Origin: Pseudomonadota bacterium
GTDB lineage: Bacteria; Pseudomonadota; Gammaproteobacteria; Steroidobacterales; Steroidobacteraceae
Direction: 5' to 3'
DNA: 64,000 nt
Assembly: GCA_021792555.1 (NCBI GenBank)
Contig: JAJYUL010000007.1
Span: forward strand, 44,221-108,220
Shown: positions 1-64,000 of the stretch, piece by piece
How positions within the stretch are numbered: position 1 is the stretch's first letter
How the letters are laid out: each line of letters begins with the position of its first letter
Notes under the pieces: generated by a model
Told to the model about the DNA's origin: nothing
The model's database searches: none
Seen by the model: the letters and a program-made list of their open reading frames with translations, nothing else
Program-made: the position numbers and the translations under genes

Positions 1-2
1 TC

Positions 3-695
3 ATCGACAGCCAGAATGCGCCCCGTGGGGAAAGCGAAGGGCTGACGCTGCTCATGCAGCACGGGGTCGACGGCATCATCTGGTGCCCGGTCGGGCCTCG
101 CCTGCCCTCCCCGCTGCGCAGCTTCGATCGGCCGGTCGTACTGATCGACCGCCCGCGGCCGGGGTTCGCCGTGGTCCACTCGAACAACTTCATGGGCGGG
201 CAGCTGCTGGCGCAGTACGCGCTCGAGCACGGTCACTCGCGCATCGGTCTGCTGTCGGGGCCGCGCAGCGTGGCGAGCGCCGAGCAGCGGCGCAACGGCT
301 TTCTCTCGGCATTCCCCGACCGCATCGATCTCGCCTGGGAAGTGCGGCTGGGCTTCGACGGCCTCCTGCCGCGTGAGGCCTGCGACACGCTGCTGCGCCG
401 CAAGGGCGCCACGCTGATTGTCGCCGGCAACGATCTGATCGCCATCAGCGCGGTGCGCTTCCTCACCGAACATGATGTCCGTGTTCCCGACGACGTGTCG
501 ATCGTCGGGTTCGACGACGTGAGCTGGGCGCGGATCGTGACCCCGCGCCTGACGACGATCGCGCAGCCGCTGGTCTCAATCGGCACCCGGGCCGTCGAGC
601 TGCTGCAGGAGTACATGTCGGGCGGATCGGTCGAGCGGCGGCCCTTGGTCTTCGACGTCTCGCTCGTTGAGCGGGATTCCGTCAGGCGCATCTGA
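3..695 (+). CDS. LacI/GalR-family transcriptional regulator, effector-binding domain (5' end outside window)
   Basis: Open frame continues upstream to the window edge (IDSQNAPRGESEG...). Motifs GHSRIGLLSG, RRNGF, VPDDVSIVGFDDVSWARIVTPRLTTIAQP are typical of LacI-family C-terminal domains. Confidence 0.88.
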   Translation: MDSQNAPRGESEGLTLLMQHGVDGIIWCPVGPRLPSPLRSFDRPVVLIDRPRPGFAVVHSNNFMGGQLLAQYALEHGHSRIGLLSGPRSVASAEQRRNGFLSAFPDRIDLAWEVRLGFDGLLPREACDTLLRRKGATLIVAGNDLIAISAVRFLTEHDVRVPDDVSIVGFDDVSWARIVTPRLTTIAQPLVSIGTRAVELLQEYMSGGSVERRPLVFDVSLVERDSVRRI

Positions 696-894
696 GCGCC
701 TGACCGCCCCGCCGCCGCATGGCACCTCGGGGAGTGGACGCCCGAGGGCAAGCGCTTGACCCGGCCGCCAGAGCTGGGCACCTCCATAGGTCGCGGCGCG
801 CCGCCGGGCGGATGCAGCGGATCCGCGCGGATCGCGCGGCGCGGGCTGTTGGAGGCAGCGCCCCCGCACCGCCCAAGCTAAGGGAATCACGCGA

Positions 895-1944
895 TTGCCT
901 TGCGGTCCGCCTCCGGGCACTATCGGGCGTACAGATGCTGCGGGCGCGCACGGACAATCGGGACTTCGGTCCGTTTCGCGGCGGGGAATCCCGCTGAAGG
1001 GCCGGACGTTAGGCCGGGCAGTGCTCGCCGTGCTCGCGATGGCCGTTGCCGTGCGGGCGTTCGCCGAGCCGGTGCCCGATACCTGCGCGATTCACTATCC
1101 GAGCGATGCGGGCATCGCCTGGACCTGCCGCCGGATCGGCCGGCGCGACACGCTCACGCGCCTGTTCGGCTCGCATTGGCAGGACGTCCTGCGCTTCAAC
1201 CGCATCGACCGGCGCCACGTCTATCCCGGGGTGCGCATCAAAGTGCCGGACGATCTGGCGCAGGTGCACGACTTCACGCCGATGCCGAAGACCTATGCGG
1301 CCGCGGCCAATGACCCCAAATTCATCCTGGTGGATCTGACCGAACAGTTCCTCGGCGCCTATGCTTACGGTAAGCTCGTGATGTCCTTTCCCATCACCTC
1401 GGGTGATGAGGCCGACCCGGCGCGCCGCACGCCGGACGGACTCTTCCGGGTGAGCGCCTACGACCGGCTGCACACCTCCTCGCTGTACGACATGGCGGAC
1501 AGCGACAAGCCCTACCCGATGCATTACGGGCTGCGGTTCTTCATCAGCCCGCGGGGCGTGGCCGTCTGGATCCACGGGCGCGATGTGCCAGGCTATGCGG
1601 CCTCCCATGGATGCATCGGGCTTTACGACGAGCAGATGCAGAAGGAATACTATGGGTATCCGCGCCGGCCCGTCCTGGAAGACGCGCGGACACTCTACGA
1701 GTGGGCCATAGCGCCGCATCCGGATGACGGCCATTTCCACGATCTGCCCGACGGACCGGTGGTGCAGATCATCGGGCAGGCACCGGTATTTCCGCCGCCA
1801 CCGGCGGCCGCCGGCACAGGCGCGAGGAGCCGCCCGCCCGCACCGCGCCCGCACGGACGCACGGCAGTGCGGACCTCGAGACTTCCTTCCCCGCAGGCGC
1901 CGGCTGCGCACAGCGGGGAAGCTCTACGGCCTCATCATGGGTAA
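895..1944 (+). CDS. L,D-transpeptidase (YkuD domain) with LysM-like N-terminal segment; start uncertain (may be about 994-1021)
   Basis: Catalytic motif IHGRDVPGYAASHGCIGLYDEQ; LysM-like DTLTRLFGSHWQDVLRFNRID...PGVRIKVP; signal-peptide-like AVLAVLAMAVAVRAFA. Confidence 0.85.
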   Translation: MPCGPPPGTIGRTDAAGAHGQSGLRSVSRRGIPLKGRTLGRAVLAVLAMAVAVRAFAEPVPDTCAIHYPSDAGIAWTCRRIGRRDTLTRLFGSHWQDVLRFNRIDRRHVYPGVRIKVPDDLAQVHDFTPMPKTYAAAANDPKFILVDLTEQFLGAYAYGKLVMSFPITSGDEADPARRTPDGLFRVSAYDRLHTSSLYDMADSDKPYPMHYGLRFFISPRGVAVWIHGRDVPGYAASHGCIGLYDEQMQKEYYGYPRRPVLEDARTLYEWAIAPHPDDGHFHDLPDGPVVQIIGQAPVFPPPPAAAGTGARSRPPAPRPHGRTAVRTSRLPSPQAPAAHSGEALRPHHG

Positions 1945-1950
1945 TGGCGA

Positions 1951-2673
1951 ATGAACTCTGTGCTCGAACACCTCATCGCGACCTTCCGCCGGCTCGGGCG
2001 GCGCCCGGCCGTCTGGGCGATCCTCGCCCTCGGCGCCATCGCGCCCGCCGCGCACGCCGGCGCGGGCGCCGCACAGCGCGCGCTGCAGCTTGCCGACCTG
2101 ATTCATGCGCAGGCGCCCAACATCAGCATCCGGGCCATCTCGACCGCGATCGACGCCTACCTGCATTTCAAGGCCAAGCACCTCACCGACAAGCCGCTCG
2201 TCACGATCGTCGATTACTCCCTGTCCTCCGCCAGGCGGCGCCTGGCGGTCGCCGACGTGCAGACCGGCAAGGTGCTCTACTACACCTACGTGGCGCATGG
2301 CAAAGGCAGCGGCGGGACGTACGCCACGCGCTTCTCCAACACGCCCGGCTCGGACGCGAGCAGCCTCGGGGTGTATCTGACCGGGCGCACCTACTACGGC
2401 GAGCACGGCTATTCGCTGCGGCTGCACGGCCTGAATCCCCAGTTCAACGGCGCGGCCTACCGGCGCGACATCGTCATGCACAGCGCCTGGTACGTGAGCC
2501 GCAAGTTCGCGCAGGAGCATGGCCGCATGGGGCGCAGCTGGGGATGCTTCGCGCTCAGCCGCCGGGTGGAGAGCGACATCGTGCGGCTGATCCGCGACGG
2601 CACCGTGCTGGTCGGGTACTACCCGGACCCGCAGTGGTTCGCCGCCTTCCCCTATCTGCACCGCGCGGCCTGA
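1951..2673 (+). CDS. Murein L,D-transpeptidase catalytic-domain family protein (YkuD_2-like)
   Basis: GRMGRSWGCFALSRR motif and HSAWYVS; N-terminal hydrophobic export signal. Confidence 0.8.
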   Translation: MNSVLEHLIATFRRLGRRPAVWAILALGAIAPAAHAGAGAAQRALQLADLIHAQAPNISIRAISTAIDAYLHFKAKHLTDKPLVTIVDYSLSSARRRLAVADVQTGKVLYYTYVAHGKGSGGTYATRFSNTPGSDASSLGVYLTGRTYYGEHGYSLRLHGLNPQFNGAAYRRDIVMHSAWYVSRKFAQEHGRMGRSWGCFALSRRVESDIVRLIRDGTVLVGYYPDPQWFAAFPYLHRAA

Positions 2674-2889
2674 CGGCTGAGGGCTGCGGCCGGCGCCGGT
2701 TCGCCGGTTCCTGCGCCGCTGCCCCGGTGAATGCTACAGTTTCGTGACGGTGCGATGACGGCCGTGTGACAGACGCGCCAACTTCCTCCCCGCACGCCGC
2801 TGGCGCGCAGTACACTGCTGCGCCATTGCCGCCGCGGCGAACCAACACACGGCCCGGCGGACGCTTCGAGCATCAGGAGGAGTGAGAGC

Positions 2890-4443
2890 ATGACCGACTC
2901 GCAGCTGTCGCGCAGAGCGTTCCTGAAATCCCTCACTGCGGCCGGCGGCGCGGCGCTCGCCGGCATCGGCGCGCCGGCCCGCGGCGCGCCCGCCGCCGCG
3001 GGCGGCGCGGATGTCGCAGGCCTGCGGGCGCACATCGAGCACGTGATCGTGTTGTTTCAGGAGAACCGCAGCTTCGATCACTACTTCGGCACCTACCGCC
3101 ACCCCGCGGGCGCTGCGGTCACGGGGCTGCTCGATCGGGACGGCAGGATCGACCGGCGCTTCTTCGGCCTGCAGAAAAATCCCGCCGGCATCCCCTACTC
3201 CTACCTGCCGGTGCCGGAGAACATTGCCGGCTTCGACGGGGTGCTGCTCGAGAACATGCCGTTTCACCTCGCGCCGTTCATCCCGCCGGCAGACAACATG
3301 CCGTGGGACCCGGAGCACCATTTCTTCAGGATGTTCGCGCAGGTCGACAACGGCGCCATGGACCGGTTCGTGGCGCTCGCGCTGAAGCGCCATCACGCGC
3401 CGTTCCGCCATGCCGGCGAGCGCGACATCATGCTGCTCGATGAGTCGCGGCCCTCCGGCCCCGTGCTCGGCTTCTACACCCGCCAGGACATCCCGCACTA
3501 CCACCGCCTCGCCGACGAGTACGTGCTGTTCGATCACTTCTTCCAGGCCATGTCCGGCGGCTCGACCTGCAATGCGCTGTATCTGGTGGCGGCGCACTCG
3601 GCGCTCTGGCCGCAGGCGCCCGCGCAGCTGCGCGGCAGCTACGATCCGCCGGTGTTCGACCTGCCCTACGACCCGCACGGCATGCTCATCAACGACCTGC
3701 CGCCGCTCAACGGGCCGACCGAGGCCGACCCGGGCGCGCTCGCGCACAGTCCGCCGCCCGAGGATCAGACCTACCCCAACATCGGCGAGCGGCTGAACGC
3801 CGCGGGGGTCTCCTGGGCCTGGTACAACGAGGGCTGGAACGCGGTAAAGCCCTGGGCGATGAAGAGCGCCTTCGGCCGCGACAGCGGCTCGGCGGTGGTC
3901 GACACCGGCCGGCTGTACGTGCCGCACCACAATCCGTTCCAGTACTACCCGAGCTGGTTCGACAACGTGCGCGCCGGCCACATCCGCGACAGCGAGGACT
4001 TCCTCGCCGATGCGCGTACCGGCCGGCTGCCGAGCGTGTCGTTCGTCAAGGCGACCGGCGCGCACGATGAGCACCCGGCCGACTCCGCGCCGCGCTGGGG
4101 CGAGGAGTGGGTGATGAGCCTGCTGCGCGCGGTGGGCGAGAGCCCGGTGTGGGACAAGACCGCCGTCATCATCACCTACGACGAGGGCGGGGGATTCTGG
4201 GATCACGTGCCGCCGCCGCGGCCGGACGCCTACGGCTGCGGCACGCGCATACCGGCGCTGCTGATCAGCCCGTGGGCGCGCCGTGGCTACGTCGATCACC
4301 GCATCGCCGACACCACCTCGGTGCTGGCATTCATCGAGACGCGCTTCGGCCTGAGGCCGCTGCAGAAGCGCGACGCGCACGCCTACAACCTGCTCGACGG
4401 GCTCGCCTTCTCCGGGGCGCCGCGCGAGGCGCGGTTCGACTGA
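2890..4443 (+). CDS. Phospholipase C / acid phosphatase-like phosphoesterase, Tat-exported
   Basis: SRRAFLKSLTAAGGAAL Tat signal; HVIVLFQENRSFDHYFGTYR; ITYDEGGGFWDHVPPP; ALLISPWARRGYVDH. Confidence 0.88.
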   Translation: MTDSQLSRRAFLKSLTAAGGAALAGIGAPARGAPAAAGGADVAGLRAHIEHVIVLFQENRSFDHYFGTYRHPAGAAVTGLLDRDGRIDRRFFGLQKNPAGIPYSYLPVPENIAGFDGVLLENMPFHLAPFIPPADNMPWDPEHHFFRMFAQVDNGAMDRFVALALKRHHAPFRHAGERDIMLLDESRPSGPVLGFYTRQDIPHYHRLADEYVLFDHFFQAMSGGSTCNALYLVAAHSALWPQAPAQLRGSYDPPVFDLPYDPHGMLINDLPPLNGPTEADPGALAHSPPPEDQTYPNIGERLNAAGVSWAWYNEGWNAVKPWAMKSAFGRDSGSAVVDTGRLYVPHHNPFQYYPSWFDNVRAGHIRDSEDFLADARTGRLPSVSFVKATGAHDEHPADSAPRWGEEWVMSLLRAVGESPVWDKTAVIITYDEGGGFWDHVPPPRPDAYGCGTRIPALLISPWARRGYVDHRIADTTSVLAFIETRFGLRPLQKRDAHAYNLLDGLAFSGAPREARFD

Positions 4444-4464
4444 ACGGGCTGAGGCGCTCGGGCG

Positions 4465-6072
4465 CTAGACCCACTGAATGACGGCGTACGAGCGCGCCGG
4501 CAGCTCGAGGCGGGTGCGCCGGCCGCGCGTGCGCGGCGCACCCAGCGGCTGGGGATGCACGCGCCGCGGCGCGCTGAAGCTGTTGACGGCGTTCAGATCC
4601 TCGCCGGTCAGCGCGTGCGCGGCGAGCACGCGCTGCGGGGGCGCGCTTTCCCACACAATCTCGACTTCGCGCGGCCGATCGAGATCGCGGTTCAGCGCGA
4701 ACAGACTGCAGCGGCCCGTGGCGGCATCGAACGTCGCGGCGGCGTCGACGTACGGCACCGGTCCGAGGCCGGCGACGGCGTAGGTCGGCGCCTCGACGAG
4801 CAGATCGAGGCTCGCCCCGCGCGCGAACTCGAGCGCCCAGCGGTACGGGTAGTAGATCGTCTGCAGGTACAGGCCGTGCGCGTCGGTCATGATGGGCGCG
4901 AGCGCGTTGACCAGCTGCGCGAGGCAGCCGATCTTGATCCGGTCGGCGTGGCGCATCATGGTGTTGAGCATGCCGCCGACCACGAGCGCATCGGCAAGGT
5001 TGTAGCGCTCCTCGAGCAGATGAGGCGCGAGCTGGTGCCGCCCGTTGCCCGTGGTCTTGCCGTAATCCCACACGTTCCACTCATCGAGCGCGAGCGCGAG
5101 GGTCTTGCGGGCGCCGAGCCGCGTGCGCACGTACTCGCACACCGCGAGCTTGTCGCGGATCTGCCGATCGAGCTCGAGGTTGAGCGCGAGGTACTTCGCG
5201 GTGCTGCCGCCGGTCTGCGCCCGCGTATCGCCCAGGTAGCAGTGCAGCGAGATCGCATCGACCTCCTGGTAGCAGCGCTCGAGCGACTCGCGGTCCCACT
5301 CGAGGTAATCCCTCAGCGCCGGGTCGCTCGAGCCGCAGGCGATGAGGTACACCGAGCGGTCCACCCGGCGCATCGCCTGGGCGGCATCGGCGGCCTTGGC
5401 CCCGTAGGCGGCCCCGCTCATGTGGCCGATCTCCCACGGCCCGAACAGTTCGTTGCCGAGCCCCCAGTAGCGCACCCCGTAGGGGGCGGGATGGCCGTAC
5501 TTGCGGCGCAGATCGCTCCAGTGCGTGCCGGGCGGCAGATTGCAGTACTCCACCAGCGCCGCGGCCTGCATGATGGTACCGGTGCCGAGGTTCACCGTCA
5601 GATACGGAGCGGTGCCGGCAGCCTGGCACCAGGCCATGAACTCATCGGTGCCGAAGCGGTTGGTCTCGATGGTGTTCCACGCCAGATTGAGCGTGCGCGG
5701 CCGCTTCTGCGGCGGGCCGATGCCGTCCTCCCAGTTGTACTGCGAGGCGAAACTGCCGCCCGGATAGCGCACGAGGGGCACGCCGAGCTTGCGCACGGCG
5801 GCGAGCACGTCGGTGCGAAATCCCTGCGCATCGGCGAGCGGCGAGCCGGGCTCGTAGATCCCCTCGTAGACGGCCCGGCCCAGATGCTCGAGGAACGAGC
5901 CGAACACGTTGCGCTCGAGCGTGCCGATGGCGCGGCGCGCATCGAAGTAGATGCGTGCGTTCGCCCGCCGCGGCGCACCGTGCGCCAGCGGGCCGCGCAG
6001 CAGCGCGGGCGCTGCGAGGGCGGTGAGCGCGCTCTGGCGCACGAATCGGCGGCGGGCGGCGGAAAAGCGCAT
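4465..6072 (-). CDS. Alpha-L-arabinofuranosidase (GH51-like), Tat-type signal
   Basis: IGTLERNVFGSFLEHLGRAVYEGIYEP, VPLVRYPGGSFASQYNWEDGIGP, YWGLGNELFGPWEIGHM, ALDEWNVWDYG; N-terminus RRRFVRQSALTALAAPAL. Confidence 0.88.
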   Translation of the reverse strand: MRFSAARRRFVRQSALTALAAPALLRGPLAHGAPRRANARIYFDARRAIGTLERNVFGSFLEHLGRAVYEGIYEPGSPLADAQGFRTDVLAAVRKLGVPLVRYPGGSFASQYNWEDGIGPPQKRPRTLNLAWNTIETNRFGTDEFMAWCQAAGTAPYLTVNLGTGTIMQAAALVEYCNLPPGTHWSDLRRKYGHPAPYGVRYWGLGNELFGPWEIGHMSGAAYGAKAADAAQAMRRVDRSVYLIACGSSDPALRDYLEWDRESLERCYQEVDAISLHCYLGDTRAQTGGSTAKYLALNLELDRQIRDKLAVCEYVRTRLGARKTLALALDEWNVWDYGKTTGNGRHQLAPHLLEERYNLADALVVGGMLNTMMRHADRIKIGCLAQLVNALAPIMTDAHGLYLQTIYYPYRWALEFARGASLDLLVEAPTYAVAGLGPVPYVDAAATFDAATGRCSLFALNRDLDRPREVEIVWESAPPQRVLAAHALTGEDLNAVNSFSAPRRVHPQPLGAPRTRGRRTRLELPARSYAVIQWV

Positions 6073-6268
6073 CGCAGACTCCTCGGGTTCCCGTGCGGCG
6101 CACCGGAGGACGACGGCGCCCCTGGTAGCGTTATCATGCCGTCTGAGTATTCCCCGGCGCGCGCCGCAGCGTCAAGCGGTGCATCGATTTTGAGCCACTC
6201 GCGCCGGGCCCCCTGCGCATGACGAATTCGTAACGGCGCCCTCCGGGCGCCCCATTTATCATCCGCCC

Positions 6269-8017
6269 GTGCTCACCGACGGTTGCCTCCGCCGCCTCCT
6301 GCCGGCCCTGCTGCTCGCGCTCCCGCTCGCCGGCTGCCACAGCCGCGGCACCCACCCGGCTACGGCGGGACTGCTGGCCACCGCCACCTCGAGCACGCCT
6401 CCGCCGATGGCGATCACGCTGGCGCCGCAGATCAACGAGGCGGACTTCCTGCGCGACGAGCGCACGCTCGCCTCGGCCGCCTTCGGCGGCCGCAAGTCCG
6501 GTACGCGCGGGGAGGTGCTGACGACGCACTATCTGGTCAAGCAGCTGCAGCGCATGGGCATCGCGCCCGGCTACCGCGGCCGCTGGCTGCAGCCGGTGCC
6601 GGTCGTCTCGACCCGGCTGCTCAATACCGGCACGCGGCTCAGCGTGCGCGCCGGCGGCGGCGTGGTGAGCTTCCCCTACGGCACCGACATGCTCGCCGCG
6701 ACGCAGCAGGCGCGCGCGCACGTGGACATTGCCGACGCGCCCATGGTGTTCGTCGGCTACGGAATCGATGCGCCCACGCGGCAATGGAACGACTATCAGG
6801 GACTCGATGTGCGCGGCAAGATCGTGATCGTGCTCGCGGGCGACCCCGGCGCGGCGGCCGGCGGCACGCTCAGCCGCTACGGGCTGGCGCGCTACAAGTT
6901 CGCCGAGGCGGCGCGCAGGGGCGCGGCGGCGTGCTTCATCATCCACGCGGCAGCGGCCGCGGGACAGAGCTGGAGTGCGCTGCGCAACGCCAGCGCCGGC
7001 GCCGCGCAGAGTCTGCCGGCCAACGTGGCGCCCGGACCGCGGCTCGCCGTGGCGGGCTGGCTGCGTCATGCGGCCGCCGAGCGGCTCTTCAGCGCCGCGA
7101 GCGTGGACCTCGATGCGCTCACCGAGGCGGCCGCGCAGCCGCAATTCAAGCCGGTCACGCTCGCGGCCAGCGGCTCGATCCGCCTCGACAGCGCCGTCGA
7201 GTACAGCTGGTCGGACAACGTGCTCGGACTGATTCGCGGCGCGCAGCACCCCGGGCAGGTGCTGATCTACAGCGCGCACTGGGACGGGCTCGGCACGCTC
7301 GGCGGCCCCGGCGGGCGGCGCGTGCTGCTGCCGGGTGCCATCGACAACGCCACCGGGGTCGCGGCGCTGCTCGAGATCGCCAACGCGTTCGCCCACCGCC
7401 GCAGCCGCCCGGCGCGCAGCGTGCTGTTCCTGCTGCCGACCCTCGGGGCGGCCGGACAGCTCGGCTCGCGCTACTACGTGCGCCATCCGGTGTTCCCGCT
7501 CGATCAGACCGTCGCCGACATCAACATCGACCTGTGGCCCGTGCTCGGCCGCGCCCGCGACATGACCGTGTTCGGCGCCGGTCAATCCACGCTCGAGACC
7601 GACCTGGCGCAGCTGCTCGCGCTGCAGGGCCGCACGGTGACGGCGGACCCCCCGCCGGCGATCGGCCTCGACTACCGCTCCGACCAGTACAGCTTCGCCC
7701 GCGCCGGAGTGCCGGCGCTGCTGGCCGCACCGGGCATGGATCTGCTGAGCGGCGGGCGCGCCGCCGGCGAGGCACAGTGGCGCGAGTACCTGCTCGGCCG
7801 GCGCGGCACACCCCAGGATGCGTTCAATCCCCACTGGGACCTCAGCGGCACGCTCGAGGACATCCAGACGCTCTATCTGCTCGGCCGCGATCTCGCCGAC
7901 GGTGCGCAGTGGCCGCAGTGGGCGCCGGACAGCCCGTACCGCGCGCGCCGCGAGGCGATGATGCCGCACCTGCCGGGCACGCCGCCGCCGCCCGCGCCGG
8001 GCGGCTCACCCCCCTGA
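6269..8017 (+). CDS. M28-family zinc peptidase, predicted lipoprotein
   Basis: Lipobox LPLAGC; IYSAHWDGLG and GAIDNATGVAALLEIANAF typical of M28 peptidases; GTG start. Confidence 0.85.
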   Translation: MLTDGCLRRLLPALLLALPLAGCHSRGTHPATAGLLATATSSTPPPMAITLAPQINEADFLRDERTLASAAFGGRKSGTRGEVLTTHYLVKQLQRMGIAPGYRGRWLQPVPVVSTRLLNTGTRLSVRAGGGVVSFPYGTDMLAATQQARAHVDIADAPMVFVGYGIDAPTRQWNDYQGLDVRGKIVIVLAGDPGAAAGGTLSRYGLARYKFAEAARRGAAACFIIHAAAAAGQSWSALRNASAGAAQSLPANVAPGPRLAVAGWLRHAAAERLFSAASVDLDALTEAAAQPQFKPVTLAASGSIRLDSAVEYSWSDNVLGLIRGAQHPGQVLIYSAHWDGLGTLGGPGGRRVLLPGAIDNATGVAALLEIANAFAHRRSRPARSVLFLLPTLGAAGQLGSRYYVRHPVFPLDQTVADINIDLWPVLGRARDMTVFGAGQSTLETDLAQLLALQGRTVTADPPPAIGLDYRSDQYSFARAGVPALLAAPGMDLLSGGRAAGEAQWREYLLGRRGTPQDAFNPHWDLSGTLEDIQTLYLLGRDLADGAQWPQWAPDSPYRARREAMMPHLPGTPPPPAPGGSPP

Positions 8018-8836
8018 GCTCGCCGCCGGGCCGCCCTCGGCCACGGTGAAGTGCGCGGCTCGCGACAGTTGCGCGCTCACGCGCCGCTGCCCTGCGAGCG
8101 GCACCGCCTCGTGCACCGCGAGTTCCAGACTTTGCGCTGCGCGCCGCTCGGCGCAGACCGCCACCACGTATTGTCCGCGCAGCGTCAGCTGGGCGAACGC
8201 CCAGCGCGCGCTCTGATCCGCGAACGCGCCGGTAAACGAGAGCGCGAGCGCCCCGGGCTCGGCGAGGTCGAACGCGAATCCGCCGAGCGGCAGGCGCAGC
8301 CCCACCCCGCGCGCCTTCAGGTACGCCTCCTTCAGCGTCCACAGCTCGAAGAACCGCCGCCGCCGCGCCTCGGCGCCCAAGGCGCCGAGCGCCGCGCACT
8401 CCGCGGGCGCGAAATACCGCTCGAGCGCCACGGTGTCGGTGCGGCGCTGCAGAGCCTCCACGTCGACCCCGAGCGCGCCCCCCGGCCCGACGGCGAGCAC
8501 CACCAGCTCCCCGCTGTGCGCGATGTTGAATTCCACCGGGGCCGGCTGCGGCGCGCGGATGCGCGGCCGGCCGTGCGCATCCGGCTCGAACACCCACTCC
8601 CCGGGCGCAACGGGCGCGTAGCGCGACAGCACGGTGCGCGCGAGCGCGCGCGCGGCGAGGTGCCGGCGGCGGTCGGCGCTCATGCGCAGGCGCTGCCCGC
8701 GGCGGCGCTCCTCGGCATCGAGCAGCGCCGGATACTCTCCCCAGCGCCGCGCCGCGTCGATGTCCGCGAGGAACGCGCACCACAGGTCGATGCGCTCAGG
8801 ATCGGGCGGGCGGCGCGCGGCCGTTCCCGGCGGCAT
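8006..8836 (-). CDS. 4'-phosphopantetheinyl transferase (Sfp-type)
   Basis: FNIAHSGELVVLAVGPGGALGVDVE, FFELWTLKEAYLKARGVGL. Start chosen at MPPGTAARRP (8836); the longer ORF upstream is antisense/out-of-frame to hpnB. Confidence 0.88.
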   Translation of the reverse strand: MPPGTAARRPPDPERIDLWCAFLADIDAARRWGEYPALLDAEERRRGQRLRMSADRRRHLAARALARTVLSRYAPVAPGEWVFEPDAHGRPRIRAPQPAPVEFNIAHSGELVVLAVGPGGALGVDVEALQRRTDTVALERYFAPAECAALGALGAEARRRRFFELWTLKEAYLKARGVGLRLPLGGFAFDLAEPGALALSFTGAFADQSARWAFAQLTLRGQYVVAVCAERRAAQSLELAVHEAVPLAGQRRVSAQLSRAAHFTVAEGGPAASSGG

Positions 8837-8841
8837 CGCCG

Positions 8842-10026
8842 TCAGCCGCCCGCGGCGCGCGCATCCTGTGCGCGGCCCTTCCACTGGCCGCCGCGACCCG
8901 TGGCGTAGCGCAGCGCCGAGTGCAGCGTGGCGCCGGCGTAAAAGAGCGCCACCGCCGGCAGCAGCAGTGCATAGAGGGGCGAGAGCCGGTAGAAACGCAC
9001 CATCGGCAGGTAACACAGCGTCATCAGCGCCCAGGCGAGCGCACCGAGCGCCATGCACAGCGGCGCGCCGGTGGCCAGCAGCAGCGGCGGGGCCACGTAG
9101 GTCACGGCGAGCCCGGTGAGCGAGGCGGCGAGCAGGCCCCAGGAGTGGCGCAGCTGGTTGAACGCGGTGCGCGAGATCATCGCGCCGATCTCGGCGAAAC
9201 TGCCGTACACGCGCAGACTGCGCGTGCGCTGCGAAAGCCCGAGCCACAGCGACCCGCCGCTGCCCTTCACGCGCGCGGCGAGCGCGCAGTCATCGATGAT
9301 CTCGCCGCGGATCGCCTCCAGCCCGCCGGAGCGCTCCAGGGCCGCCGGCCGGATCAGGATGCACCCGCCGGCCGCCCCCGCGGTGCGCGCGGCGCGGGCC
9401 GCGATCCAGCGGGGCGGATAGAGTTTGAAGAAAAAGAACACGAACGCCGGGATCAGACAGCGCTCCGCCCAGGTCGCGCTCGAGAGCCGTACCATCACCG
9501 AGACCAGATCGCGCCGCTGCCGCTCGGCCTGCGCCACGAGCGAGGCCAGCGAATCGGCGGCGTGCTCGATGTCCGCGTCCGTGAAGAGCAGATAGTCCGG
9601 CGCGAGGCGGCCGGCCGCGGCCACGCCCTGCGACATCGCCCAGAGCTTGCCGCTCCAGCCCGCAGCGAGCGGCGCGCCCGGGATCACGGTCAGCCGCCCG
9701 GCGGCGCCTGCCGCGGCGGCCGCGCGCTGCGCCTGCCCGGCGGTGTCGTCCGTGCTGCCGTCGTCGACCACGATGACATGCACCTCGCCGTCCCAGCGCT
9801 GGCGGAGCAGCGAGCCGACGGCGCGCCCGATGTGCTCGGCCTCGTTGCGCGCCGGCACGACGGCCGCCACTCGGGCGCGCACCGAGCCGGTGGCCTGCGG
9901 CAGCGTGCGCGGCTGCCAGAAGCGACCGCGGGCAAAGAGCAGATACAGCCAGATGACGAGCGGCAGTGCGGCCGCCGCGCACGGATCAATCACCCGCCGC
10001 TCCGGCCCGCCGGGCCGGCCCCGCAC
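8842..10026 (-). CDS. hpnB: Hopanoid-associated glycosyltransferase HpnB (GT2)
   Basis: VPARNEAEHIGRAVGSLLRQ, VVDDGSTDDTAGQA, GWSGKLWAMSQGV, DADIEHAADSLASLVAQ, and hpn gene context. Confidence 0.85.
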   Translation of the reverse strand: MRGRPGGPERRVIDPCAAAALPLVIWLYLLFARGRFWQPRTLPQATGSVRARVAAVVPARNEAEHIGRAVGSLLRQRWDGEVHVIVVDDGSTDDTAGQAQRAAAAAGAAGRLTVIPGAPLAAGWSGKLWAMSQGVAAAGRLAPDYLLFTDADIEHAADSLASLVAQAERQRRDLVSVMVRLSSATWAERCLIPAFVFFFFKLYPPRWIAARAARTAGAAGGCILIRPAALERSGGLEAIRGEIIDDCALAARVKGSGGSLWLGLSQRTRSLRVYGSFAEIGAMISRTAFNQLRHSWGLLAASLTGLAVTYVAPPLLLATGAPLCMALGALAWALMTLCYLPMVRFYRLSPLYALLLPAVALFYAGATLHSALRYATGRGGQWKGRAQDARAAGG

Positions 10027-10180
10027 ACTGTTCAGTACAAATCACGATTCACCGATATAATCCGCGCTTCCATCGATCGTCCGCAGCCGCCGCGCCGCTC
10101 GCGCCGCGCGGGATGGGCGGCGGCGCTCGATGGCCCCTTGCACGGCAAGCTCGAGGCCGCGGCCGAGTGGCGCGGGAAGA

Positions 10181-11575
10181 ATGCTGATTGACCTGAAAAA
10201 AAAGAACGGCATCGCGGCCAAGCATAGCCCAGCGCGCACACGGGTGGCAGCGGTGGCGCTGGCCCTGGCCGGCCTCGGGACGGGCGCCGTGGCGATGGCG
10301 GGCACCGCGCCGGCAGCGTGCGCCACGGGGCAGCCCGCCCCGTCCCCGTGCCGCCGGGCGAAGCGCAAGAGCCCCCTGCAGCTGCAGCCCGCGCCGGTGC
10401 GCACGCAGCAGCACATCAACTGGCTCAATCCCACCACCTGGCCGGTGCTGCCGGTGCCGGAGATCGCCGTCGGGCCCAACAGCGGCACCACCATCGGGGT
10501 GATCCCGACCATCCTGCACACCAATTCGGCCAATCAGATCACGCGCATCATCGCGCCTGATTTCACCCACAACCCGTACTTCGGCTGGGGCGTGGACGCG
10601 CGCATCTTCGAGTACCCCTCGCTGAACACCCAGTGGTCGATCGTCGCCGGCGTGCAGCAGCGCGTGCAGAGCTACTTCGATGCGCTGTGGGAGACGGGCC
10701 TGCTGCGCGAGTCGCGCTGGTCGACGAGCATCGAGGCGGTCTACGACCGCAGCGGCACGCCGCGCTTTTACGGCTTCGGCAACAATTCGCTACGCATCAA
10801 CCAGACCAATTACACGCGCCAGCAGATGTGGGTGCGCGCCAAGATCGGCTGGAACATCACCCATGCCTGGCAGCTCGCCTACACCTTCGAGGCGCGCAAG
10901 GTGAAAGTCACCGCCGGCAGCCTGCCGCACATTCCCTCGATCACGCAGCGCTTCGTGGATCTGCTCGGCATCGGCACCACCCACGAGCTGCTCAACCGCG
11001 TCTCGCTCATCTACGACACGCGCAACAACATCGTCATCCCCACCAGCGGCATGGACGTGGTGGTCTACGGCGGGGTGGCGAGCCGCAACGTCGCGCTGGA
11101 TGACTCGCTCTTCACCGAAGCGGGCGCCGACGGGCGGTTCTACTGGTCGCCGACCCGCACGCTCACGGTGGCCACGCACTTCGACATCCGCTACGAGCCG
11201 ACCACCCATCACGTGCCCTTCTGGGGCCTGAGCAGCCTCGGCGGCGATGCGAGCACCATCGGCGGCTCGCAGCCGCTGCGCGGCTACGGCACCTCGCGCT
11301 TCTACGACCGCAACGCGTTCGTGTTCAACCTCGAGCTGCGCCAGACGGTGCTGTCCCTGAACACGCTCTCGACGCACATCCTGATCCAGGTGACCCCGTT
11401 CTTCGACACCGGACGGGTCTTCCACCACTACAGCACCCTGCCCTTCAGCCATCTGCACAACGTGTTCGGCATCGGGTTCCGCGGCATCGCGCCGCCGTCC
11501 GTGGTCGGCTACGTCGACGTCGGCATGGGCAGCGAGGGCGTCGCGGTGTTCACGGGAATCAATTACCCGTTCTGA
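10181..11575 (+). CDS. Outer-membrane beta-barrel (BamA/TamA surface-antigen-like)
   Basis: Signal peptide; SRWSTSIEAVYDRSGTPRFYGFGNNS; YDTRNNIVIPTSGMDVVVYGGVASRN; repeated aromatic/alternating beta-strand pattern ending GINYPF (C-terminal Phe). Start at 10181 (MLIDLKKK). Confidence 0.75.
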   Translation: MLIDLKKKNGIAAKHSPARTRVAAVALALAGLGTGAVAMAGTAPAACATGQPAPSPCRRAKRKSPLQLQPAPVRTQQHINWLNPTTWPVLPVPEIAVGPNSGTTIGVIPTILHTNSANQITRIIAPDFTHNPYFGWGVDARIFEYPSLNTQWSIVAGVQQRVQSYFDALWETGLLRESRWSTSIEAVYDRSGTPRFYGFGNNSLRINQTNYTRQQMWVRAKIGWNITHAWQLAYTFEARKVKVTAGSLPHIPSITQRFVDLLGIGTTHELLNRVSLIYDTRNNIVIPTSGMDVVVYGGVASRNVALDDSLFTEAGADGRFYWSPTRTLTVATHFDIRYEPTTHHVPFWGLSSLGGDASTIGGSQPLRGYGTSRFYDRNAFVFNLELRQTVLSLNTLSTHILIQVTPFFDTGRVFHHYSTLPFSHLHNVFGIGFRGIAPPSVVGYVDVGMGSEGVAVFTGINYPF

Positions 11576-12566
11576 GCCGAGGCCCGAGATAGCCTTCGGC
11601 TGCGAACCACTCCAGGGCATCGGCGAACGCCAGGGCGGCGGGGCGGTGGCTGTAGCCGAGCTCGCGCATCGCCTTCTCGCTCGAGAAATACATGCGCTTG
11701 CGCGCCATGCGCACGCTGTCGACGGTGACGCGCGTGGGCTTGCCGGTGAGCCGCGCGAAGCCCTCGGCAAGATAGGCAATCGGCAGCACCACCCCGTGCG
11801 GCAGCCTCACGCGCGGCGGGGAGCGGCCGGCAAGGCGCGTGATCTCGGTCAGGATCTCGCGCAGCGGCAGGTTCTGCCCGCCGAGAATGTAGCGCTCGCC
11901 GATGCGGCCGCGGTGAAACGCCAGCACGTGCCCGGCGGCGACGTCATCGACGTGCACGACGTTCAGCCCCGTGTCGACGTACGCGGGGGTGCGGCCGAGG
12001 GCGGCATCGAGCACGATCTGACCGGTCGGCGTCGGCTTCAGGTCGCGCGGGCCGACGGGCGCGGCCGGGTTGACGATCACCACCGGCGCGCCGCGCGCGG
12101 CCGCCTCGAGCGCCGCCTGCTCGGCGAGAAACTTCGAGCGCTTGTAGTGCCCGACCATCGAGTCGAGCGCGACCGGGGTGTCCTCGGTGCCGGGGCTGCC
12201 GTCGGCCGGCAGGCCGATGCACGCCACGCTGCTCGTGTATACGATGCGCGTGACGCCGGCGCGCCGGGCGGCCTCGAGCAGATTACGCGTGCCGTCCACG
12301 TTGGCGCGGTACATCGACTGCGGATCGGGCACCCACAGCCGGTAGTCGGCCGCGGCATGAAACACCGCATCGCACCCCTGGACGGCGCGCTCGAGCGAGG
12401 CGTTGTCGGTCAGGTCCCCGACGACGCTCTGCACCGCCAGCGCGCGCAGGTTGCGCCGGTCGGAGCCGGCCCGCACCAGCACGCGCACCTGCCAGCCTGC
12501 CGCGAGCAGCGTGCGCACGAGCGCCGCGCCGACGAAGCCGGTCGCTCCGGTCACGAGCGCCTTCAA
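11559..12566 (-). CDS. hpnA: Hopanoid-associated sugar epimerase (NAD-dependent epimerase/dehydratase)
   Basis: LKALVTGATGFVGAALVRTLLAAGWQVRVLVR, VFHAAADYRLWVPDP, YTSSVACIGLP; TTG start overlapping the hpnG stop. Confidence 0.88.
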   Translation of the reverse strand: MKALVTGATGFVGAALVRTLLAAGWQVRVLVRAGSDRRNLRALAVQSVVGDLTDNASLERAVQGCDAVFHAAADYRLWVPDPQSMYRANVDGTRNLLEAARRAGVTRIVYTSSVACIGLPADGSPGTEDTPVALDSMVGHYKRSKFLAEQAALEAAARGAPVVIVNPAAPVGPRDLKPTPTGQIVLDAALGRTPAYVDTGLNVVHVDDVAAGHVLAFHRGRIGERYILGGQNLPLREILTEITRLAGRSPPRVRLPHGVVLPIAYLAEGFARLTGKPTRVTVDSVRMARKRMYFSSEKAMRELGYSHRPAALAFADALEWFAAEGYLGPRLRTGN

Positions 12567-13306
12567 TGCACCTCCCGCCACCGCGCTTCGGTGAGTGCGC
12601 GCCGCGCCGGCAGGCCGGGCTCGGCCAGGCGCGAGAGCATGGCGCAGGCCGTGCGGAAGCGCCGCGCGAGCCGGCGCACCGCCGGAATGCTCCACGGGGC
12701 GAGCGCCAGGCCGAGCACGAGCCGCCCGACCGCCACCTCCCCGCCGCTGCTCGCCGCGAGCACCGCCTCGGGCAGCTCCTCGGCGGCGGTGTCAACGATG
12801 ACCCGCAGCACCACGAACGGCACGGCCGCATCCTGCGCGAAGCGCGCCACCGCAGCGCTCTCCATGTCGAGCGCGACACAACCGGTCTCGCGCCAGGCAA
12901 TGGCCTTCTCGAGCCGCGAGCCGACCGGCACCCGGCTGGTGAGCAGCGCGCCGTCGCTCACCTGACAGTCGCGGGGCAGCGCCGCCTGCACCGCCTCGCG
13001 CCAGCGGGTGCTGGTCGGCAGCGGCGGGCCATCGAGCACGCGCACTTCGCGCGGCACGAGCACCGCGCCGCACTCGAGCGACGGATCCAGTCCGCCCGCG
13101 GTGCCGAAGCTCGCCAGCGCGGTGGCGCCCGCCTGGGCAAGACGCAGGGCCCCGGCGTGCGCCGCATCCCAGCCCATGCCGCTCACGGTGAGCAACGCCT
13201 CGTCATCGAGCTCGAGCACCCCGCCGCCGGCGGCGACGGACAGATCCTCCGGGGCAAGCGCGCGAGCCTCGGATGCGAGCGCCGCGACGATACCCACGCG
13301 GTTCAA
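12563..13306 (-). CDS. hpnG: Hopanoid-associated nucleoside phosphorylase HpnG
   Basis: MNRVGIVAALASEARAL, VSGMGWDAAHAGALRL, LASFGTAGGLDP, VALDMESAAVARFA; located between shc and hpnA. Confidence 0.88.
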   Translation of the reverse strand: MNRVGIVAALASEARALAPEDLSVAAGGGVLELDDEALLTVSGMGWDAAHAGALRLAQAGATALASFGTAGGLDPSLECGAVLVPREVRVLDGPPLPTSTRWREAVQAALPRDCQVSDGALLTSRVPVGSRLEKAIAWRETGCVALDMESAAVARFAQDAAVPFVVLRVIVDTAAEELPEAVLAASSGGEVAVGRLVLGLALAPWSIPAVRRLARRFRTACAMLSRLAEPGLPARRALTEARWREVH

Positions 13307-15279
13307 GGCGCGCGCGCCCTCCCGTTACGGTACGCGGCCAGCGCCCAGAGCGGAAAGAACGCGGTGTAGCCGTGGTACTTCAGATAGAACACGCGCGGGA
13401 AGCCCGGCGCGGTGAAGCTCGGATGGCTCCACAGGCCGCGCTCCTGGGTGTCGAGCAGGAACTCGACGCCGCGACGCACGGCCGGATGATCACGCTCCCC
13501 GGCGGCAATGAGCGCCAGCACCGCCCAGGCGCTCTGGTAAGGGGTGCTCGGGAAGGGCTGATCGCCGTAGCGCGCGCGGTCGTAGCTGTCGTTGCTCTCG
13601 CCCCAGCCGCCATCACTGTTCTGGCGGGCGCGGAACCACTCGACCGCGCGGCGCACCATCGGGTCCGTGGGGCTCACGCCCGCCGCCTCGAGCGCGACCA
13701 GCACCGACCAGGTGCCGTAGATGTAGTTGCTGCCCCAGCGGCCGAACCACGAGCCGTCGGCCTCCTGCTCGCGGCGCAGGAACTCGATCGCGCGCGCGAG
13801 GACGGTGCGGTCCTCGGGGCGAGCGGCGCGCGCGAGGATCGTGATCACCCGTGCGGTGACGTCGCTCGTCGGCGGATCGAGCAGTGCGCCGTGATCGGCG
13901 AAGGGAATGAGGTTGAGGTTGTAGTGGGTGTTGTCGGCGTCGAAGGCCGCGAAGCCCCCATTCTCGCTCTGCATGCCGACCAGCCACTTGAGCGAGCGCT
14001 CGATGGCCTCGGCGAAGTGCTGCTCGCCGGCCTCATGCATCGACCAGGCGACCACCGCGGTGTCATCGAGGTCCGGATAGTGCGCGTTGCCGTACTGGAA
14101 CGGCCAGCCGCCCGGTGCAAGCCCCGGCCGGCGCGCGCACCAGTCGCCCACCGTGTCGAGCACCTGCCGGGGGCGCAGCCACTCCAGTCCGCGCCGCGCG
14201 GCCGCGAGACTCTCGCTGTCCCCGACCGTCTGCAGCGCCAGGCACGCGAGCCCCGTGTCCCACACCGGGGAGACGCACGGCTGACAGTAGGCCCGATCGC
14301 CCTGCTCCACCACGAGCTTCTCGATGGCGCGCTTGGCCGTTGCGCGCCGCGGATCGTCGCGATCGTAGCCGAGCAGCACCATCATCTCGAGCGCATTCAC
14401 CATCGCCGGGAAGATCGCGCCGAGCCCGTCCTCCCCGTTCAGCCGCTCGAGCGTCCACGCCTCGGCGCGCGCGATGGCGCGCCGGCGCATCGGCGTGGGA
14501 ATCAGCGGGTCGATCAGCCGGAACACCCGATCGAGCGCGAAGAAGGTGCGCGCGAGCCAGCTGCCCTGCCCGGGCAGATGGAAGTAGTGCCGCTCGTGCT
14601 CCGGGGGCGTCGTGAACAGCTCGCGGATGTTGACCCGGCGCGGATTGCGCGCCACGGGCTTGAGCGTGCACAGCACGAACAGCGGCACCATCACGGTGCG
14701 CGACCAGTAGGAGACCTTCTCGAGGTGGAACGGAAACCACCGCGGCAGCAGCATGATCTCCACGGGGATGTAGGGCACCGCGCGCCACGGCACCTCGCCG
14801 TAGAGCGCGAGCGCGATGCGCGTGAACACGTTGGTGCGCGCCGCCCCGCCCCGCGCCAGGATGGCCTCGCGCGCGCGGCGCATGTGTGCACAGTCCGGAT
14901 CGTCGCCGGCGAGCTTGAGCGCAAAATACGCCTTGACGGTGCAGGACAGATCGAGCTCCCCGCCCTCGTAGAGCGGCCAGCCGCCGCCCGGCTGCTGATG
15001 CGCGCGCAGATAGACCGCCAGGCGCTGCTCGAGCGCCGGGTCGATCTCATCCAGGTAATGCATCATCAGGATGTATTCGGCCGGGATGGTGCAGTCGGCC
15101 TCGAGCTCGAACACCCAGTGCCCGTCGGCCTGCTGCAGCGCGAGGAGCGCATCGCGCGCGGCGCGGATGGCGCGCTCGAGGCGCCCGGTACGCGCTTGGG
15201 AAGCCGCCGCGGCGATCTCGAGCGACTCCTCGAGGGCCGCTTCCTGCGCCTGATCGTTCACGGTGAGCGGCCTCCGCAC
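13303..15279 (-). CDS. shc: Squalene-hopene cyclase
   Basis: DDTAVVAWSMHEAG (DXDD-type region), multiple QxxxGxW repeats (QEADGSWFGRWGSNYIYGTW, QNSDGGWGES), 658 aa. Confidence 0.95.
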   Translation of the reverse strand: MRRPLTVNDQAQEAALEESLEIAAAASQARTGRLERAIRAARDALLALQQADGHWVFELEADCTIPAEYILMMHYLDEIDPALEQRLAVYLRAHQQPGGGWPLYEGGELDLSCTVKAYFALKLAGDDPDCAHMRRAREAILARGGAARTNVFTRIALALYGEVPWRAVPYIPVEIMLLPRWFPFHLEKVSYWSRTVMVPLFVLCTLKPVARNPRRVNIRELFTTPPEHERHYFHLPGQGSWLARTFFALDRVFRLIDPLIPTPMRRRAIARAEAWTLERLNGEDGLGAIFPAMVNALEMMVLLGYDRDDPRRATAKRAIEKLVVEQGDRAYCQPCVSPVWDTGLACLALQTVGDSESLAAARRGLEWLRPRQVLDTVGDWCARRPGLAPGGWPFQYGNAHYPDLDDTAVVAWSMHEAGEQHFAEAIERSLKWLVGMQSENGGFAAFDADNTHYNLNLIPFADHGALLDPPTSDVTARVITILARAARPEDRTVLARAIEFLRREQEADGSWFGRWGSNYIYGTWSVLVALEAAGVSPTDPMVRRAVEWFRARQNSDGGWGESNDSYDRARYGDQPFPSTPYQSAWAVLALIAAGERDHPAVRRGVEFLLDTQERGLWSHPSFTAPGFPRVFYLKYHGYTAFFPLWALAAYRNGRARAP

Positions 15280-16391
15280 TGCAGGCCGGCGGCCGCGTGC
15301 TCCTCGTCCTGATCCGCCGCGGCGCTCGCCCCGCCGGGCACGCCGGCCGGGCGCAGCGGCACTTCCCCGGCCGCGAGCGGCAGGCCGCGCGCGGCCCGCT
15401 CGAACAGCCGGCGCAGCATCGCGTCATTGCGCACCGACAGGTTGGTCAGCGTCTGGGTCATGGCCACCGCCGAGCGCGACACCTTCACCTGCCGGCCCGC
15501 GGTGAAGCCGGGGTTGTCCTGGATCTTGCGCAGCGTGAGCGCCGCAAGACCGATGGCCCACAGGCAGAAGCGGCGGATGCCGGCCTCCTCCCCGGGAATG
15601 AGCAGTGTGAAGGCGAGCGCGTTGCGCAGGTGGCGGTGCGCGACCCCGATCAGCTCGAGCATCGCGGCCTGAAAGCGCGCATCGTTGCGCTCGGGCGTGA
15701 GCGTGGCGAGATCGACGCCGTGGCGGCTGAAGACCTCCTGCGGCAGCCAGCACGCCCCGCGGGCCCGGTCCTCCCACACGTCCTTGAGGATGTTGGTCAT
15801 CTGCAGGCCCTGGCCGAAGGACGGCGCGAGCGCGTAGAGCTGCGCGTAGCGGCGCTCGATCTGGGGCGAGTAGCCGCAGAACAGCTCGGTGAGAGTCTCC
15901 CCGACGATGCCGGCGACGTAGTAACAGTACGCATCGAGATCGGTCGAGCGCTCGAGCCCGCGCAGGCTCGCGGTGCGCTGAAACTGATGCATGCCGTGGC
16001 TCATCACCTCGATGCAGCGGCGGATGGCCCCGCGCTGACGCGCCTCGAAGCGCTCCACGACGCGCATCACCCGCGCGGTGTTCTCGACGAGGTCGCGCTC
16101 TGCCGGCAGAGTGTGCTCGGTGAGCCGCGGCAGCACCTCGCGCGCGAACTGGACGGCATCCTCGCGCCCCTGCACGACGCCGGTGAAGCGTCCGAGGAAG
16201 CGGTAGGTGTCCTCGGCCGAGAGCGCCGGCTCGTCCTCGATGGTGTCGGCGATGCGGCACAGCAGATAGGCGCTCGTCACCGCCGCGCGCAGCGCCGGCG
16301 GCAGCTGCGGAATCGTCAGCGCGAAGGTGCGCGAGACGTGCGGCAGGATCGCGTCCTGGTAGGCCTCGTCGGACACTGGCTGTTCTGACAT
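15258..16391 (-). CDS. Squalene synthase, farnesyl-diphosphate farnesyltransferase-like
   Basis: HVSRTFALTIPQLP, CRIADTIEDEPAL, MSHGMHQFQ, YCYYVAGIVGETLTELF, GLQMTNILKDVWEDRARGACWLP. Confidence 0.88.
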   Translation of the reverse strand: MSEQPVSDEAYQDAILPHVSRTFALTIPQLPPALRAAVTSAYLLCRIADTIEDEPALSAEDTYRFLGRFTGVVQGREDAVQFAREVLPRLTEHTLPAERDLVENTARVMRVVERFEARQRGAIRRCIEVMSHGMHQFQRTASLRGLERSTDLDAYCYYVAGIVGETLTELFCGYSPQIERRYAQLYALAPSFGQGLQMTNILKDVWEDRARGACWLPQEVFSRHGVDLATLTPERNDARFQAAMLELIGVAHRHLRNALAFTLLIPGEEAGIRRFCLWAIGLAALTLRKIQDNPGFTAGRQVKVSRSAVAMTQTLTNLSVRNDAMLRRLFERAARGLPLAAGEVPLRPAGVPGGASAAADQDEEHAAAGLQCGGRSP

Positions 16392-16406
16392 GCGGGTGCT
16401 CTGCGC

Positions 16407-17295
16407 TCAGTTGCGCCGGGCGAGCAGCCAGTCGGCCACTGCGCGCAGCGGGTCGGCCTTCGCGCCGAACGGCGCGAGCGACTCGAGCGCCTGGGCGCTC
16501 AGGCGCCGCACGCGCTCCTGCGAGGCGGGAATGCCGAGAATCGCCGGATGGGTCGACTTGCCGCGCTCGCGGTCCGACTGCGCCGTCTTGCCGAGCGTGG
16601 CGGTGTCGCCGAGCTCATCGAGCAGGTCGTCCTGGATCTGGAAGGCGAGCCCGATCGGCGCGGCGAACCCGGCGAGCGCGCGCTCGAGGCGCGCATCGAG
16701 GTCCGGCACGCAGGCCGCGCCCATCATGACGCTGGCGCGGATCAGCGCGCCGGTCTTCAGCGAGTGCATGCGCTCGACCTGCTCGATGTCGAGCCGGCGC
16801 CCCTCGGACTCGAGGTCGATCGCCTGGCCGCCGGCCATGCCGACGCTGCCGATCGCCTCGGCGAGCAGGCCGACGAGCCGCACGCGCACCGCCGGGGAGT
16901 CCGGCAGCTGCGGATCGCGCGCGAGCAGCTCGAAGGCGAGCGACTGCAGCGCATCGCCGACCAGAAGCGCCGTCGCCTCGTCGTACGCCTTGTGGCAGGT
17001 GGGCCGCCCGCGGCGCAGGTCGTCATCGTCCATCGCCGGCAGGTCGTCGTGCACCAGCGAGTACACGTGCACCAGCTCGAGCGCGCAGGCGGCCGCCTCG
17101 ACCTCATCCTCGGCGAGGCCGAGGGAGCGGGCCGTGGCGAGCAGCAGAATGGGCCGCACCCGCTTGCCGCCGCCGAGCACGCTGTAGCGCATCGCGGCAT
17201 GCAGACGCTCCGGCAGACGCTCGGCCGGCGGCAGCCGGCGCGAGAGCGCCGCCTCCATGCGCGCGCGCCACAGATCGAGCTGCGCGGTGAGAGCC

Positions 17296-17312
<17 letters not shown>
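16407..17312 (-). CDS. ispA: Farnesyl diphosphate synthase (polyprenyl synthetase)
   Basis: LVHDDLPAMDDDDLRRGRPTCHKAYDEATALLVGDALQ; GLAFQIQDDLLDELGDTATLGK. Confidence 0.92.
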
Positions 17313-18453
<1,141 letters not shown>

Positions 18454-18528
18454 ATCCGTCTCCCAAGGTTGTGCCGGCGCGCGGGCCGCCGGCCGGCTCC
18501 ATCACCGGAGCCGCACTGTGTGCTGCGC

Positions 18529-19131
18529 CTAGCCGCGCCCGAGCGCACGCACGGCCGGCTCGTGATCCCGCCTGATCCGCTCCCACTCCTGGATGGACCA
18601 GGGCGTGAAATGCACCTCGCCGGCGCGCATCTCGTCATCGAGCGCCGCGGGGGCGATCCAGCGCCACGCGGCGAGCTCGGTGCGATTGGCGCGCACCACG
18701 GGCGCGGTGCAGCGGCCGATGAACACCGAGCACAGCTCGTGCTCGGCACCGGCTCCGTCAAACTGTGCTTGATACTTGAATTTGAACAAAAAATGCAAGG
18801 GGCACTTCAGCCCCAGCTCCTCGTACAGCCGCCGGTGGATCGCCGCGTCCATGTTCTCGGCGCGCCGCGGGTGGCTGCAGCAGCTGTTCGACCAGAACAG
18901 CGGCCAGAGCCGCTTGCCCGCCGAGCGCTGCTGGATCAGCACCTCGTCGCGCTCGTTGAACACGAACAGCGAGAACGCCCGATGCAGCAGCCCGCGGCCC
19001 TCGTGGCAGCGCGCGCGGCTGGCATGGCCTACTTCCCGGTCGGCCTCATCGACCAGAATCAGCGATTCCGCACCGACCAGACTGTCGCTCTCCGGCAACA
19101 GCTCGCGCGGGGCCTCGTACCGATCCATCAC
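18529..19131 (-). CDS. idi: Isopentenyl-diphosphate delta-isomerase type I (Nudix)
   Basis: LLHRAFSLFVFNERDEVLIQQRSAGKRLWPLFWSNSCCSHPRR; RRLYEELGL. Confidence 0.93.
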   Translation of the reverse strand: MMDRYEAPRELLPESDSLVGAESLILVDEADREVGHASRARCHEGRGLLHRAFSLFVFNERDEVLIQQRSAGKRLWPLFWSNSCCSHPRRAENMDAAIHRRLYEELGLKCPLHFLFKFKYQAQFDGAGAEHELCSVFIGRCTAPVVRANRTELAAWRWIAPAALDDEMRAGEVHFTPWSIQEWERIRRDHEPAVRALGRG

Positions 19132-19283
19132 GCCGCCCCCCCGGGCACGGGTGCAACCGTGTACCCTATGGGCCGTGCCGGCAATCGCGTTCCTGGGGAT
19201 CTGTCGCTCATGGCAATCCGCGGCGTGGGGATTCCTTTGGACATGATAACCCGCATCACGTTCAGTATAGCTCCTTAAGGACC

Positions 19284-20432
19284 ATGCTCGCTCTCGGGCT
19301 GCTGCTCAGCGCCGCCGCGCTCGGTTACGCACTCACAGCCTATCTGGCGGTGCGGCGGGCGCGCAACATTGTATTGCCGCCCCGGCCGGCCGCGCTGCGC
19401 CCGGTGACGGTGCTGAAGCCGCTGTGCGGGGCGGAGCCCGGTCTCGCCGAGGCACTGCGCAGCCTGTGTGCGCAGGACTACCCCGGCATGCAGATCGTCT
19501 TCGGCGTGCAGGATCCGGCCGATCCGGCCCTGGCGGTGGTGCGGGCGCTGCAGCAGCAGTACCCGGCGCTCGAGATCGCCGTGGTGGTCGATCCCAGCCG
19601 CCACGGCTTCAGCGCCAAGGTCAGCAACCTCATCAATATGATGCGCGCGGCGCGCCACGACTGGCTGGTGCTGGCCGACAGCGACGTGCGCGTGCCGCCG
19701 GGCTATCTCAGCGGGGTCTGCGCCCCGCTCGCCGATCCCACGGTCGGCATCGTCACCTGCCCGTACCGGGGCCTGCCGGCGCACACGCACGGGGTCGCGG
19801 GCCTGTGCTCGCGCCTCGGGGCGCTGTTCGTCAACGACTGGTTCATGCCCTCGGTGCGGGTGGCGGCGCTGTTCGGCTCGCGGGACTTCGCCTTCGGCGC
19901 CACCATCGCGCTGCGCCGCGAGGCGCTCGAGGGCATCGGGGGATTCGCGGCCATCGCCGATCAGCTCGCCGACGATTACCGCCTCGGGGAACTCACCCGC
20001 CGCCAGGGGCTGCGCACGGTGCTCTCGGAGGTGGTGGTGGACACCGGGATCGACGAGCGCAGCGTCCGCCAGCTGGTGCAGCACGAGACCCGCTGGCTGC
20101 GCACCATCCGCGCGGTGCGGCCCGGCGGCTACGCCGCGGCCGGCATAACCTTCAGCTTGCCCGTGGCCATTCTGGGCTGGGCGCTCGCGGCGGCCGCGCC
20201 GGCCGCCTCTGCGCTGCTGATCGCCACCGCGGGGGCCCGTGTAATGCTACATTTCGCAGCCGGCGATCCGGGGCAGCGCCCCGCAGGCGCCTGGAGGCGC
20301 CTGTGGCTGGCGCCGCTGAGCGATGCGCTCGGCTTTGCGCTGTGGTGCTGGGGCTTTGCAACCCGCGAGGTGCAATGGCGCCAAGCGCGCTACCGCGTGG
20401 CGCGCGACGGCTCGGCCCACCCGATTACTTGA
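19284..20432 (+). CDS. hpnI: Hopanoid-associated glycosyltransferase HpnI (ceramide glucosyltransferase-like GT)
   Basis: VTVLKPLCGAEPGLAEALRSLCAQDYPGMQIVFGVQ; VLADSDVRVPPGYL; adjacent to hpnJ/K. Confidence 0.9.
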   Translation: MLALGLLLSAAALGYALTAYLAVRRARNIVLPPRPAALRPVTVLKPLCGAEPGLAEALRSLCAQDYPGMQIVFGVQDPADPALAVVRALQQQYPALEIAVVVDPSRHGFSAKVSNLINMMRAARHDWLVLADSDVRVPPGYLSGVCAPLADPTVGIVTCPYRGLPAHTHGVAGLCSRLGALFVNDWFMPSVRVAALFGSRDFAFGATIALRREALEGIGGFAAIADQLADDYRLGELTRRQGLRTVLSEVVVDTGIDERSVRQLVQHETRWLRTIRAVRPGGYAAAGITFSLPVAILGWALAAAAPAASALLIATAGARVMLHFAAGDPGQRPAGAWRRLWLAPLSDALGFALWCWGFATREVQWRQARYRVARDGSAHPIT

Positions 20433-20444
20433 GGACGCAACGTC

Positions 20445-21869
20445 ATGATGAGAACCCTCTTTCTGCATCCCCCGTCATTCGACGGCTTCGATGGCGGCGC
20501 GGGCGCGCGCTATCAGGCCAAGCGGGAGATCCGCTCCTTCTGGTACCCGACCTGGCTCGCCCAGCCGGCCGCGATGGTGCCGGGAAGCCGGCTGCTCGAT
20601 GCGCCGGCCGACGGGCTCTCGATGGCCGAGGTGCTGCCGCTCGCGCGCGAGTACGACCTGGTGGTCATGCACACGAGCTCCCCGTCGTTCCCGACGGACG
20701 CGAAGGTGGCCGAGCTGCTGAAGGACGCCAATCCGCGCCTGAAGATCGGCATGGTCGGCGCGAAGGTGGCGGTCGATCCGGCCGGCTCCCTCGGGGGCTC
20801 CGCGGCGATCGATTTCGTGGCGCGCGAGGAGTTCGACTACACCTGCCGGGAAGTGGCCGAGGGCCGCCCGTTCGCCGACATCATGGGGCTGTCCTTCCGC
20901 CGCCCCGACGGGACGATCGAGCACAATCCGGCGCGCGCCATGATCGAGAACATGGACGAGCTGCCGTGGGTGACCCCGGTCTACAAGCGCGATCTGACCA
21001 TCCCGAACTATTTCATCGGCTACCTGCAGCACCCCTACGTGTCGTTCTACACCGGGCGCGGCTGCCGCTCCAAGTGCACGTTCTGCCTCTGGCCGCAGAC
21101 CGTCGGCGGGCACCGCTACCGTGTGCGCAGCGCGCAGAGCGTCATCGACGAGGTGCGCTGGGTGAAGGAGAACATGCCGGAGGTGAAGGAGATCTTCTTC
21201 GACGATGACACCTTCACCGACTTCCGCCCGCGCGTCGAGGAGATCGCCCGGGGGCTCGGCAAGCTCGGGGTCACCTGGTCGTGCAACGCCAAGGCGAACG
21301 TGCCGTACGAGACGCTGAAGATCATGAAGGACAACGGCCTGCGGCTGCTGCTGGTCGGCTACGAGTCCGGCAACGATCAGATCCTGCACAACATCAGGAA
21401 GGGCCTGCGCACCGACATTGCGCGCCGTTTCACCCGCGACTGCCGCGAGCTCGGCATCGTCATCCACGGCACGTTCATCCTCGGGCTGCCCGGCGAGACG
21501 GCCGAGACGATCCGCGAGACCATCCGCTACGCGGTCGACATCAATCCGCACACCGTGCAGGTGTCCCTCGCCGCCCCCTATCCGGGCACGCAGCTGTATC
21601 AGCAGGCCGTGGACAACGGCTGGCTCACCGCCTACGACAACCTCAACCTGGTCAACGACCGCGGCGTGCAGCTCTCCCCGATCAGCTACCCGCATCTGCC
21701 GGCCAAGGAGATCTATCACGCGGTCGAAACGTTCTACAAGCGTTTCTACTTCCGTCCGCGCAAGATCGCCGAGCTCACCGGGGAGATGCTCAACAGCTGG
21801 GAGATGACCAAGCGGCGCCTGCGCGAGGGCGTGGAGTTCTTCCGCTTCCTGCACGCGCACGAGGCCTGA
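20445..21869 (+). CDS. hpnJ: Hopanoid biosynthesis radical SAM protein HpnJ (B12-binding type)
   Basis: FYTGRGCRSKCTFCLWPQTVGGHRYRVRS; EIFFDDDTFTDFRP; GTFILGLPGET. Confidence 0.92.
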   Translation: MMRTLFLHPPSFDGFDGGAGARYQAKREIRSFWYPTWLAQPAAMVPGSRLLDAPADGLSMAEVLPLAREYDLVVMHTSSPSFPTDAKVAELLKDANPRLKIGMVGAKVAVDPAGSLGGSAAIDFVAREEFDYTCREVAEGRPFADIMGLSFRRPDGTIEHNPARAMIENMDELPWVTPVYKRDLTIPNYFIGYLQHPYVSFYTGRGCRSKCTFCLWPQTVGGHRYRVRSAQSVIDEVRWVKENMPEVKEIFFDDDTFTDFRPRVEEIARGLGKLGVTWSCNAKANVPYETLKIMKDNGLRLLLVGYESGNDQILHNIRKGLRTDIARRFTRDCRELGIVIHGTFILGLPGETAETIRETIRYAVDINPHTVQVSLAAPYPGTQLYQQAVDNGWLTAYDNLNLVNDRGVQLSPISYPHLPAKEIYHAVETFYKRFYFRPRKIAELTGEMLNSWEMTKRRLREGVEFFRFLHAHEA

Positions 21870-21931
21870 GCCGAACCTTTGAGGCGATCCCCCCGGGCCT
21901 GCCACCTCGGCGCGCGCGCCCTGGAGCGCCG

Positions 21932-22801
21932 GTGAGGGCGCTCGTCATCACGGCCGATGATTTTGGCCTGCACGAGGCGGTCAACGAGGCCGTCGAGCAG
22001 GCCCACCGGGACGGCGTGCTCACCTGCACGAGCCTGATGGTCGGGGCGGAGGCGGCGGACGACGCCGTCCGCCGTGCGCGGGCAGCCCCGCAGCTCGCCG
22101 TGGGGCTGCACGTCGTGCTCGCCGATGGCCGCGCGGTGCTGCCGCCGCGGCGCATCCCGGCGCTGGTGGATGATTCGGGCCGCTTCGCCGACCGGATGGC
22201 GCGCGACGGGGTGCGTTTCTTCACGCTGCCGCGCGTGAGGCGGCAGCTCGAGGCGGAGATCCGCGCGCAGTTCGCGGCGTTCGCCGCCACCGGCGTGCCG
22301 CTCGATCACGTGAACGCCCACAAGCATTTTCATCTTCACCCGACGGTACTCTCGATGCTGATCGCGATCGGCGCCGAGCACGGCAGCCCGCCGGTGCGCT
22401 GGCCGCGCGAGCCGCGCTGGGCGGCCGGCCGCGACAGCGGTGGGCTCGGCAGCGCCCTGCTCGCCCCATGGCTCGCGCTGATGCGCCGGCGGCTGCGCGC
22501 CGCCGGCATCCCCTGCAACGATCAGATCTTCGGTCTCTCGGGCACCGGCGCGATGGACGAGGCGCGCCTGCTCGGCATCCTGGCGCGTCTGCCTGACGGG
22601 CTGAGCGAGATCTACCTGCACCCGGCGACCCGTAACGGACTGACCTCCACGATGGGCGCGTACCGCCACCGAGATGAGCTCGACGCTCTGCTCAGCACGC
22701 GCGTGCGCGAAGCGGTGCGCGCCTCGGGCGCCGCAACGGGAGGCTTCCGCGCGCTCACCGCCGCGCCCGCAGCGCACACTCAGCCGAGCCGCGCCGCATG
22801 A
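21932..22801 (+). CDS. hpnK: Hopanoid-associated deacetylase HpnK (YdjC-like)
   Basis: ALVITADDFGLHEAVNEAVEQAHRDGVLT; DHVNAHKHFHLHP; GTG start at 21932. Confidence 0.88.
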   Translation: MRALVITADDFGLHEAVNEAVEQAHRDGVLTCTSLMVGAEAADDAVRRARAAPQLAVGLHVVLADGRAVLPPRRIPALVDDSGRFADRMARDGVRFFTLPRVRRQLEAEIRAQFAAFAATGVPLDHVNAHKHFHLHPTVLSMLIAIGAEHGSPPVRWPREPRWAAGRDSGGLGSALLAPWLALMRRRLRAAGIPCNDQIFGLSGTGAMDEARLLGILARLPDGLSEIYLHPATRNGLTSTMGAYRHRDELDALLSTRVREAVRASGAATGGFRALTAAPAAHTQPSRAA

Positions 22802-23781
22802 GACTGACCGTCAGGATCGCCCTGCTCGCCGGGCTGACGCTGCTCGTGGTGCTGCTCGCGCGCGAGGGCACGGCCATTCTCACCCCGATCGAGCGGGCCG
22901 GCTGGATCCTGCTGTGGCTCGTGCCGCTGCATGCGCTGCCGATCCTGCTCGACTCGCGCGGCTGGCAGGCGCTGCTCAGCGAGCGCGTCAATGCCGCGCG
23001 GCTGTTCTGGATCGCCACGGTGCGCGAGGCGGTCAACCGGCTGCTGCCGGTGGCGAACATCGGCGGGGAGCTCGTCGGCATCCGTCTGCTCGCCGCCGGC
23101 GGCGTCGACGGCGTGCGCGCCGCGGCCAGCGTCACGGCGGAGGTGCTCCTGACGCTGTTCAGCCAGTACCTGTTCGTGCTGCTCGGGGTCACCTGCCTGC
23201 TGAGCCTCATCGGCACGGTGCACGACGCGAGCGACGTGCTGATCGGCCTCGCGGCGAGTCTGCCGCTGTTCGTGCTGCTGGCGGCGCTGCTGCACTACGG
23301 CTCGGTGTTCGAGCGTCTGGAGAAGGTGGCGGTGAAGATGCTCGGGGAGCAGATGCTCGCCTTCCTGAACGGCAAGTGGACCGCGCTCGATGCGGCGCTG
23401 CGCGCGCTCATCGCCGACTGGACGCGCTGGGTGCGCACCATGCTCTGGCAGCTCGCCGGCCTCATCGCCGGCACGCTCGAGACCTGGCTCGCCCTGCGCT
23501 GGCTCGGCCATGCGGTGAGTTTCGAGGCGGCGCTGGTGCTCGAGAGCCTGACGCAGGCGGCGCGCAACTTCATTTTCGTGGTGCCGGCGGGAATCGGCGT
23601 GCAGGAGGCGACCCTGGTCGGGGTCGGGCGGCTGCTCGGCATCGATGCCGATCTCGCGCTCGCGCTGTCGCTGACCAAGCGGATGCGGGAGATTCTCTTC
23701 AGCGCGCCGGCGCTGCTATCCTGGTACTGGACGGAAGGAAAGAGGGAGTTGCACCATGTCCGCGGTTCCAGCCGACTTTGA
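22798..23781 (+). CDS. hpnL: Hopanoid-associated membrane protein HpnL (lysylphosphatidylglycerol synthase TM region-like)
   Basis: Multi-TM protein; VREAVNRLLPVANIGGELVGIRLL; VVPAGIGVQEATLVGVGRLLG; overlaps the hpnK stop. Confidence 0.85.
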   Translation: MRLTVRIALLAGLTLLVVLLAREGTAILTPIERAGWILLWLVPLHALPILLDSRGWQALLSERVNAARLFWIATVREAVNRLLPVANIGGELVGIRLLAAGGVDGVRAAASVTAEVLLTLFSQYLFVLLGVTCLLSLIGTVHDASDVLIGLAASLPLFVLLAALLHYGSVFERLEKVAVKMLGEQMLAFLNGKWTALDAALRALIADWTRWVRTMLWQLAGLIAGTLETWLALRWLGHAVSFEAALVLESLTQAARNFIFVVPAGIGVQEATLVGVGRLLGIDADLALALSLTKRMREILFSAPALLSWYWTEGKRELHHVRGSSRL

Positions 23782-24625
23782 CTCCGCCACGCTGCGCCCT
23801 GGATCACCCGAGCACAAGCGCCTGCTCGCGCAGTTCTTCTTCGACACGCACGTGCAGTACGATCCGGAGCGGATCGCCTGGCCGAGCCTCTCGGACGAGG
23901 AGCTGAAGCGCCTCACCGCGCTGCCGTTCTGGCAGGAGGCGGTGTCCACCGAGAACGTCACCTCCAACACGGTGACCGCGGCCGCGGCGCTCGAGTCCGA
24001 CCCTGAGCTCAGCCGGGCCATCGCGCTGCAGGGCTTCGAGGAGCAGCGCCACGCGCGGCTGCTCGCCGCGCTCACCGCGCACTACCGCATTCCGATCGAG
24101 TTCCCCGCGCCCTACACGCCGCGCAAGCTCGAGGACGACTTTCTCTTCGCGGGCTTCGGGGAGTGTTTCGACTCGTTCTTCGCCTTCGGCCTGTTCGCCC
24201 TCGCCCGCGAGTCGGGTTATTTTCCCGCCGCGCTCGTGACGGTGTTCGAGCCGGTGATGGAGGAGGAAGTGCGCCACATCCTCTTCTTCGTCAACTGGGT
24301 CAAGGCCCGCCGCATGCAGCTGCCGTGGTGGAGGCGTCCGGCCTTCCGCGCGCGCTGCGCATGGATCATCCTGAAGCAGGTCGCCTCCCGGGTGAAGACC
24401 GCGCGCAGCATGGGCGGCGCTGATCCGGCAGGCGCCCCGAGCGAGAACTTCACGCTCACGGCGCACCAGAACATCGCCGCGCCGGTCACCCTGCACGGCC
24501 TGCTCGAGAAGTGCCTCGCCGAGAACGACCGGCGCATGGCCCGCTACGACGCCCGGTTGCTGCGACCGCGGCTGGTGCCCGGCATCGCCCGCGTGCTCTT
24601 TCGGATTCTGCCGAAGAGCATCTGA
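23756..24625 (+). CDS. Ferritin-like diiron-domain protein, hopanoid-cluster associated
   Basis: Two ExxH motifs (FEEQRHARL; EEEVRHILFF) plus additional helix acidic residues (STENVTSNT; FGECFDSFF); overlaps the hpnL 3' end. Confidence 0.75.
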   Translation: MSAVPADFDSATLRPGSPEHKRLLAQFFFDTHVQYDPERIAWPSLSDEELKRLTALPFWQEAVSTENVTSNTVTAAAALESDPELSRAIALQGFEEQRHARLLAALTAHYRIPIEFPAPYTPRKLEDDFLFAGFGECFDSFFAFGLFALARESGYFPAALVTVFEPVMEEEVRHILFFVNWVKARRMQLPWWRRPAFRARCAWIILKQVASRVKTARSMGGADPAGAPSENFTLTAHQNIAAPVTLHGLLEKCLAENDRRMARYDARLLRPRLVPGIARVLFRILPKSI

Positions 24626-24681
24626 CTCACCCCGCTCCCGCGCGGGCGCGCCCCGGTACAAGCCGCGGCCCGCCCGCGGGC

Positions 24682-26601
24682 TCAATGCGCAGCGGCCTTG
24701 AACACGAGCAACACGTTCCCGGGCATGTGGAAGTACAGGCCATAGCCTGAGTTGATCGCCACGTAGCCGGCGCGCACCGCTGCGCCCGGGCCGTCAAACG
24801 AACCGCCCTGACCGATCGCGCCGGAGACGGTGGTGAATTTGCGCAGCGCGTTGTAACGCCATAGAACCTTGCCGCTGCGAGCGGAGTACGCATCGAGCAT
24901 GCCATCCATGTGTCCGGCGACTACGACGCCGGGAATGGAGGTGATCGCCGCGGTGATCCCCGGGTCGCAGAACGGCCGCCCGTGGCAGAAATTCGTGGCG
25001 GCTCGCGCCCACAGCAGATGGCCGTTCGCCGCATTGAGCGCATATAGCCCGGGGCGCGGCGGCGACTTGTAGGTTCTGCCGTCGTGGCCGTTTTTCATGT
25101 CCGAGATCGGTACGAACACCCGCCCGCCGTAGGCGGTCATGCCGAACTCCACGCCGCCCTGCACGCCACCACGCCCGACGCGGCGACGCCATTCGATCCG
25201 ACCGCGTGCATCGGGATCGAGTCCGTACACGATGCCGCTTTTCTGCCCGGCGAGCAGCACCTGATGGCCGTTCGGCAGCGTCGTAAGAATCACCGATGCA
25301 CCGAAGTCCGCATCCGGACCGTCCTGGCGCGGGCAATTGGGATTGCCCTTGAACATGCACGCGACATTCCATGCATCGTCGGCCAGCAGCTGGCGATGCC
25401 AGACAATCTGGCCGTTGCTGAGCCGCATCGCCACCACGGCATCGCTCATGTCATCGGTCGGCGAGCTGTAATTGTCGCCGGTGGCCACGTAGAGCAGACC
25501 ACGCCGCGCATCGACGGTCGGACTGTTCCACACCGGGGCACCCGATGGCGCCAGTATGTCGACTCCGATGCGTGTCTTGCCGGCAACCCGTGGGGGGGTG
25601 GGTATGGTGTAGGTCCGCCAGCGCACCTGGCCCGTCGCAGCATTCAGCGCCACCACCGAACCGCGGAAGCTGCAGCACGGCTTGTGCATCGCCGCTGCCG
25701 TCGCCTCCTCCAGGGATGAAACCGGCACATACAGCGTGTCGTCATACAGGGCCGGAGTGCCGGTGAGCGTGGCATACGGGTTGGACACCACTTTACGCCG
25801 CCACTGCAGCGCGCCGCTCAGCGGATTGACGGCGTAGACGTTGCCGACGATATCCCCGAAATACAGGTGCGGCCCGTGGTCGTGATCGCCCGGCGTGGCG
25901 AGCACCATGCCTGTACGCACCTCGGCGGCGGCCCGGAACGTCCAGCGCACGCAGCCACTCGCCAGATCCAAAGCGTACACCGTGCCGTTCTGGCTGCCGA
26001 CGTACACCGCCCCATAGGCAATCGCCGGCTGCGAGCGGGCGCGCAGCGCGCGCGGGAACGCAAATGCCCACTTCAGCCGCAGACGCTGCACCTGCGCGCG
26101 CGACAGCTGCGCGATGTTCCCCGGTATGAACCGTGAGTTGTTCAACCCCCAACCGTAGCGAACCGGACGCTGCGCGAGATCAAAGCGCGCCGCAGCCCCG
26201 GCGCACATCGGAACCGGCCGCTGCCGGCGCGCCGCACCGAAACGCTCTCCCGAGAGGTACTCGGCCACCTCGCGTTTCTGGCGCAGCGAGAGCGGCTTGC
26301 CCTCCTCGACCATCATGCCGTGGGTGAGCGCCGCTAAGATCGCACCGGGTGTCATCATGTGCAGAAACAGCTGCTCCGGCGCAGCCGGCACCTGACCCTC
26401 GTGGCACATCGCGCAATGCTCGCCAAACACCGGCGCGCCCGGCCAGCGCTGCGTCGCGGTGCCGCCCGCACGCGCACTCACGGGATGCGCCGGGGCCGCC
26501 GCTGCGGCGGGCAGGGGGGCGGAGCGCAGGGCCGCCCATGCCGGCGCACCGAGCAGTGCGCATCCGGCCACGAAGGTGCAAGCGATTCGACGCATCATCA
26601 T
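24682..26601 (-). CDS. PQQ-binding quinoprotein dehydrogenase with N-terminal c-type heme motif (polyvinyl-alcohol-dehydrogenase-like)
   Basis: Signal peptide, CAMCHEG heme site, PQQ-propeller repeats (AVYVGSQNGTVYALDLASGCVRWTFRA), vicinal Cys KPCCSFRGSVVALN. Confidence 0.82.
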   Translation of the reverse strand: MMMRRIACTFVAGCALLGAPAWAALRSAPLPAAAAAPAHPVSARAGGTATQRWPGAPVFGEHCAMCHEGQVPAAPEQLFLHMMTPGAILAALTHGMMVEEGKPLSLRQKREVAEYLSGERFGAARRQRPVPMCAGAAARFDLAQRPVRYGWGLNNSRFIPGNIAQLSRAQVQRLRLKWAFAFPRALRARSQPAIAYGAVYVGSQNGTVYALDLASGCVRWTFRAAAEVRTGMVLATPGDHDHGPHLYFGDIVGNVYAVNPLSGALQWRRKVVSNPYATLTGTPALYDDTLYVPVSSLEEATAAAMHKPCCSFRGSVVALNAATGQVRWRTYTIPTPPRVAGKTRIGVDILAPSGAPVWNSPTVDARRGLLYVATGDNYSSPTDDMSDAVVAMRLSNGQIVWHRQLLADDAWNVACMFKGNPNCPRQDGPDADFGASVILTTLPNGHQVLLAGQKSGIVYGLDPDARGRIEWRRRVGRGGVQGGVEFGMTAYGGRVFVPISDMKNGHDGRTYKSPPRPGLYALNAANGHLLWARAATNFCHGRPFCDPGITAAITSIPGVVVAGHMDGMLDAYSARSGKVLWRYNALRKFTTVSGAIGQGGSFDGPGAAVRAGYVAINSGYGLYFHMPGNVLLVFKAAAH

Positions 26602-26633
26602 ACCTCCCGAGAACTCACGGCCTCTGCCGGCCT

Positions 26634-27851
26634 CTACAGCTGCGTCGGATCTTCGATCAGCTCACGCAGCGTACCGAGGAACTTCGCACCGGCTGCGCCG
26701 TCGATGACCCGATGGTCGGCCGAGAGCGTCAGCGTCATGACTTTGGCGACGGCGGGCGCGCCCTCGTGCACGATCACTCGCTCCTGCGCCGCTCCAACGG
26801 CGAGAATCGCCACCTGCGGCGGGTTGATGATCGCATCGAAGCGCGGCAGCCCGAACATGCCGAGATTGGACAGCGTGAATGTTCCGCCAGCGATATCCTC
26901 GCGCGTGAGCGTGCCGCGGCGGGCGCGCTCGAACAGATCCGCCGTCGTGGCAGCGATCTGCGGCACTGACTTGCTGTCCGCGGCCCGCACCACGGGGGTG
27001 ATCAGCCCGCCCGCGGCAGCCACGGCAACCGCCACGTCCGCGTGCGCAAAGGTCAGAATCTCCTCACCCTCGAGCCACGCATTCAGCTCGCGGTGCTGCA
27101 CGAGCGCCAGCGCGCAGCTGCGCACCAACAGATCGTTCACCGTGACGCGACGACCGGCGTGCTGCGCAACCTGCGCGGCGCGCTGCACGAGCGCCACAGC
27201 GCGCACATCGATGCTCAGCCGGAAATGCGGGATCGTCCGCGTCGATTCGAGCAGACGCCGCGCGATCGTGGCGCGCGTACCCGACAGAGGCGTGCGGGTC
27301 GGCGCATTTTCGCTGCCTGGCGTCGACTGCTGTGCCTGCGCTGCAAACGCCTCGACGTCCTCGCGCGTAATCCGACCGTTGCGGCCCGTACCGCGGATCT
27401 GCGCAAGATCAATGCCAAGACGCTCAGCGAGGCGCTGGGCATGCGGGCTGACGCGTGCGGGCTCCTCGCCCGCCGCAGCGCCGTCTTCGACAGGCGCGCC
27501 GGCGCCCGGGATGCCCGCTGCGGGCGCACTCTCCTCGGGCTCGAAAGACACCGTCGCGCCCTTGAAGGCGGCGATGAACGCCTCGATGGCCTGCTCGCTT
27601 GCTGCCGCCTCCGCCAGTACCGCGAGCAATGCGCCGACCGGCCGCGCCTCCCCGGCATCGGCGATGATGCGCCGCAGCGTACCGCCTGCCGGTGCATCGA
27701 CCGTGTTCACGATCTTCTCGGTTTCAACCTCGAGCAGCGCCGCGCCCTTGTCAATGTGCTGGCCCACCGCGACGTTCCACTGCACGATGGTGCCCTCGAC
27801 CATCTCGATGCCCCACTTCGGCATCGTGACCGCATGGATCAGCTCGCTCAT
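26634..27851 (-). CDS. 2-oxo acid dehydrogenase E2 (dihydrolipoamide acyltransferase)
   Basis: Lipoyl domain VETEKIVNTVDAPAGGTL, E3-binding segment SPHAQRLAERLGIDLAQIRGTGRNGRITREDVEAF, catalytic SADHRVIDGA. Confidence 0.92.
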   Translation of the reverse strand: MSELIHAVTMPKWGIEMVEGTIVQWNVAVGQHIDKGAALLEVETEKIVNTVDAPAGGTLRRIIADAGEARPVGALLAVLAEAAASEQAIEAFIAAFKGATVSFEPEESAPAAGIPGAGAPVEDGAAAGEEPARVSPHAQRLAERLGIDLAQIRGTGRNGRITREDVEAFAAQAQQSTPGSENAPTRTPLSGTRATIARRLLESTRTIPHFRLSIDVRAVALVQRAAQVAQHAGRRVTVNDLLVRSCALALVQHRELNAWLEGEEILTFAHADVAVAVAAAGGLITPVVRAADSKSVPQIAATTADLFERARRGTLTREDIAGGTFTLSNLGMFGLPRFDAIINPPQVAILAVGAAQERVIVHEGAPAVAKVMTLTLSADHRVIDGAAGAKFLGTLRELIEDPTQL

Positions 27852-28864
27852 CGGGTCGTTCCCACCAATTGACGGACGGCCGCCTCGATACGCTGCGGCC
27901 CGGGTACGTAGGCACGCTCGAGCGCCGGCGAGAACGGCACCGGTGTGTGCGGCGCGGTGATCTGCATGACCGGCGCACGCAGCGAACTGAAGCCCCGGGT
28001 GGCCGCGAGCGCGGCGATATCGGCGGCGACGCTGCAGCGCGGCGGTGATTCGTCGACCACGACCAGACGACCCGTACTGTCCAGGCTCTCCAGAATCGTC
28101 TCCTCATCGAGCGGCGAGGTGCTCCGTGGGTCAATCAGATCGCAGCTGATGCCATCGCGCGCCAGCGCATCGAGCGCCTTCTCGGCGAAGACGACCATGC
28201 GACCGATCGCAACCACGGTCGCATCACTGCCCTCGCGCACCAGGCTCGCCTCGCCGAAGCGCACGCGGTACGGCTCTTGCGGCACCTCGGCTTTGCGCGG
28301 ATAGAGCGCCTTGTGTTCGAAGAACACGACAGGATCGTCGTCGCGGATCGCCTCGATGAGCAGTCCTTTGGCGTCGCGGGCATTTGACGGCACCACGACT
28401 TTCAAGCCCGGAATAGCGGTCAACAGCCCATAGATGGCCTGGGAGTGCTGCGCACCCATGTTCATCCCGGCACCCATGGCCATGCGGATCACGAGCGGAC
28501 AGGTGCTTTTGCCGCCGAACATGTAGCGGAACTTCGCCACCTGGTTGTAGATCTGATCCATGCATACGCCGACGAAGTCGGCAAACATCAGTTCCGCCAC
28601 CGGGCGCAGACCGGCGAGGGCGGCGCCCGCGGCAGCCCCGATGATGGCCGATTCGCTGATCGGCGTATCAATGACCCGCCCGGCGCCGAAGCGCGGCAGC
28701 AGCCCCTTGGTCACCCCGAAGATGCCCCCGGATGCTTCCCGCTCGCCGGAGGTGCCGCCGGCACCGCCTGAGACGTCCTCCCCGAGCACGATCACGCGGG
28801 AATCGCGTTCCATTTCCTGGTGCAGCGCCTGATTGATGGCATCACGCATCGACAGCTGTGGCAT
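27848..28864 (-). CDS. 2-oxo acid dehydrogenase E1 beta subunit
   Basis: MRDAINQALHQEMERDSRVIVLGEDV; FADFVGVCMDQIYNQVAKFRYMFGG; DDDPVVFFEHKALYP. Confidence 0.93.
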   Translation of the reverse strand: MPQLSMRDAINQALHQEMERDSRVIVLGEDVSGGAGGTSGEREASGGIFGVTKGLLPRFGAGRVIDTPISESAIIGAAAGAALAGLRPVAELMFADFVGVCMDQIYNQVAKFRYMFGGKSTCPLVIRMAMGAGMNMGAQHSQAIYGLLTAIPGLKVVVPSNARDAKGLLIEAIRDDDPVVFFEHKALYPRKAEVPQEPYRVRFGEASLVREGSDATVVAIGRMVVFAEKALDALARDGISCDLIDPRSTSPLDEETILESLDSTGRLVVVDESPPRCSVAADIAALAATRGFSSLRAPVMQITAPHTPVPFSPALERAYVPGPQRIEAAVRQLVGTTR

Positions 28865-28891
28865 GAGAATGATTCCGCCGGATCCGTTGTG

Positions 28892-29878
28892 TCAGTAGCT
28901 GATATACACATCGCTCGTCAGATCGGCCTCTGACGGCATGGGCGCGGCACGCGCGGCGCGCACGGCCGCATCGATCTGCTCGTGAACTTCGCGGTCGATG
29001 GTCGCGAGTTCCGCCGCCGTGATGCACCCGCCAGCCGTGACTGCGGCACGAAAGCGCTTCAGGCAGTCCATCGTGGCGCGCTGCTGTTCAACCTCGCCTT
29101 TGGCGCGGTAGTTTTGCGGGTCGCCCTCGAAGTGCCCGTAAAAGCGCGTCGTCATAGCTTCGATGGTGCTTGGCCCACCGCCCGAGCGAGCGCGCGTAAG
29201 AGCCCGCTGCATGGCAGCGTGCACTGCAAAGAAGTCACTGCCGTCGACCCGCTCGGCTGGCATGCCGAAGGCGGCGCTGCGTGCGGTTATGTCCTTCGAT
29301 CCGACCGCGTAGTCGGCACCGGTGTGCTCGCTGTAGCCGTTGTTCTCGAATACGAAGATCGCCGGCACACCGAGCACCACCGCGAGATTCATCGCCTCGA
29401 AGACCGTGCCCTGATTGCAGCTGCCATCCCCGCCAAACGCGACGCTTACCCGCCCTGCGCCGCCGCCCGCGCGGCGCAGCTGACAGGCGATCGCCGCCCC
29501 GACCGCCAGGGGCGGCCCGCCCCCAACGATGGCATTGGCGCCGAGCATGCCTTTGTCGAAATCCGCGATGTGCATCGAGCCGCCCTTGCCTTTGCACAGT
29601 CCGCCGCGGCGGCCGTAGATCTCCAGCATCATGCCGGGCACATCGCAACCCTTGGCGATGCAATGGCCGTGGCCACGGTGCGTGCTGACGATGTAATCCT
29701 CATCCGTAAGCTCCGCGCAGACCCCGACCGCGACCGCCTCCTGGCCGGCATACAGATGCGTGAATCCGGGAATCTCGCCGGTGGCGATCTCCACATGCAG
29801 TCGCTCTTCGAACTCACGAATTGTCTGCATGCGCCGATAGATCTCAAGCAGCCGCGCCTGATCCAATTGCATGGTCAT
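28892..29878 (-). CDS. 2-oxo acid dehydrogenase E1 alpha subunit (TPP)
   Basis: TPP motif GGDGSCNQGTVFEAMNLA...FVFENNGY; HRGHGHCIAKG; start at MTMQLDQ (29878) rather than the longer ORF. Confidence 0.92.
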   Translation of the reverse strand: MTMQLDQARLLEIYRRMQTIREFEERLHVEIATGEIPGFTHLYAGQEAVAVGVCAELTDEDYIVSTHRGHGHCIAKGCDVPGMMLEIYGRRGGLCKGKGGSMHIADFDKGMLGANAIVGGGPPLAVGAAIACQLRRAGGGAGRVSVAFGGDGSCNQGTVFEAMNLAVVLGVPAIFVFENNGYSEHTGADYAVGSKDITARSAAFGMPAERVDGSDFFAVHAAMQRALTRARSGGGPSTIEAMTTRFYGHFEGDPQNYRAKGEVEQQRATMDCLKRFRAAVTAGGCITAAELATIDREVHEQIDAAVRAARAAPMPSEADLTSDVYISY

Positions 29879-29885
29879 CTTCTCC

Positions 29886-31241
29886 CTACAACCCGCCGGG
29901 GGGCTTGCCCTGCGGGCCGTACAGGTAATCATCGAGCACTTTGTGGAAGTGGCGGATCCGCAGCTCCTGGGCGCCGATCCACAAACCCTTGAAGCCCTTG
30001 GAATGCATGCCGGCCTGCACACTCGGCAGGTTCTGCGCATCCTGGTCGAGCACCAGCCCAATTGACTTGTCGCCGTGTTTCCATTGCTTGTGCTCGGCGC
30101 GCTGCGGCCACTCCTGCCCGTCCGGAACGAGCTCGAAGGTCATGATGTCGTAGAGCATTCGATCAGGGTCATGTGCATGCGGGCGCTGGCGGAAGATCCA
30201 GAAATCATCGGCATGAACATTCAGGGAGAGATTCGGAAAGATGAGATAGTGATAGTCGTCGGTAAGCTGATCGTCGTTCAAGCGCGAGTAGTCCTTGCCC
30301 TGCGCCGCCCCGTGGGCACGTTTGTGCTGTTGCACGTCGCGGCGTATCTGACTGATCGGGCGATCGTAGTCGGCAGGGTCCATGCCCGCAGACTTCATGA
30401 TCGTCTTGATCGGCTCGGGAATCGCCGGCGGCTTGCGCACCCGCGGGGAGAGCGTACCGAAAGGAATCAGGTAACGGTTGTGGCGTTCGTAGCAATCGAT
30501 CTGCACGTCGAGGTCATGCAGATACCACAACAGCTGCGGATGAATTCCCTGTACGTGGTAGGTCTCGTTGAACGCGTCCACCGAGGTCTTCCAGTTGCAG
30601 TTCCACTCGACCGTGATGTCGCGCGTCTGCACCATCTTGTGCATGTTGTACGGCTCGAGATGGCGGGGCAGCGGCTCGAGGAACTCGAGCAACGGTTGCG
30701 GCGATTCATTGAGCGTGTACCAGACGAACCCGCCCCAGGTGTCGCAGTGAATCTCGCTCAAGCCCTTCTTGGGCCTGCCCTGGGGAAAGGTGTCGATATC
30801 GGGAATGCGGTGATAGCCGCCGTCGAGGGTGTACTCCCAATGGTGATAAGGGCACTTGAAGGTGAGCGACTCGCCAGTGGTGCCGATACCGCAGCCGCGC
30901 AGCCGGGCGCCGCGGTGCTGGCAGACGTTGTAGAAGGCGCGCACACCACCGTCGCGCTGGCGCACGATCAAGATCGATTCCGGACCGATTTCTGTCACGA
31001 TGTAATCGCCCGGCTCGGGTATATCGGCCTCGCGCCCGCCGAGCAGCCACACCTTGCTCCACATGCGCTCCCACTCGAGCTGCATGAACTCGCGTGAGTA
31101 GTAGCGCCGCTGATCGATGACGTTCGTGTCGAGCTGCGGATCCGGGGCCTTCTCGACAGGCGTGTGCGGGCTGTCCTGCGGCCGCACACGCGGCACCGGA
31201 GTGAAGGCCGGCGACTTCGACCGCTGCCAGAACTCGTCCAT
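29886..31241 (-). CDS. Aromatic-ring-hydroxylating Rieske oxygenase, alpha subunit
   Basis: Rieske CQHRGARLRGC...CPYHHWEYTLDG; mononuclear iron motif DAFNETYHVQGIHPQ. Confidence 0.92.
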   Translation of the reverse strand: MDEFWQRSKSPAFTPVPRVRPQDSPHTPVEKAPDPQLDTNVIDQRRYYSREFMQLEWERMWSKVWLLGGREADIPEPGDYIVTEIGPESILIVRQRDGGVRAFYNVCQHRGARLRGCGIGTTGESLTFKCPYHHWEYTLDGGYHRIPDIDTFPQGRPKKGLSEIHCDTWGGFVWYTLNESPQPLLEFLEPLPRHLEPYNMHKMVQTRDITVEWNCNWKTSVDAFNETYHVQGIHPQLLWYLHDLDVQIDCYERHNRYLIPFGTLSPRVRKPPAIPEPIKTIMKSAGMDPADYDRPISQIRRDVQQHKRAHGAAQGKDYSRLNDDQLTDDYHYLIFPNLSLNVHADDFWIFRQRPHAHDPDRMLYDIMTFELVPDGQEWPQRAEHKQWKHGDKSIGLVLDQDAQNLPSVQAGMHSKGFKGLWIGAQELRIRHFHKVLDDYLYGPQGKPPGGL

Positions 31242-32002
31242 CAGAATTGGACGCGTTTGGTGAAACCGTTGTCCGCTACCACATTCGAACCGGCCATGAG
31301 GCTGCCGGCAGGACTGGCAACGAACGCCACGATGCGCGCGACCTCCTCCGGCGTGCCCATGCGACCGCAGGGGATCTGCCGCAACGCGTAGTCATACAGC
31401 TTCGGCATCGTTCCTTTGATCAGCTCCCAGCTGCCGCCTTCGAAATAAATCGGGCCGGGCGATACCGAGTTGACGCGCACGCCCTTCTTGCCCACATGCT
31501 GCGCAAGCTGCTTCGCGTAGGTGATCAGCGCCGCCTTCATGGCATTGAACGCCTGCGGGACCCCGAATGTTTCTACGGCGTTCGTCGAGGCGATGATGAC
31601 GATCGAGCCGGCGGACGATTTCTCCAGGTGCGGCATCAGCGTCTCGCAGCCGCGCACCGTATGCAGCACGTCGACTTCGAAGTTCTTCGTCCAGTTCTTC
31701 TCGCTGTCGAATCCACCGCCCGCACTGACATTGGGGATGAATATGTCGCAGCCGCCGAGGGCACTGGCGGCACTCTGCAGCCACGCCTTGTACGCCTCGC
31801 CGTCGCGCACATTGACGGCCTGCCCGAACACGTTGACGTTGTGGCGGCGCAGCTCTTGCACCGTCGTCTCGACATCCTCCTGCGTACGCGAGCAAAGGGC
31901 GATATCGACGCCCTCGAGCGCAAAGAGTTCGACAATCGCGCGGCCGATACCCTTGGTCGCACCCGTAACAATGGCTTTTTTGCCTCTGAGACCCAGATCC
32001 AT
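31241..32002 (-). CDS. SDR-family oxidoreductase
   Basis: KAIVTGATKGIGRAIVELFA; ...KAALITYAKQLA; PGPIYFEGG. Confidence 0.9.
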   Translation of the reverse strand: MDLGLRGKKAIVTGATKGIGRAIVELFALEGVDIALCSRTQEDVETTVQELRRHNVNVFGQAVNVRDGEAYKAWLQSAASALGGCDIFIPNVSAGGGFDSEKNWTKNFEVDVLHTVRGCETLMPHLEKSSAGSIVIIASTNAVETFGVPQAFNAMKAALITYAKQLAQHVGKKGVRVNSVSPGPIYFEGGSWELIKGTMPKLYDYALRQIPCGRMGTPEEVARIVAFVASPAGSLMAGSNVVADNGFTKRVQF

Positions 32003-32125
32003 CGCGAAATCCTCCGAGTGACCGTATGGACCCGGCGCGCTAGCCGGTCGCGCGCGCGGCTCCCCCCAGGCAGTGAGCCGAATGGGCTCTTCTGCCCCGA
32101 TTATAGGCAGTGCATCCCGAAATAC

Positions 32126-32143
32126 AATCAGGCCTGACTGTTT
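32126..32143. promoter_or_regulatory. Putative operator A: AATCAGGCCTGACTGTTT followed by T-tract
   Basis: Matches the AAACMGGCGTGCTTGTTT palindrome family found in this island; upstream of the SDR at 31241-32002. Confidence 0.55.
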
Positions 32144-32189
32144 TTTTTAGGCGCAATTTCCGGCACACTTCCCGGGGGCGCGCACCGCT

Positions 32190-32987
32190 CTAGCCCGGCG
32201 TCTGCGCCGCCGCGAGATTGGCATTTATCTCCCGCGGCAGGGGGTTGCGCCGCAGCGTCAACCCGCCGTTCACCTGCAGCACTTGCCCGGTCATGAAGCA
32301 CTCATCGCCCGCCAGCCACAGCGCCGCATTGGCCACATCGGTGACCGTGCCGATGCGCCCCAATGGATACTCCTTGAGGAAGGCGGCCTGCAGACCCGGC
32401 AGTTGCATCTCCCGCGAGGTCATCGGCGTCGCCGTGAGACCCGGTGCAATCGAATTGACCCGCACGCCGCGCGCACCGAACTCATTGGCAAAGCAACGCG
32501 CCAGCGCCTCGGCGGCCGCCTTCGAGCCAATGTACGCGGCGTGGTGGTACAGCAGCGCATGTACGGATGCCGATGAGGTGAGAATCACCGAGCCGCCGCC
32601 GCCTTGCGCAAGCGCCGGGCAGAATACCTGCAGGAAGAAGTACGTACCCTTGAAGTGCAGAGCGGCCATCTGGTCGATCTGCGCCTCGGTGGTCTCGAGC
32701 AGCTTGACCATCAGCCCGACCCCGGTGCAGTTCACCGCGATGTCGATGCGTCCGAGTGCATCGAGCGTCTGCTCAGCAAGCGCGCTCACCTGCGATTTGT
32801 GCGTAATGTCGCACAGCACCGCTCGCGCGGAGATTTCCTCCGCGAATTCACTGAGCGCCTGCTCGTTGCGCCCGGCGACCACAACCCGCGCGCCCTCGGC
32901 GGCGAACCGCCTGGCGATCGCCTGACCCATGTTGTCCTTGCCGGCCGCACCGAGCACGACCGCGACTTTGTTTTCGAGACGTTTCAT
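32190..32987 (-). CDS. SDR-family oxidoreductase
   Basis: KVAVVLGAAGKDNMGQAIARRFAAEGARVVVAGRN; YHHAAYIGSKAAAEALAR; APGLTATPM. Confidence 0.9.
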   Translation of the reverse strand: MKRLENKVAVVLGAAGKDNMGQAIARRFAAEGARVVVAGRNEQALSEFAEEISARAVLCDITHKSQVSALAEQTLDALGRIDIAVNCTGVGLMVKLLETTEAQIDQMAALHFKGTYFFLQVFCPALAQGGGGSVILTSSASVHALLYHHAAYIGSKAAAEALARCFANEFGARGVRVNSIAPGLTATPMTSREMQLPGLQAAFLKEYPLGRIGTVTDVANAALWLAGDECFMTGQVLQVNGGLTLRRNPLPREINANLAAAQTPG

Positions 32988-33032
32988 GACCGTTCCCCCT
33001 CAGTGGCAGTGCAGTACAAAGGTGTGCAACAA

Positions 33033-33590
33033 ATGAACCCCGACTTGTCGAACCTGGCGCAGCGCATCACGGCGCTCGAAGATCGCTTGCAGCTGCGCGA
33101 ACTCGTCGCTCGTTATGGCGTGGCGGTGGATGACCGGGACATCGATACGCTCGGCGCGCTGTTCACCGCGCAGGCCGTATTCCGCTCCCGGGACGGGGTG
33201 ATGAACGCGCGCGGGCGCGAGGCGATCATTGAGCAATTCCACGGCCGCTTCGCCGCGCTCAAGGCCACCAATCATGTCGCTCACGACCAGATCATCGAAC
33301 TGGACCCCGCCGAGCCCGATCGGGCCCGCGGTCTGGTGTCCTCGCATGCGGAAGTCTGGCGTAATGGCCAGGCTCTGATCGCCGCACTGCGCTACGAGGA
33401 CACGTACCATCGGCACGCGGGAAGTTGGCGCTTCGCCGAGCGCGTCCTGTCGTTTCTCTACTACCTGCCGGTGAGTGAATACGCCGCAGGACTCGGCAGC
33501 CGTCTGCGCATGCGCGCCTACGGCGATCAGCGTCCGGCCGACTATCCCGAGGGCCTGCCGAGCTGGCGTCGCTACCACGGGGACGATTGA
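33033..33590 (+). CDS. SnoaL/NTF2-like protein (nuclear transport factor 2 fold)
   Basis: ALEDRLQLRELVARYGVAVDDRDIDTLGALFTAQAVFRS...GREAIIEQFHGRF; start at 33033. Confidence 0.78.
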   Translation: MNPDLSNLAQRITALEDRLQLRELVARYGVAVDDRDIDTLGALFTAQAVFRSRDGVMNARGREAIIEQFHGRFAALKATNHVAHDQIIELDPAEPDRARGLVSSHAEVWRNGQALIAALRYEDTYHRHAGSWRFAERVLSFLYYLPVSEYAAGLGSRLRMRAYGDQRPADYPEGLPSWRRYHGDD

Positions 33591-34037
33591 TCAGCCCTGG
33601 GGGGCGCGCCGCTCGATGAGATTCGTGCTGCGGCAGGTAAAAACCGGCTCATCGCGCTGATTGAGCAGCGTGTATTGGAACACCGTCACGCCGCGGCGTG
33701 CGTCAGTGCGCGACTCGCGCTTGCTCAGGCAGCGGGCGCGCGCCCGCAGCTGGTCGCCGGGGCGAACGGCGCGCGGGAAACGAACCTCGTCCCACGCAAC
33801 GCCGCAGATCCAGGCGATGTCGCCGCAGATCTGGTGATCGAGCTGCCGCCACACCGCCATGGTGAAGATGCCCGAGGCGACGATGCCCCCAAAGATCGAG
33901 CGGGCCGCGGCTTGTGGATCGGCGTGAAAATATTGCGGATCGTACTCGCGCGCAAACGCCAGCAGCTCAGCCTCGGTGACCTCGCGCGCTGCAGACTCGC
34001 GCTCTTCGCCTTCGGTGAGATCCTCGAAGTAGCGCAT
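33591..34037 (-). CDS. MaoC-like hot-dog dehydratase
   Basis: YFEDLTEGEE...AFAREYDPQYFHADPQAAARSIFGGIVASG; VRFPRAVRPGDQLRARA. Confidence 0.87.
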   Translation of the reverse strand: MRYFEDLTEGEERESAAREVTEAELLAFAREYDPQYFHADPQAAARSIFGGIVASGIFTMAVWRQLDHQICGDIAWICGVAWDEVRFPRAVRPGDQLRARARCLSKRESRTDARRGVTVFQYTLLNQRDEPVFTCRSTNLIERRAPQG

Positions 34038-34070
34038 GTCAGTGCGGCAGGCTGCAGTAGGCAGCCGCGT

Positions 34071-34829
34071 TCACTGCACCGTGAGCGCGTTGTCGATCAG
34101 GATCTCAGCACCGTTGACGAAGCGCGATTCGTCCGACGCCAGGTACACCACGAGATTGGCGACGTCTTGCGGCTTGCCGAGTCCCCAGGGGGCCGCCTCG
34201 TAATCCTGCATCTTCAGACCCAACTCGGCGTTCGCCTGCTGCACCATCGGTGTCTCGATCGCCCCGGCGTGGATCGAGTTGCAGCGGATCGCGTACTTGT
34301 TCATCTGACAGTGCACCGCGATAGCCTTGGTCATGGCGCGCACGGCGCCTTTGGCGGCGCTGTAGGCGAAAAAGACCGGGTAGCCGATGTGCGAGGCGAC
34401 CGAAGACATATTGATGATCGAGCCGCCGCCGCAGGAGCGCAGCAGCGGAATGGCGCTCTTACAGCCGAGGAATACCCCCTCGGACATCACCGCATTGGCA
34501 AAGCGGAATTGCTCGAGCGTCGTCGTCTCGGGAGTCGCGATCACCACAACCCCGGCGTTGTTGACCAGAACGTGCAGGCCGCCGAAACGCGCCGCACACT
34601 CTTCGATCACCTGTCCCCAACGATTCTCGTCGCGGACATCGTGCGTCATGAAAGCGGCGCATCCGGGACGGATGGCATTCAGCTCGGCGGCCAGCTGCCC
34701 CCCAGCCGCTTCGTTCACGTCCGTGAGCAGCACGCGCGCGCCCTCGCGAACCATGGCCTCGGCGTCCGCCCGACCCAATCCGGAGGCGGCACCGGTGATG
34801 AGTGCGACCTTGTCGGCCAATCGATTCAT
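34071..34829 (-). CDS. SDR-family oxidoreductase
   Basis: KVALITGAASGLGRADAEAMVREGARV; LVNNAGVV; YSAAKGAVRAMTKAIAV. Confidence 0.92.
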   Translation of the reverse strand: MNRLADKVALITGAASGLGRADAEAMVREGARVLLTDVNEAAGGQLAAELNAIRPGCAAFMTHDVRDENRWGQVIEECAARFGGLHVLVNNAGVVVIATPETTTLEQFRFANAVMSEGVFLGCKSAIPLLRSCGGGSIINMSSVASHIGYPVFFAYSAAKGAVRAMTKAIAVHCQMNKYAIRCNSIHAGAIETPMVQQANAELGLKMQDYEAAPWGLGKPQDVANLVVYLASDESRFVNGAEILIDNALTVQ

Positions 34830-34900
34830 GGCAATTGACTTGCTGGCTGGCCCTGGCAGGGCCGGGGCTAGTGAAGCTACCAGTCGCCGCTGCTTTTTTC

Positions 34901-34933
34901 AATCTGTTCTGCTTTTTTTAGACAGAATTGATT
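34901..34933. promoter_or_regulatory. Inverted repeat in divergent SDR/TetR promoter region (AATCTGTTCTG - 11 nt - CAGAATTGATT)
   Basis: 9 of 11 arm positions complementary; flanked by direct repeats TTTTTTCAAT at 34894 and 34933. Confidence 0.45.
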
Positions 34934-34977
34934 TTTTTCAATACCGCCCATGGTCTTGATATGATAATAAATCGCGC

Positions 34978-35637
34978 ATGGGCACAGTAAAAACATCAAC
35001 GCTCGCCAAGACCAATCGCGAGCCGGCAGAGGAGCCCGGGTGGCAAGCGCAAAAGAGCGCCCTCACCCGCACTCAAATCACCGAGGCCGCCATCCGCTGC
35101 TTCGTCGAGTACGGCTACTCGCAAACGACCACGACGCTGATTGCGGAGAAGGCGGGTCTGTCCCGCGGTGCCATGCTGCACCACTTTCCCTCCAAGCTCG
35201 CGGTCGTGCGCGCCGCCGTGGAGCACCTGCATGCCAAGCGACTGCGCGCCTTCCGCAAGGCAGTGAACAAGCCGTCTGTAAACGGCGACCACCTGCGCCA
35301 GAGCCTCGAGGCCTACTGGGCGCACGTTCACCACCCGATGTTTGTCGCCTTCTTCGAATTGGCGGTCGCGGCACGTACTGACAAAGAACTCGCCGCCATC
35401 CTCCGCCCGGCGCAGGAGGCATTCGAGCGGGAATGGTACGACGCAGCCGTCGACGTGTTCCCGGAATGGAAGGGCCGCGGCATCAAGTTCGATATCGCGC
35501 TCGATCTGGTACGCTATGTGCTCGAAGGCATGGCGATCAGCTTCGTGACGCACAAGGAGAGTGATCGTGATAAGCGCGTCCTCGAATACCTTGATGAGAA
35601 AATACACGAGCTGGCGGGTCTGCCGAAGCCGGATTGA
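34978..35637 (+). CDS. TetR/AcrR-family transcriptional regulator
   Basis: ALTRTQITEAAIRCFVEYGYSQTTTTLIAEKAGLSRGAMLHHFPSKLAVVRAAVEHLH is a canonical TetR HTH. Confidence 0.93.
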   Translation: MGTVKTSTLAKTNREPAEEPGWQAQKSALTRTQITEAAIRCFVEYGYSQTTTTLIAEKAGLSRGAMLHHFPSKLAVVRAAVEHLHAKRLRAFRKAVNKPSVNGDHLRQSLEAYWAHVHHPMFVAFFELAVAARTDKELAAILRPAQEAFEREWYDAAVDVFPEWKGRGIKFDIALDLVRYVLEGMAISFVTHKESDRDKRVLEYLDEKIHELAGLPKPD

Positions 35638-35755
35638 CCCGGCGGCGCGCTGTGCTGCGGCGCGAGCGGATGACGCCGCGGGCATGCTGTTGGCGAGCCG
35701 CCGTGAACTGCCGCTTGCGCGCACTTGAGGGCGGCGCGAGCGCGCCGTCTGCCCG

Positions 35756-36814
35756 ATGGACGCCGAAATCCCCGTAAATGCCGATGCCCTGACCTACCCG
35801 TTTGCCGCGGCACCGCAACCGGGCAGCGCCCGCGAAATCGCCCCCGGCGTGCTTTGGCTGCGCATGCCGCTGCCCATGGCGCTCGATCACATCAATGTCT
35901 GGGCGCTCGCGGAAGCAGACGGGTGGACAGTCATCGACACTGGAATGCACACCGGCGCGAGCGAAGCGGCCTGGCAGAAAGCCTTGGCGCAGCCGCTCGG
36001 CGGACGGCCCGTCAGACGCGTCGTGTGCACGCACATGCATCCAGATCACGTCGGGATGGCCGGGTGGCTGACTCACCGGTTCGACTGCCCGCTGTGGATG
36101 ACCCGTCTGGAGTATGTCACCTGTCGGATGCTGGTCGGCGACACGCAGCGCGAGGCCCCGCCGGACGCCGTGCGCTTCTATCAGGCCTGCGGCTGGGATG
36201 CGCAGGCCCTGGCGCACTACCAGGCGCGCTTCGGCAGCTTCGGCAAGCGAATCTTTCCGTTGCCGAGCAGCTTCCAGCGCATCAGCGACGGCGATACCGT
36301 TGAGATCGGTGGCCGCCCGTGGCGTGCGCTGATCGGCCGGGGGCACTCGCCCGAGCACCTGTGCCTGTACTGCCCCGAGCTCGCGCTGCTGATATCCGGC
36401 GATCAGGTTCTACCGCGCATCAGCTCCAATGTGTCCGTCTTCCCGACCGAACCTGCGGCCGATCCGCTGGCAGAGTGGCTCGCCTCCCTGAGCGAGCTGC
36501 GCCAGCGCATCCCCGATGAAGTTCTGGTGCTGCCCGCGCACAATGAACCGTTCCGCGGACTGCACGCCCGCCTGGAGAAACTCACTGCCCGGCATGAACA
36601 GGCGCTCGCGCGGGTGCTGGAGGCGCTCGGCGAGCCGCAGCGCGTGATCGATCTGTTTGCGCTGCTGTTCCGCCGCCCGATCGCCGCGGACGCTCTCACT
36701 CTGGCGACCGGAGAGACCCTGGCGCACCTGAATTACCTGCAGCGGCGCGGTCACATCACCCGGGAGCTGCGCGATGGGGTCTGCTGGTACCAGACCCGCA
36801 CCGTTCGCACTTAG
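35756..36814 (+). CDS. MBL-fold metallo-hydrolase
   Basis: CTHMHPDHVGMAGWL (HxHxDH-type), GRGHSPEHLCLY, LPAHNEPFRGL. Confidence 0.87.
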   Translation: MDAEIPVNADALTYPFAAAPQPGSAREIAPGVLWLRMPLPMALDHINVWALAEADGWTVIDTGMHTGASEAAWQKALAQPLGGRPVRRVVCTHMHPDHVGMAGWLTHRFDCPLWMTRLEYVTCRMLVGDTQREAPPDAVRFYQACGWDAQALAHYQARFGSFGKRIFPLPSSFQRISDGDTVEIGGRPWRALIGRGHSPEHLCLYCPELALLISGDQVLPRISSNVSVFPTEPAADPLAEWLASLSELRQRIPDEVLVLPAHNEPFRGLHARLEKLTARHEQALARVLEALGEPQRVIDLFALLFRRPIAADALTLATGETLAHLNYLQRRGHITRELRDGVCWYQTRTVRT

Positions 36815-36832
36815 TCCGCACCGGGACGGCAC

Positions 36833-38017
36833 TCAGACACGCTCGAATATGGCTGCAATCCCCTGCCCACCGCCAATGCACATCGTGACGAGCGCATAGC
36901 GCCCGCCAATACGCTGCAGTTCGTACAGGGCTTTGGTCGTCAGAATGGCGCCCGTTGCCCCGACCGGGTGCCCCAACGAAATCCCGGAACCGTTCGGATT
37001 GACCTTTTCCGGATCGAACTGCAATTCCTGCGCCACGGCGCAGGCTTGCGCCGCAAACGCCTCGTTTGACTCGATCACATCCAGGTCTGCGAGCGCAAGG
37101 CCGGCCCGGGCGAGGGCGCGCCTCGTTGCCGGAACCGGCCCGATTCCCATCAGTGCCGGCTCAACACCCGCGTGCGCATAGGCCACCAGCCGCGCAAGCG
37201 GCCGCAGCCCGAGCGCCTCAACCTTCTGCCCGCTGGCGAGCAGCACGGCCGCAGCGCCGTCGTTGATGCCCGAGGCGTTACCGGCCGTCACCGTACCGTC
37301 CTTCTTGAACACCGGCTCCATCCTGGCGAGTTGCTCGACTGTCACCTCTGCACGGACATGCTCGTCAACCTCGAAACTCACTCGGCCTTTGCGGCTCGCC
37401 ACCTCCACCGGCACGATCTGGCTCTTGAAACGACCCTCCGCGATGGCGCGCGCCGCACGGCGCTGGCTCTGCACCGCCAGCTCATCCTGTGCACGACGAT
37501 CGATCCCGTAGCGCGCCGCGACATTCTCGGCGGTGATCCCCATGTGTATTCTCTGGAATGGATCGTGCAGAATCCCGCTCATGTAGTCCTGCATCTCGAC
37601 GTCGCCCATACGCGCGCCCCAACGAGCCGCAGACAGCAGATAGGGACCGCGACTCATCGCCTCGGCGCCCGCACCGAGCGCGACCTGCGCATCACCCAGC
37701 AGAATGGTCTGCGCGGCCGAAACGATCGCCTGCAGCCCCGAGCCGCACAGACGATTGACGTTGAACGCCGGTGTCTCTTTGGGAATTTCCGCGCGTATCG
37801 CGGCAACGCGACCGAGGTAAGCATCGCGCGGCTCGGTCGGGATGACGTTCCCCATCACCACGTGGTCTATTTCCTGCGGCGCAACCCCGCCGCGCTCGAG
37901 CACCGCACGCACCACCACGGTGGCCAGATCAGCGAGCGGAACTCCCTTCAATGCGCCGCCGAAACTGCCGATGGCAGTGCGCACCGCGGCAACGACGAAA
38001 ACTTCGGGCTGTTGCAT
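36833..38017 (-). CDS. Acetyl-CoA C-acyltransferase (thiolase)
   Basis: NRLCGSGLQAIVSAAQTI; GNASGINDGAAAVLLAS; NPNGSGISLGHPVGATGA; CIGGGQGIA. Confidence 0.93.
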   Translation of the reverse strand: MQQPEVFVVAAVRTAIGSFGGALKGVPLADLATVVVRAVLERGGVAPQEIDHVVMGNVIPTEPRDAYLGRVAAIRAEIPKETPAFNVNRLCGSGLQAIVSAAQTILLGDAQVALGAGAEAMSRGPYLLSAARWGARMGDVEMQDYMSGILHDPFQRIHMGITAENVAARYGIDRRAQDELAVQSQRRAARAIAEGRFKSQIVPVEVASRKGRVSFEVDEHVRAEVTVEQLARMEPVFKKDGTVTAGNASGINDGAAAVLLASGQKVEALGLRPLARLVAYAHAGVEPALMGIGPVPATRRALARAGLALADLDVIESNEAFAAQACAVAQELQFDPEKVNPNGSGISLGHPVGATGAILTTKALYELQRIGGRYALVTMCIGGGQGIAAIFERV

Positions 38018-38189
38018 CTCGCTCTCTCCAGAAGATCAGATTGACGGTTGGTGACGTTCACGGCGGCGCGTTCTTGAGACTGCGCACTGACCTCGCGCCG
38101 CGGTGGGACCGTCGGTTATCGATAGCTGCGCAGATCTTCGGCTGGCCGGCACCGCACACTGCTGCTGCCGTCCTTCGCCGTACACACTG

Positions 38190-39452
38190 TCAGCACAGCG
38201 CCTTCAGCGGCACACTCGGGTCCGCCAGCCGCCGCACGTCCGGATGCGCCCGCGCGGCGATCAGCCGGCGCGCGGCCATCTGGTCCTGCGGGCGGTTGAC
38301 CGTCTCAATGGCGCGCAGCTCCCCGTCCCGCAGGTAGCAGACACTGAACGCTGCCGCGGCGGGATCGCCGCGCAGCACGAGAGAATCGTTTCCGTCACCG
38401 AGGCCGATAATGATCAGCTTCAGATCGTACTGATCGGACCAAAACCACGGCACCTTGTCGTGTACCGTATCGATTCCGATCATATTGAGTGCTGCGCTGG
38501 CTGCCTGCTCGATGGCGTTATCGACCGATTCAAGGCGCAGCCGGCGCCCGTAATGCGCGTTCGGATGATTGCTGCAGTCCCCCGCGGCGAAGATCATCGG
38601 ATCGGAGGTACGGCAGTGATCATCCACCCTGATGCCGTTCTCGCAGACGAGCCCTGCAGCGCGTGCCAGCTCGTCCGCCGGCTGCACCCCCACTCCGCTC
38701 AGCACCAGATCCGCCGCGTAGTGCGCACCATCCTCGGTCACGACCCGGCCAACCCGGCTGCCCGCGCCGCTTGGTTCCAGTGCACGCACCTTCGCATTAC
38801 ACACAATTCGTGCCCCATGCCCCTCGTGCTGCGCCTGATAGAATGCGGACACGCTGGGACTGACCACCCGGCTCATCACCCGTCCGGCGAGCTCGAGCAC
38901 CACCACCTGTAGGCCGAGCTCGCAGGCGGTGGCAGCCGCTTCCAGCCCGATGTATCCCCCGCCGACCACCACCAGACGCCCGCCGCGAACGATCTGGCTG
39001 CGGATCCGCTCGACATCGGCGATGCTGCGCAGCACACACACACCCTCGAGTTCGGCCCCGGGCACCTCGAGCCGGCGCGCCCGACAGCCCGTGGCGAGCA
39101 GCAGCGCATCGTAGGGCAGCGTCGAACCATCATCGAGACGCACCCGCTGCTCACGCCGCAGAATCTCCTCGACCCGGCGGCCGAGCCGGACATCGACGTT
39201 GTGACTTGCGTAGAACTGCGCGGGACGCAGCAACAGCCGCTCGCGCTCGATCCCGCCTGCCAGGTACTTCTTCGAGAGCGGTGGGCGTTGATAGGGCAGC
39301 CATGGCTCCTCGCCGATGAGGCTCAGACGGCCGGTGAAGCCACTGCGCCGCAGTGTATCAACCGCCTGAGCGGCCGCTTGCCCCGCGCCGACGATCACGA
39401 TGTTTTCCGGCACCGCCCGCACCTCCGCTGACCCCACTGCCGGTACACTCAA
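38190..39452 (-). CDS. FAD/NAD(P)H-dependent ferredoxin reductase (Rieske/P450 reductase type)
   Basis: NIVIVGAGQAAAQAVDTLRRSGFTGRLSLIGEEPWLPYQRPPLSKKYL; LATGCRARRL; FAAGDCSNHPNAHYGRRLRLESVDNAIEQA. Confidence 0.9.
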   Translation of the reverse strand: MSVPAVGSAEVRAVPENIVIVGAGQAAAQAVDTLRRSGFTGRLSLIGEEPWLPYQRPPLSKKYLAGGIERERLLLRPAQFYASHNVDVRLGRRVEEILRREQRVRLDDGSTLPYDALLLATGCRARRLEVPGAELEGVCVLRSIADVERIRSQIVRGGRLVVVGGGYIGLEAAATACELGLQVVVLELAGRVMSRVVSPSVSAFYQAQHEGHGARIVCNAKVRALEPSGAGSRVGRVVTEDGAHYAADLVLSGVGVQPADELARAAGLVCENGIRVDDHCRTSDPMIFAAGDCSNHPNAHYGRRLRLESVDNAIEQAASAALNMIGIDTVHDKVPWFWSDQYDLKLIIIGLGDGNDSLVLRGDPAAAAFSVCYLRDGELRAIETVNRPQDQMAARRLIAARAHPDVRRLADPSVPLKALC

Positions 39453-40249
39453 TCGAGCGCCGCGGAACGGAAGTCCGGCCGGCGCTTGCCGCTGAAGGCC
39501 GCGATGCCTTCGCGGAAGTGCCCCGTGCCGCCGAGGTCGGCAATCGATCGCGCTTCGTGCTCGAGGTGCGTCTCGAGACTCGCATCGAAGCTCGCGACCA
39601 ACAGCCGGCGGGTTGCCCCGAGCGCGCGCGTGGCGGCATCGGCAAGCTGGCGCGCCTGCGCCGCTGCGCTTGTGAGCAGCGCCTGATCATCCACCGCCTG
39701 CGTGACCAGGCCAATGCGCTCGGCTTCCTCGGCGGGCACCCGCCGATTTGTCAGCATCAGCTCCTGTGCACGCCGCAGCCCGATCAGCCGGGGCAGAAGC
39801 CAGGTGCAGCCGCCATCGGGCGAGAGCCCGATGTGGGTGTATGCCAGGGTGAAATGCGCCGCGCGCGCCGCGAGCACGATGTCGCCCAACACCGCCAGAC
39901 CGACGCCCGCCCCGGCCGCCGGCCCATTCACCGCCGTCACCAGCGGCTTGTCCATGCGGGCGAAGCGGGCAATCGCCATGTGCAGATAGCCGGTCAACTC
40001 CTTGATCAGCGCGGGCGCGCCTGCCCCGGCGGCCGTAAATGCCTGAATATCCCCGCCGGCGCAGAACATACGACCGGCTGCGCTCAGCAGCACGCAGCGT
40101 ACCGCATCATCCTCGTCACAGCGTATCGAGGCCTCCATCAGCGCGCGCGCGAGCGGTACGTTGAGCGAGTTGCCGGCAGCGGGACGGTTCAGCGTCACTC
40201 GCGCGATACCGGACTCAACCTCGACGAGCAACGGATCGTTCTCACTCAT
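39449..40249 (-). CDS. Enoyl-CoA hydratase/isomerase family protein
   Basis: VTLNRPAAGNSLN; AAGRMFCAGGDIQAF; TAVNGPAAGAGVGLAVLGDIVLAARAAHFTLAYTHIGLSPDGG. Confidence 0.9.
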   Translation of the reverse strand: MSENDPLLVEVESGIARVTLNRPAAGNSLNVPLARALMEASIRCDEDDAVRCVLLSAAGRMFCAGGDIQAFTAAGAGAPALIKELTGYLHMAIARFARMDKPLVTAVNGPAAGAGVGLAVLGDIVLAARAAHFTLAYTHIGLSPDGGCTWLLPRLIGLRRAQELMLTNRRVPAEEAERIGLVTQAVDDQALLTSAAAQARQLADAATRALGATRRLLVASFDASLETHLEHEARSIADLGGTGHFREGIAAFSGKRRPDFRSAALD

Positions 40250-42390
40250 GAGCGGCTGTCTCCAGTGAAATAACGCTCACCGCGCGCGCCCATCGCGCGC
40301 ATCCGGGCGGTCGGGCGGTACAACTGACCGAGCGCCTGATATGTATCACAGCGCGCGACGATCTGCCGCAGCCCGAACCAGTCGGCATACTTCAAGGTCC
40401 CCCCGGCGTGGCGCGGGAAGCCCAGGCCCAGCACCAAAGCAAGATCGAGCTCTTGCGGCGATTCGACCACGCCCTCCTCGAGGCACAGCGCTGCCTCGAT
40501 GAGCAGCGGCAACATCAATCGTTCGATGATTTCCTGATCGGTAAAGCGGCGCAAACCGTCCCGGCACACCGGGGCGAGCAGTTGTGTAACCGCGGGATCC
40601 GCTCGTTTGAGCGGCTTGCCCTTCGGATCGGCTTCATAGCGGTAATATCCGGCGCCGTTTTTCTGGCCGCGCCGACCGGCCTGCACCAGCAGCTCGATGG
40701 CAGTCGCCTCGTCCTGCGCGAAGCGCAGCGGAAAGCCGGCGCTGATCACCTTGATGACGCGCAGCATGGTGTCCAGCCCGATGACGTCCTGCAGATATGC
40801 CGGACCCATCGGCCAGCCGAACTTCTCCATGACTCGGTCGACTTGTTGGAAGTCGGCGCCATCGCGCAGCGCGCTGAAGTATCCGAGCAGGTAGGCGGTG
40901 AAGATTCGGTTGACGAGAAAGCCCGGGCAATCCTCGACCACTATTGGCGTCTTGCCGAGCGCGCCGGCGAGAGCGACCGCCGCGCCGACGGCTTGCGGGC
41001 TGGTGCGCGGGCCGCGCACGATTTCCACCAGCGGCATGAGCGGGACCGGATTGAAGAAGTGCATGCCGAGGAAATTTTCCGGTCGCGACAGGCCGGCGGC
41101 GAGGCTGTGAATCGACAACGAGGACGTATTCGAGGCAATCAGCGTCGCCGGTCCCACCTGCCGCTGCAGGTCGGCCAGCACACCGGTCTTGATCGACATG
41201 TCCTCGATGACCGCTTCGATGACCAGATCGAGCTGCGCAAAGCCCTCGTAGTCCGCTTGCGGCCGAATGGCTTCGAGTACTGCCTGGGCCTGCGCGTCGC
41301 GGATGCGTCCGGCGTGCAACTGCTTATCGAGCTGCTTGCGCGCCTCGGCCATTCCGCGCTCGAGCGCTCCGGGGGCAATGTCCATCATCACCACCTGCCT
41401 GCCGTGCGCTGCGGCGGTGTAGGCAATACCCCCGCCCATGATTCCCGCGCCGACCACTCCGAGGCGCTGCAGGGCGCGCTCGCCTGAGCTCCGCGCACGT
41501 ACCTTTGCCTTCACGTACTGTTCATTGATGAACAACTGCACGAGCGCCGCTGCCGCCTGGGTACGCGCAATTCGGCCAAAGGCATAACTTTCCTGCCGCA
41601 GCGCGGCATCGCGGTCCAGGTTTGCGCAGGCGACCAGCAACTCCAGAGCGGCGAGCGGGGCCGGCTGCCGCTCCGCTTCACGCCCGAGGCGCTCGCGCGC
41701 CGCCTGCACCGCGGTGTGGTCCAGTGCGAATGGACCGCGGCGCATCTCGCGCCGCGCTCGCCATGCATCGCAGCTCATTGCCTCGCGCAGCTGGCGCAGC
41801 GCAGCAGCGCGCAATTGCTCCGGCTCTACGGCCTGATCGATCACCCCGCCGGCGAGCGCCTGCGCCGCGGAATGCGCTTTGCCGGTGGTGATCCACTCGA
41901 TGGCCAACGCTGCACCCGCAATGCGCGGCAGCCGCACCGTGCCGCCATATCCCGGAAACAGACCGAGACGCACTTCCGGAAGGCCGAGCTGCGCCGTCAG
42001 CGCCGCCAGCCGGTAGTCGCTCGCGAGGGCCATTTCGAGGCCGCCTCCCAAGGCGACACCGTTGATCGCCGCCACGATGGGTACCTCGAGGTCCTCGAAG
42101 TCGCGGAACACGGCGCTCTGTGCCGCGATATGGGCCGCGATCTGCTCCTCCTCGTGGGCGAACAGCGCGGTGAACTCGAAGATATCCGCACCGACGATGA
42201 ACCCGCTCTTGGCGCTCGTCACCAACACGCCGCGCAGCTGCGGCCAGGCGCGCAGCTGCCCGGTCGCGGTGCGCAGCTCCGCTATGGTGCGCACATCGAA
42301 TTTGTTGATCGCTTCGCCGCGCCGCTCAAAGCACAGCTCCACGATGCCCTCCTCGTGCGGCACCAACCGGATCGACTCACCTGTGAACAT
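40246..42390 (-). CDS. 3-hydroxyacyl-CoA dehydrogenase / enoyl-CoA hydratase bifunctional (FadB/FadJ-like)
   Basis: Hydratase part AAINGVALGGGLEMALASDYRLAA; dehydrogenase part RLGVVGAGIMGGGIAYTAAAHG, SNTSSLSIHSLA, FFNPVPLMPLVEIVRG. Start set at MFTGES (42390). Confidence 0.92.
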   Translation of the reverse strand: MFTGESIRLVPHEEGIVELCFERRGEAINKFDVRTIAELRTATGQLRAWPQLRGVLVTSAKSGFIVGADIFEFTALFAHEEEQIAAHIAAQSAVFRDFEDLEVPIVAAINGVALGGGLEMALASDYRLAALTAQLGLPEVRLGLFPGYGGTVRLPRIAGAALAIEWITTGKAHSAAQALAGGVIDQAVEPEQLRAAALRQLREAMSCDAWRARREMRRGPFALDHTAVQAARERLGREAERQPAPLAALELLVACANLDRDAALRQESYAFGRIARTQAAAALVQLFINEQYVKAKVRARSSGERALQRLGVVGAGIMGGGIAYTAAAHGRQVVMMDIAPGALERGMAEARKQLDKQLHAGRIRDAQAQAVLEAIRPQADYEGFAQLDLVIEAVIEDMSIKTGVLADLQRQVGPATLIASNTSSLSIHSLAAGLSRPENFLGMHFFNPVPLMPLVEIVRGPRTSPQAVGAAVALAGALGKTPIVVEDCPGFLVNRIFTAYLLGYFSALRDGADFQQVDRVMEKFGWPMGPAYLQDVIGLDTMLRVIKVISAGFPLRFAQDEATAIELLVQAGRRGQKNGAGYYRYEADPKGKPLKRADPAVTQLLAPVCRDGLRRFTDQEIIERLMLPLLIEAALCLEEGVVESPQELDLALVLGLGFPRHAGGTLKYADWFGLRQIVARCDTYQALGQLYRPTARMRAMGARGERYFTGDSRS

Positions 42391-42512
42391 AGTGCATATC
42401 CATTCAGCCTCGGCGACCTCTGCCCAATCCGCCCCGCACCTCTCGCGCAGCGCTGCGGGCACGAGCCGGCGCCGCGAGCGCGCACGGGGCCGCGGAAAAT
42501 ACTACTATAAAC

Positions 42513-42530
42513 AAACCGGCGTGCTTGTTT
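42513..42530. promoter_or_regulatory. Putative operator C: AAACCGGCGTGCTTGTTT followed by T-tract
   Basis: Same palindrome family; in the divergent region between fadB-like and CMD-like genes. Confidence 0.65.
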
Positions 42531-42583
42531 TTTTTACGCTATCATGTCAACGTGCAATGCATCCAGCGCGCGGAGGCCATCAG

Positions 42584-43162
42584 ATGTCCGAGACACTGCT
42601 CACCCGCATAGACCGAGACCGGCTGGAGCCGGACTGGCGTAGCGCTTGGGATACGCTGCATCAGCTGACCGGGTCGGCGACGTTCATCGAGGTGTTTGCG
42701 CAGGCGCCGCAGGTCCTCGACTTCGTCATGGACAAGTTCTACGCGCGGCTGTTCTTTGGCGGCGCCGTCGAGCAGCGCTACAAGCAGCTCGCGCGACTGA
42801 AACTCTCGCTGCTGCACGGCTGCCAGACCTGCAACAAACAAAATATCCCGGGCGCTCTCGCCGCCGGCTTCACTCGCCAGCAGGTCGATGCACTCATCAC
42901 GGCTGACAATGCAACCTTCGCACCGGCCGAGCGCGCCGTCATCCGCTACGCCGAGCAGGTGGCATTGACCAATATGGACGGCCGGCTGACCCCGGAACTG
43001 TACAGCGAGTTGCGCGCGCACTTCAGCGAGGCACAGATCCTCGAGCTCGGCACTGTCATGGCGGTCATTGCCGGCATGGCCAAGTTGTCCTTCGTGCTCG
43101 ATGTCGTCGATCGCGAGGATTATTGCCCGTTTGCGACCGAGGCGGCGCCGGCATCCTGCTGA
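42584..43162 (+). CDS. Carboxymuconolactone decarboxylase/AhpD-family protein
   Basis: LSLLHGCQTCNKQNIPGALAAGF (CxxC, AhpD-like); ERAVIRYAEQVA; start at 42584. Confidence 0.82.
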   Translation: MSETLLTRIDRDRLEPDWRSAWDTLHQLTGSATFIEVFAQAPQVLDFVMDKFYARLFFGGAVEQRYKQLARLKLSLLHGCQTCNKQNIPGALAAGFTRQQVDALITADNATFAPAERAVIRYAEQVALTNMDGRLTPELYSELRAHFSEAQILELGTVMAVIAGMAKLSFVLDVVDREDYCPFATEAAPASC

Positions 43163-43166
43163 GCGC

Positions 43167-43691
43167 TTACTGGGGGGTGCGCACCGGCTCGCGCCCGTCC
43201 CACTCGAGCGCCGCCGCGCGCATCTGCGCAAAGAATGCCCGCGCTCCGGCGCTGGCATCGATCAGTTCGATCATGCCGCCCGGATGGTGATCCGTCTCGA
43301 CATACGCGAAGCGCATGCCCGCGGCGCTGCCCTGCAGCACCGGCTTCACTCCGAGGAGCGCCAGCTCCGCCAGATCCGCATCCAACGCATTACTCATGAC
43401 GCCCATATGATGCAGCCCGGCCCCGCGCGCCAGGGCAAACTCGCGGTAGATCGATGGGCTGGCGTCGTGCTGGCGGATCAGCTCGATCTGCAGATCGCCC
43501 CAGTAGGCGATCGCCACCGTCAGATCGATCGGTGGCGCGGGCTGGCCGCGGAACATCAGGTTGCGAAAGCCGATGTGATCAAAGCGGAAAAAAGGCCCGA
43601 CGCGCATCACCTGCGTCCAGTGCGCGATCGCCTGCTCCAGATCATCGACCACGAACGCATTCTGCATCACCGGTCCGAGAATTCGTCTCAT
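43167..43691 (-). CDS. VOC-family (glyoxalase/bleomycin-resistance fold) protein
   Basis: QNAFVVDDLEQAIAHWTQVMRVGPFF; GLHHMGVMSNALD; RFAYVETDHHPGGMIELID. Confidence 0.85.
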   Translation of the reverse strand: MRRILGPVMQNAFVVDDLEQAIAHWTQVMRVGPFFRFDHIGFRNLMFRGQPAPPIDLTVAIAYWGDLQIELIRQHDASPSIYREFALARGAGLHHMGVMSNALDADLAELALLGVKPVLQGSAAGMRFAYVETDHHPGGMIELIDASAGARAFFAQMRAAALEWDGREPVRTPQ

Positions 43692-44479
43692 GAGCCCCCC
43701 GGACCCGCGTCATCTTGCGGCTCCTGCAGGCGCGCCACCCAGCGAATGCCGCGCCGCAGCAGCTCGTAATACACGGGAGACTCCCAGCTGCACCGCTCGA
43801 GATGCGGATACTCCTGAAGCAGCGGCTGCATGTCGTAGCGCCCCCGGCAATGCCCGAGCGTCAGATAGAGCACTGAACCGGCACCATGGTGGTGCAGGTA
43901 GAGCACCGGCCGCGGCTCATCGGAGAACCAGTCGCGGCGCACGAACTCACCGCGCGCCTTGCCGTTGTAGCGGGTTTCGAGCAGCACGTGGTTCGGCCCG
44001 TACAGCTCGGCAAGATACAGCTCATCCGTCACCCTGAAGTTCTCGATGCCCTGCACCAACGGATGCTGCGGGTCGCTAACCCGGACCTCGTACTCGAGCA
44101 GCGGCGGATGGGCGACAAACTGACTGCCGAGCACTCGGGTGAGCACAGGCATGCAGTCCGGTGCATCCACCTTACCCTCGGGCGTCCACTGCAGGATCGA
44201 ATTGGTGCCGTGCAGTGCAAACCACCGCCCGCCGCGCGCGACGTACTCGGCGAGCGCCTGCTGCTGCGGCTCGTCCGGGCGCACATCGCAGGTGTAGCTG
44301 ACCAGCGCATCCGCCGCGCCGATCGCCGCGATGTCGTCGTAATTTTCCGCCACCCGGACCCGGATACGCTCGTGCTCGTGCAGCAGGCCGAGGATCTGCA
44401 GCCGCGCGAAGTCGAAATCGTGGTAGCGGCCACCCACCACAAAATACACGTTGATTCTGCCGCCTGCCACGCCGTGCAC
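43688..44479 (-). CDS. ThuA-domain protein (trehalose-utilization/class-I GATase-like fold)
   Basis: INVYFVVGGRYHDFDFARLQILGLL; GGRWFALHGTNSILQW; YNGKARGEFVRRDWFSDEPRPVLYLHHHGAGSVLYLTLGHCRG. Confidence 0.8.
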   Translation of the reverse strand: MHGVAGGRINVYFVVGGRYHDFDFARLQILGLLHEHERIRVRVAENYDDIAAIGAADALVSYTCDVRPDEPQQQALAEYVARGGRWFALHGTNSILQWTPEGKVDAPDCMPVLTRVLGSQFVAHPPLLEYEVRVSDPQHPLVQGIENFRVTDELYLAELYGPNHVLLETRYNGKARGEFVRRDWFSDEPRPVLYLHHHGAGSVLYLTLGHCRGRYDMQPLLQEYPHLERCSWESPVYYELLRRGIRWVARLQEPQDDAGPGGS

Positions 44480-44488
44480 CCCGACCGA

Positions 44489-45850
44489 CTACTTATCCTG
44501 CTCGATGTAGCGATCCAGCTCGCGATGAAAATGCCGCACGCGCTGCTCCTGCTCGCCCCACAATGGACCGCGGAACCCCCGCGAACGGATGCCGCGCTGC
44601 TGGATCGGCAGCAGCTCAGAGTCCTGATCGAGCACTTCACCGAGGTTCGGCTTCTGCCCGAGCGGCACATGCACGATATCCGGGCGTGTTGCGCCGGTGA
44701 CATCGATGCCTTCCGGCAGTCCCATCCAGGCCGGCACGGTGTAGTCCGGGTCCTCGACGTGGCGGTAGAGGATCATCGTGTCGTAATAGAACTGCTCCGG
44801 ATCGCTCGGATGCGGCAGGAAGCGCATGATGAACACCCCTTCCGGATGCATGCCCATCTGCACGTTCGGGAACAGCCCGGTCGCCCAGCTGTCGGTAAGC
44901 TGCCCGTCGGTGAACCGATCATAGTGCGTCAGCCCGACACGACGCGCCCGCGCACGCTTCGCCTGCTGCACCGCCGCGCGCACTTCACGGGCGGTGCCGC
45001 TGAAGGCGGCCGCATCGATGCCGGCTTCCTTCAGCATGAACTGCAGGTACGGATCGACGCGCTCCTGATCCGGAACCCGGTGCGACTTGACACAGATCGG
45101 CACGATCATGCGACTGGCGCCGTTTGGATAAAGATCGTACTGACTGAAGTCCTCCATGACGCCCTGTGTCTGCGGGTGCACCCACGGCAGATGATAGGTC
45201 TCGTAAAACGCATCCACGCCCGTCTTCCAATTCGCGCGCCAGGCGCTGCGCACGTGGTGAACCACATGCATCTTGTCGATTTCGTAGTTCTCGATATAGC
45301 CTGCCGGCAGCCCCAGGTACTCGTGCAACGGGGGCGCCCTGCCGTCCATGTTGATGAATATCAGCCCCGCGTGCACTGCACAGCGGACCTCGGTCAAACC
45401 CGGGCGATGCGCGATCAGCCGCGGATTGAACGTCTCCTCATCCGTGATCCGCTGCAGCTTGCCGTCACAGCCGAACTGCCAGCCGTGAAACGTGCAGGTG
45501 AAGCGCGCAACGCTGCCGCGCTCGTTCATGCATACGCGATTGCCGCGGTGCGGGCAGACGTTGTAGAAGGCCTTGACCGTCCCGTCCGGCTGACGCGAGA
45601 TGATGAATTCCTCGCTGCCGATCTCGAATACGAAGTAATCACCTTCCTCAGCAACATCGCTCGTCACTCCGGCAAGCAGCCAGACGCGCGGCCACAGTCG
45701 TTGCCACTCCAGATCCATGAACTCGCGCGTGTAGTAGCGCGCCGGATCGGGCACATCGAGTCCGTCGTCGACGGGCGGCTGCTTTGCCTCGAGCGAATCT
45801 GCAGGCGCCCCGAGATTCATCGGCCACTCGACTTTGTAATTTACGGCCAT
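44489..45850 (-). CDS. Aromatic-ring-hydroxylating Rieske oxygenase, alpha subunit
   Basis: CPHRGNRVCMNERGSVARFTCTFHGWQFGCDG Rieske; DAFYETYHLPWVHPQ iron site. Confidence 0.92.
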   Translation of the reverse strand: MAVNYKVEWPMNLGAPADSLEAKQPPVDDGLDVPDPARYYTREFMDLEWQRLWPRVWLLAGVTSDVAEEGDYFVFEIGSEEFIISRQPDGTVKAFYNVCPHRGNRVCMNERGSVARFTCTFHGWQFGCDGKLQRITDEETFNPRLIAHRPGLTEVRCAVHAGLIFINMDGRAPPLHEYLGLPAGYIENYEIDKMHVVHHVRSAWRANWKTGVDAFYETYHLPWVHPQTQGVMEDFSQYDLYPNGASRMIVPICVKSHRVPDQERVDPYLQFMLKEAGIDAAAFSGTAREVRAAVQQAKRARARRVGLTHYDRFTDGQLTDSWATGLFPNVQMGMHPEGVFIMRFLPHPSDPEQFYYDTMILYRHVEDPDYTVPAWMGLPEGIDVTGATRPDIVHVPLGQKPNLGEVLDQDSELLPIQQRGIRSRGFRGPLWGEQEQRVRHFHRELDRYIEQDK

Positions 45851-45886
45851 GGCTTTTCACTCCTCAGACATTCGCGAGCCAGTTGC

Positions 45887-46792
45887 TCACCGCGATCGCG
45901 GCACACTGAAATACTCCGGCATCCCGGCTGGCCAGACGTCACCGAGCTGATTATTGCCGCCATCGACGACCATAACCTCACCGGTGATGAACTTTGCCGC
46001 AGGCGCGGCCAGATACACCACGGCCTGCGCGACATCCACCGGATCGCCCAATTCGCGCAACGGGTTGGAATAGCGGAACATTTCGGCGGCCTGACGCTCG
46101 TACACGTTGAGTCCCTCTGTGTTTATAGACCCTGGAGAGACGCAATTGACCCGGATGCCGAGCGGGGCCCATTCCGTCGAGAGCGTCTTCGACAGATAGA
46201 TGACGCCAGCGCGTGCCGCGCAGGTGTGCGCAACTTGCGGCATGCCGCGCCACACGTTGGCGACGATATTGACGATGTTTCCGGACTGCTTGCGCGTCGA
46301 CCAGCGCTGCGCCGCAGCCTGCATCATGTACCAGGTCCCATTCAGGTTGGTATCGATGACGGCTTTCCAGCCCTTCACGCTGAAGTCGATGGCGGCCTGT
46401 GGGAACTGCCCCCCGCCGTTGTTGACCAGCGTGTCGAGTCGGCCGAAGCGCTCGAACACCTCGTCCATGAGGCGGGCCACCGCATCCGGGTCACGTATCG
46501 TCATCGGGATGCCAACCACCTCCCGATTGAGATGGCGGTGGATGCCGTCGATCGTTTCCTTCAGCTTCTCCTGGCGCCGGCCGCAGATCGCGACGTTCGC
46601 GCCGAGGCGGGCACACACATACGCGATGGCGCGGCCGATCCCGCTGCCGCCGCCGGAGATCAGTACGGTCTGTCCATCGAGCAGACCATCACGGTACACG
46701 AGTGAGCGTGTGGCCAGCGTCTCATCGGACAGCCCCCATGGCTTCACGCCACCTTCCTCTGCGCGTGCTGATGACATCGTTGGTTCTTTCAT
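45887..46792 (-). CDS. SDR-family oxidoreductase
   Basis: TVLISGGGSGIGRAIAYVCARLGANVAICGR; DTLVNNGGGQFPQAA; SPGSINTEG. Confidence 0.9.
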   Translation of the reverse strand: MKEPTMSSARAEEGGVKPWGLSDETLATRSLVYRDGLLDGQTVLISGGGSGIGRAIAYVCARLGANVAICGRRQEKLKETIDGIHRHLNREVVGIPMTIRDPDAVARLMDEVFERFGRLDTLVNNGGGQFPQAAIDFSVKGWKAVIDTNLNGTWYMMQAAAQRWSTRKQSGNIVNIVANVWRGMPQVAHTCAARAGVIYLSKTLSTEWAPLGIRVNCVSPGSINTEGLNVYERQAAEMFRYSNPLRELGDPVDVAQAVVYLAAPAAKFITGEVMVVDGGNNQLGDVWPAGMPEYFSVPRSR

Positions 46793-46814
46793 TTCCTGCT
46801 CGAGCGTTCGGGCA

Positions 46815-48014
46815 TCATGTTGTCAGTCCGAATATGGCGATACTCGCCACGTTGCGGTTGGGTATGCCGCCAAGATTGTGCGCCAGGCCGATTGCCGGCG
46901 CAGCGAGCTGGCGCTCCCCGGCGCGGCCGAGTAGCTGCAGATACACCTCGTACGCCATGCGCAGTCCGGTCGCGCCGATCGGGTGGCCGAAGCACTTCAA
47001 GCCGCCGTCGATCTGGCACGGAATGGCCCCGTCCCGATCGAAGCGCCCGTCGAGCACGTCGTGCGGCGCCATGCCCTCCGCGGAGAGCCCCAGGTCCTCC
47101 ATCAGGACGAGCTCGGTGATCGAGAAGCAATCGTGCACCTCGATCATATCGATCTGCTCGGCCGGGCGACTGATGCCCGCCTCCTGATACGCGCGTGCCG
47201 CGGCAATCCGCGTCGTCAGCGTGTGACTGCCATCCCAGGAGCAGTGCCCCATCTCGACACCGTTGCTGGTGGCAAGCTGCAGCGCCTTGATCGTGACCAG
47301 ATCGCGCTTGCCGAGCGCGCGTGCGATCGCCGGTGTCGTCACGATGGCGCAGGCCGCGCCGTCGCTCACGCCACAGCAGTCCAATACCCCGAGGGGGTAG
47401 GAAATCATCGGTGCGGCGAGCACCTGCTCCTCGGTGATGCGGTTGCGCAGATGCGCCTTGGGATTACGCGCGCCGTTATCGTGACTCTTGCAGGAGATAT
47501 GCGCCATCGCCCGACGCAACTCCGCCATGGAGTACCCGTGGCGGGCCGCGTAGGCACTCGCAAGCTGAGCAAAGGCACCCGGAGCGGTGCTCGAGGGCAG
47601 GTACAGATCCTCGAACGTCCCCTTGGTGCGCTCCGGCAGACCCGCGTAACCGGTGTCCTTGAGCTTCTCGACGCCCATGGCGAGAGCAATATCACACGCG
47701 CCGCAGGCCACGGCGTGCGCCGCGCCGCGCAATGCCTCGGTGCCGGTGGCACAGAGGTTTTCCACCCGAGTGACCGGTATGTTGGCGAGGCGCAGCCCCA
47801 TCGCGAGCGGCAGCGAGGACTTGCCGGTGCTTTGCTCATCGAAAAAGATGCCGAGCCACGCCGCCTCGAGACGGTCACGATCGATGCCGGCATCGGCCAG
47901 CGCTTCGCTCAGCGCCTCCAGCATCAGATCGTCCGGGCCACAGTCCCAGCGCTCGCCGAATTTCGAGCAACCCATCCCGAGAATTGCCACCTTGTCGCGG
48001 ATACCCTGTGCCAT
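46815..48014 (-). CDS. SCP-x/lipid-transfer-type thiolase
   Basis: VENLCATGTEALRGAAHAVACG; IEVHDCFSITELVLMEDLGL; GGLKCFGHPIGATGLRMAYEVYLQLLGRAG. Confidence 0.9.
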   Translation of the reverse strand: MAQGIRDKVAILGMGCSKFGERWDCGPDDLMLEALSEALADAGIDRDRLEAAWLGIFFDEQSTGKSSLPLAMGLRLANIPVTRVENLCATGTEALRGAAHAVACGACDIALAMGVEKLKDTGYAGLPERTKGTFEDLYLPSSTAPGAFAQLASAYAARHGYSMAELRRAMAHISCKSHDNGARNPKAHLRNRITEEQVLAAPMISYPLGVLDCCGVSDGAACAIVTTPAIARALGKRDLVTIKALQLATSNGVEMGHCSWDGSHTLTTRIAAARAYQEAGISRPAEQIDMIEVHDCFSITELVLMEDLGLSAEGMAPHDVLDGRFDRDGAIPCQIDGGLKCFGHPIGATGLRMAYEVYLQLLGRAGERQLAAPAIGLAHNLGGIPNRNVASIAIFGLTT

Positions 48015-48022
48015 AGCCGCAG

Positions 48023-49507
48023 TCAGACCTTTTTTGCCTTCCAGAAATAGCGGCGGAACCCGCGCAGCCGATCGATGTCCTTCACCCGGAAGACGAACCT
48101 CACCTCGTCGCCCACCCGCAGCTCCCCCGGGTCGACGTCGGTAAACTCCATCAGCAGGTTGCCGCCCGACTCCAGCTCGACGTTACCGTACACGTACGGG
48201 GGCCGCGGCGAGTAGGCTTGCCAATCCTCGGTAAAGGTCTTGACCCGACCGATGGTTGCAGCGAGCGGGCACTCCTCCTGGGTATCGGTGCGACGGCAGA
48301 GCGGATTGACGCACACCCGGCTTTTCGGAAACTGCACGGTGCCGCAGTCGCGGCAGCGCCCGCCGACAAAGGCGTTCGTCTGGCGGCGCTTGCGCCAGGC
48401 GACGGTGTGCGCGGTGCGGTTGTCGCGCTCGGCGCGCATGCCGAAGTACGGCTCGAGCAGTCCGCAATGCGCGAGATAACGCGTGTAATACGGCTCCGGC
48501 TTGCCGGATCCGAGCCGTTCGGCGAGCGGCGCACGCGCCGCTCTGCCCGCAGCGTCGGCTGCGACCAATACCAGCGCATCGGCGCCCTGGCCGAAGCCGA
48601 CGAGCACGATGCGCTCACCGGGCTTAGCCGCCTCGAGCGCCGCGGCGAGCATCAGCAACGGATGGGCGGTGCCGGTATCACCGCACTGCGCATGGAAATC
48701 GTCCTGTAGCCGAGCGTTGCACAGTCCCGTCGCCTGGGCGAGACGTCGGACCGTTGTGCGGCTGCCGCTCATCACCAGGTGATCAACATGCTCGGGCTGC
48801 AGCGCGGCGCTCTGCAGCGCCCGCGCGATACTCTCCCCGACCAGTTTCATGATGCCCTCATCGCGGATCCAGCGCTCCTCGAGCGCGTAATCGAACCGCT
48901 CTGCGTTCATCCGATAGTGATCCACGAAGTCCGCCGCGAGGCTCTCGGCCGCCAGAATGACCGCGAGCGGCTCCATGCCCGCAGCGTGCGCATCGCGCAC
49001 AGTGAGCAGGGCCGTCGCGCCGGCTCCGAACTGCAGCTCCTGGGGGCTTGCCGGTCGGGCGAGGCGCGCATCGGTAGCCACGAGCAGTGCGGCCGCCCCC
49101 GCATCGCGCAGCGCGAGGTCGGCGAGCGCCGTGGTCGCCGACCGCAGGCTGCCCGTGCGATCGCTGGTGCGAATCGATTCGGGCAGACCGAGCGCGCTCG
49201 CCACCAGTGTTGCATTGCTCCGATCGGCAAACGGCAGGCTCGTCGAGGCGAGCGTGACCGATTGTACGCGCGGCTCGGGGTCGCGCAGCGCGCCAAGACA
49301 GTTCCGCGCGGCCTCCACTGCCATCGTGAGGGCGTCCTCATCCCAGTTGCATATCGCGCGCGCGCCCGAGACGGCCGCGCCGCCAGAGGGCCCGAGCCAC
49401 TGCAGCGCCTGCGCGATGCACGCTCGTTCCAGGCGCAGGTCCGGCACATAACTGCCGCAGGCAACGATGCTCGTCAGCGCGCTCATCGACCGGTCAGTTC
49501 TCGACAA
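48023..49507 (-). CDS. HMG-CoA synthase/KAS-III-like thiolase-fold protein fused to C-terminal DUF35 Zn-ribbon/OB-fold domain
   Basis: N-terminal thiolase-fold features (ALTMAVEAARNCLG, DDFHAQCGDTGTAHPLLMLAAALEAA); C-terminal GGRCRDCGTVQFPKSRVCVNPLC zinc ribbon, then GRVKTFTEDWQAYSPRPPYVYGNVEL...VDPGELRVGDEVRFVFR OB fold. Confidence 0.85.
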   Translation of the reverse strand: MSRTDRSMSALTSIVACGSYVPDLRLERACIAQALQWLGPSGGAAVSGARAICNWDEDALTMAVEAARNCLGALRDPEPRVQSVTLASTSLPFADRSNATLVASALGLPESIRTSDRTGSLRSATTALADLALRDAGAAALLVATDARLARPASPQELQFGAGATALLTVRDAHAAGMEPLAVILAAESLAADFVDHYRMNAERFDYALEERWIRDEGIMKLVGESIARALQSAALQPEHVDHLVMSGSRTTVRRLAQATGLCNARLQDDFHAQCGDTGTAHPLLMLAAALEAAKPGERIVLVGFGQGADALVLVAADAAGRAARAPLAERLGSGKPEPYYTRYLAHCGLLEPYFGMRAERDNRTAHTVAWRKRRQTNAFVGGRCRDCGTVQFPKSRVCVNPLCRRTDTQEECPLAATIGRVKTFTEDWQAYSPRPPYVYGNVELESGGNLLMEFTDVDPGELRVGDEVRFVFRVKDIDRLRGFRRYFWKAKKV

Positions 49508-50705
49508 ACGGATCGAGCAGCGGCGGCACGCGCAGCGCCGCAGGCACCCGCTCGAGCCCGATCCGCCGATCCAGCTCCGTATGCCAATGGTAAATGCGAC
49601 GCTCCTGATAATTGAGCGGAATCCCCCTGAAGCCCGGCGTCATGACCGACTCCTGGATCGCCGCGGCGAACTGCAGGTCCTCATCGAGAATGCGATCGAA
49701 GTTCGCGATGCGCACCTTCCACAGCTCCGACGGCGGCCCGGCGCCCCAGTCGGGCGCGAACCAGTGGCACTCGATGCGCATGGTGCGGTCGGAAACCGGC
49801 CAGAAGAGCAGGAACGGGCAGCCGGTCGGGTCAACCGGCACGACCAGGTTCGGAAAGAAATTGAACGAGGGATTGTTGCGCGCGGAAATTTCCGTCGCAG
49901 TCTCGATCCGGCGCATGCCGCGGGTGCCCGGATCGACCCAGTCCGGGCGGCGGTTCGGCGTCACCATCAGCGAGTGGCCGCGCCGATACAAGGCGATCGT
50001 CGTGCCGCGGTGATCGAGAAACCGATCCACCGTGTTCTGGTGAATCGACTTCAGGTGATACACCTCTAAAAAAGCATCGAGCAGCACCTTGACGTTGCAG
50101 TTCACATCGACGCTCTGCTGCGAAACGAGCCGCCATTCGAGCGGCTGGAACTGCTTGAAGTATTCGAAGAATGGCGCAAAGTGCTGCTCGAGCGGCTCGG
50201 CGCTGGGATCCTCGTTGATGAACACCCAGCGGTAAAACCGCTCGCAGCGCACGGCGCGCAGCCCGCGGGTACACATGTCCAGGCCGACAAAGTCGCGCTT
50301 GTCGCGCAGGTTGATCAGCTGACCGTCCAAGCCGTAGGTCCAGCCGTGATACCCGCAGACGAAGCCCTGCACGCAGCCCTTGTCGCCCTTGACCACCGGT
50401 GCACCGCGGTGCTGGCAGGTGTTGTAGAACGCACGCACCACGTCGTCCTTGCCGCGCACGATGACGATCGGCGCGCCGGTTTTGCGCATCACCAGAAACG
50501 AGCCCGGCTCGGGAAGCTCATCGAGGTGGCAGGCATACAGCCAGCTGCGCCCCCACAGCCGCTCGCGCTCGAGCGCGAGAAACGCCGGGTCGACATAGCG
50601 GCCGGCGGGGATATCCGGCAATTGCGGAAACCCCTCCGGGGGCGCCGCCCGCTCGGCCTCATACTTCATGCCGTCGAGAAACCGCTTTACGGTTGCAGAA
50701 TCCAC
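49494..50705 (-). CDS. Aromatic-ring-hydroxylating Rieske oxygenase, alpha subunit (GTG start proposed)
   Basis: CQHRGAPVVKGDKGCVQGFVCGYHGWTYGLDG Rieske; DAFLEVYHLKSIHQ iron site. Start uncertain; ORF extends to 50834 over the putative operator. Confidence 0.9.
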   Translation of the reverse strand: MDSATVKRFLDGMKYEAERAAPPEGFPQLPDIPAGRYVDPAFLALERERLWGRSWLYACHLDELPEPGSFLVMRKTGAPIVIVRGKDDVVRAFYNTCQHRGAPVVKGDKGCVQGFVCGYHGWTYGLDGQLINLRDKRDFVGLDMCTRGLRAVRCERFYRWVFINEDPSAEPLEQHFAPFFEYFKQFQPLEWRLVSQQSVDVNCNVKVLLDAFLEVYHLKSIHQNTVDRFLDHRGTTIALYRRGHSLMVTPNRRPDWVDPGTRGMRRIETATEISARNNPSFNFFPNLVVPVDPTGCPFLLFWPVSDRTMRIECHWFAPDWGAGPPSELWKVRIANFDRILDEDLQFAAAIQESVMTPGFRGIPLNYQERRIYHWHTELDRRIGLERVPAALRVPPLLDPFVEN

Positions 50706-50780
50706 CAGTGACCCCTCTGGCCAGCTGCGCCGACCCGCTTCATCGTCGCACCGATTATAGACACCAATTACGCCAATAAG

Positions 50781-50798
50781 AAACAGGCGTGACTGTTT
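50781..50798. promoter_or_regulatory. Putative operator D: AAACAGGCGTGACTGTTT followed by T-tract
   Basis: Palindrome family; upstream of the minus-strand Rieske gene, with a TATAAT (minus strand, 50754-50759) nearby. Confidence 0.65.
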
Positions 50799-50906
50799 TT
50801 TTATGGCGAACGATGGCAGACTCCACAGCCGCATCGTGCGGCACCAGCCGGCGCTCGACGCCGCCCTGGCCGGCGCCGCTCCCCGGCACCATTCCTAAAA
50901 TAAAAC

Positions 50907-50924
50907 AAACCGTCCTGCTTGTTT
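50907..50924. promoter_or_regulatory. Putative operator E: AAACCGTCCTGCTTGTTT followed by TTTTATAAT
   Basis: Palindrome family; TATAAT at 50927-50932 directly downstream, facing the TonB receptor. Confidence 0.62.
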
Positions 50925-51023
50925 TTTATAATCAGCACCGTTAAGGTCGCGACTCTAGGCCGCACCCACACGGGCGGCACGAAGCGAACAGTGCACAACG
51001 TTCCAATTGGGGGTCCGAACCGT

Positions 51024-53525
51024 ATGAGCACGATCCGACAGAATGAGCGGAGCAACCGCCGCAGCGACCGTATCCCGTATCTTGTGTCTCTCGCGGTGAT
51101 GTCCGCGCTCATGCCGGGGCTCAGTCAAGCCAAGCCGGCTCAGCCGCCACCGACGCCCGCGCCCGCGGCCGCGGCACCGCCGCAGATGCAGCTGCAGGCG
51201 ATCGTTGTGACCGCAGAGCTGCGGCGCACCAATCTGCAGACGACCCCTATTGCGGTCACCGCAATTAATTCCCAAGAAATTCAACAACTTGCGCCCGTGA
51301 CGCTCGCCAATCTGGCGCGCATGGTGCCGAATTTCTCAGTCAATAGCGTCACCGGCTTCAATGCAGCCTCCTTCGCCATGCGCGGGGTCGGCAAGACCTC
51401 GAGCATTGTGTACAACTCCCCGCCGATCGGCGTGTTGCTCGACAATTTCGTCATGCCGAGCGTGTACACGCAGCTGCTCGACCCGTTTAACCTGGAATCT
51501 GTCCAGGTGCTGCGCGGCCCACAAGGCACGCTGTTCGGCGCCAACACCATCGGCGGCGTGGTCGACGTGAAAACCAAAGCGCCTTCCCTGTCACACATGG
51601 AAGTGGACGTGCAGGGCCAGACCGGAAGCTACAACACTTCGATCCTCCAGGGGGCCCTCAACATTCCCCTCATCAAGCATCGACTCGCCATGCGCCTGGT
51701 CCTCAGTCGGCATAAGGAGCAAGGCTGGATGCGCAACGGCGCGACGGACACCATCGGCGGGGTCACCTACAAAGGAAATGGCAACCGCGTCGGCGGCACC
51801 GACGTGACGACGATGCAGGGCGAGCTGCTGTGGCGGCCGAATTCGATGCTGCGCAGCCGCTTCATCTACACCCAGGTCGATGATAATTCCGCGACTCCGG
51901 CGGCGACCAACCTTACCCCGGATAGCAAGGCACCGGGCAGCAATCTGCCCTATTTCGTGTTCGCCGACCTCGGTCTTCTCGCCAGCAACACCGGCAACCC
52001 GCTCGATCGAGCCGGCACGAACAACCCCGGCGACGGCTACCTGATCAACATGGAACAGGGCCAGCATGTGAAGGCGCAGGGCTATCAGCTGAATACCCGC
52101 ATTCACTTTGATTTCGGCACCTTCACCTGGATACAGGGCTACTGGGGACAGAACGACTCCCTGGCATCGAACTACACCGGCGTAGTGGGCCCGATTTCCG
52201 TCTTCGACGCCAATCGCTCCGATCGGCGCAGCACATGGCAGGAGGAACTGCGCTTCGCATCCAAGCAGTTCGGACCGTTCAACTACGTCGCCGGCCTCTT
52301 CTATTACCATGACAACGACCGCTTTTGCGTCGCGCAGCTGCTTGGAATCTACCAGCTGCTCGGCGTTCCGGCGCCCCCGGGACTGCAGCCCGGCGGCTAC
52401 AACACAAACCCGCAGGTGCTCTGCAATGCGCAGCGCTCGCACCAGGCCGCCGCATACGGCCAGGCCAACTGGAAGCTGACGCGCGACACCACCCTCACGA
52501 TGGGCGCGCGCATCACCACGCAGCACAACAGCTGGATCGGTCGTCAGCAGGTATTCGTGCAGCAGCTGCCGTCACCGATCGGCGCGATCATACCGAGTTT
52601 CACCTGGCAGCAGCTCGGCAGCCTGATGAATGCCGGCGACTTCACCAAATACCCCTTCGGCGTAGTCACCAACAATCACACCTGGACGCAGCCGACCTAC
52701 AACATCACGCTGTCGCACAAGTTCTCGCCCAACATATTTGCTTACGGCACCTTCGCGCACGCTTTCGAGGCCGGCGCTTACAATGACCAGATCGGCACCA
52801 CCGGCACCCCGATCACTCCGGGAGAGGCCCAGCCCACCGCCCCGGAGAAAGCCAATTCGTTCGAGCTCGGCGTCAAGAGCGAACTCGACAACCGCCGGGT
52901 GCGCCTGAACGAGGCACTCTTCTACGTGCAATACAGCAACGTCATTCGCCAGGTCGTCGTTCCGGTGAAGAACATAAACGGAGCGGTCGGCGAGGAGACG
53001 CTGTTCCGCAACGCCGCGAAGGAAACCGCTTACGGCATCGAAAGCGAGCTGACCGCGCGCCTGACAGACAACCTGATGTTGAATCTCCCGCTGAGCTTCC
53101 AGCGCTGCTATTACAACAGCTTCGAGAGCAGCGGCGTGAACCTGTCACAACTGCCCGTGACTCGCTGCCCGAAATGGACCGGCACGGTGGATCTGAACTA
53201 CACGGTTCCGATGCGCGATTCGCTCGGTGGTCTGGACATCGACGTGTCGGAGAACTACGTCTCGAAGAACCTCGACACGTACTCCCTGGCGCTGCCGTAC
53301 GAGCCGTTCACCCAGACCTACCAGCAGGCGCGCGCGCTGCTCGACGCCTCGATCACCTATACCACACCCGATCACCGGCTGTTCGTACGCCTCGTCGGGC
53401 GCAACCTCACGAACAAGATCTACCTGGAGAACGCGCAGAACGTCGATCCGCTGTGGGTGTGGGGCTTCTACGGGGAGCCGCGCTACCTCGGCGTGCAGGT
53501 GGGCTACAAGTTCATCAGCAGGTAG
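51024..53525 (+). CDS. TonB-dependent outer-membrane receptor
   Basis: Plug IVVTAELRRTNLQTTPIAVTAINSQEIQQL...SVQVLRGPQGTLFGANTIGGVVDVKTK; C-terminal barrel ending VGYKFISR. Confidence 0.93.
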   Translation: MSTIRQNERSNRRSDRIPYLVSLAVMSALMPGLSQAKPAQPPPTPAPAAAAPPQMQLQAIVVTAELRRTNLQTTPIAVTAINSQEIQQLAPVTLANLARMVPNFSVNSVTGFNAASFAMRGVGKTSSIVYNSPPIGVLLDNFVMPSVYTQLLDPFNLESVQVLRGPQGTLFGANTIGGVVDVKTKAPSLSHMEVDVQGQTGSYNTSILQGALNIPLIKHRLAMRLVLSRHKEQGWMRNGATDTIGGVTYKGNGNRVGGTDVTTMQGELLWRPNSMLRSRFIYTQVDDNSATPAATNLTPDSKAPGSNLPYFVFADLGLLASNTGNPLDRAGTNNPGDGYLINMEQGQHVKAQGYQLNTRIHFDFGTFTWIQGYWGQNDSLASNYTGVVGPISVFDANRSDRRSTWQEELRFASKQFGPFNYVAGLFYYHDNDRFCVAQLLGIYQLLGVPAPPGLQPGGYNTNPQVLCNAQRSHQAAAYGQANWKLTRDTTLTMGARITTQHNSWIGRQQVFVQQLPSPIGAIIPSFTWQQLGSLMNAGDFTKYPFGVVTNNHTWTQPTYNITLSHKFSPNIFAYGTFAHAFEAGAYNDQIGTTGTPITPGEAQPTAPEKANSFELGVKSELDNRRVRLNEALFYVQYSNVIRQVVVPVKNINGAVGEETLFRNAAKETAYGIESELTARLTDNLMLNLPLSFQRCYYNSFESSGVNLSQLPVTRCPKWTGTVDLNYTVPMRDSLGGLDIDVSENYVSKNLDTYSLALPYEPFTQTYQQARALLDASITYTTPDHRLFVRLVGRNLTNKIYLENAQNVDPLWVWGFYGEPRYLGVQVGYKFISR

Positions 53526-53536
53526 ACACAGGAGGC

Positions 53537-54724
53537 CTAGATCACTTCGCGGGTTCGCAATGCGGCGATTTCACTATCGCTGTACCCGAGACTGCGCAGG
53601 ATCTCATCGGTATGTTCACCGGCTTGTGGCGGCGGCCGACGGATGCCGCCGCCACATCCGCTCAGCGTGACGGGAAGGTCGGGCACCGACACCGCATGTG
53701 CAAGTCCCGGATAGTCGCTGATCGCGCGCAGCAACCTCATGGCGGCCACCTGCTCATTCTCGAGAGCCTCCTGGGGCGTGAGTATCGGCCCGGCGGGAAT
53801 GCCGGCCTGCTGCAGAGCCGCGATTGCCTCGGCCGTAGTGCGCTCGCAGCACCACACGCGCATGCGCTCGAGTATGGGCCCGCTGTTATCGCCGCGCGAC
53901 TGGTCGGTGCCGAAGCGGGCATCGTTGCACCAGAGCGCCTCCTCACCCATCAGCCGCGCCCAGCGGCGGAATAGGCCGTTACCGACCACATGTGTCAGGA
54001 TATGACCATCACGAGTCGCAAATACATCCGATGGGGCGGAGGTCTGCACACGATTACCCGTGCCCACGCGGCCGATGTGCGTTGCGCTCTGCTCGATCAG
54101 GTGCGAGCCGAACACCGCCAGCGCCGTGCCGAGCAGCGTGGCGTGGACTTGCTGGCCCTCGCCGGTCTGCTGCCGATGCATCAGCGCGGCCAGCGTTGCG
54201 AACGCCGAGAGAACGGCGGTGGCGTAATCGACGTACGGCGCCGCAGCCTTGGCCGGTGCGCCCGGCGTGCCCGTGATGTACATCGCTCCGGACATTGCCT
54301 GGCCGATGCCATCGAAGCCGCCCCGGTTGCTGTACGGCCCGACGTCGCCGAAGGCGCTCTGCGCGACGAGAATGATGTCCGGCCGGATCTTGCACAACGA
54401 CTCGTAATCGAGCCCCATCTTCGCGCGTGCCGCCGCCGGCAGATTGGCGATCACCACATCGGCGCTGCGCACCAGTCGGGCAACGATTTCGGCTGCGGCG
54501 GGATTGCCCAGCTCGAGCGTCAGGGAGCGCTTGTTGCAGGCCGTCTGAAACAGCACCGCGCCCTCGCCCGCGGCGGTGATCGGGGCTATGAAGCGGTCCT
54601 CGCCGCCGCCGCGCCGCTCGATGCGGATGACATCGGCGCCGAGGTAACCGAGCAGTGTCGCGCAGTATGGCCCGGCCACGTAGCGCCCGAAGTCCAGAAC
54701 CCGAATGTTTTTCAGCAGCGCCAT
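53537..54724 (-). CDS. CaiB/BaiF-family (class III) CoA transferase
   Basis: IRVLDFGRYVAGPYCATLLGYLGADVIRIERRGGGEDR; NKRSLTLELGNPAA; RGGFDGIGQAMSGAMYITGTPG. Confidence 0.93.
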   Translation of the reverse strand: MALLKNIRVLDFGRYVAGPYCATLLGYLGADVIRIERRGGGEDRFIAPITAAGEGAVLFQTACNKRSLTLELGNPAAAEIVARLVRSADVVIANLPAAARAKMGLDYESLCKIRPDIILVAQSAFGDVGPYSNRGGFDGIGQAMSGAMYITGTPGAPAKAAAPYVDYATAVLSAFATLAALMHRQQTGEGQQVHATLLGTALAVFGSHLIEQSATHIGRVGTGNRVQTSAPSDVFATRDGHILTHVVGNGLFRRWARLMGEEALWCNDARFGTDQSRGDNSGPILERMRVWCCERTTAEAIAALQQAGIPAGPILTPQEALENEQVAAMRLLRAISDYPGLAHAVSVPDLPVTLSGCGGGIRRPPPQAGEHTDEILRSLGYSDSEIAALRTREVI

Positions 54725-54741
54725 TTTTTACAGGAGCCCCC

Positions 54742-55902
54742 ATGGATTTCCGCTTGACCGATGATCAGCTCGCTCTGCAGGCTACCGCACGCGAATACGT
54801 GCGCAAGCGGCTGCTGCCGCTCGCCGCGCAGATTGATCGTGAGGACACGCCGCCGCCGCGCTCCTTGGTGCGCGAATATGCCGAGATGGGCTTCCTCGGC
54901 CTGAACGTCGCACCGCAGTACGGCGGGCTCGGCCTGAGCAATCTCGATGCGCTGATCGTGCTCGAGGAGTTCGGCAAGTGCTCCTCCGCCCTCGCCTTTC
55001 CGGTGTTCGAATCGTGCGTAGGACCGGTGCGCTCGGTGGAGCACTTTGCCGGTGAGGCACTGCGCCAGCGCATCATCCCGCGGGTGTGCAGCGGTGAGAT
55101 GATTGTCGCCGTGTCGATGTCCGAACCCCAGGCGGGCTCGGCGCTGAGCGACCTGACCACGCGCGCCGAGGTGCGCGCGGATCGAGTCGTGCTGAATGGC
55201 ACGAAACGCTGGTGCTCGGGTGGCGGACATGCGGACGCCTATGTCGTTTACTGCCGGATGAGCGATGCGCCAGGGGCCAAAGGCATCGGCGCGGTGCTCG
55301 TGGAAAAGGGCACCCCCGGCCTCACATTCGGCGCCCCGGAGAGCCTGATGGGCTTCCGTGGCGTGCCGAGCAGTGATCTTTACTTCGACGACTGCGAAGT
55401 TCCCGCGGAGAACATCATCGTACCGGCCGGGGGCTTCAAGAAGCTGATGGAGACCTTCGATCTGGAGCGCTGCGGGAACGCCACGATGTCGCTGTCGCAG
55501 GCAAGCGGCGCACTGCAGGACGTTCTTGCCTACGTGCAGGAGCGCAAGCAGTTCGGCAAGCCGCTCGCCGATTTCCAGGCCGTACAGATGAAGCTCGCCG
55601 AAATGCAGATGAAAGTCGAGGCGGCACGGCTGCTGATCTGGCGCGCGGTCGCCACTGCCCATGACGGCCTGCCGAACGTGCTGGAGTCCTCGGTCGCCAA
55701 ATGCTTCGCCAATGAGGCGGCAAGAGAAGTCTGCGGCCATGCGGTGCAACTGATGGGCGGTTACGGGTATTCGCGCGAGTACCCGATGGAGCGGCGCCTG
55801 CGCGACGCCTGGGGCTGGGGAATCGCCGGCGGGGCGATCGACATCCAGAAGGTGAATATCGCCTCGGCCATGATCGGTCGCCGCTTCGATCAACGCCGTT
55901 AA
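54742..55902 (+). CDS. Acyl-CoA dehydrogenase
   Basis: MDFRLTDDQLALQATAREYV; VSMSEPQAGSALSDLTT; QLMGGYGYSREYPMERRLRDAWGWGIAGG; start 54742. Confidence 0.93.
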   Translation: MDFRLTDDQLALQATAREYVRKRLLPLAAQIDREDTPPPRSLVREYAEMGFLGLNVAPQYGGLGLSNLDALIVLEEFGKCSSALAFPVFESCVGPVRSVEHFAGEALRQRIIPRVCSGEMIVAVSMSEPQAGSALSDLTTRAEVRADRVVLNGTKRWCSGGGHADAYVVYCRMSDAPGAKGIGAVLVEKGTPGLTFGAPESLMGFRGVPSSDLYFDDCEVPAENIIVPAGGFKKLMETFDLERCGNATMSLSQASGALQDVLAYVQERKQFGKPLADFQAVQMKLAEMQMKVEAARLLIWRAVATAHDGLPNVLESSVAKCFANEAAREVCGHAVQLMGGYGYSREYPMERRLRDAWGWGIAGGAIDIQKVNIASAMIGRRFDQRR

Positions 55903-56246
55903 AGGTGCCCGGCCGCCGCCGGGCGCGCCGCTGCGAGCGCGACGTGCACCATGCCCTCGATGACGCGCACCTCATGGCGCTGCAGCGGCTCGGTGGCGGG
56001 CGCCCCGAGCACACGGCCGTCGCGCACGTCGAAGGACGCACCGTGCAGCGGACAGATGAGCCGCACGCCGCGCAACCGCCCTTCGTGCATCTGCGCATAG
56101 GCGTGTGTGCAGACGTTGTCCAGGGCGAAGATGCCTGCGCGCGTGTGGCAGATCAGCACGTCACGCCCGCTCAGCGTGACGCAACGCATAGCCCCCTCGG
56201 GCAGATCGGCCAAGGCAATGGCCGGATGGAATGTCACGTCAGTCAA
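55899..56246 (-). CDS. Rieske [2Fe-2S] ferredoxin component
   Basis: DNVCTHAYAQMHEGRLRGVRLICPLHGASFDVRDGRVLGAPATEPL. Confidence 0.9.
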   Translation of the reverse strand: MTDVTFHPAIALADLPEGAMRCVTLSGRDVLICHTRAGIFALDNVCTHAYAQMHEGRLRGVRLICPLHGASFDVRDGRVLGAPATEPLQRHEVRVIEGMVHVALAAARPAAAGHL

Positions 56247-56317
56247 GATGCACAGCCGCTTTGACTCGCACCCACCAGGGGGGCGGAACCCGCACTGTAC
56301 CGCACTTGATCCAAAAC

Positions 56318-56335
56318 AAACAGGCGTGCTTGTTT
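56318..56335. promoter_or_regulatory. Putative operator F: AAACAGGCGTGCTTGTTT followed by CTTTT
   Basis: Best match to the palindrome family; between divergent Rieske ferredoxin and ABM genes; TATCAT at 56356-56361 as candidate -10. Confidence 0.68.
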
Positions 56336-56386
56336 CTTTTCAGAATTCTCTGGGCTATCATCGGGCGGCACTGGAGGGGGAACACC

Positions 56387-56677
56387 ATGGCGAAGATCAC
56401 CTTCATCGCGAGGATGACCGTAAAGCAGGAGCGCGAGGATGAATTCCTCGACTGCTGTCGCAAGCTAGAGCGCTACGTGCGCGAGAACGAGCCCGACACC
56501 GTGGCTTACGAATTCTTCCGGCTGCGCGAGCCACACCGCTTTGCGGTGCTCGAGTCCTTCAAGGACGAACAGGCCGAACATCATCACATGAGTTCGCCCA
56601 TGCTCGCGCAGCTCGCACCGCAGATTGCCGAGTGCGTCGAGGGCACATGGATCCGTGAATTCTTCGATCCATTGTAA
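56387..56677 (+). CDS. ABM-domain (antibiotic-biosynthesis/quinol monooxygenase-like) protein
   Basis: ITFIARMTVKQEREDEFLDCCRKLERYVRENEPDTVAYEFFRLREPHRFAVLESFKDEQAEHHHMSSP; start 56387. Confidence 0.82.
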   Translation: MAKITFIARMTVKQEREDEFLDCCRKLERYVRENEPDTVAYEFFRLREPHRFAVLESFKDEQAEHHHMSSPMLAQLAPQIAECVEGTWIREFFDPL

Positions 56678-56684
56678 ACAGCCG

Positions 56685-58379
56685 ATGAACAAGACTCAAA
56701 TGACTCCGCGCAGCGAAACGCTGCGCTCGGTGCGGATTCAAGTCACCACGCTCGGTGATCTGCTGCTCAGTGCCGCAGACCGCCATCCAGACTCACCAGC
56801 GCTGATCCTGCCCGGCGGGCGCATGACCTATGCGCAGCTCGCGCAGCGCGCGCTGCGGCGCGCGCGCAGCCTGCAGGCGCTCGGCATCCAGCCACACGAT
56901 CATGTCGGGCTGTTGCTGCCGACATCCTTCGAGTTCGTCGAAATGCTCTTCGCCATAGCACTGTGCGGTGCCGTGGCCGTCCCCATGAACGCGCGCTACC
57001 GGCACAACGAGCTCGCTTACGTCATCGAGAACGGCGACCTGGTCGCCGTGTTCACCACGGATCTGATCGCCGAGCAGGTGAATTTCGTCGAACGGTTGAC
57101 GAACGCACTGCCCCAATTGCGCGACGCACAGGATCCGCGACGGCTGTCCCTGAGCGCCGCTCCGTGCCTGCGCAACCTCGTGTTGCTCGGCAAATCGCGC
57201 CAGCACGGCTTCCTGGCCGAGGACGAGTTCGATGCGCTCGCTGACCAGTCTGCCGAGGAGCTGGTGCACGAGGCGCGCCTGCGCGTGCGGCTGCGCGACG
57301 TGGCAATCATGCTCTACACGTCCGGAACCACCTCCAATCCCAAGGGCTGCCTGCTCTCGCACGAAGCGATGGTGCGCAACTCGATCGCGCTCGGACGTCA
57401 CCGCTACGCGCTGACACATGACGATGTGTTCTGGTCGCCGCTACCGATGTTCCACATCGCGGCGATCCTGCCGATGTGCGCGATTTTCGACGTCGGCGGG
57501 GTCTACGCCACCATGACGCATTTCGATGCCGGCAAGGCGCTGCAAATGCTCGAGAGCGAACGCGTGACGGCGACTTATCCCTGTTTCGTCACGATCATGT
57601 CCGATCTGATTCATCATCCGGACTTCCCAAAAACCGACCTCTCGCGCATCAAGCTGATGAACTCGAACTTCGCGGTCCAGCCGCCGGCCATCGCCACAGC
57701 GATGCTCAAGGCGATTCCCGATGCGCTGTACGTCGGCACCTTTGGCATGACGGAAACCGCCGGGACCGTCACCACCAGCCGTCTCGATGATCCGCTTGAG
57801 CAGCGCATCGGCAGACTGGGGCGGCCCCTGCCGGGCCTGGAGGTGCGCATCGTTGACCCCGAAAGCGGGCTCGATGTGCCCACCGGCAGCCGCGGAGAAG
57901 TGCTGGTGCGCGGCTACAGCACGCTCGAGGGTTATTACAAAGACGTGCAAAAAACGGCTCAGGCGCTCGATGCGGACGGCTGGTTCCACACCGGTGACAT
58001 CGGCTCGGTGGATGCAGCCGGCACCATGATGTTTCACGGTCGGGTGAAAGACATGCTGAAGGTCGGCGGTGAGAACGTCGCCGCGGCCGAGATCGAAAGC
58101 TGCCTGCAGCGCCACCCGGCGGTCAAGCTCGCGCAGGTCGTCGGGGTCCCGGACGCCCGCCTGGTCGAGGTGGCCGCAGCGTTCGTCGAATGCCGTGAGG
58201 ACTGCTCGGTCGATGCCCAGGAGCTGATCGAGTTCTGCCGGCGCGAGATCGCCAGCTTCAAGGTGCCCCGCCACATCCGCTTCGTCACCGCCTGGCCGAT
58301 GTCAACCAGCAAGATCCAGAAGTTTCGCCTGCGCGATCAGCTCATCGTGGAGCTCAATCAAGCCGGGCAACAGGGGTAA
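56685..58379 (+). CDS. AMP-dependent acyl-CoA synthetase/ligase
   Basis: IMLYTSGTTSNPKGCLLSHEAM; YVGTFGMTETAG; GWFHTGDIGSVDAAGTMMFHGRVKDMLKVGGENVAAAEIE; start 56685. Confidence 0.93.
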   Translation: MNKTQMTPRSETLRSVRIQVTTLGDLLLSAADRHPDSPALILPGGRMTYAQLAQRALRRARSLQALGIQPHDHVGLLLPTSFEFVEMLFAIALCGAVAVPMNARYRHNELAYVIENGDLVAVFTTDLIAEQVNFVERLTNALPQLRDAQDPRRLSLSAAPCLRNLVLLGKSRQHGFLAEDEFDALADQSAEELVHEARLRVRLRDVAIMLYTSGTTSNPKGCLLSHEAMVRNSIALGRHRYALTHDDVFWSPLPMFHIAAILPMCAIFDVGGVYATMTHFDAGKALQMLESERVTATYPCFVTIMSDLIHHPDFPKTDLSRIKLMNSNFAVQPPAIATAMLKAIPDALYVGTFGMTETAGTVTTSRLDDPLEQRIGRLGRPLPGLEVRIVDPESGLDVPTGSRGEVLVRGYSTLEGYYKDVQKTAQALDADGWFHTGDIGSVDAAGTMMFHGRVKDMLKVGGENVAAAEIESCLQRHPAVKLAQVVGVPDARLVEVAAAFVECREDCSVDAQELIEFCRREIASFKVPRHIRFVTAWPMSTSKIQKFRLRDQLIVELNQAGQQG

Positions 58380-58385
58380 GGCCAC

Positions 58386-58679
58386 ATGTCCACCACTTTT
58401 ATTGCCACGCTCGTCGTCAAAAACGGCATGGAGCAGCAGTTCGAGGATCTGCAGCGCGAGCTGTCACAGCTGACGCACGCGCATGAACCCGCAACGCTGG
58501 TCTATGACGTGATCCGTCACCAGAGCAAGCCGTCGACCTACGTGGTCTACGGCCGCTTCAAGGATGAGCAGTCATTCCAGATTCACCAGGCATCGCCGTT
58601 TCACGAGCGTCTGGTGCCGCCGATCCTCGCCTGCCTGGCCGAGCCGATGGATCTGCAGATGTTCACCTGGGTGGCCTGA
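58386..58679 (+). CDS. ABM-domain (quinol monooxygenase-like) protein, second copy
   Basis: TFIATLVVKNGMEQQFEDLQRELSQLTHAHEPATLVYDVIRHQSKPSTYVVYGRFKDEQSFQIHQASPFH. Confidence 0.82.
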   Translation: MSTTFIATLVVKNGMEQQFEDLQRELSQLTHAHEPATLVYDVIRHQSKPSTYVVYGRFKDEQSFQIHQASPFHERLVPPILACLAEPMDLQMFTWVA

Positions 58680-58728
58680 GGCCACCGAACGGCGGCGCAC
58701 CGCCGGGGGCCCGATCCTCTCAGCAAAA

Positions 58729-58768
58729 CGCCCCTCTGCGCGCGCCACATGGCGCGCGCAGAGGGGCG
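58729..58768. terminator. Perfect 18-bp stem / ACAT-loop hairpin between convergent genes; likely bidirectional terminator-like element
   Basis: CGCCCCTCTGCGCGCGCC-ACAT-GGCGCGCGCAGAGGGGCG, fully complementary; no strong T-tract. Confidence 0.6.
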
Positions 58769-58850
58769 GGACGCACCTCGCGCGGGCCCGCTTCCCCGCC
58801 CAGCACGCCGAACGCGTGACGGCGCCGGGGGTGCGGCCCCGCACTCGCGC

Positions 58851-59690
58851 TCATTCCGGCGGGATACCCTGCGGGACCAGGTGGTACGTCCGGCCGGCGA
58901 TGTACTGATAGATCGCGTTCAGATCCTTCGGCGAGAAGAATCCCGCCCAGGAAGGCATGCCCTTGGCCTTGATGCCCGTCATCGCGATCTGGGTCATCTG
59001 CTGGACGGTCATGCCGTTCTTGATGACCGTGCGCAGATCCGGAGCGTACTCCGAGCCCATGGCGTCCTCGCCGTGGCAGCGGAAGCAGTAGGAGTTGTAC
59101 AGCTCGTAGCCGCGGAACACCGTCGGGGTCACTTTCTTCGTTCCCGGCTTGTAGACCGGAAAATCGAGCGCGACCTTCTTGCCGTTCACGGTGTAGGTAT
59201 AGGTCTTGGCCGGCGCCGCCGCCGTCTTTTCGGCCGCCGGGCTGATCGACAGCACCCAGCTGACCACCTCGTTGAGCTGCTCGTTGGTCAGGTCCGGGTG
59301 CGGCGGCATCGGAATGTCGCCCCAGGTCCCGACATGACCGTACTTGACGGCGTGGATCAGCATCGCCTTGGCGCCCGGCTGGTGCGCGAAGCGCTTGGCC
59401 ACCGCGGCGAACGCCGGGCCCACCACCTTGTGGCTCACCGCGTGGCAGGAGAAGCAGTTGCTGCCCTGCGCCACCTTCTCTCCGGGGGGAACCGTCGCGG
59501 CCACCGCCGGCAGCGTCACCACCAGCGTGCACGCGAGCAGCAGCGCCTGCCGCCGTGCGGCGGATGAACCGTGTTTGCCCATTCCCCCGCGACCGTTGAG
59601 CGGAATCGATCGTCTCAATTTACGTATGTTTGCCATGTAGTGCATCAATTCAAACGGTGAAACATTATGCTTATGTGCTCCCCGTGTCAC
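58851..59690 (-). CDS. Two-heme-motif c-type cytochrome (XoxG-like position); start may be 59582 or 59636
   Basis: CFSCHAVSH and CFRCHGEDAMG heme sites; signal peptide ARRQALLLACTLVVTLPAVAA. Confidence 0.85.
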   Translation of the reverse strand: MTRGAHKHNVSPFELMHYMANIRKLRRSIPLNGRGGMGKHGSSAARRQALLLACTLVVTLPAVAATVPPGEKVAQGSNCFSCHAVSHKVVGPAFAAVAKRFAHQPGAKAMLIHAVKYGHVGTWGDIPMPPHPDLTNEQLNEVVSWVLSISPAAEKTAAAPAKTYTYTVNGKKVALDFPVYKPGTKKVTPTVFRGYELYNSYCFRCHGEDAMGSEYAPDLRTVIKNGMTVQQMTQIAMTGIKAKGMPSWAGFFSPKDLNAIYQYIAGRTYHLVPQGIPPE

Positions 59691-59699
59691 ACGCCCGGC

Positions 59700-60512
59700 T
59701 CAGGGCAGGATGCCGACGTTGTACTCGCTCAGGATCTGCTTGATCTGGGCTTCGTGCGACTTGATCACGGCATTGAGGCGCGGAATCAGGCTCGTGTGAG
59801 CCGGCGCCACGCCCAATGACATGAAGAACATATAGCGCTCGGGCGTACCGAGCGCATTGGTGTCCGGCACCCGCTTCATGGCCAGGTCCGGAAAATGCTT
59901 CCTGATGAAGTAGCCGACCGCCGGCTCCCAGGTGATGAGCACGTCCACCTTCCCGTCCTGCACCGCCTGCAGCGGCCCTTCGGGCGAGAGCCGCGGACTC
60001 GATGCCGTGTTGAACGCCTTGGCGGTGAGCAGCAGGCCGCGCATCTTCAGGCCCATCTCCGGCGGCGTGCCCATCTCGAAGCCGATCTTGATGTGCCGCA
60101 GAATCGGCGAGTCCATGCCGGCGGCGAAATCATAGTGCTTGCTCTTCTTGTAGACGAACACGTACGTCGAGCCGTAGTACGGCGCGGTGAAGTGCTCCTC
60201 GGGATCGCCGTAGGGCAGATCCATGATGATATCGCAGCGGTTCTTGTCGAGATTCAGCGCGAGAAAGTTCTCGAATCCGCCCTTCTGGCGGTAGCTCGAC
60301 CACACGTACTTCACCGGGCGCCCGAGGGCGTGCCCGATCAGCTGGGCGACCTTGTTCTCGTACCCCTGGCCCAGTTTGTTGGAGTACGGCATGTAATTCG
60401 GATCCGCGCAGACCGTCAGCGGCTTCACGGCAGCGACTGCACGGGCAGAAACGCTTAGCAGAAGAACGACCGACAGACACCACAGCCCGTCCACGATGGC
60501 TCGACTTTTCAT
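59700..60512 (-). CDS. xoxJ: Periplasmic MxaJ/XoxJ-like substrate-binding protein associated with quinoprotein dehydrogenase
   Basis: PLTVCADPNYMPYSNKLGQGYENKVAQLIGHALGRPVKYVWSSYRQKGGFENFLALNLDKNRCDIIMDLPYG; located between quinoprotein and cytochrome genes. Confidence 0.83.
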   Translation of the reverse strand: MKSRAIVDGLWCLSVVLLLSVSARAVAAVKPLTVCADPNYMPYSNKLGQGYENKVAQLIGHALGRPVKYVWSSYRQKGGFENFLALNLDKNRCDIIMDLPYGDPEEHFTAPYYGSTYVFVYKKSKHYDFAAGMDSPILRHIKIGFEMGTPPEMGLKMRGLLLTAKAFNTASSPRLSPEGPLQAVQDGKVDVLITWEPAVGYFIRKHFPDLAMKRVPDTNALGTPERYMFFMSLGVAPAHTSLIPRLNAVIKSHEAQIKQILSEYNVGILP

Positions 60513-60664
60513 ACGTCTTCTCCGGACAAGATTTCGCTTACGCTTCGCCGCGGCGTTCCAGCCCGGACGAACTTATAAAAGGGGCCGCGCCGGACCCCAC
60601 CGGCGCGGCCCATCCTGATGGCGAGTGTGGCGACCCCACCTCCTCGTCGCCTCGCCTAGATCAA

Positions 60665-62500
60665 TCAGCTCTTCGGCAGAGCGAACACCATGAGCGTACC
60701 ACCAAGCTGGGTGTACTGGTTAAGGCTCTGATCCAGACCCACGGCCCCGAGTCCCGCTGTGGACTTGTGCAGGTCGTTGGTCATGCCGATGGCCGCCCAG
60801 CCGCCGACGCCGGTGAGCACGGCGACGTACTGACGCCCGTCATGCATGTAGGTGATCGGATTGCCGATGATGCCCGAGGGGCAATGGAAGCTGTAGAGGA
60901 CCTTGCCGGTGTGCACGTCCACCGCGCGGAAATCGCCCTTCAGCGTGCCGTAGAAGGCGATGCCGCCCGCCGTGGTGAGCGCTCCGCCCCAGTCCTGGAA
61001 CTCATCGTGAATCGCCCAGTTCGTCTTGCCCGTCACCGGGTTGATCGAGATGAACCGGCCGCGATAGCCACCCGGACCCGGATGCATGTTCACGATCGCG
61101 CCCACGAACGGGAAGCCGGCCATGTACTTGACGGAGAACGCCTGGTAGTCCATGCACAGGTGGTTCAGCGGCACGTAGAAGTCGCCGGTCTGCGGATCAT
61201 ACGAGGACGGCTGCTCGTCCTTGTCGCCCTGCGCGGCCGGGCAGATGCCCGTCACGTTGACGCCCGCCTTGGTCATGTACTGCTTGTTCAGGTAGGGCAT
61301 GCCGGTCTGCATGTCGAACCCGTTCGACCAGTTCACCGACGGATCGTACTTCTGGATCCGCACCGGCTTGCCCGTCTCACGATTCACGACGAACATGTAG
61401 CCGTTGCGGTCGAAGTGCGCGAGCAGCGGCTCTTCATGACCGTTGACCTTGGCGTTGAACAGCACCATCTCGTTCACGCCGTCGTAGTCCCAGCCGTCGT
61501 GCGGCGTCATCTGCAGGACCCACTTGGCCATGCCCGTGTGCAGATTGCGCGCGAAGATGGTCATCGACCAGCGGTTCAGGCCCGGACGCTGCGTCGGGTT
61601 CCAGGTGCCCGGGTTGCCGCTGCCGTAGTAGAGGAGCCCGAGCTTGGGGTCGTAGGAATACCAGCCCCAGGTCGTCCCACCGCCCTCTTTCCACTCATCG
61701 CCGCGCCAGGTCTTCAGGCTCGAGTCGACGCCCACCGGCTTCTGGGTGAAGCCGTTGATGGTGCGGTTCGGGTTGAACAGCAGCTGGTTGTCCGGGCCCT
61801 CGCTGTAGGCGCGCCAGAGCATCTTGCCGGTGTTCGCATCGAGCGCGGTCAGATAGCCGCGCACGCCGAACTCACCGCCCGACACGCCGATCAGCGCCAC
61901 GCCGTCGAATACCTGCGGAGCGGCCGTCACGGTCTGGCCGAGCTTCGGGTGGGCGTTCTTGAAGCTCCACTCGACCGCGCCGTCTTTGGCGTTGAGCGCA
62001 TAGATCATGCCGTCGAGCGCGGACATGATGATCTTGCCGTTGTAGTAGCTCACGCCGCGGTTCACCACGTCGCAGCAGGCGACCGGGGGAGCGTTCGGAT
62101 CCGGCGGCGGCGTGAACTTCCACTCGACCCGGTGATTCGGGTCGTTCAGATCGACCGCGTATACGTGGTTCGGATACGGTGTCTCGAAGTACATCGTATT
62201 GCCGACCACCAGCGGCTGGCCCTCGTGGCCGCGCAGCACGCCGGTGGACATGGTCCAGGCGACCTGCAGCTTCGAGGCGTTCTGCGCGTTGATCTGCTCG
62301 AGCTTGCTGTAGCGCCAGTTGTAGTCGTTGCCCGCAGGCTTGGTCCAGTAGTCTCCGGTCGGCCCGGTGTTCGCCGCATGGGCGGGACTCGAGCTGGCGC
62401 ACGCGCCGGCGACGACGAGCACAGCGGCGGCGCCCGAGAGCAACCATCCCCAGCGCTGCCGATCCGCCCGCCGTGGCGTTTTATCAGTCAGTTTGTACAC
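60665..62500 (-). CDS. xoxF: PQQ-dependent methanol dehydrogenase, XoxF-type (lanthanide-type DYD motif)
   Basis: VACCDVVNRG vicinal disulfide, GGEFGVRGYLTALD, YGSGNPGTWNPTQRPG, PHDGWDYDGVNE. GTG start at 62500 preceded by AGGAGAAAATACC and giving a clean signal peptide. Confidence 0.88.
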   Translation of the reverse strand: MYKLTDKTPRRADRQRWGWLLSGAAAVLVVAGACASSSPAHAANTGPTGDYWTKPAGNDYNWRYSKLEQINAQNASKLQVAWTMSTGVLRGHEGQPLVVGNTMYFETPYPNHVYAVDLNDPNHRVEWKFTPPPDPNAPPVACCDVVNRGVSYYNGKIIMSALDGMIYALNAKDGAVEWSFKNAHPKLGQTVTAAPQVFDGVALIGVSGGEFGVRGYLTALDANTGKMLWRAYSEGPDNQLLFNPNRTINGFTQKPVGVDSSLKTWRGDEWKEGGGTTWGWYSYDPKLGLLYYGSGNPGTWNPTQRPGLNRWSMTIFARNLHTGMAKWVLQMTPHDGWDYDGVNEMVLFNAKVNGHEEPLLAHFDRNGYMFVVNRETGKPVRIQKYDPSVNWSNGFDMQTGMPYLNKQYMTKAGVNVTGICPAAQGDKDEQPSSYDPQTGDFYVPLNHLCMDYQAFSVKYMAGFPFVGAIVNMHPGPGGYRGRFISINPVTGKTNWAIHDEFQDWGGALTTAGGIAFYGTLKGDFRAVDVHTGKVLYSFHCPSGIIGNPITYMHDGRQYVAVLTGVGGWAAIGMTNDLHKSTAGLGAVGLDQSLNQYTQLGGTLMVFALPKS

Positions 62501-62763
62501 GGTATTTTCTCCTGAAGTGGAATTGTTCGATACTTGCAGGTGATTCGGGCGGTCCGGAGCCGCAGTGGACTGAAGTCCCTGCGGCAACCCTTGGGCCGGC
62601 ACCGGTCTGCTCGCCGCGAACTCGTCTGTCGCACCCGTCCGCGGCGGCACCGGATGGTCTGATTTTTTCTGATCTGACACCCCCTATATGACCCGTTGAT
62701 CAGTCAGCCCGTCATGCCCTCGTCGAGGCGTTTCGCCTGGGCGCCCCGGCGCCGCATGCGAAA

Positions 62764-62817
62764 CCCCCGGCAGGGGGCTGTTGTCCCGGTCTTCCCGGCC
62801 GCTCGTCGGCGGCCGGG
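62764..62817. terminator. Two tandem hairpins in gfa-xoxF intergenic region
   Basis: CCCCC-GGCA-GGGGG (62764-62777), followed by GTTT on the minus strand; CCCGGCCGC-TCGTCG-GCGGCCGGG (62794-62817), followed by TGTTTATT on the plus strand. Confidence 0.5.
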
Positions 62818-63043
62818 TGTTTATTCACTCTACTATGCGCGCATCGCACTGCAGTGGCGTAGTCCCGTCGATCCGAGTTCGTCAGGTCCGACGGGGAGTG
62901 ATCTCTTTTCGATACACTCCTGTGCCGCATCCGGGGATGGTGGCCGCCACCATGAGCCGAACCGGCTTGCGACGGTCCCGCCGCGCACAGCGGCTGCGCT
63001 GCAATCGGCTGGCTCGGACACATGGATGCCGCAGCGCGAAGGC

Positions 63044-63616
63044 TCAAGCCGCGAGCGTTCCCTTCTGCTTGGCCGCGTGCGTGGCGATGGCGTCCATCAG
63101 CGCCGGCGCCAGGCAGTCATACGGCTCGAGCCCGAGCTCCTTCAGCCGCGCGCGCACTTCGCCCATCCGCGACGGCGGGAAACCCGACTCGATGATCGAG
63201 GAGACGAACGCCGCGAACTCCGGTGCCGCCCAGCCGTTCTCCTGCAGCAGCTCCGGGTGCACGAAATCAAACCCGTAGAACGGGTGATCCTTGTTCTCGA
63301 TGCGCCCGTACATGTGCACGCCGCAGCCGGTGCACGCGTGACGCTGGATGGGGGCGCTGGCGTCGACCACTTTGAGCTTCTGTCCGTTGGCGATGACGCT
63401 CAGCTTGTCGCGCGGCACCACCGCCACCAGGGAGAACAGCGCGCCCTTGGGTTTCCAGCACTTCGTGCAGCCGCAGACGTGGTCGAAGGCGACGTTGGCG
63501 CCGATGTGCACCTTCACCGGATCAGAGGCGCAACGGCACACGAGCGTGCCGCCCGCGAAGTCCGCCCTGCCCGGCTTGACGCCATGGTCGACCGCCGGAT
63601 GAATCGAGATAGCCAT
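63044..63616 (-). CDS. gfa: S-(hydroxymethyl)glutathione synthase (glutathione-dependent formaldehyde-activating enzyme)
   Basis: [76 protein letters not shown]. Confidence 0.93.
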
Positions 63617-63652
63617 AATGTGATTCCTCTCGCGTAGTTGTAGTACAGGCTG

Positions 63653-64000
<348 letters not shown>

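Follow-up and report, generated by a model that had tools for sequence, protein, structure and literature searches.

A thiolase gene paired with a fusion of DUF35 and an HMG-CoA-synthase-like half that lacks the synthase catalytic residues

Introduction

In archaea, acetoacetyl-CoA thiolase, HMG-CoA synthase (HMGCS) and a DUF35 protein form a three-chain complex (PDB 6esq) whose synthase keeps Cys114, Glu82 and a histidine and makes HMG-CoA; it belongs to the mevalonate pathway, not to catabolism. The same three folds occur in two adjacent genes of the 64,000 nt stretch analysed here (the window; positions 44,221 to 108,220 of contig JAJYUL010000007.1, from a Steroidobacteraceae bacterium), one gene coding for a thiolase and the other for an HMGCS-like half fused to a DUF35 half. 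An earlier reading of the DNA letters alone had taken the pair for a possible single-chain version of the archaeal channelling complex, and had also noted that the synthase half seemed to lack its nucleophilic cysteine. This raises the question of which part of the pair performs chemistry, and of what kind. The reading favoured below, to which we assign a probability of roughly 0.7, is a two-subunit thiolase/HMGCS-like/DUF35 assembly in which the dead synthase half serves as a scaffold and the thiolase is the sole catalyst.

The two genes and their predicted folds

Both genes lie on the minus strand. The fusion gene (48023..49486; 487 aa) is upstream of the thiolase gene (46815..48014; 399 aa), and 8 nt separate the fusion stop codon from the thiolase start codon. 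The sequence-only reading was right about this close spacing; its order, thiolase and then fusion, holds only in plus-strand coordinates. The fusion start was placed at the ATG at 49486, giving 487 aa, rather than at a TTG at 49507, because the latter overlaps the end of the Rieske oxygenase gene upstream. Pfam models ACP_syn_III_C, zf-ChsH2 and OB_ChsH2_C matched the fusion. Together with NCBIfam and PDB matches, an AlphaFold model and Foldseek searches, they delimit an HMGCS/KAS-III-like fold (residues ~1–312), a short conserved connector (~313–365) and a zinc ribbon plus OB fold (~366–487). The earlier proposal that such a fold is fused to DUF35 in one gene is therefore borne out by Pfam and by the fold matches. 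The pair is nonetheless not a single-chain complex, since the fusion joins two of the three parts and the thiolase has a gene of its own.

Modelled as a single chain, the fusion was predicted to form one unit (mean pLDDT 91.2, pTM 0.93). The top solved folds retrieved by Foldseek were PhlA, the archaeal HMGCS 6esq_I (TM score 0.88, normalised by target) and MucA, the MucABC counterpart, all of them subunits of the same assembly type. The relation to the archaeal complex that had been suggested is thus supported by sequence and by fold. In the DUF35 half, the zinc ligands C378, C381, C392 and C397 (48296..48355, minus strand) are kept in 80–81 of 81 homologues, and both the four-cysteine zinc ribbon and the OB fold typical of DUF35 were recognised by Pfam above cut-off (zf-ChsH2 and OB_ChsH2_C). 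The segment joining the halves looks unlike a loose tether, because its length is nearly constant (67 residues in 59 of 81 homologues over the stretch measured) and Y334, G349, R351, E353 and D355 are invariant. A flexible arrangement is seen in Shy, in which DUF35 is also fused to another domain, although there the partner is a MaoC hydratase rather than an HMGCS-like fold and the 26-residue linker is disordered (PMC12329534). Fusions of DUF35 to members of the thiolase superfamily were noted in a 2010 survey, as was the inactivity of PhlA (PMC2954200).

Fate of the synthase active site

Over its first 330 residues the fusion matched the archaeal-type HMGCS model PRK04262 (NCBIfam; E = 9e-40) far more strongly than FabH. 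The score, 136.7 bits, was below the curated cut-off of 244 bits. Sequence matches in the PDB were PhlA, 6esq_I and 6esq_E, with PhlA the best for the N-terminal half.

A histidine takes part in HMGCS catalysis. Catalytic roles are also established for Cys114 and Glu82 (PMC6392133). When a profile of eight homologues was aligned with the archaeal HMGCS 6esq_I, Cys114 corresponded to Leu114 in the window fusion (codon 49145..49147, minus strand; profile and tree alignments agreed), Glu82 to Thr82, and the catalytic histidine to Ser240. The by-eye alignment of TSDRTGSLRSATTAL in the sequence-only reading, which found no cysteine at the nucleophile, was therefore correct. A conserved active-site cysteine, which would have counted against that reading, was also searched for among the 81 homologues, and none carries one at position 114: the residue is Gln in 43, Leu in 24, Arg in seven, Val, Met and Pro in two each, and Ala in one. 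Thr occupies position 82 in every one of the 81. At position 240, 68 homologues have Pro and only four have His, and at position 270, the site that corresponds to the Asn in the Cys-His-Asn set of KAS-III, Asp or Glu predominates. The nucleophile column is of average conservation only (53rd percentile of the HMGCS-like half). No replacement cysteine was conserved in the N-terminal half either, since C10, C23, C46, C63, C256 and C268 all vary among the 81 homologues. A sequencing or frame error was considered as the source of the missing nucleophile and ruled out; the frame is open and the homologues share the absence.

The fusion thus has the HMGCS/KAS-III fold and has lost the Glu/Cys/His triad of a functional HMG-CoA synthase. 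Judged by its residues, the HMGCS-like half can hardly catalyse any condensation by the known mechanism, which supports the earlier suggestion of a non-condensing synthase half; the accompanying idea that this half performs a retro-Claisen or aldol step has no known catalytic residue left to support it. Channelling meets the same difficulty: it would need a second active site to receive the intermediate, and the replacement of Cys, Glu and His leaves none. The archaeal HMGCS is the closest NCBIfam model of the N-terminal half, and the fold matches 6esq, but in view of the three replacements there is next to no chance that the pair works as the archaeal complex does, channelling intermediates to make HMG-CoA or a related branched product.

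Comparable losses are found in known assemblies. PhlACB (PpATase/CsATase; PDB 5m3k and 9skh) and MucABC (9vbo) likewise combine a thiolase, an HMGCS-like subunit without Cys and Glu, and DUF35, in three separate chains where the window has two genes; our alignment showed the triad to be lost in PhlA and in its MucABC counterpart as well. For PhlA, which lacks the Cys and the Glu, no catalytic role has been assigned, and activity resides in PhlC alone (PMC6392133); a C88S change renders PhlC inactive (PMC12955522). The fusion shares with PhlACB the possession of a non-catalytic HMGCS-like part. By analogy, the HMGCS-like half would have lost its active site and become a structural partner, as PhlA is in PhlACB. 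Whether the fusion and PhlA share one loss or represent two is a point on which the tree of the synthase-like parts is too weak to speak (basal support 78/75). An unfused operon in another Pseudomonadota genome (locus L142 of G598, 7009–10051) encodes a thiolase, an HMGCS-like protein of 315 aa (8646–9593) without Cys, Glu or His, and a DUF35 protein assigned from its translation. Fusion and loss of activity are therefore separable.

The former pocket does not seem to be simply decaying, and may still bind something or carry out other chemistry, because Thr82, the Arg or Lys at position 115 (81 of 81 homologues) and the His or Gln at 275 (79 of 81) are conserved. These residues, with Asp109 (79 of 81) and with Glu203 and Arg205, both invariant in a 56-row alignment, would fit a site repurposed for ligand binding or for a new catalytic activity, which could set substrate choice or control the thiolase. 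Conserved residues can equally serve folding or subunit contacts, and PhlA offers no catalytic precedent; on balance we regard a repurposed site as possible, if on the unlikely side. Its more specific form, a pocket converted to bind acyl-CoA or the substrate core through Thr82, Arg115 and His275 and gating the adjacent thiolase, is a rather doubtful proposal; if it held, the fusion would be a pseudoenzyme that selects substrates in many catabolic pathways.

The thiolase

The partner is an SCP2-type thiolase with Pfam domains Thiolase_N and Thiolase_C_1, and it matched PRK06157 (NCBIfam) with 653 bits against a cut-off of 403. Its catalytic motifs are all present: C88, H294-D-C296-F and G-H344-P. 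The VENLCATG motif reported by the sequence-only reading is indeed kept and holds the nucleophile, Cys88 (codon 47751..47753, minus strand). Among homologues with a residue at the position, C88 is conserved in 78 of 78, H294 and C296 in 74 of 74 and H344 in 72 of 72. Its best Foldseek match was 6esq_A, the archaeal thiolase, which was also among the top sequence matches. If a C–C bond is cleaved, the thiolase is the best candidate for the step; its motifs (Cys88, HDCF, GHP) are of the thiolase type and not of the Ltp2/Sal aldolase type.

This last point bears on whether the pair could instead be a steroid side-chain aldolase of the Ltp2-ChsH2 or Sal-Shy type, acting by retro-aldol removal of a side chain. 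Those enzymes, like the pair, combine a thiolase fold with DUF35 in catabolic operons, and both were among the Foldseek matches of the thiolase. CtSal, however, has Gly in place of the nucleophilic Cys and YDCY for HDCF, and TcLtp2 has YDHF (PMC12329534), while no aligned homologue of the window thiolase departs from Cys88 or HDCF. With a partner half that is HMGCS-like and not a MaoC hydratase, the aldolase explanation seems most improbable. Foldseek also retrieved PDB 7pxp, the benzoylsuccinyl-CoA thiolase BbsAB, an SCP2-like thiolase with a DUF35 partner in catabolic thiolysis; BbsAB, unlike the pair, is without an HMGCS-like part.

Distribution of the pair

Relatives were found at no fewer than 567 loci in a scan of the genome collection. 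The best 80 of these loci were fetched and their genes called with a codon-usage caller. The thiolase gene lay directly downstream of the fusion gene and on the same strand in 68 of the 71 loci with enough room for the arrangement to be tested, so that the thiolase, HMGCS-like and DUF35 parts are encoded together there; L142 has the three-gene form. The intergenic gaps were mostly between -8 and +60 nt, with stop and start codons often overlapping or nearly so. Divergence of the fusion was correlated with that of the thiolase (r = 0.81, 62 pairs), a result that shared ancestry would also give. Taking an even sample of Pseudomonadota genomes, a full-length fusion was present in 10 of 399 (~2.5%, the window genome included) and an unfused relative in one of the 399. 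The control genome of Caulobacter vibrioides gave an HMGCS model match, and may contain the fusion; if so, this laboratory species could serve as a convenient host for genetic work.

Plasmid records of Sphingobium, Novosphingobium, Azoarcus, Variovorax, Rhodococcus and others also contain the fusion, annotated as 'OB-fold domain-containing protein' or '3-oxoacyl-[ACP] synthase III C-terminal domain-containing protein'. In all six plasmid regions opened, an 'acetyl-CoA acetyltransferase' was annotated beside it. The PRK06157 thiolases and the RefSeq proteins so named are the families of the two genes, adjacent on the named plasmids; this correspondence is one of annotation only. A literature search by annotation name retrieved no functional study of the fusion, and a characterised member of a known pathway, sought as evidence against the sequence-only reading, was not found; a paper on acetone metabolism in Desulfotomaculum mentions a separate DUF35 gene only. 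The pair is therefore a common, already annotated and apparently uncharacterised variant of a known assembly type.

Catabolic context and proposed function

In the window, the genes read on the minus strand from 5′ to 3′ are those of a Rieske oxygenase alpha subunit (49494..50705), the fusion, the thiolase, an SDR oxidoreductase (45887..46777), a second Rieske oxygenase alpha subunit of the cluster (44489..45850), a ThuA-domain protein and a VOC protein, with the Rieske and SDR assignments made by Pfam. A CaiB-type CoA-transferase, an acyl-CoA dehydrogenase, a Rieske-type ferredoxin, an ABM protein and an acyl-CoA ligase, identified by Pfam and as conserved neighbours, are encoded at 53537..58379. 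A Rieske oxygenase of the same cluster lay directly upstream (position -1) in 19 of the 74 loci with a called fusion, and the SDR gene was at position +2 in 15 loci. Most of these 19 loci share SDR, CoA-transferase, acyl-CoA dehydrogenase, AhpD-like, ThuA, VOC, ABM or acyl-CoA ligase genes. A FadB in the window scored 902 bits against a cut-off of 870, so ordinary beta-oxidation is separately provided for.

In other lineages the pair was accompanied by acyl-CoA dehydrogenases, hydratases, MaoC proteins or acetyl-CoA hydrolase-like proteins. The fusion and the thiolase are the constant elements and the remaining neighbours vary, as expected of a module that breaks C–C bonds and serves several degradation routes. 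The thiolase probably acts in a catabolic pathway that also employs Rieske oxygenases, where it would cleave a bulky beta-ketoacyl-CoA. Glutathione S-transferases (GSTs) beside the pair in relatives gave only uncharacterised or disulfide-reductase-like matches, and the Rieske subunits matched only broad ring-hydroxylating families; no substrate could therefore be named.

Near-obligate pairing, homology and fold suggest that the thiolase and the fusion associate physically, and the gene neighbours point to thiolysis rather than condensation. In the scaffold reading, the DUF35 half would dock the scaffold onto the thiolase and help to shape the acyl-CoA pocket. Cys88 would attack the beta-ketoacyl-CoA, with HDCF and GHP providing acid/base catalysis and the oxyanion hole, and CoA would then release the shortened acyl-CoA. 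A plausible order for the operon would be CoA activation by the ligase or the CoA-transferase, Rieske oxygenation, oxidation by the SDR to a beta-ketoacyl-CoA and, as the last step, thiolysis that takes off a side chain or part of a ring. The missing triad, the complete thiolase, the steady gene pairing and the predicted fold are read from the sequence; complex formation, its stoichiometry, the direction of cleavage and the order of steps are what we infer.

The neighbourhood also bears on whether the pair might be a PhlACB-like C-acyltransferase or deacylase, one that needs no free CoA and whose substrate is aromatic or cyclic. PhlACB, which performs CoA-independent C-acyl transfer in natural-product synthesis, has the same three parts and a dead synthase-like subunit, and Rieske ring-hydroxylating enzymes adjoin the pair. 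In ibuprofen degradation, moreover, IpfD/IpfE have been proposed to remove the acyl-CoA side chain after dioxygenation, and IpfABDEF is the nearest functional precedent for a gene set of Rieske oxygenase, SCPx thiolase and partner. The window thiolase, however, is far nearer to archaeal and SCP2 thiolases (5e-52) than to PhlC, of which only a distant match was found (E ~1e-16, limited to residues 271–388), and the neighbours are enzymes of CoA esters (ligase, CoA-transferase, acyl-CoA dehydrogenase). We thus consider a CoA-free acyl transfer quite unlikely.

Precedents exist for every part of the scaffold reading, with PhlACB for the dead HMGCS-like subunit and Shy for DUF35 in a fusion; the new elements are the combination of parts, its breadth and its catabolic setting. 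Their occurrence indicates that an assembly of archaeal lipid synthesis and antibiotic synthesis is also common in proteobacterial and actinobacterial catabolic clusters, where the synthase half is dead and fused to the DUF35 bridge. With its two genes, the pair is a clean system in which to ask why an inactive synthase partner has been kept by thiolases, the question also posed by PhlA, and the present assignment would correct annotations that name the fusion a ketoacyl-ACP or HMG-CoA synthase.

Some further observations concern the loci as such. The recurrent Rieske–fusion–thiolase–SDR cluster (19 loci, L031 to L092, the window included) also carries CoA-transferase, acyl-CoA dehydrogenase, GST, AhpD-like, ThuA and ABM genes, and its substrate may be one shared compound. 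Elsewhere in the window, genes resembling the E1 alpha, E1 beta and E2 components of 2-oxoacid dehydrogenases, as read from their translations, lie within 26634–31241 beside a Rieske oxygenase gene (29886–31241) of the same cluster as that at 44489–45850. Two quinoprotein-like genes are found at 24682–26601 and 60665–62443, the second matching a PQQ dehydrogenase beta-propeller and lying near a cytochrome c gene. Finally, an apparent hopanoid-type cluster, judged from translations, occupies 13303–18453 and includes squalene-hopene-cyclase-like, squalene/phytoene-synthase-like, polyprenyl synthetase and radical SAM proteins.
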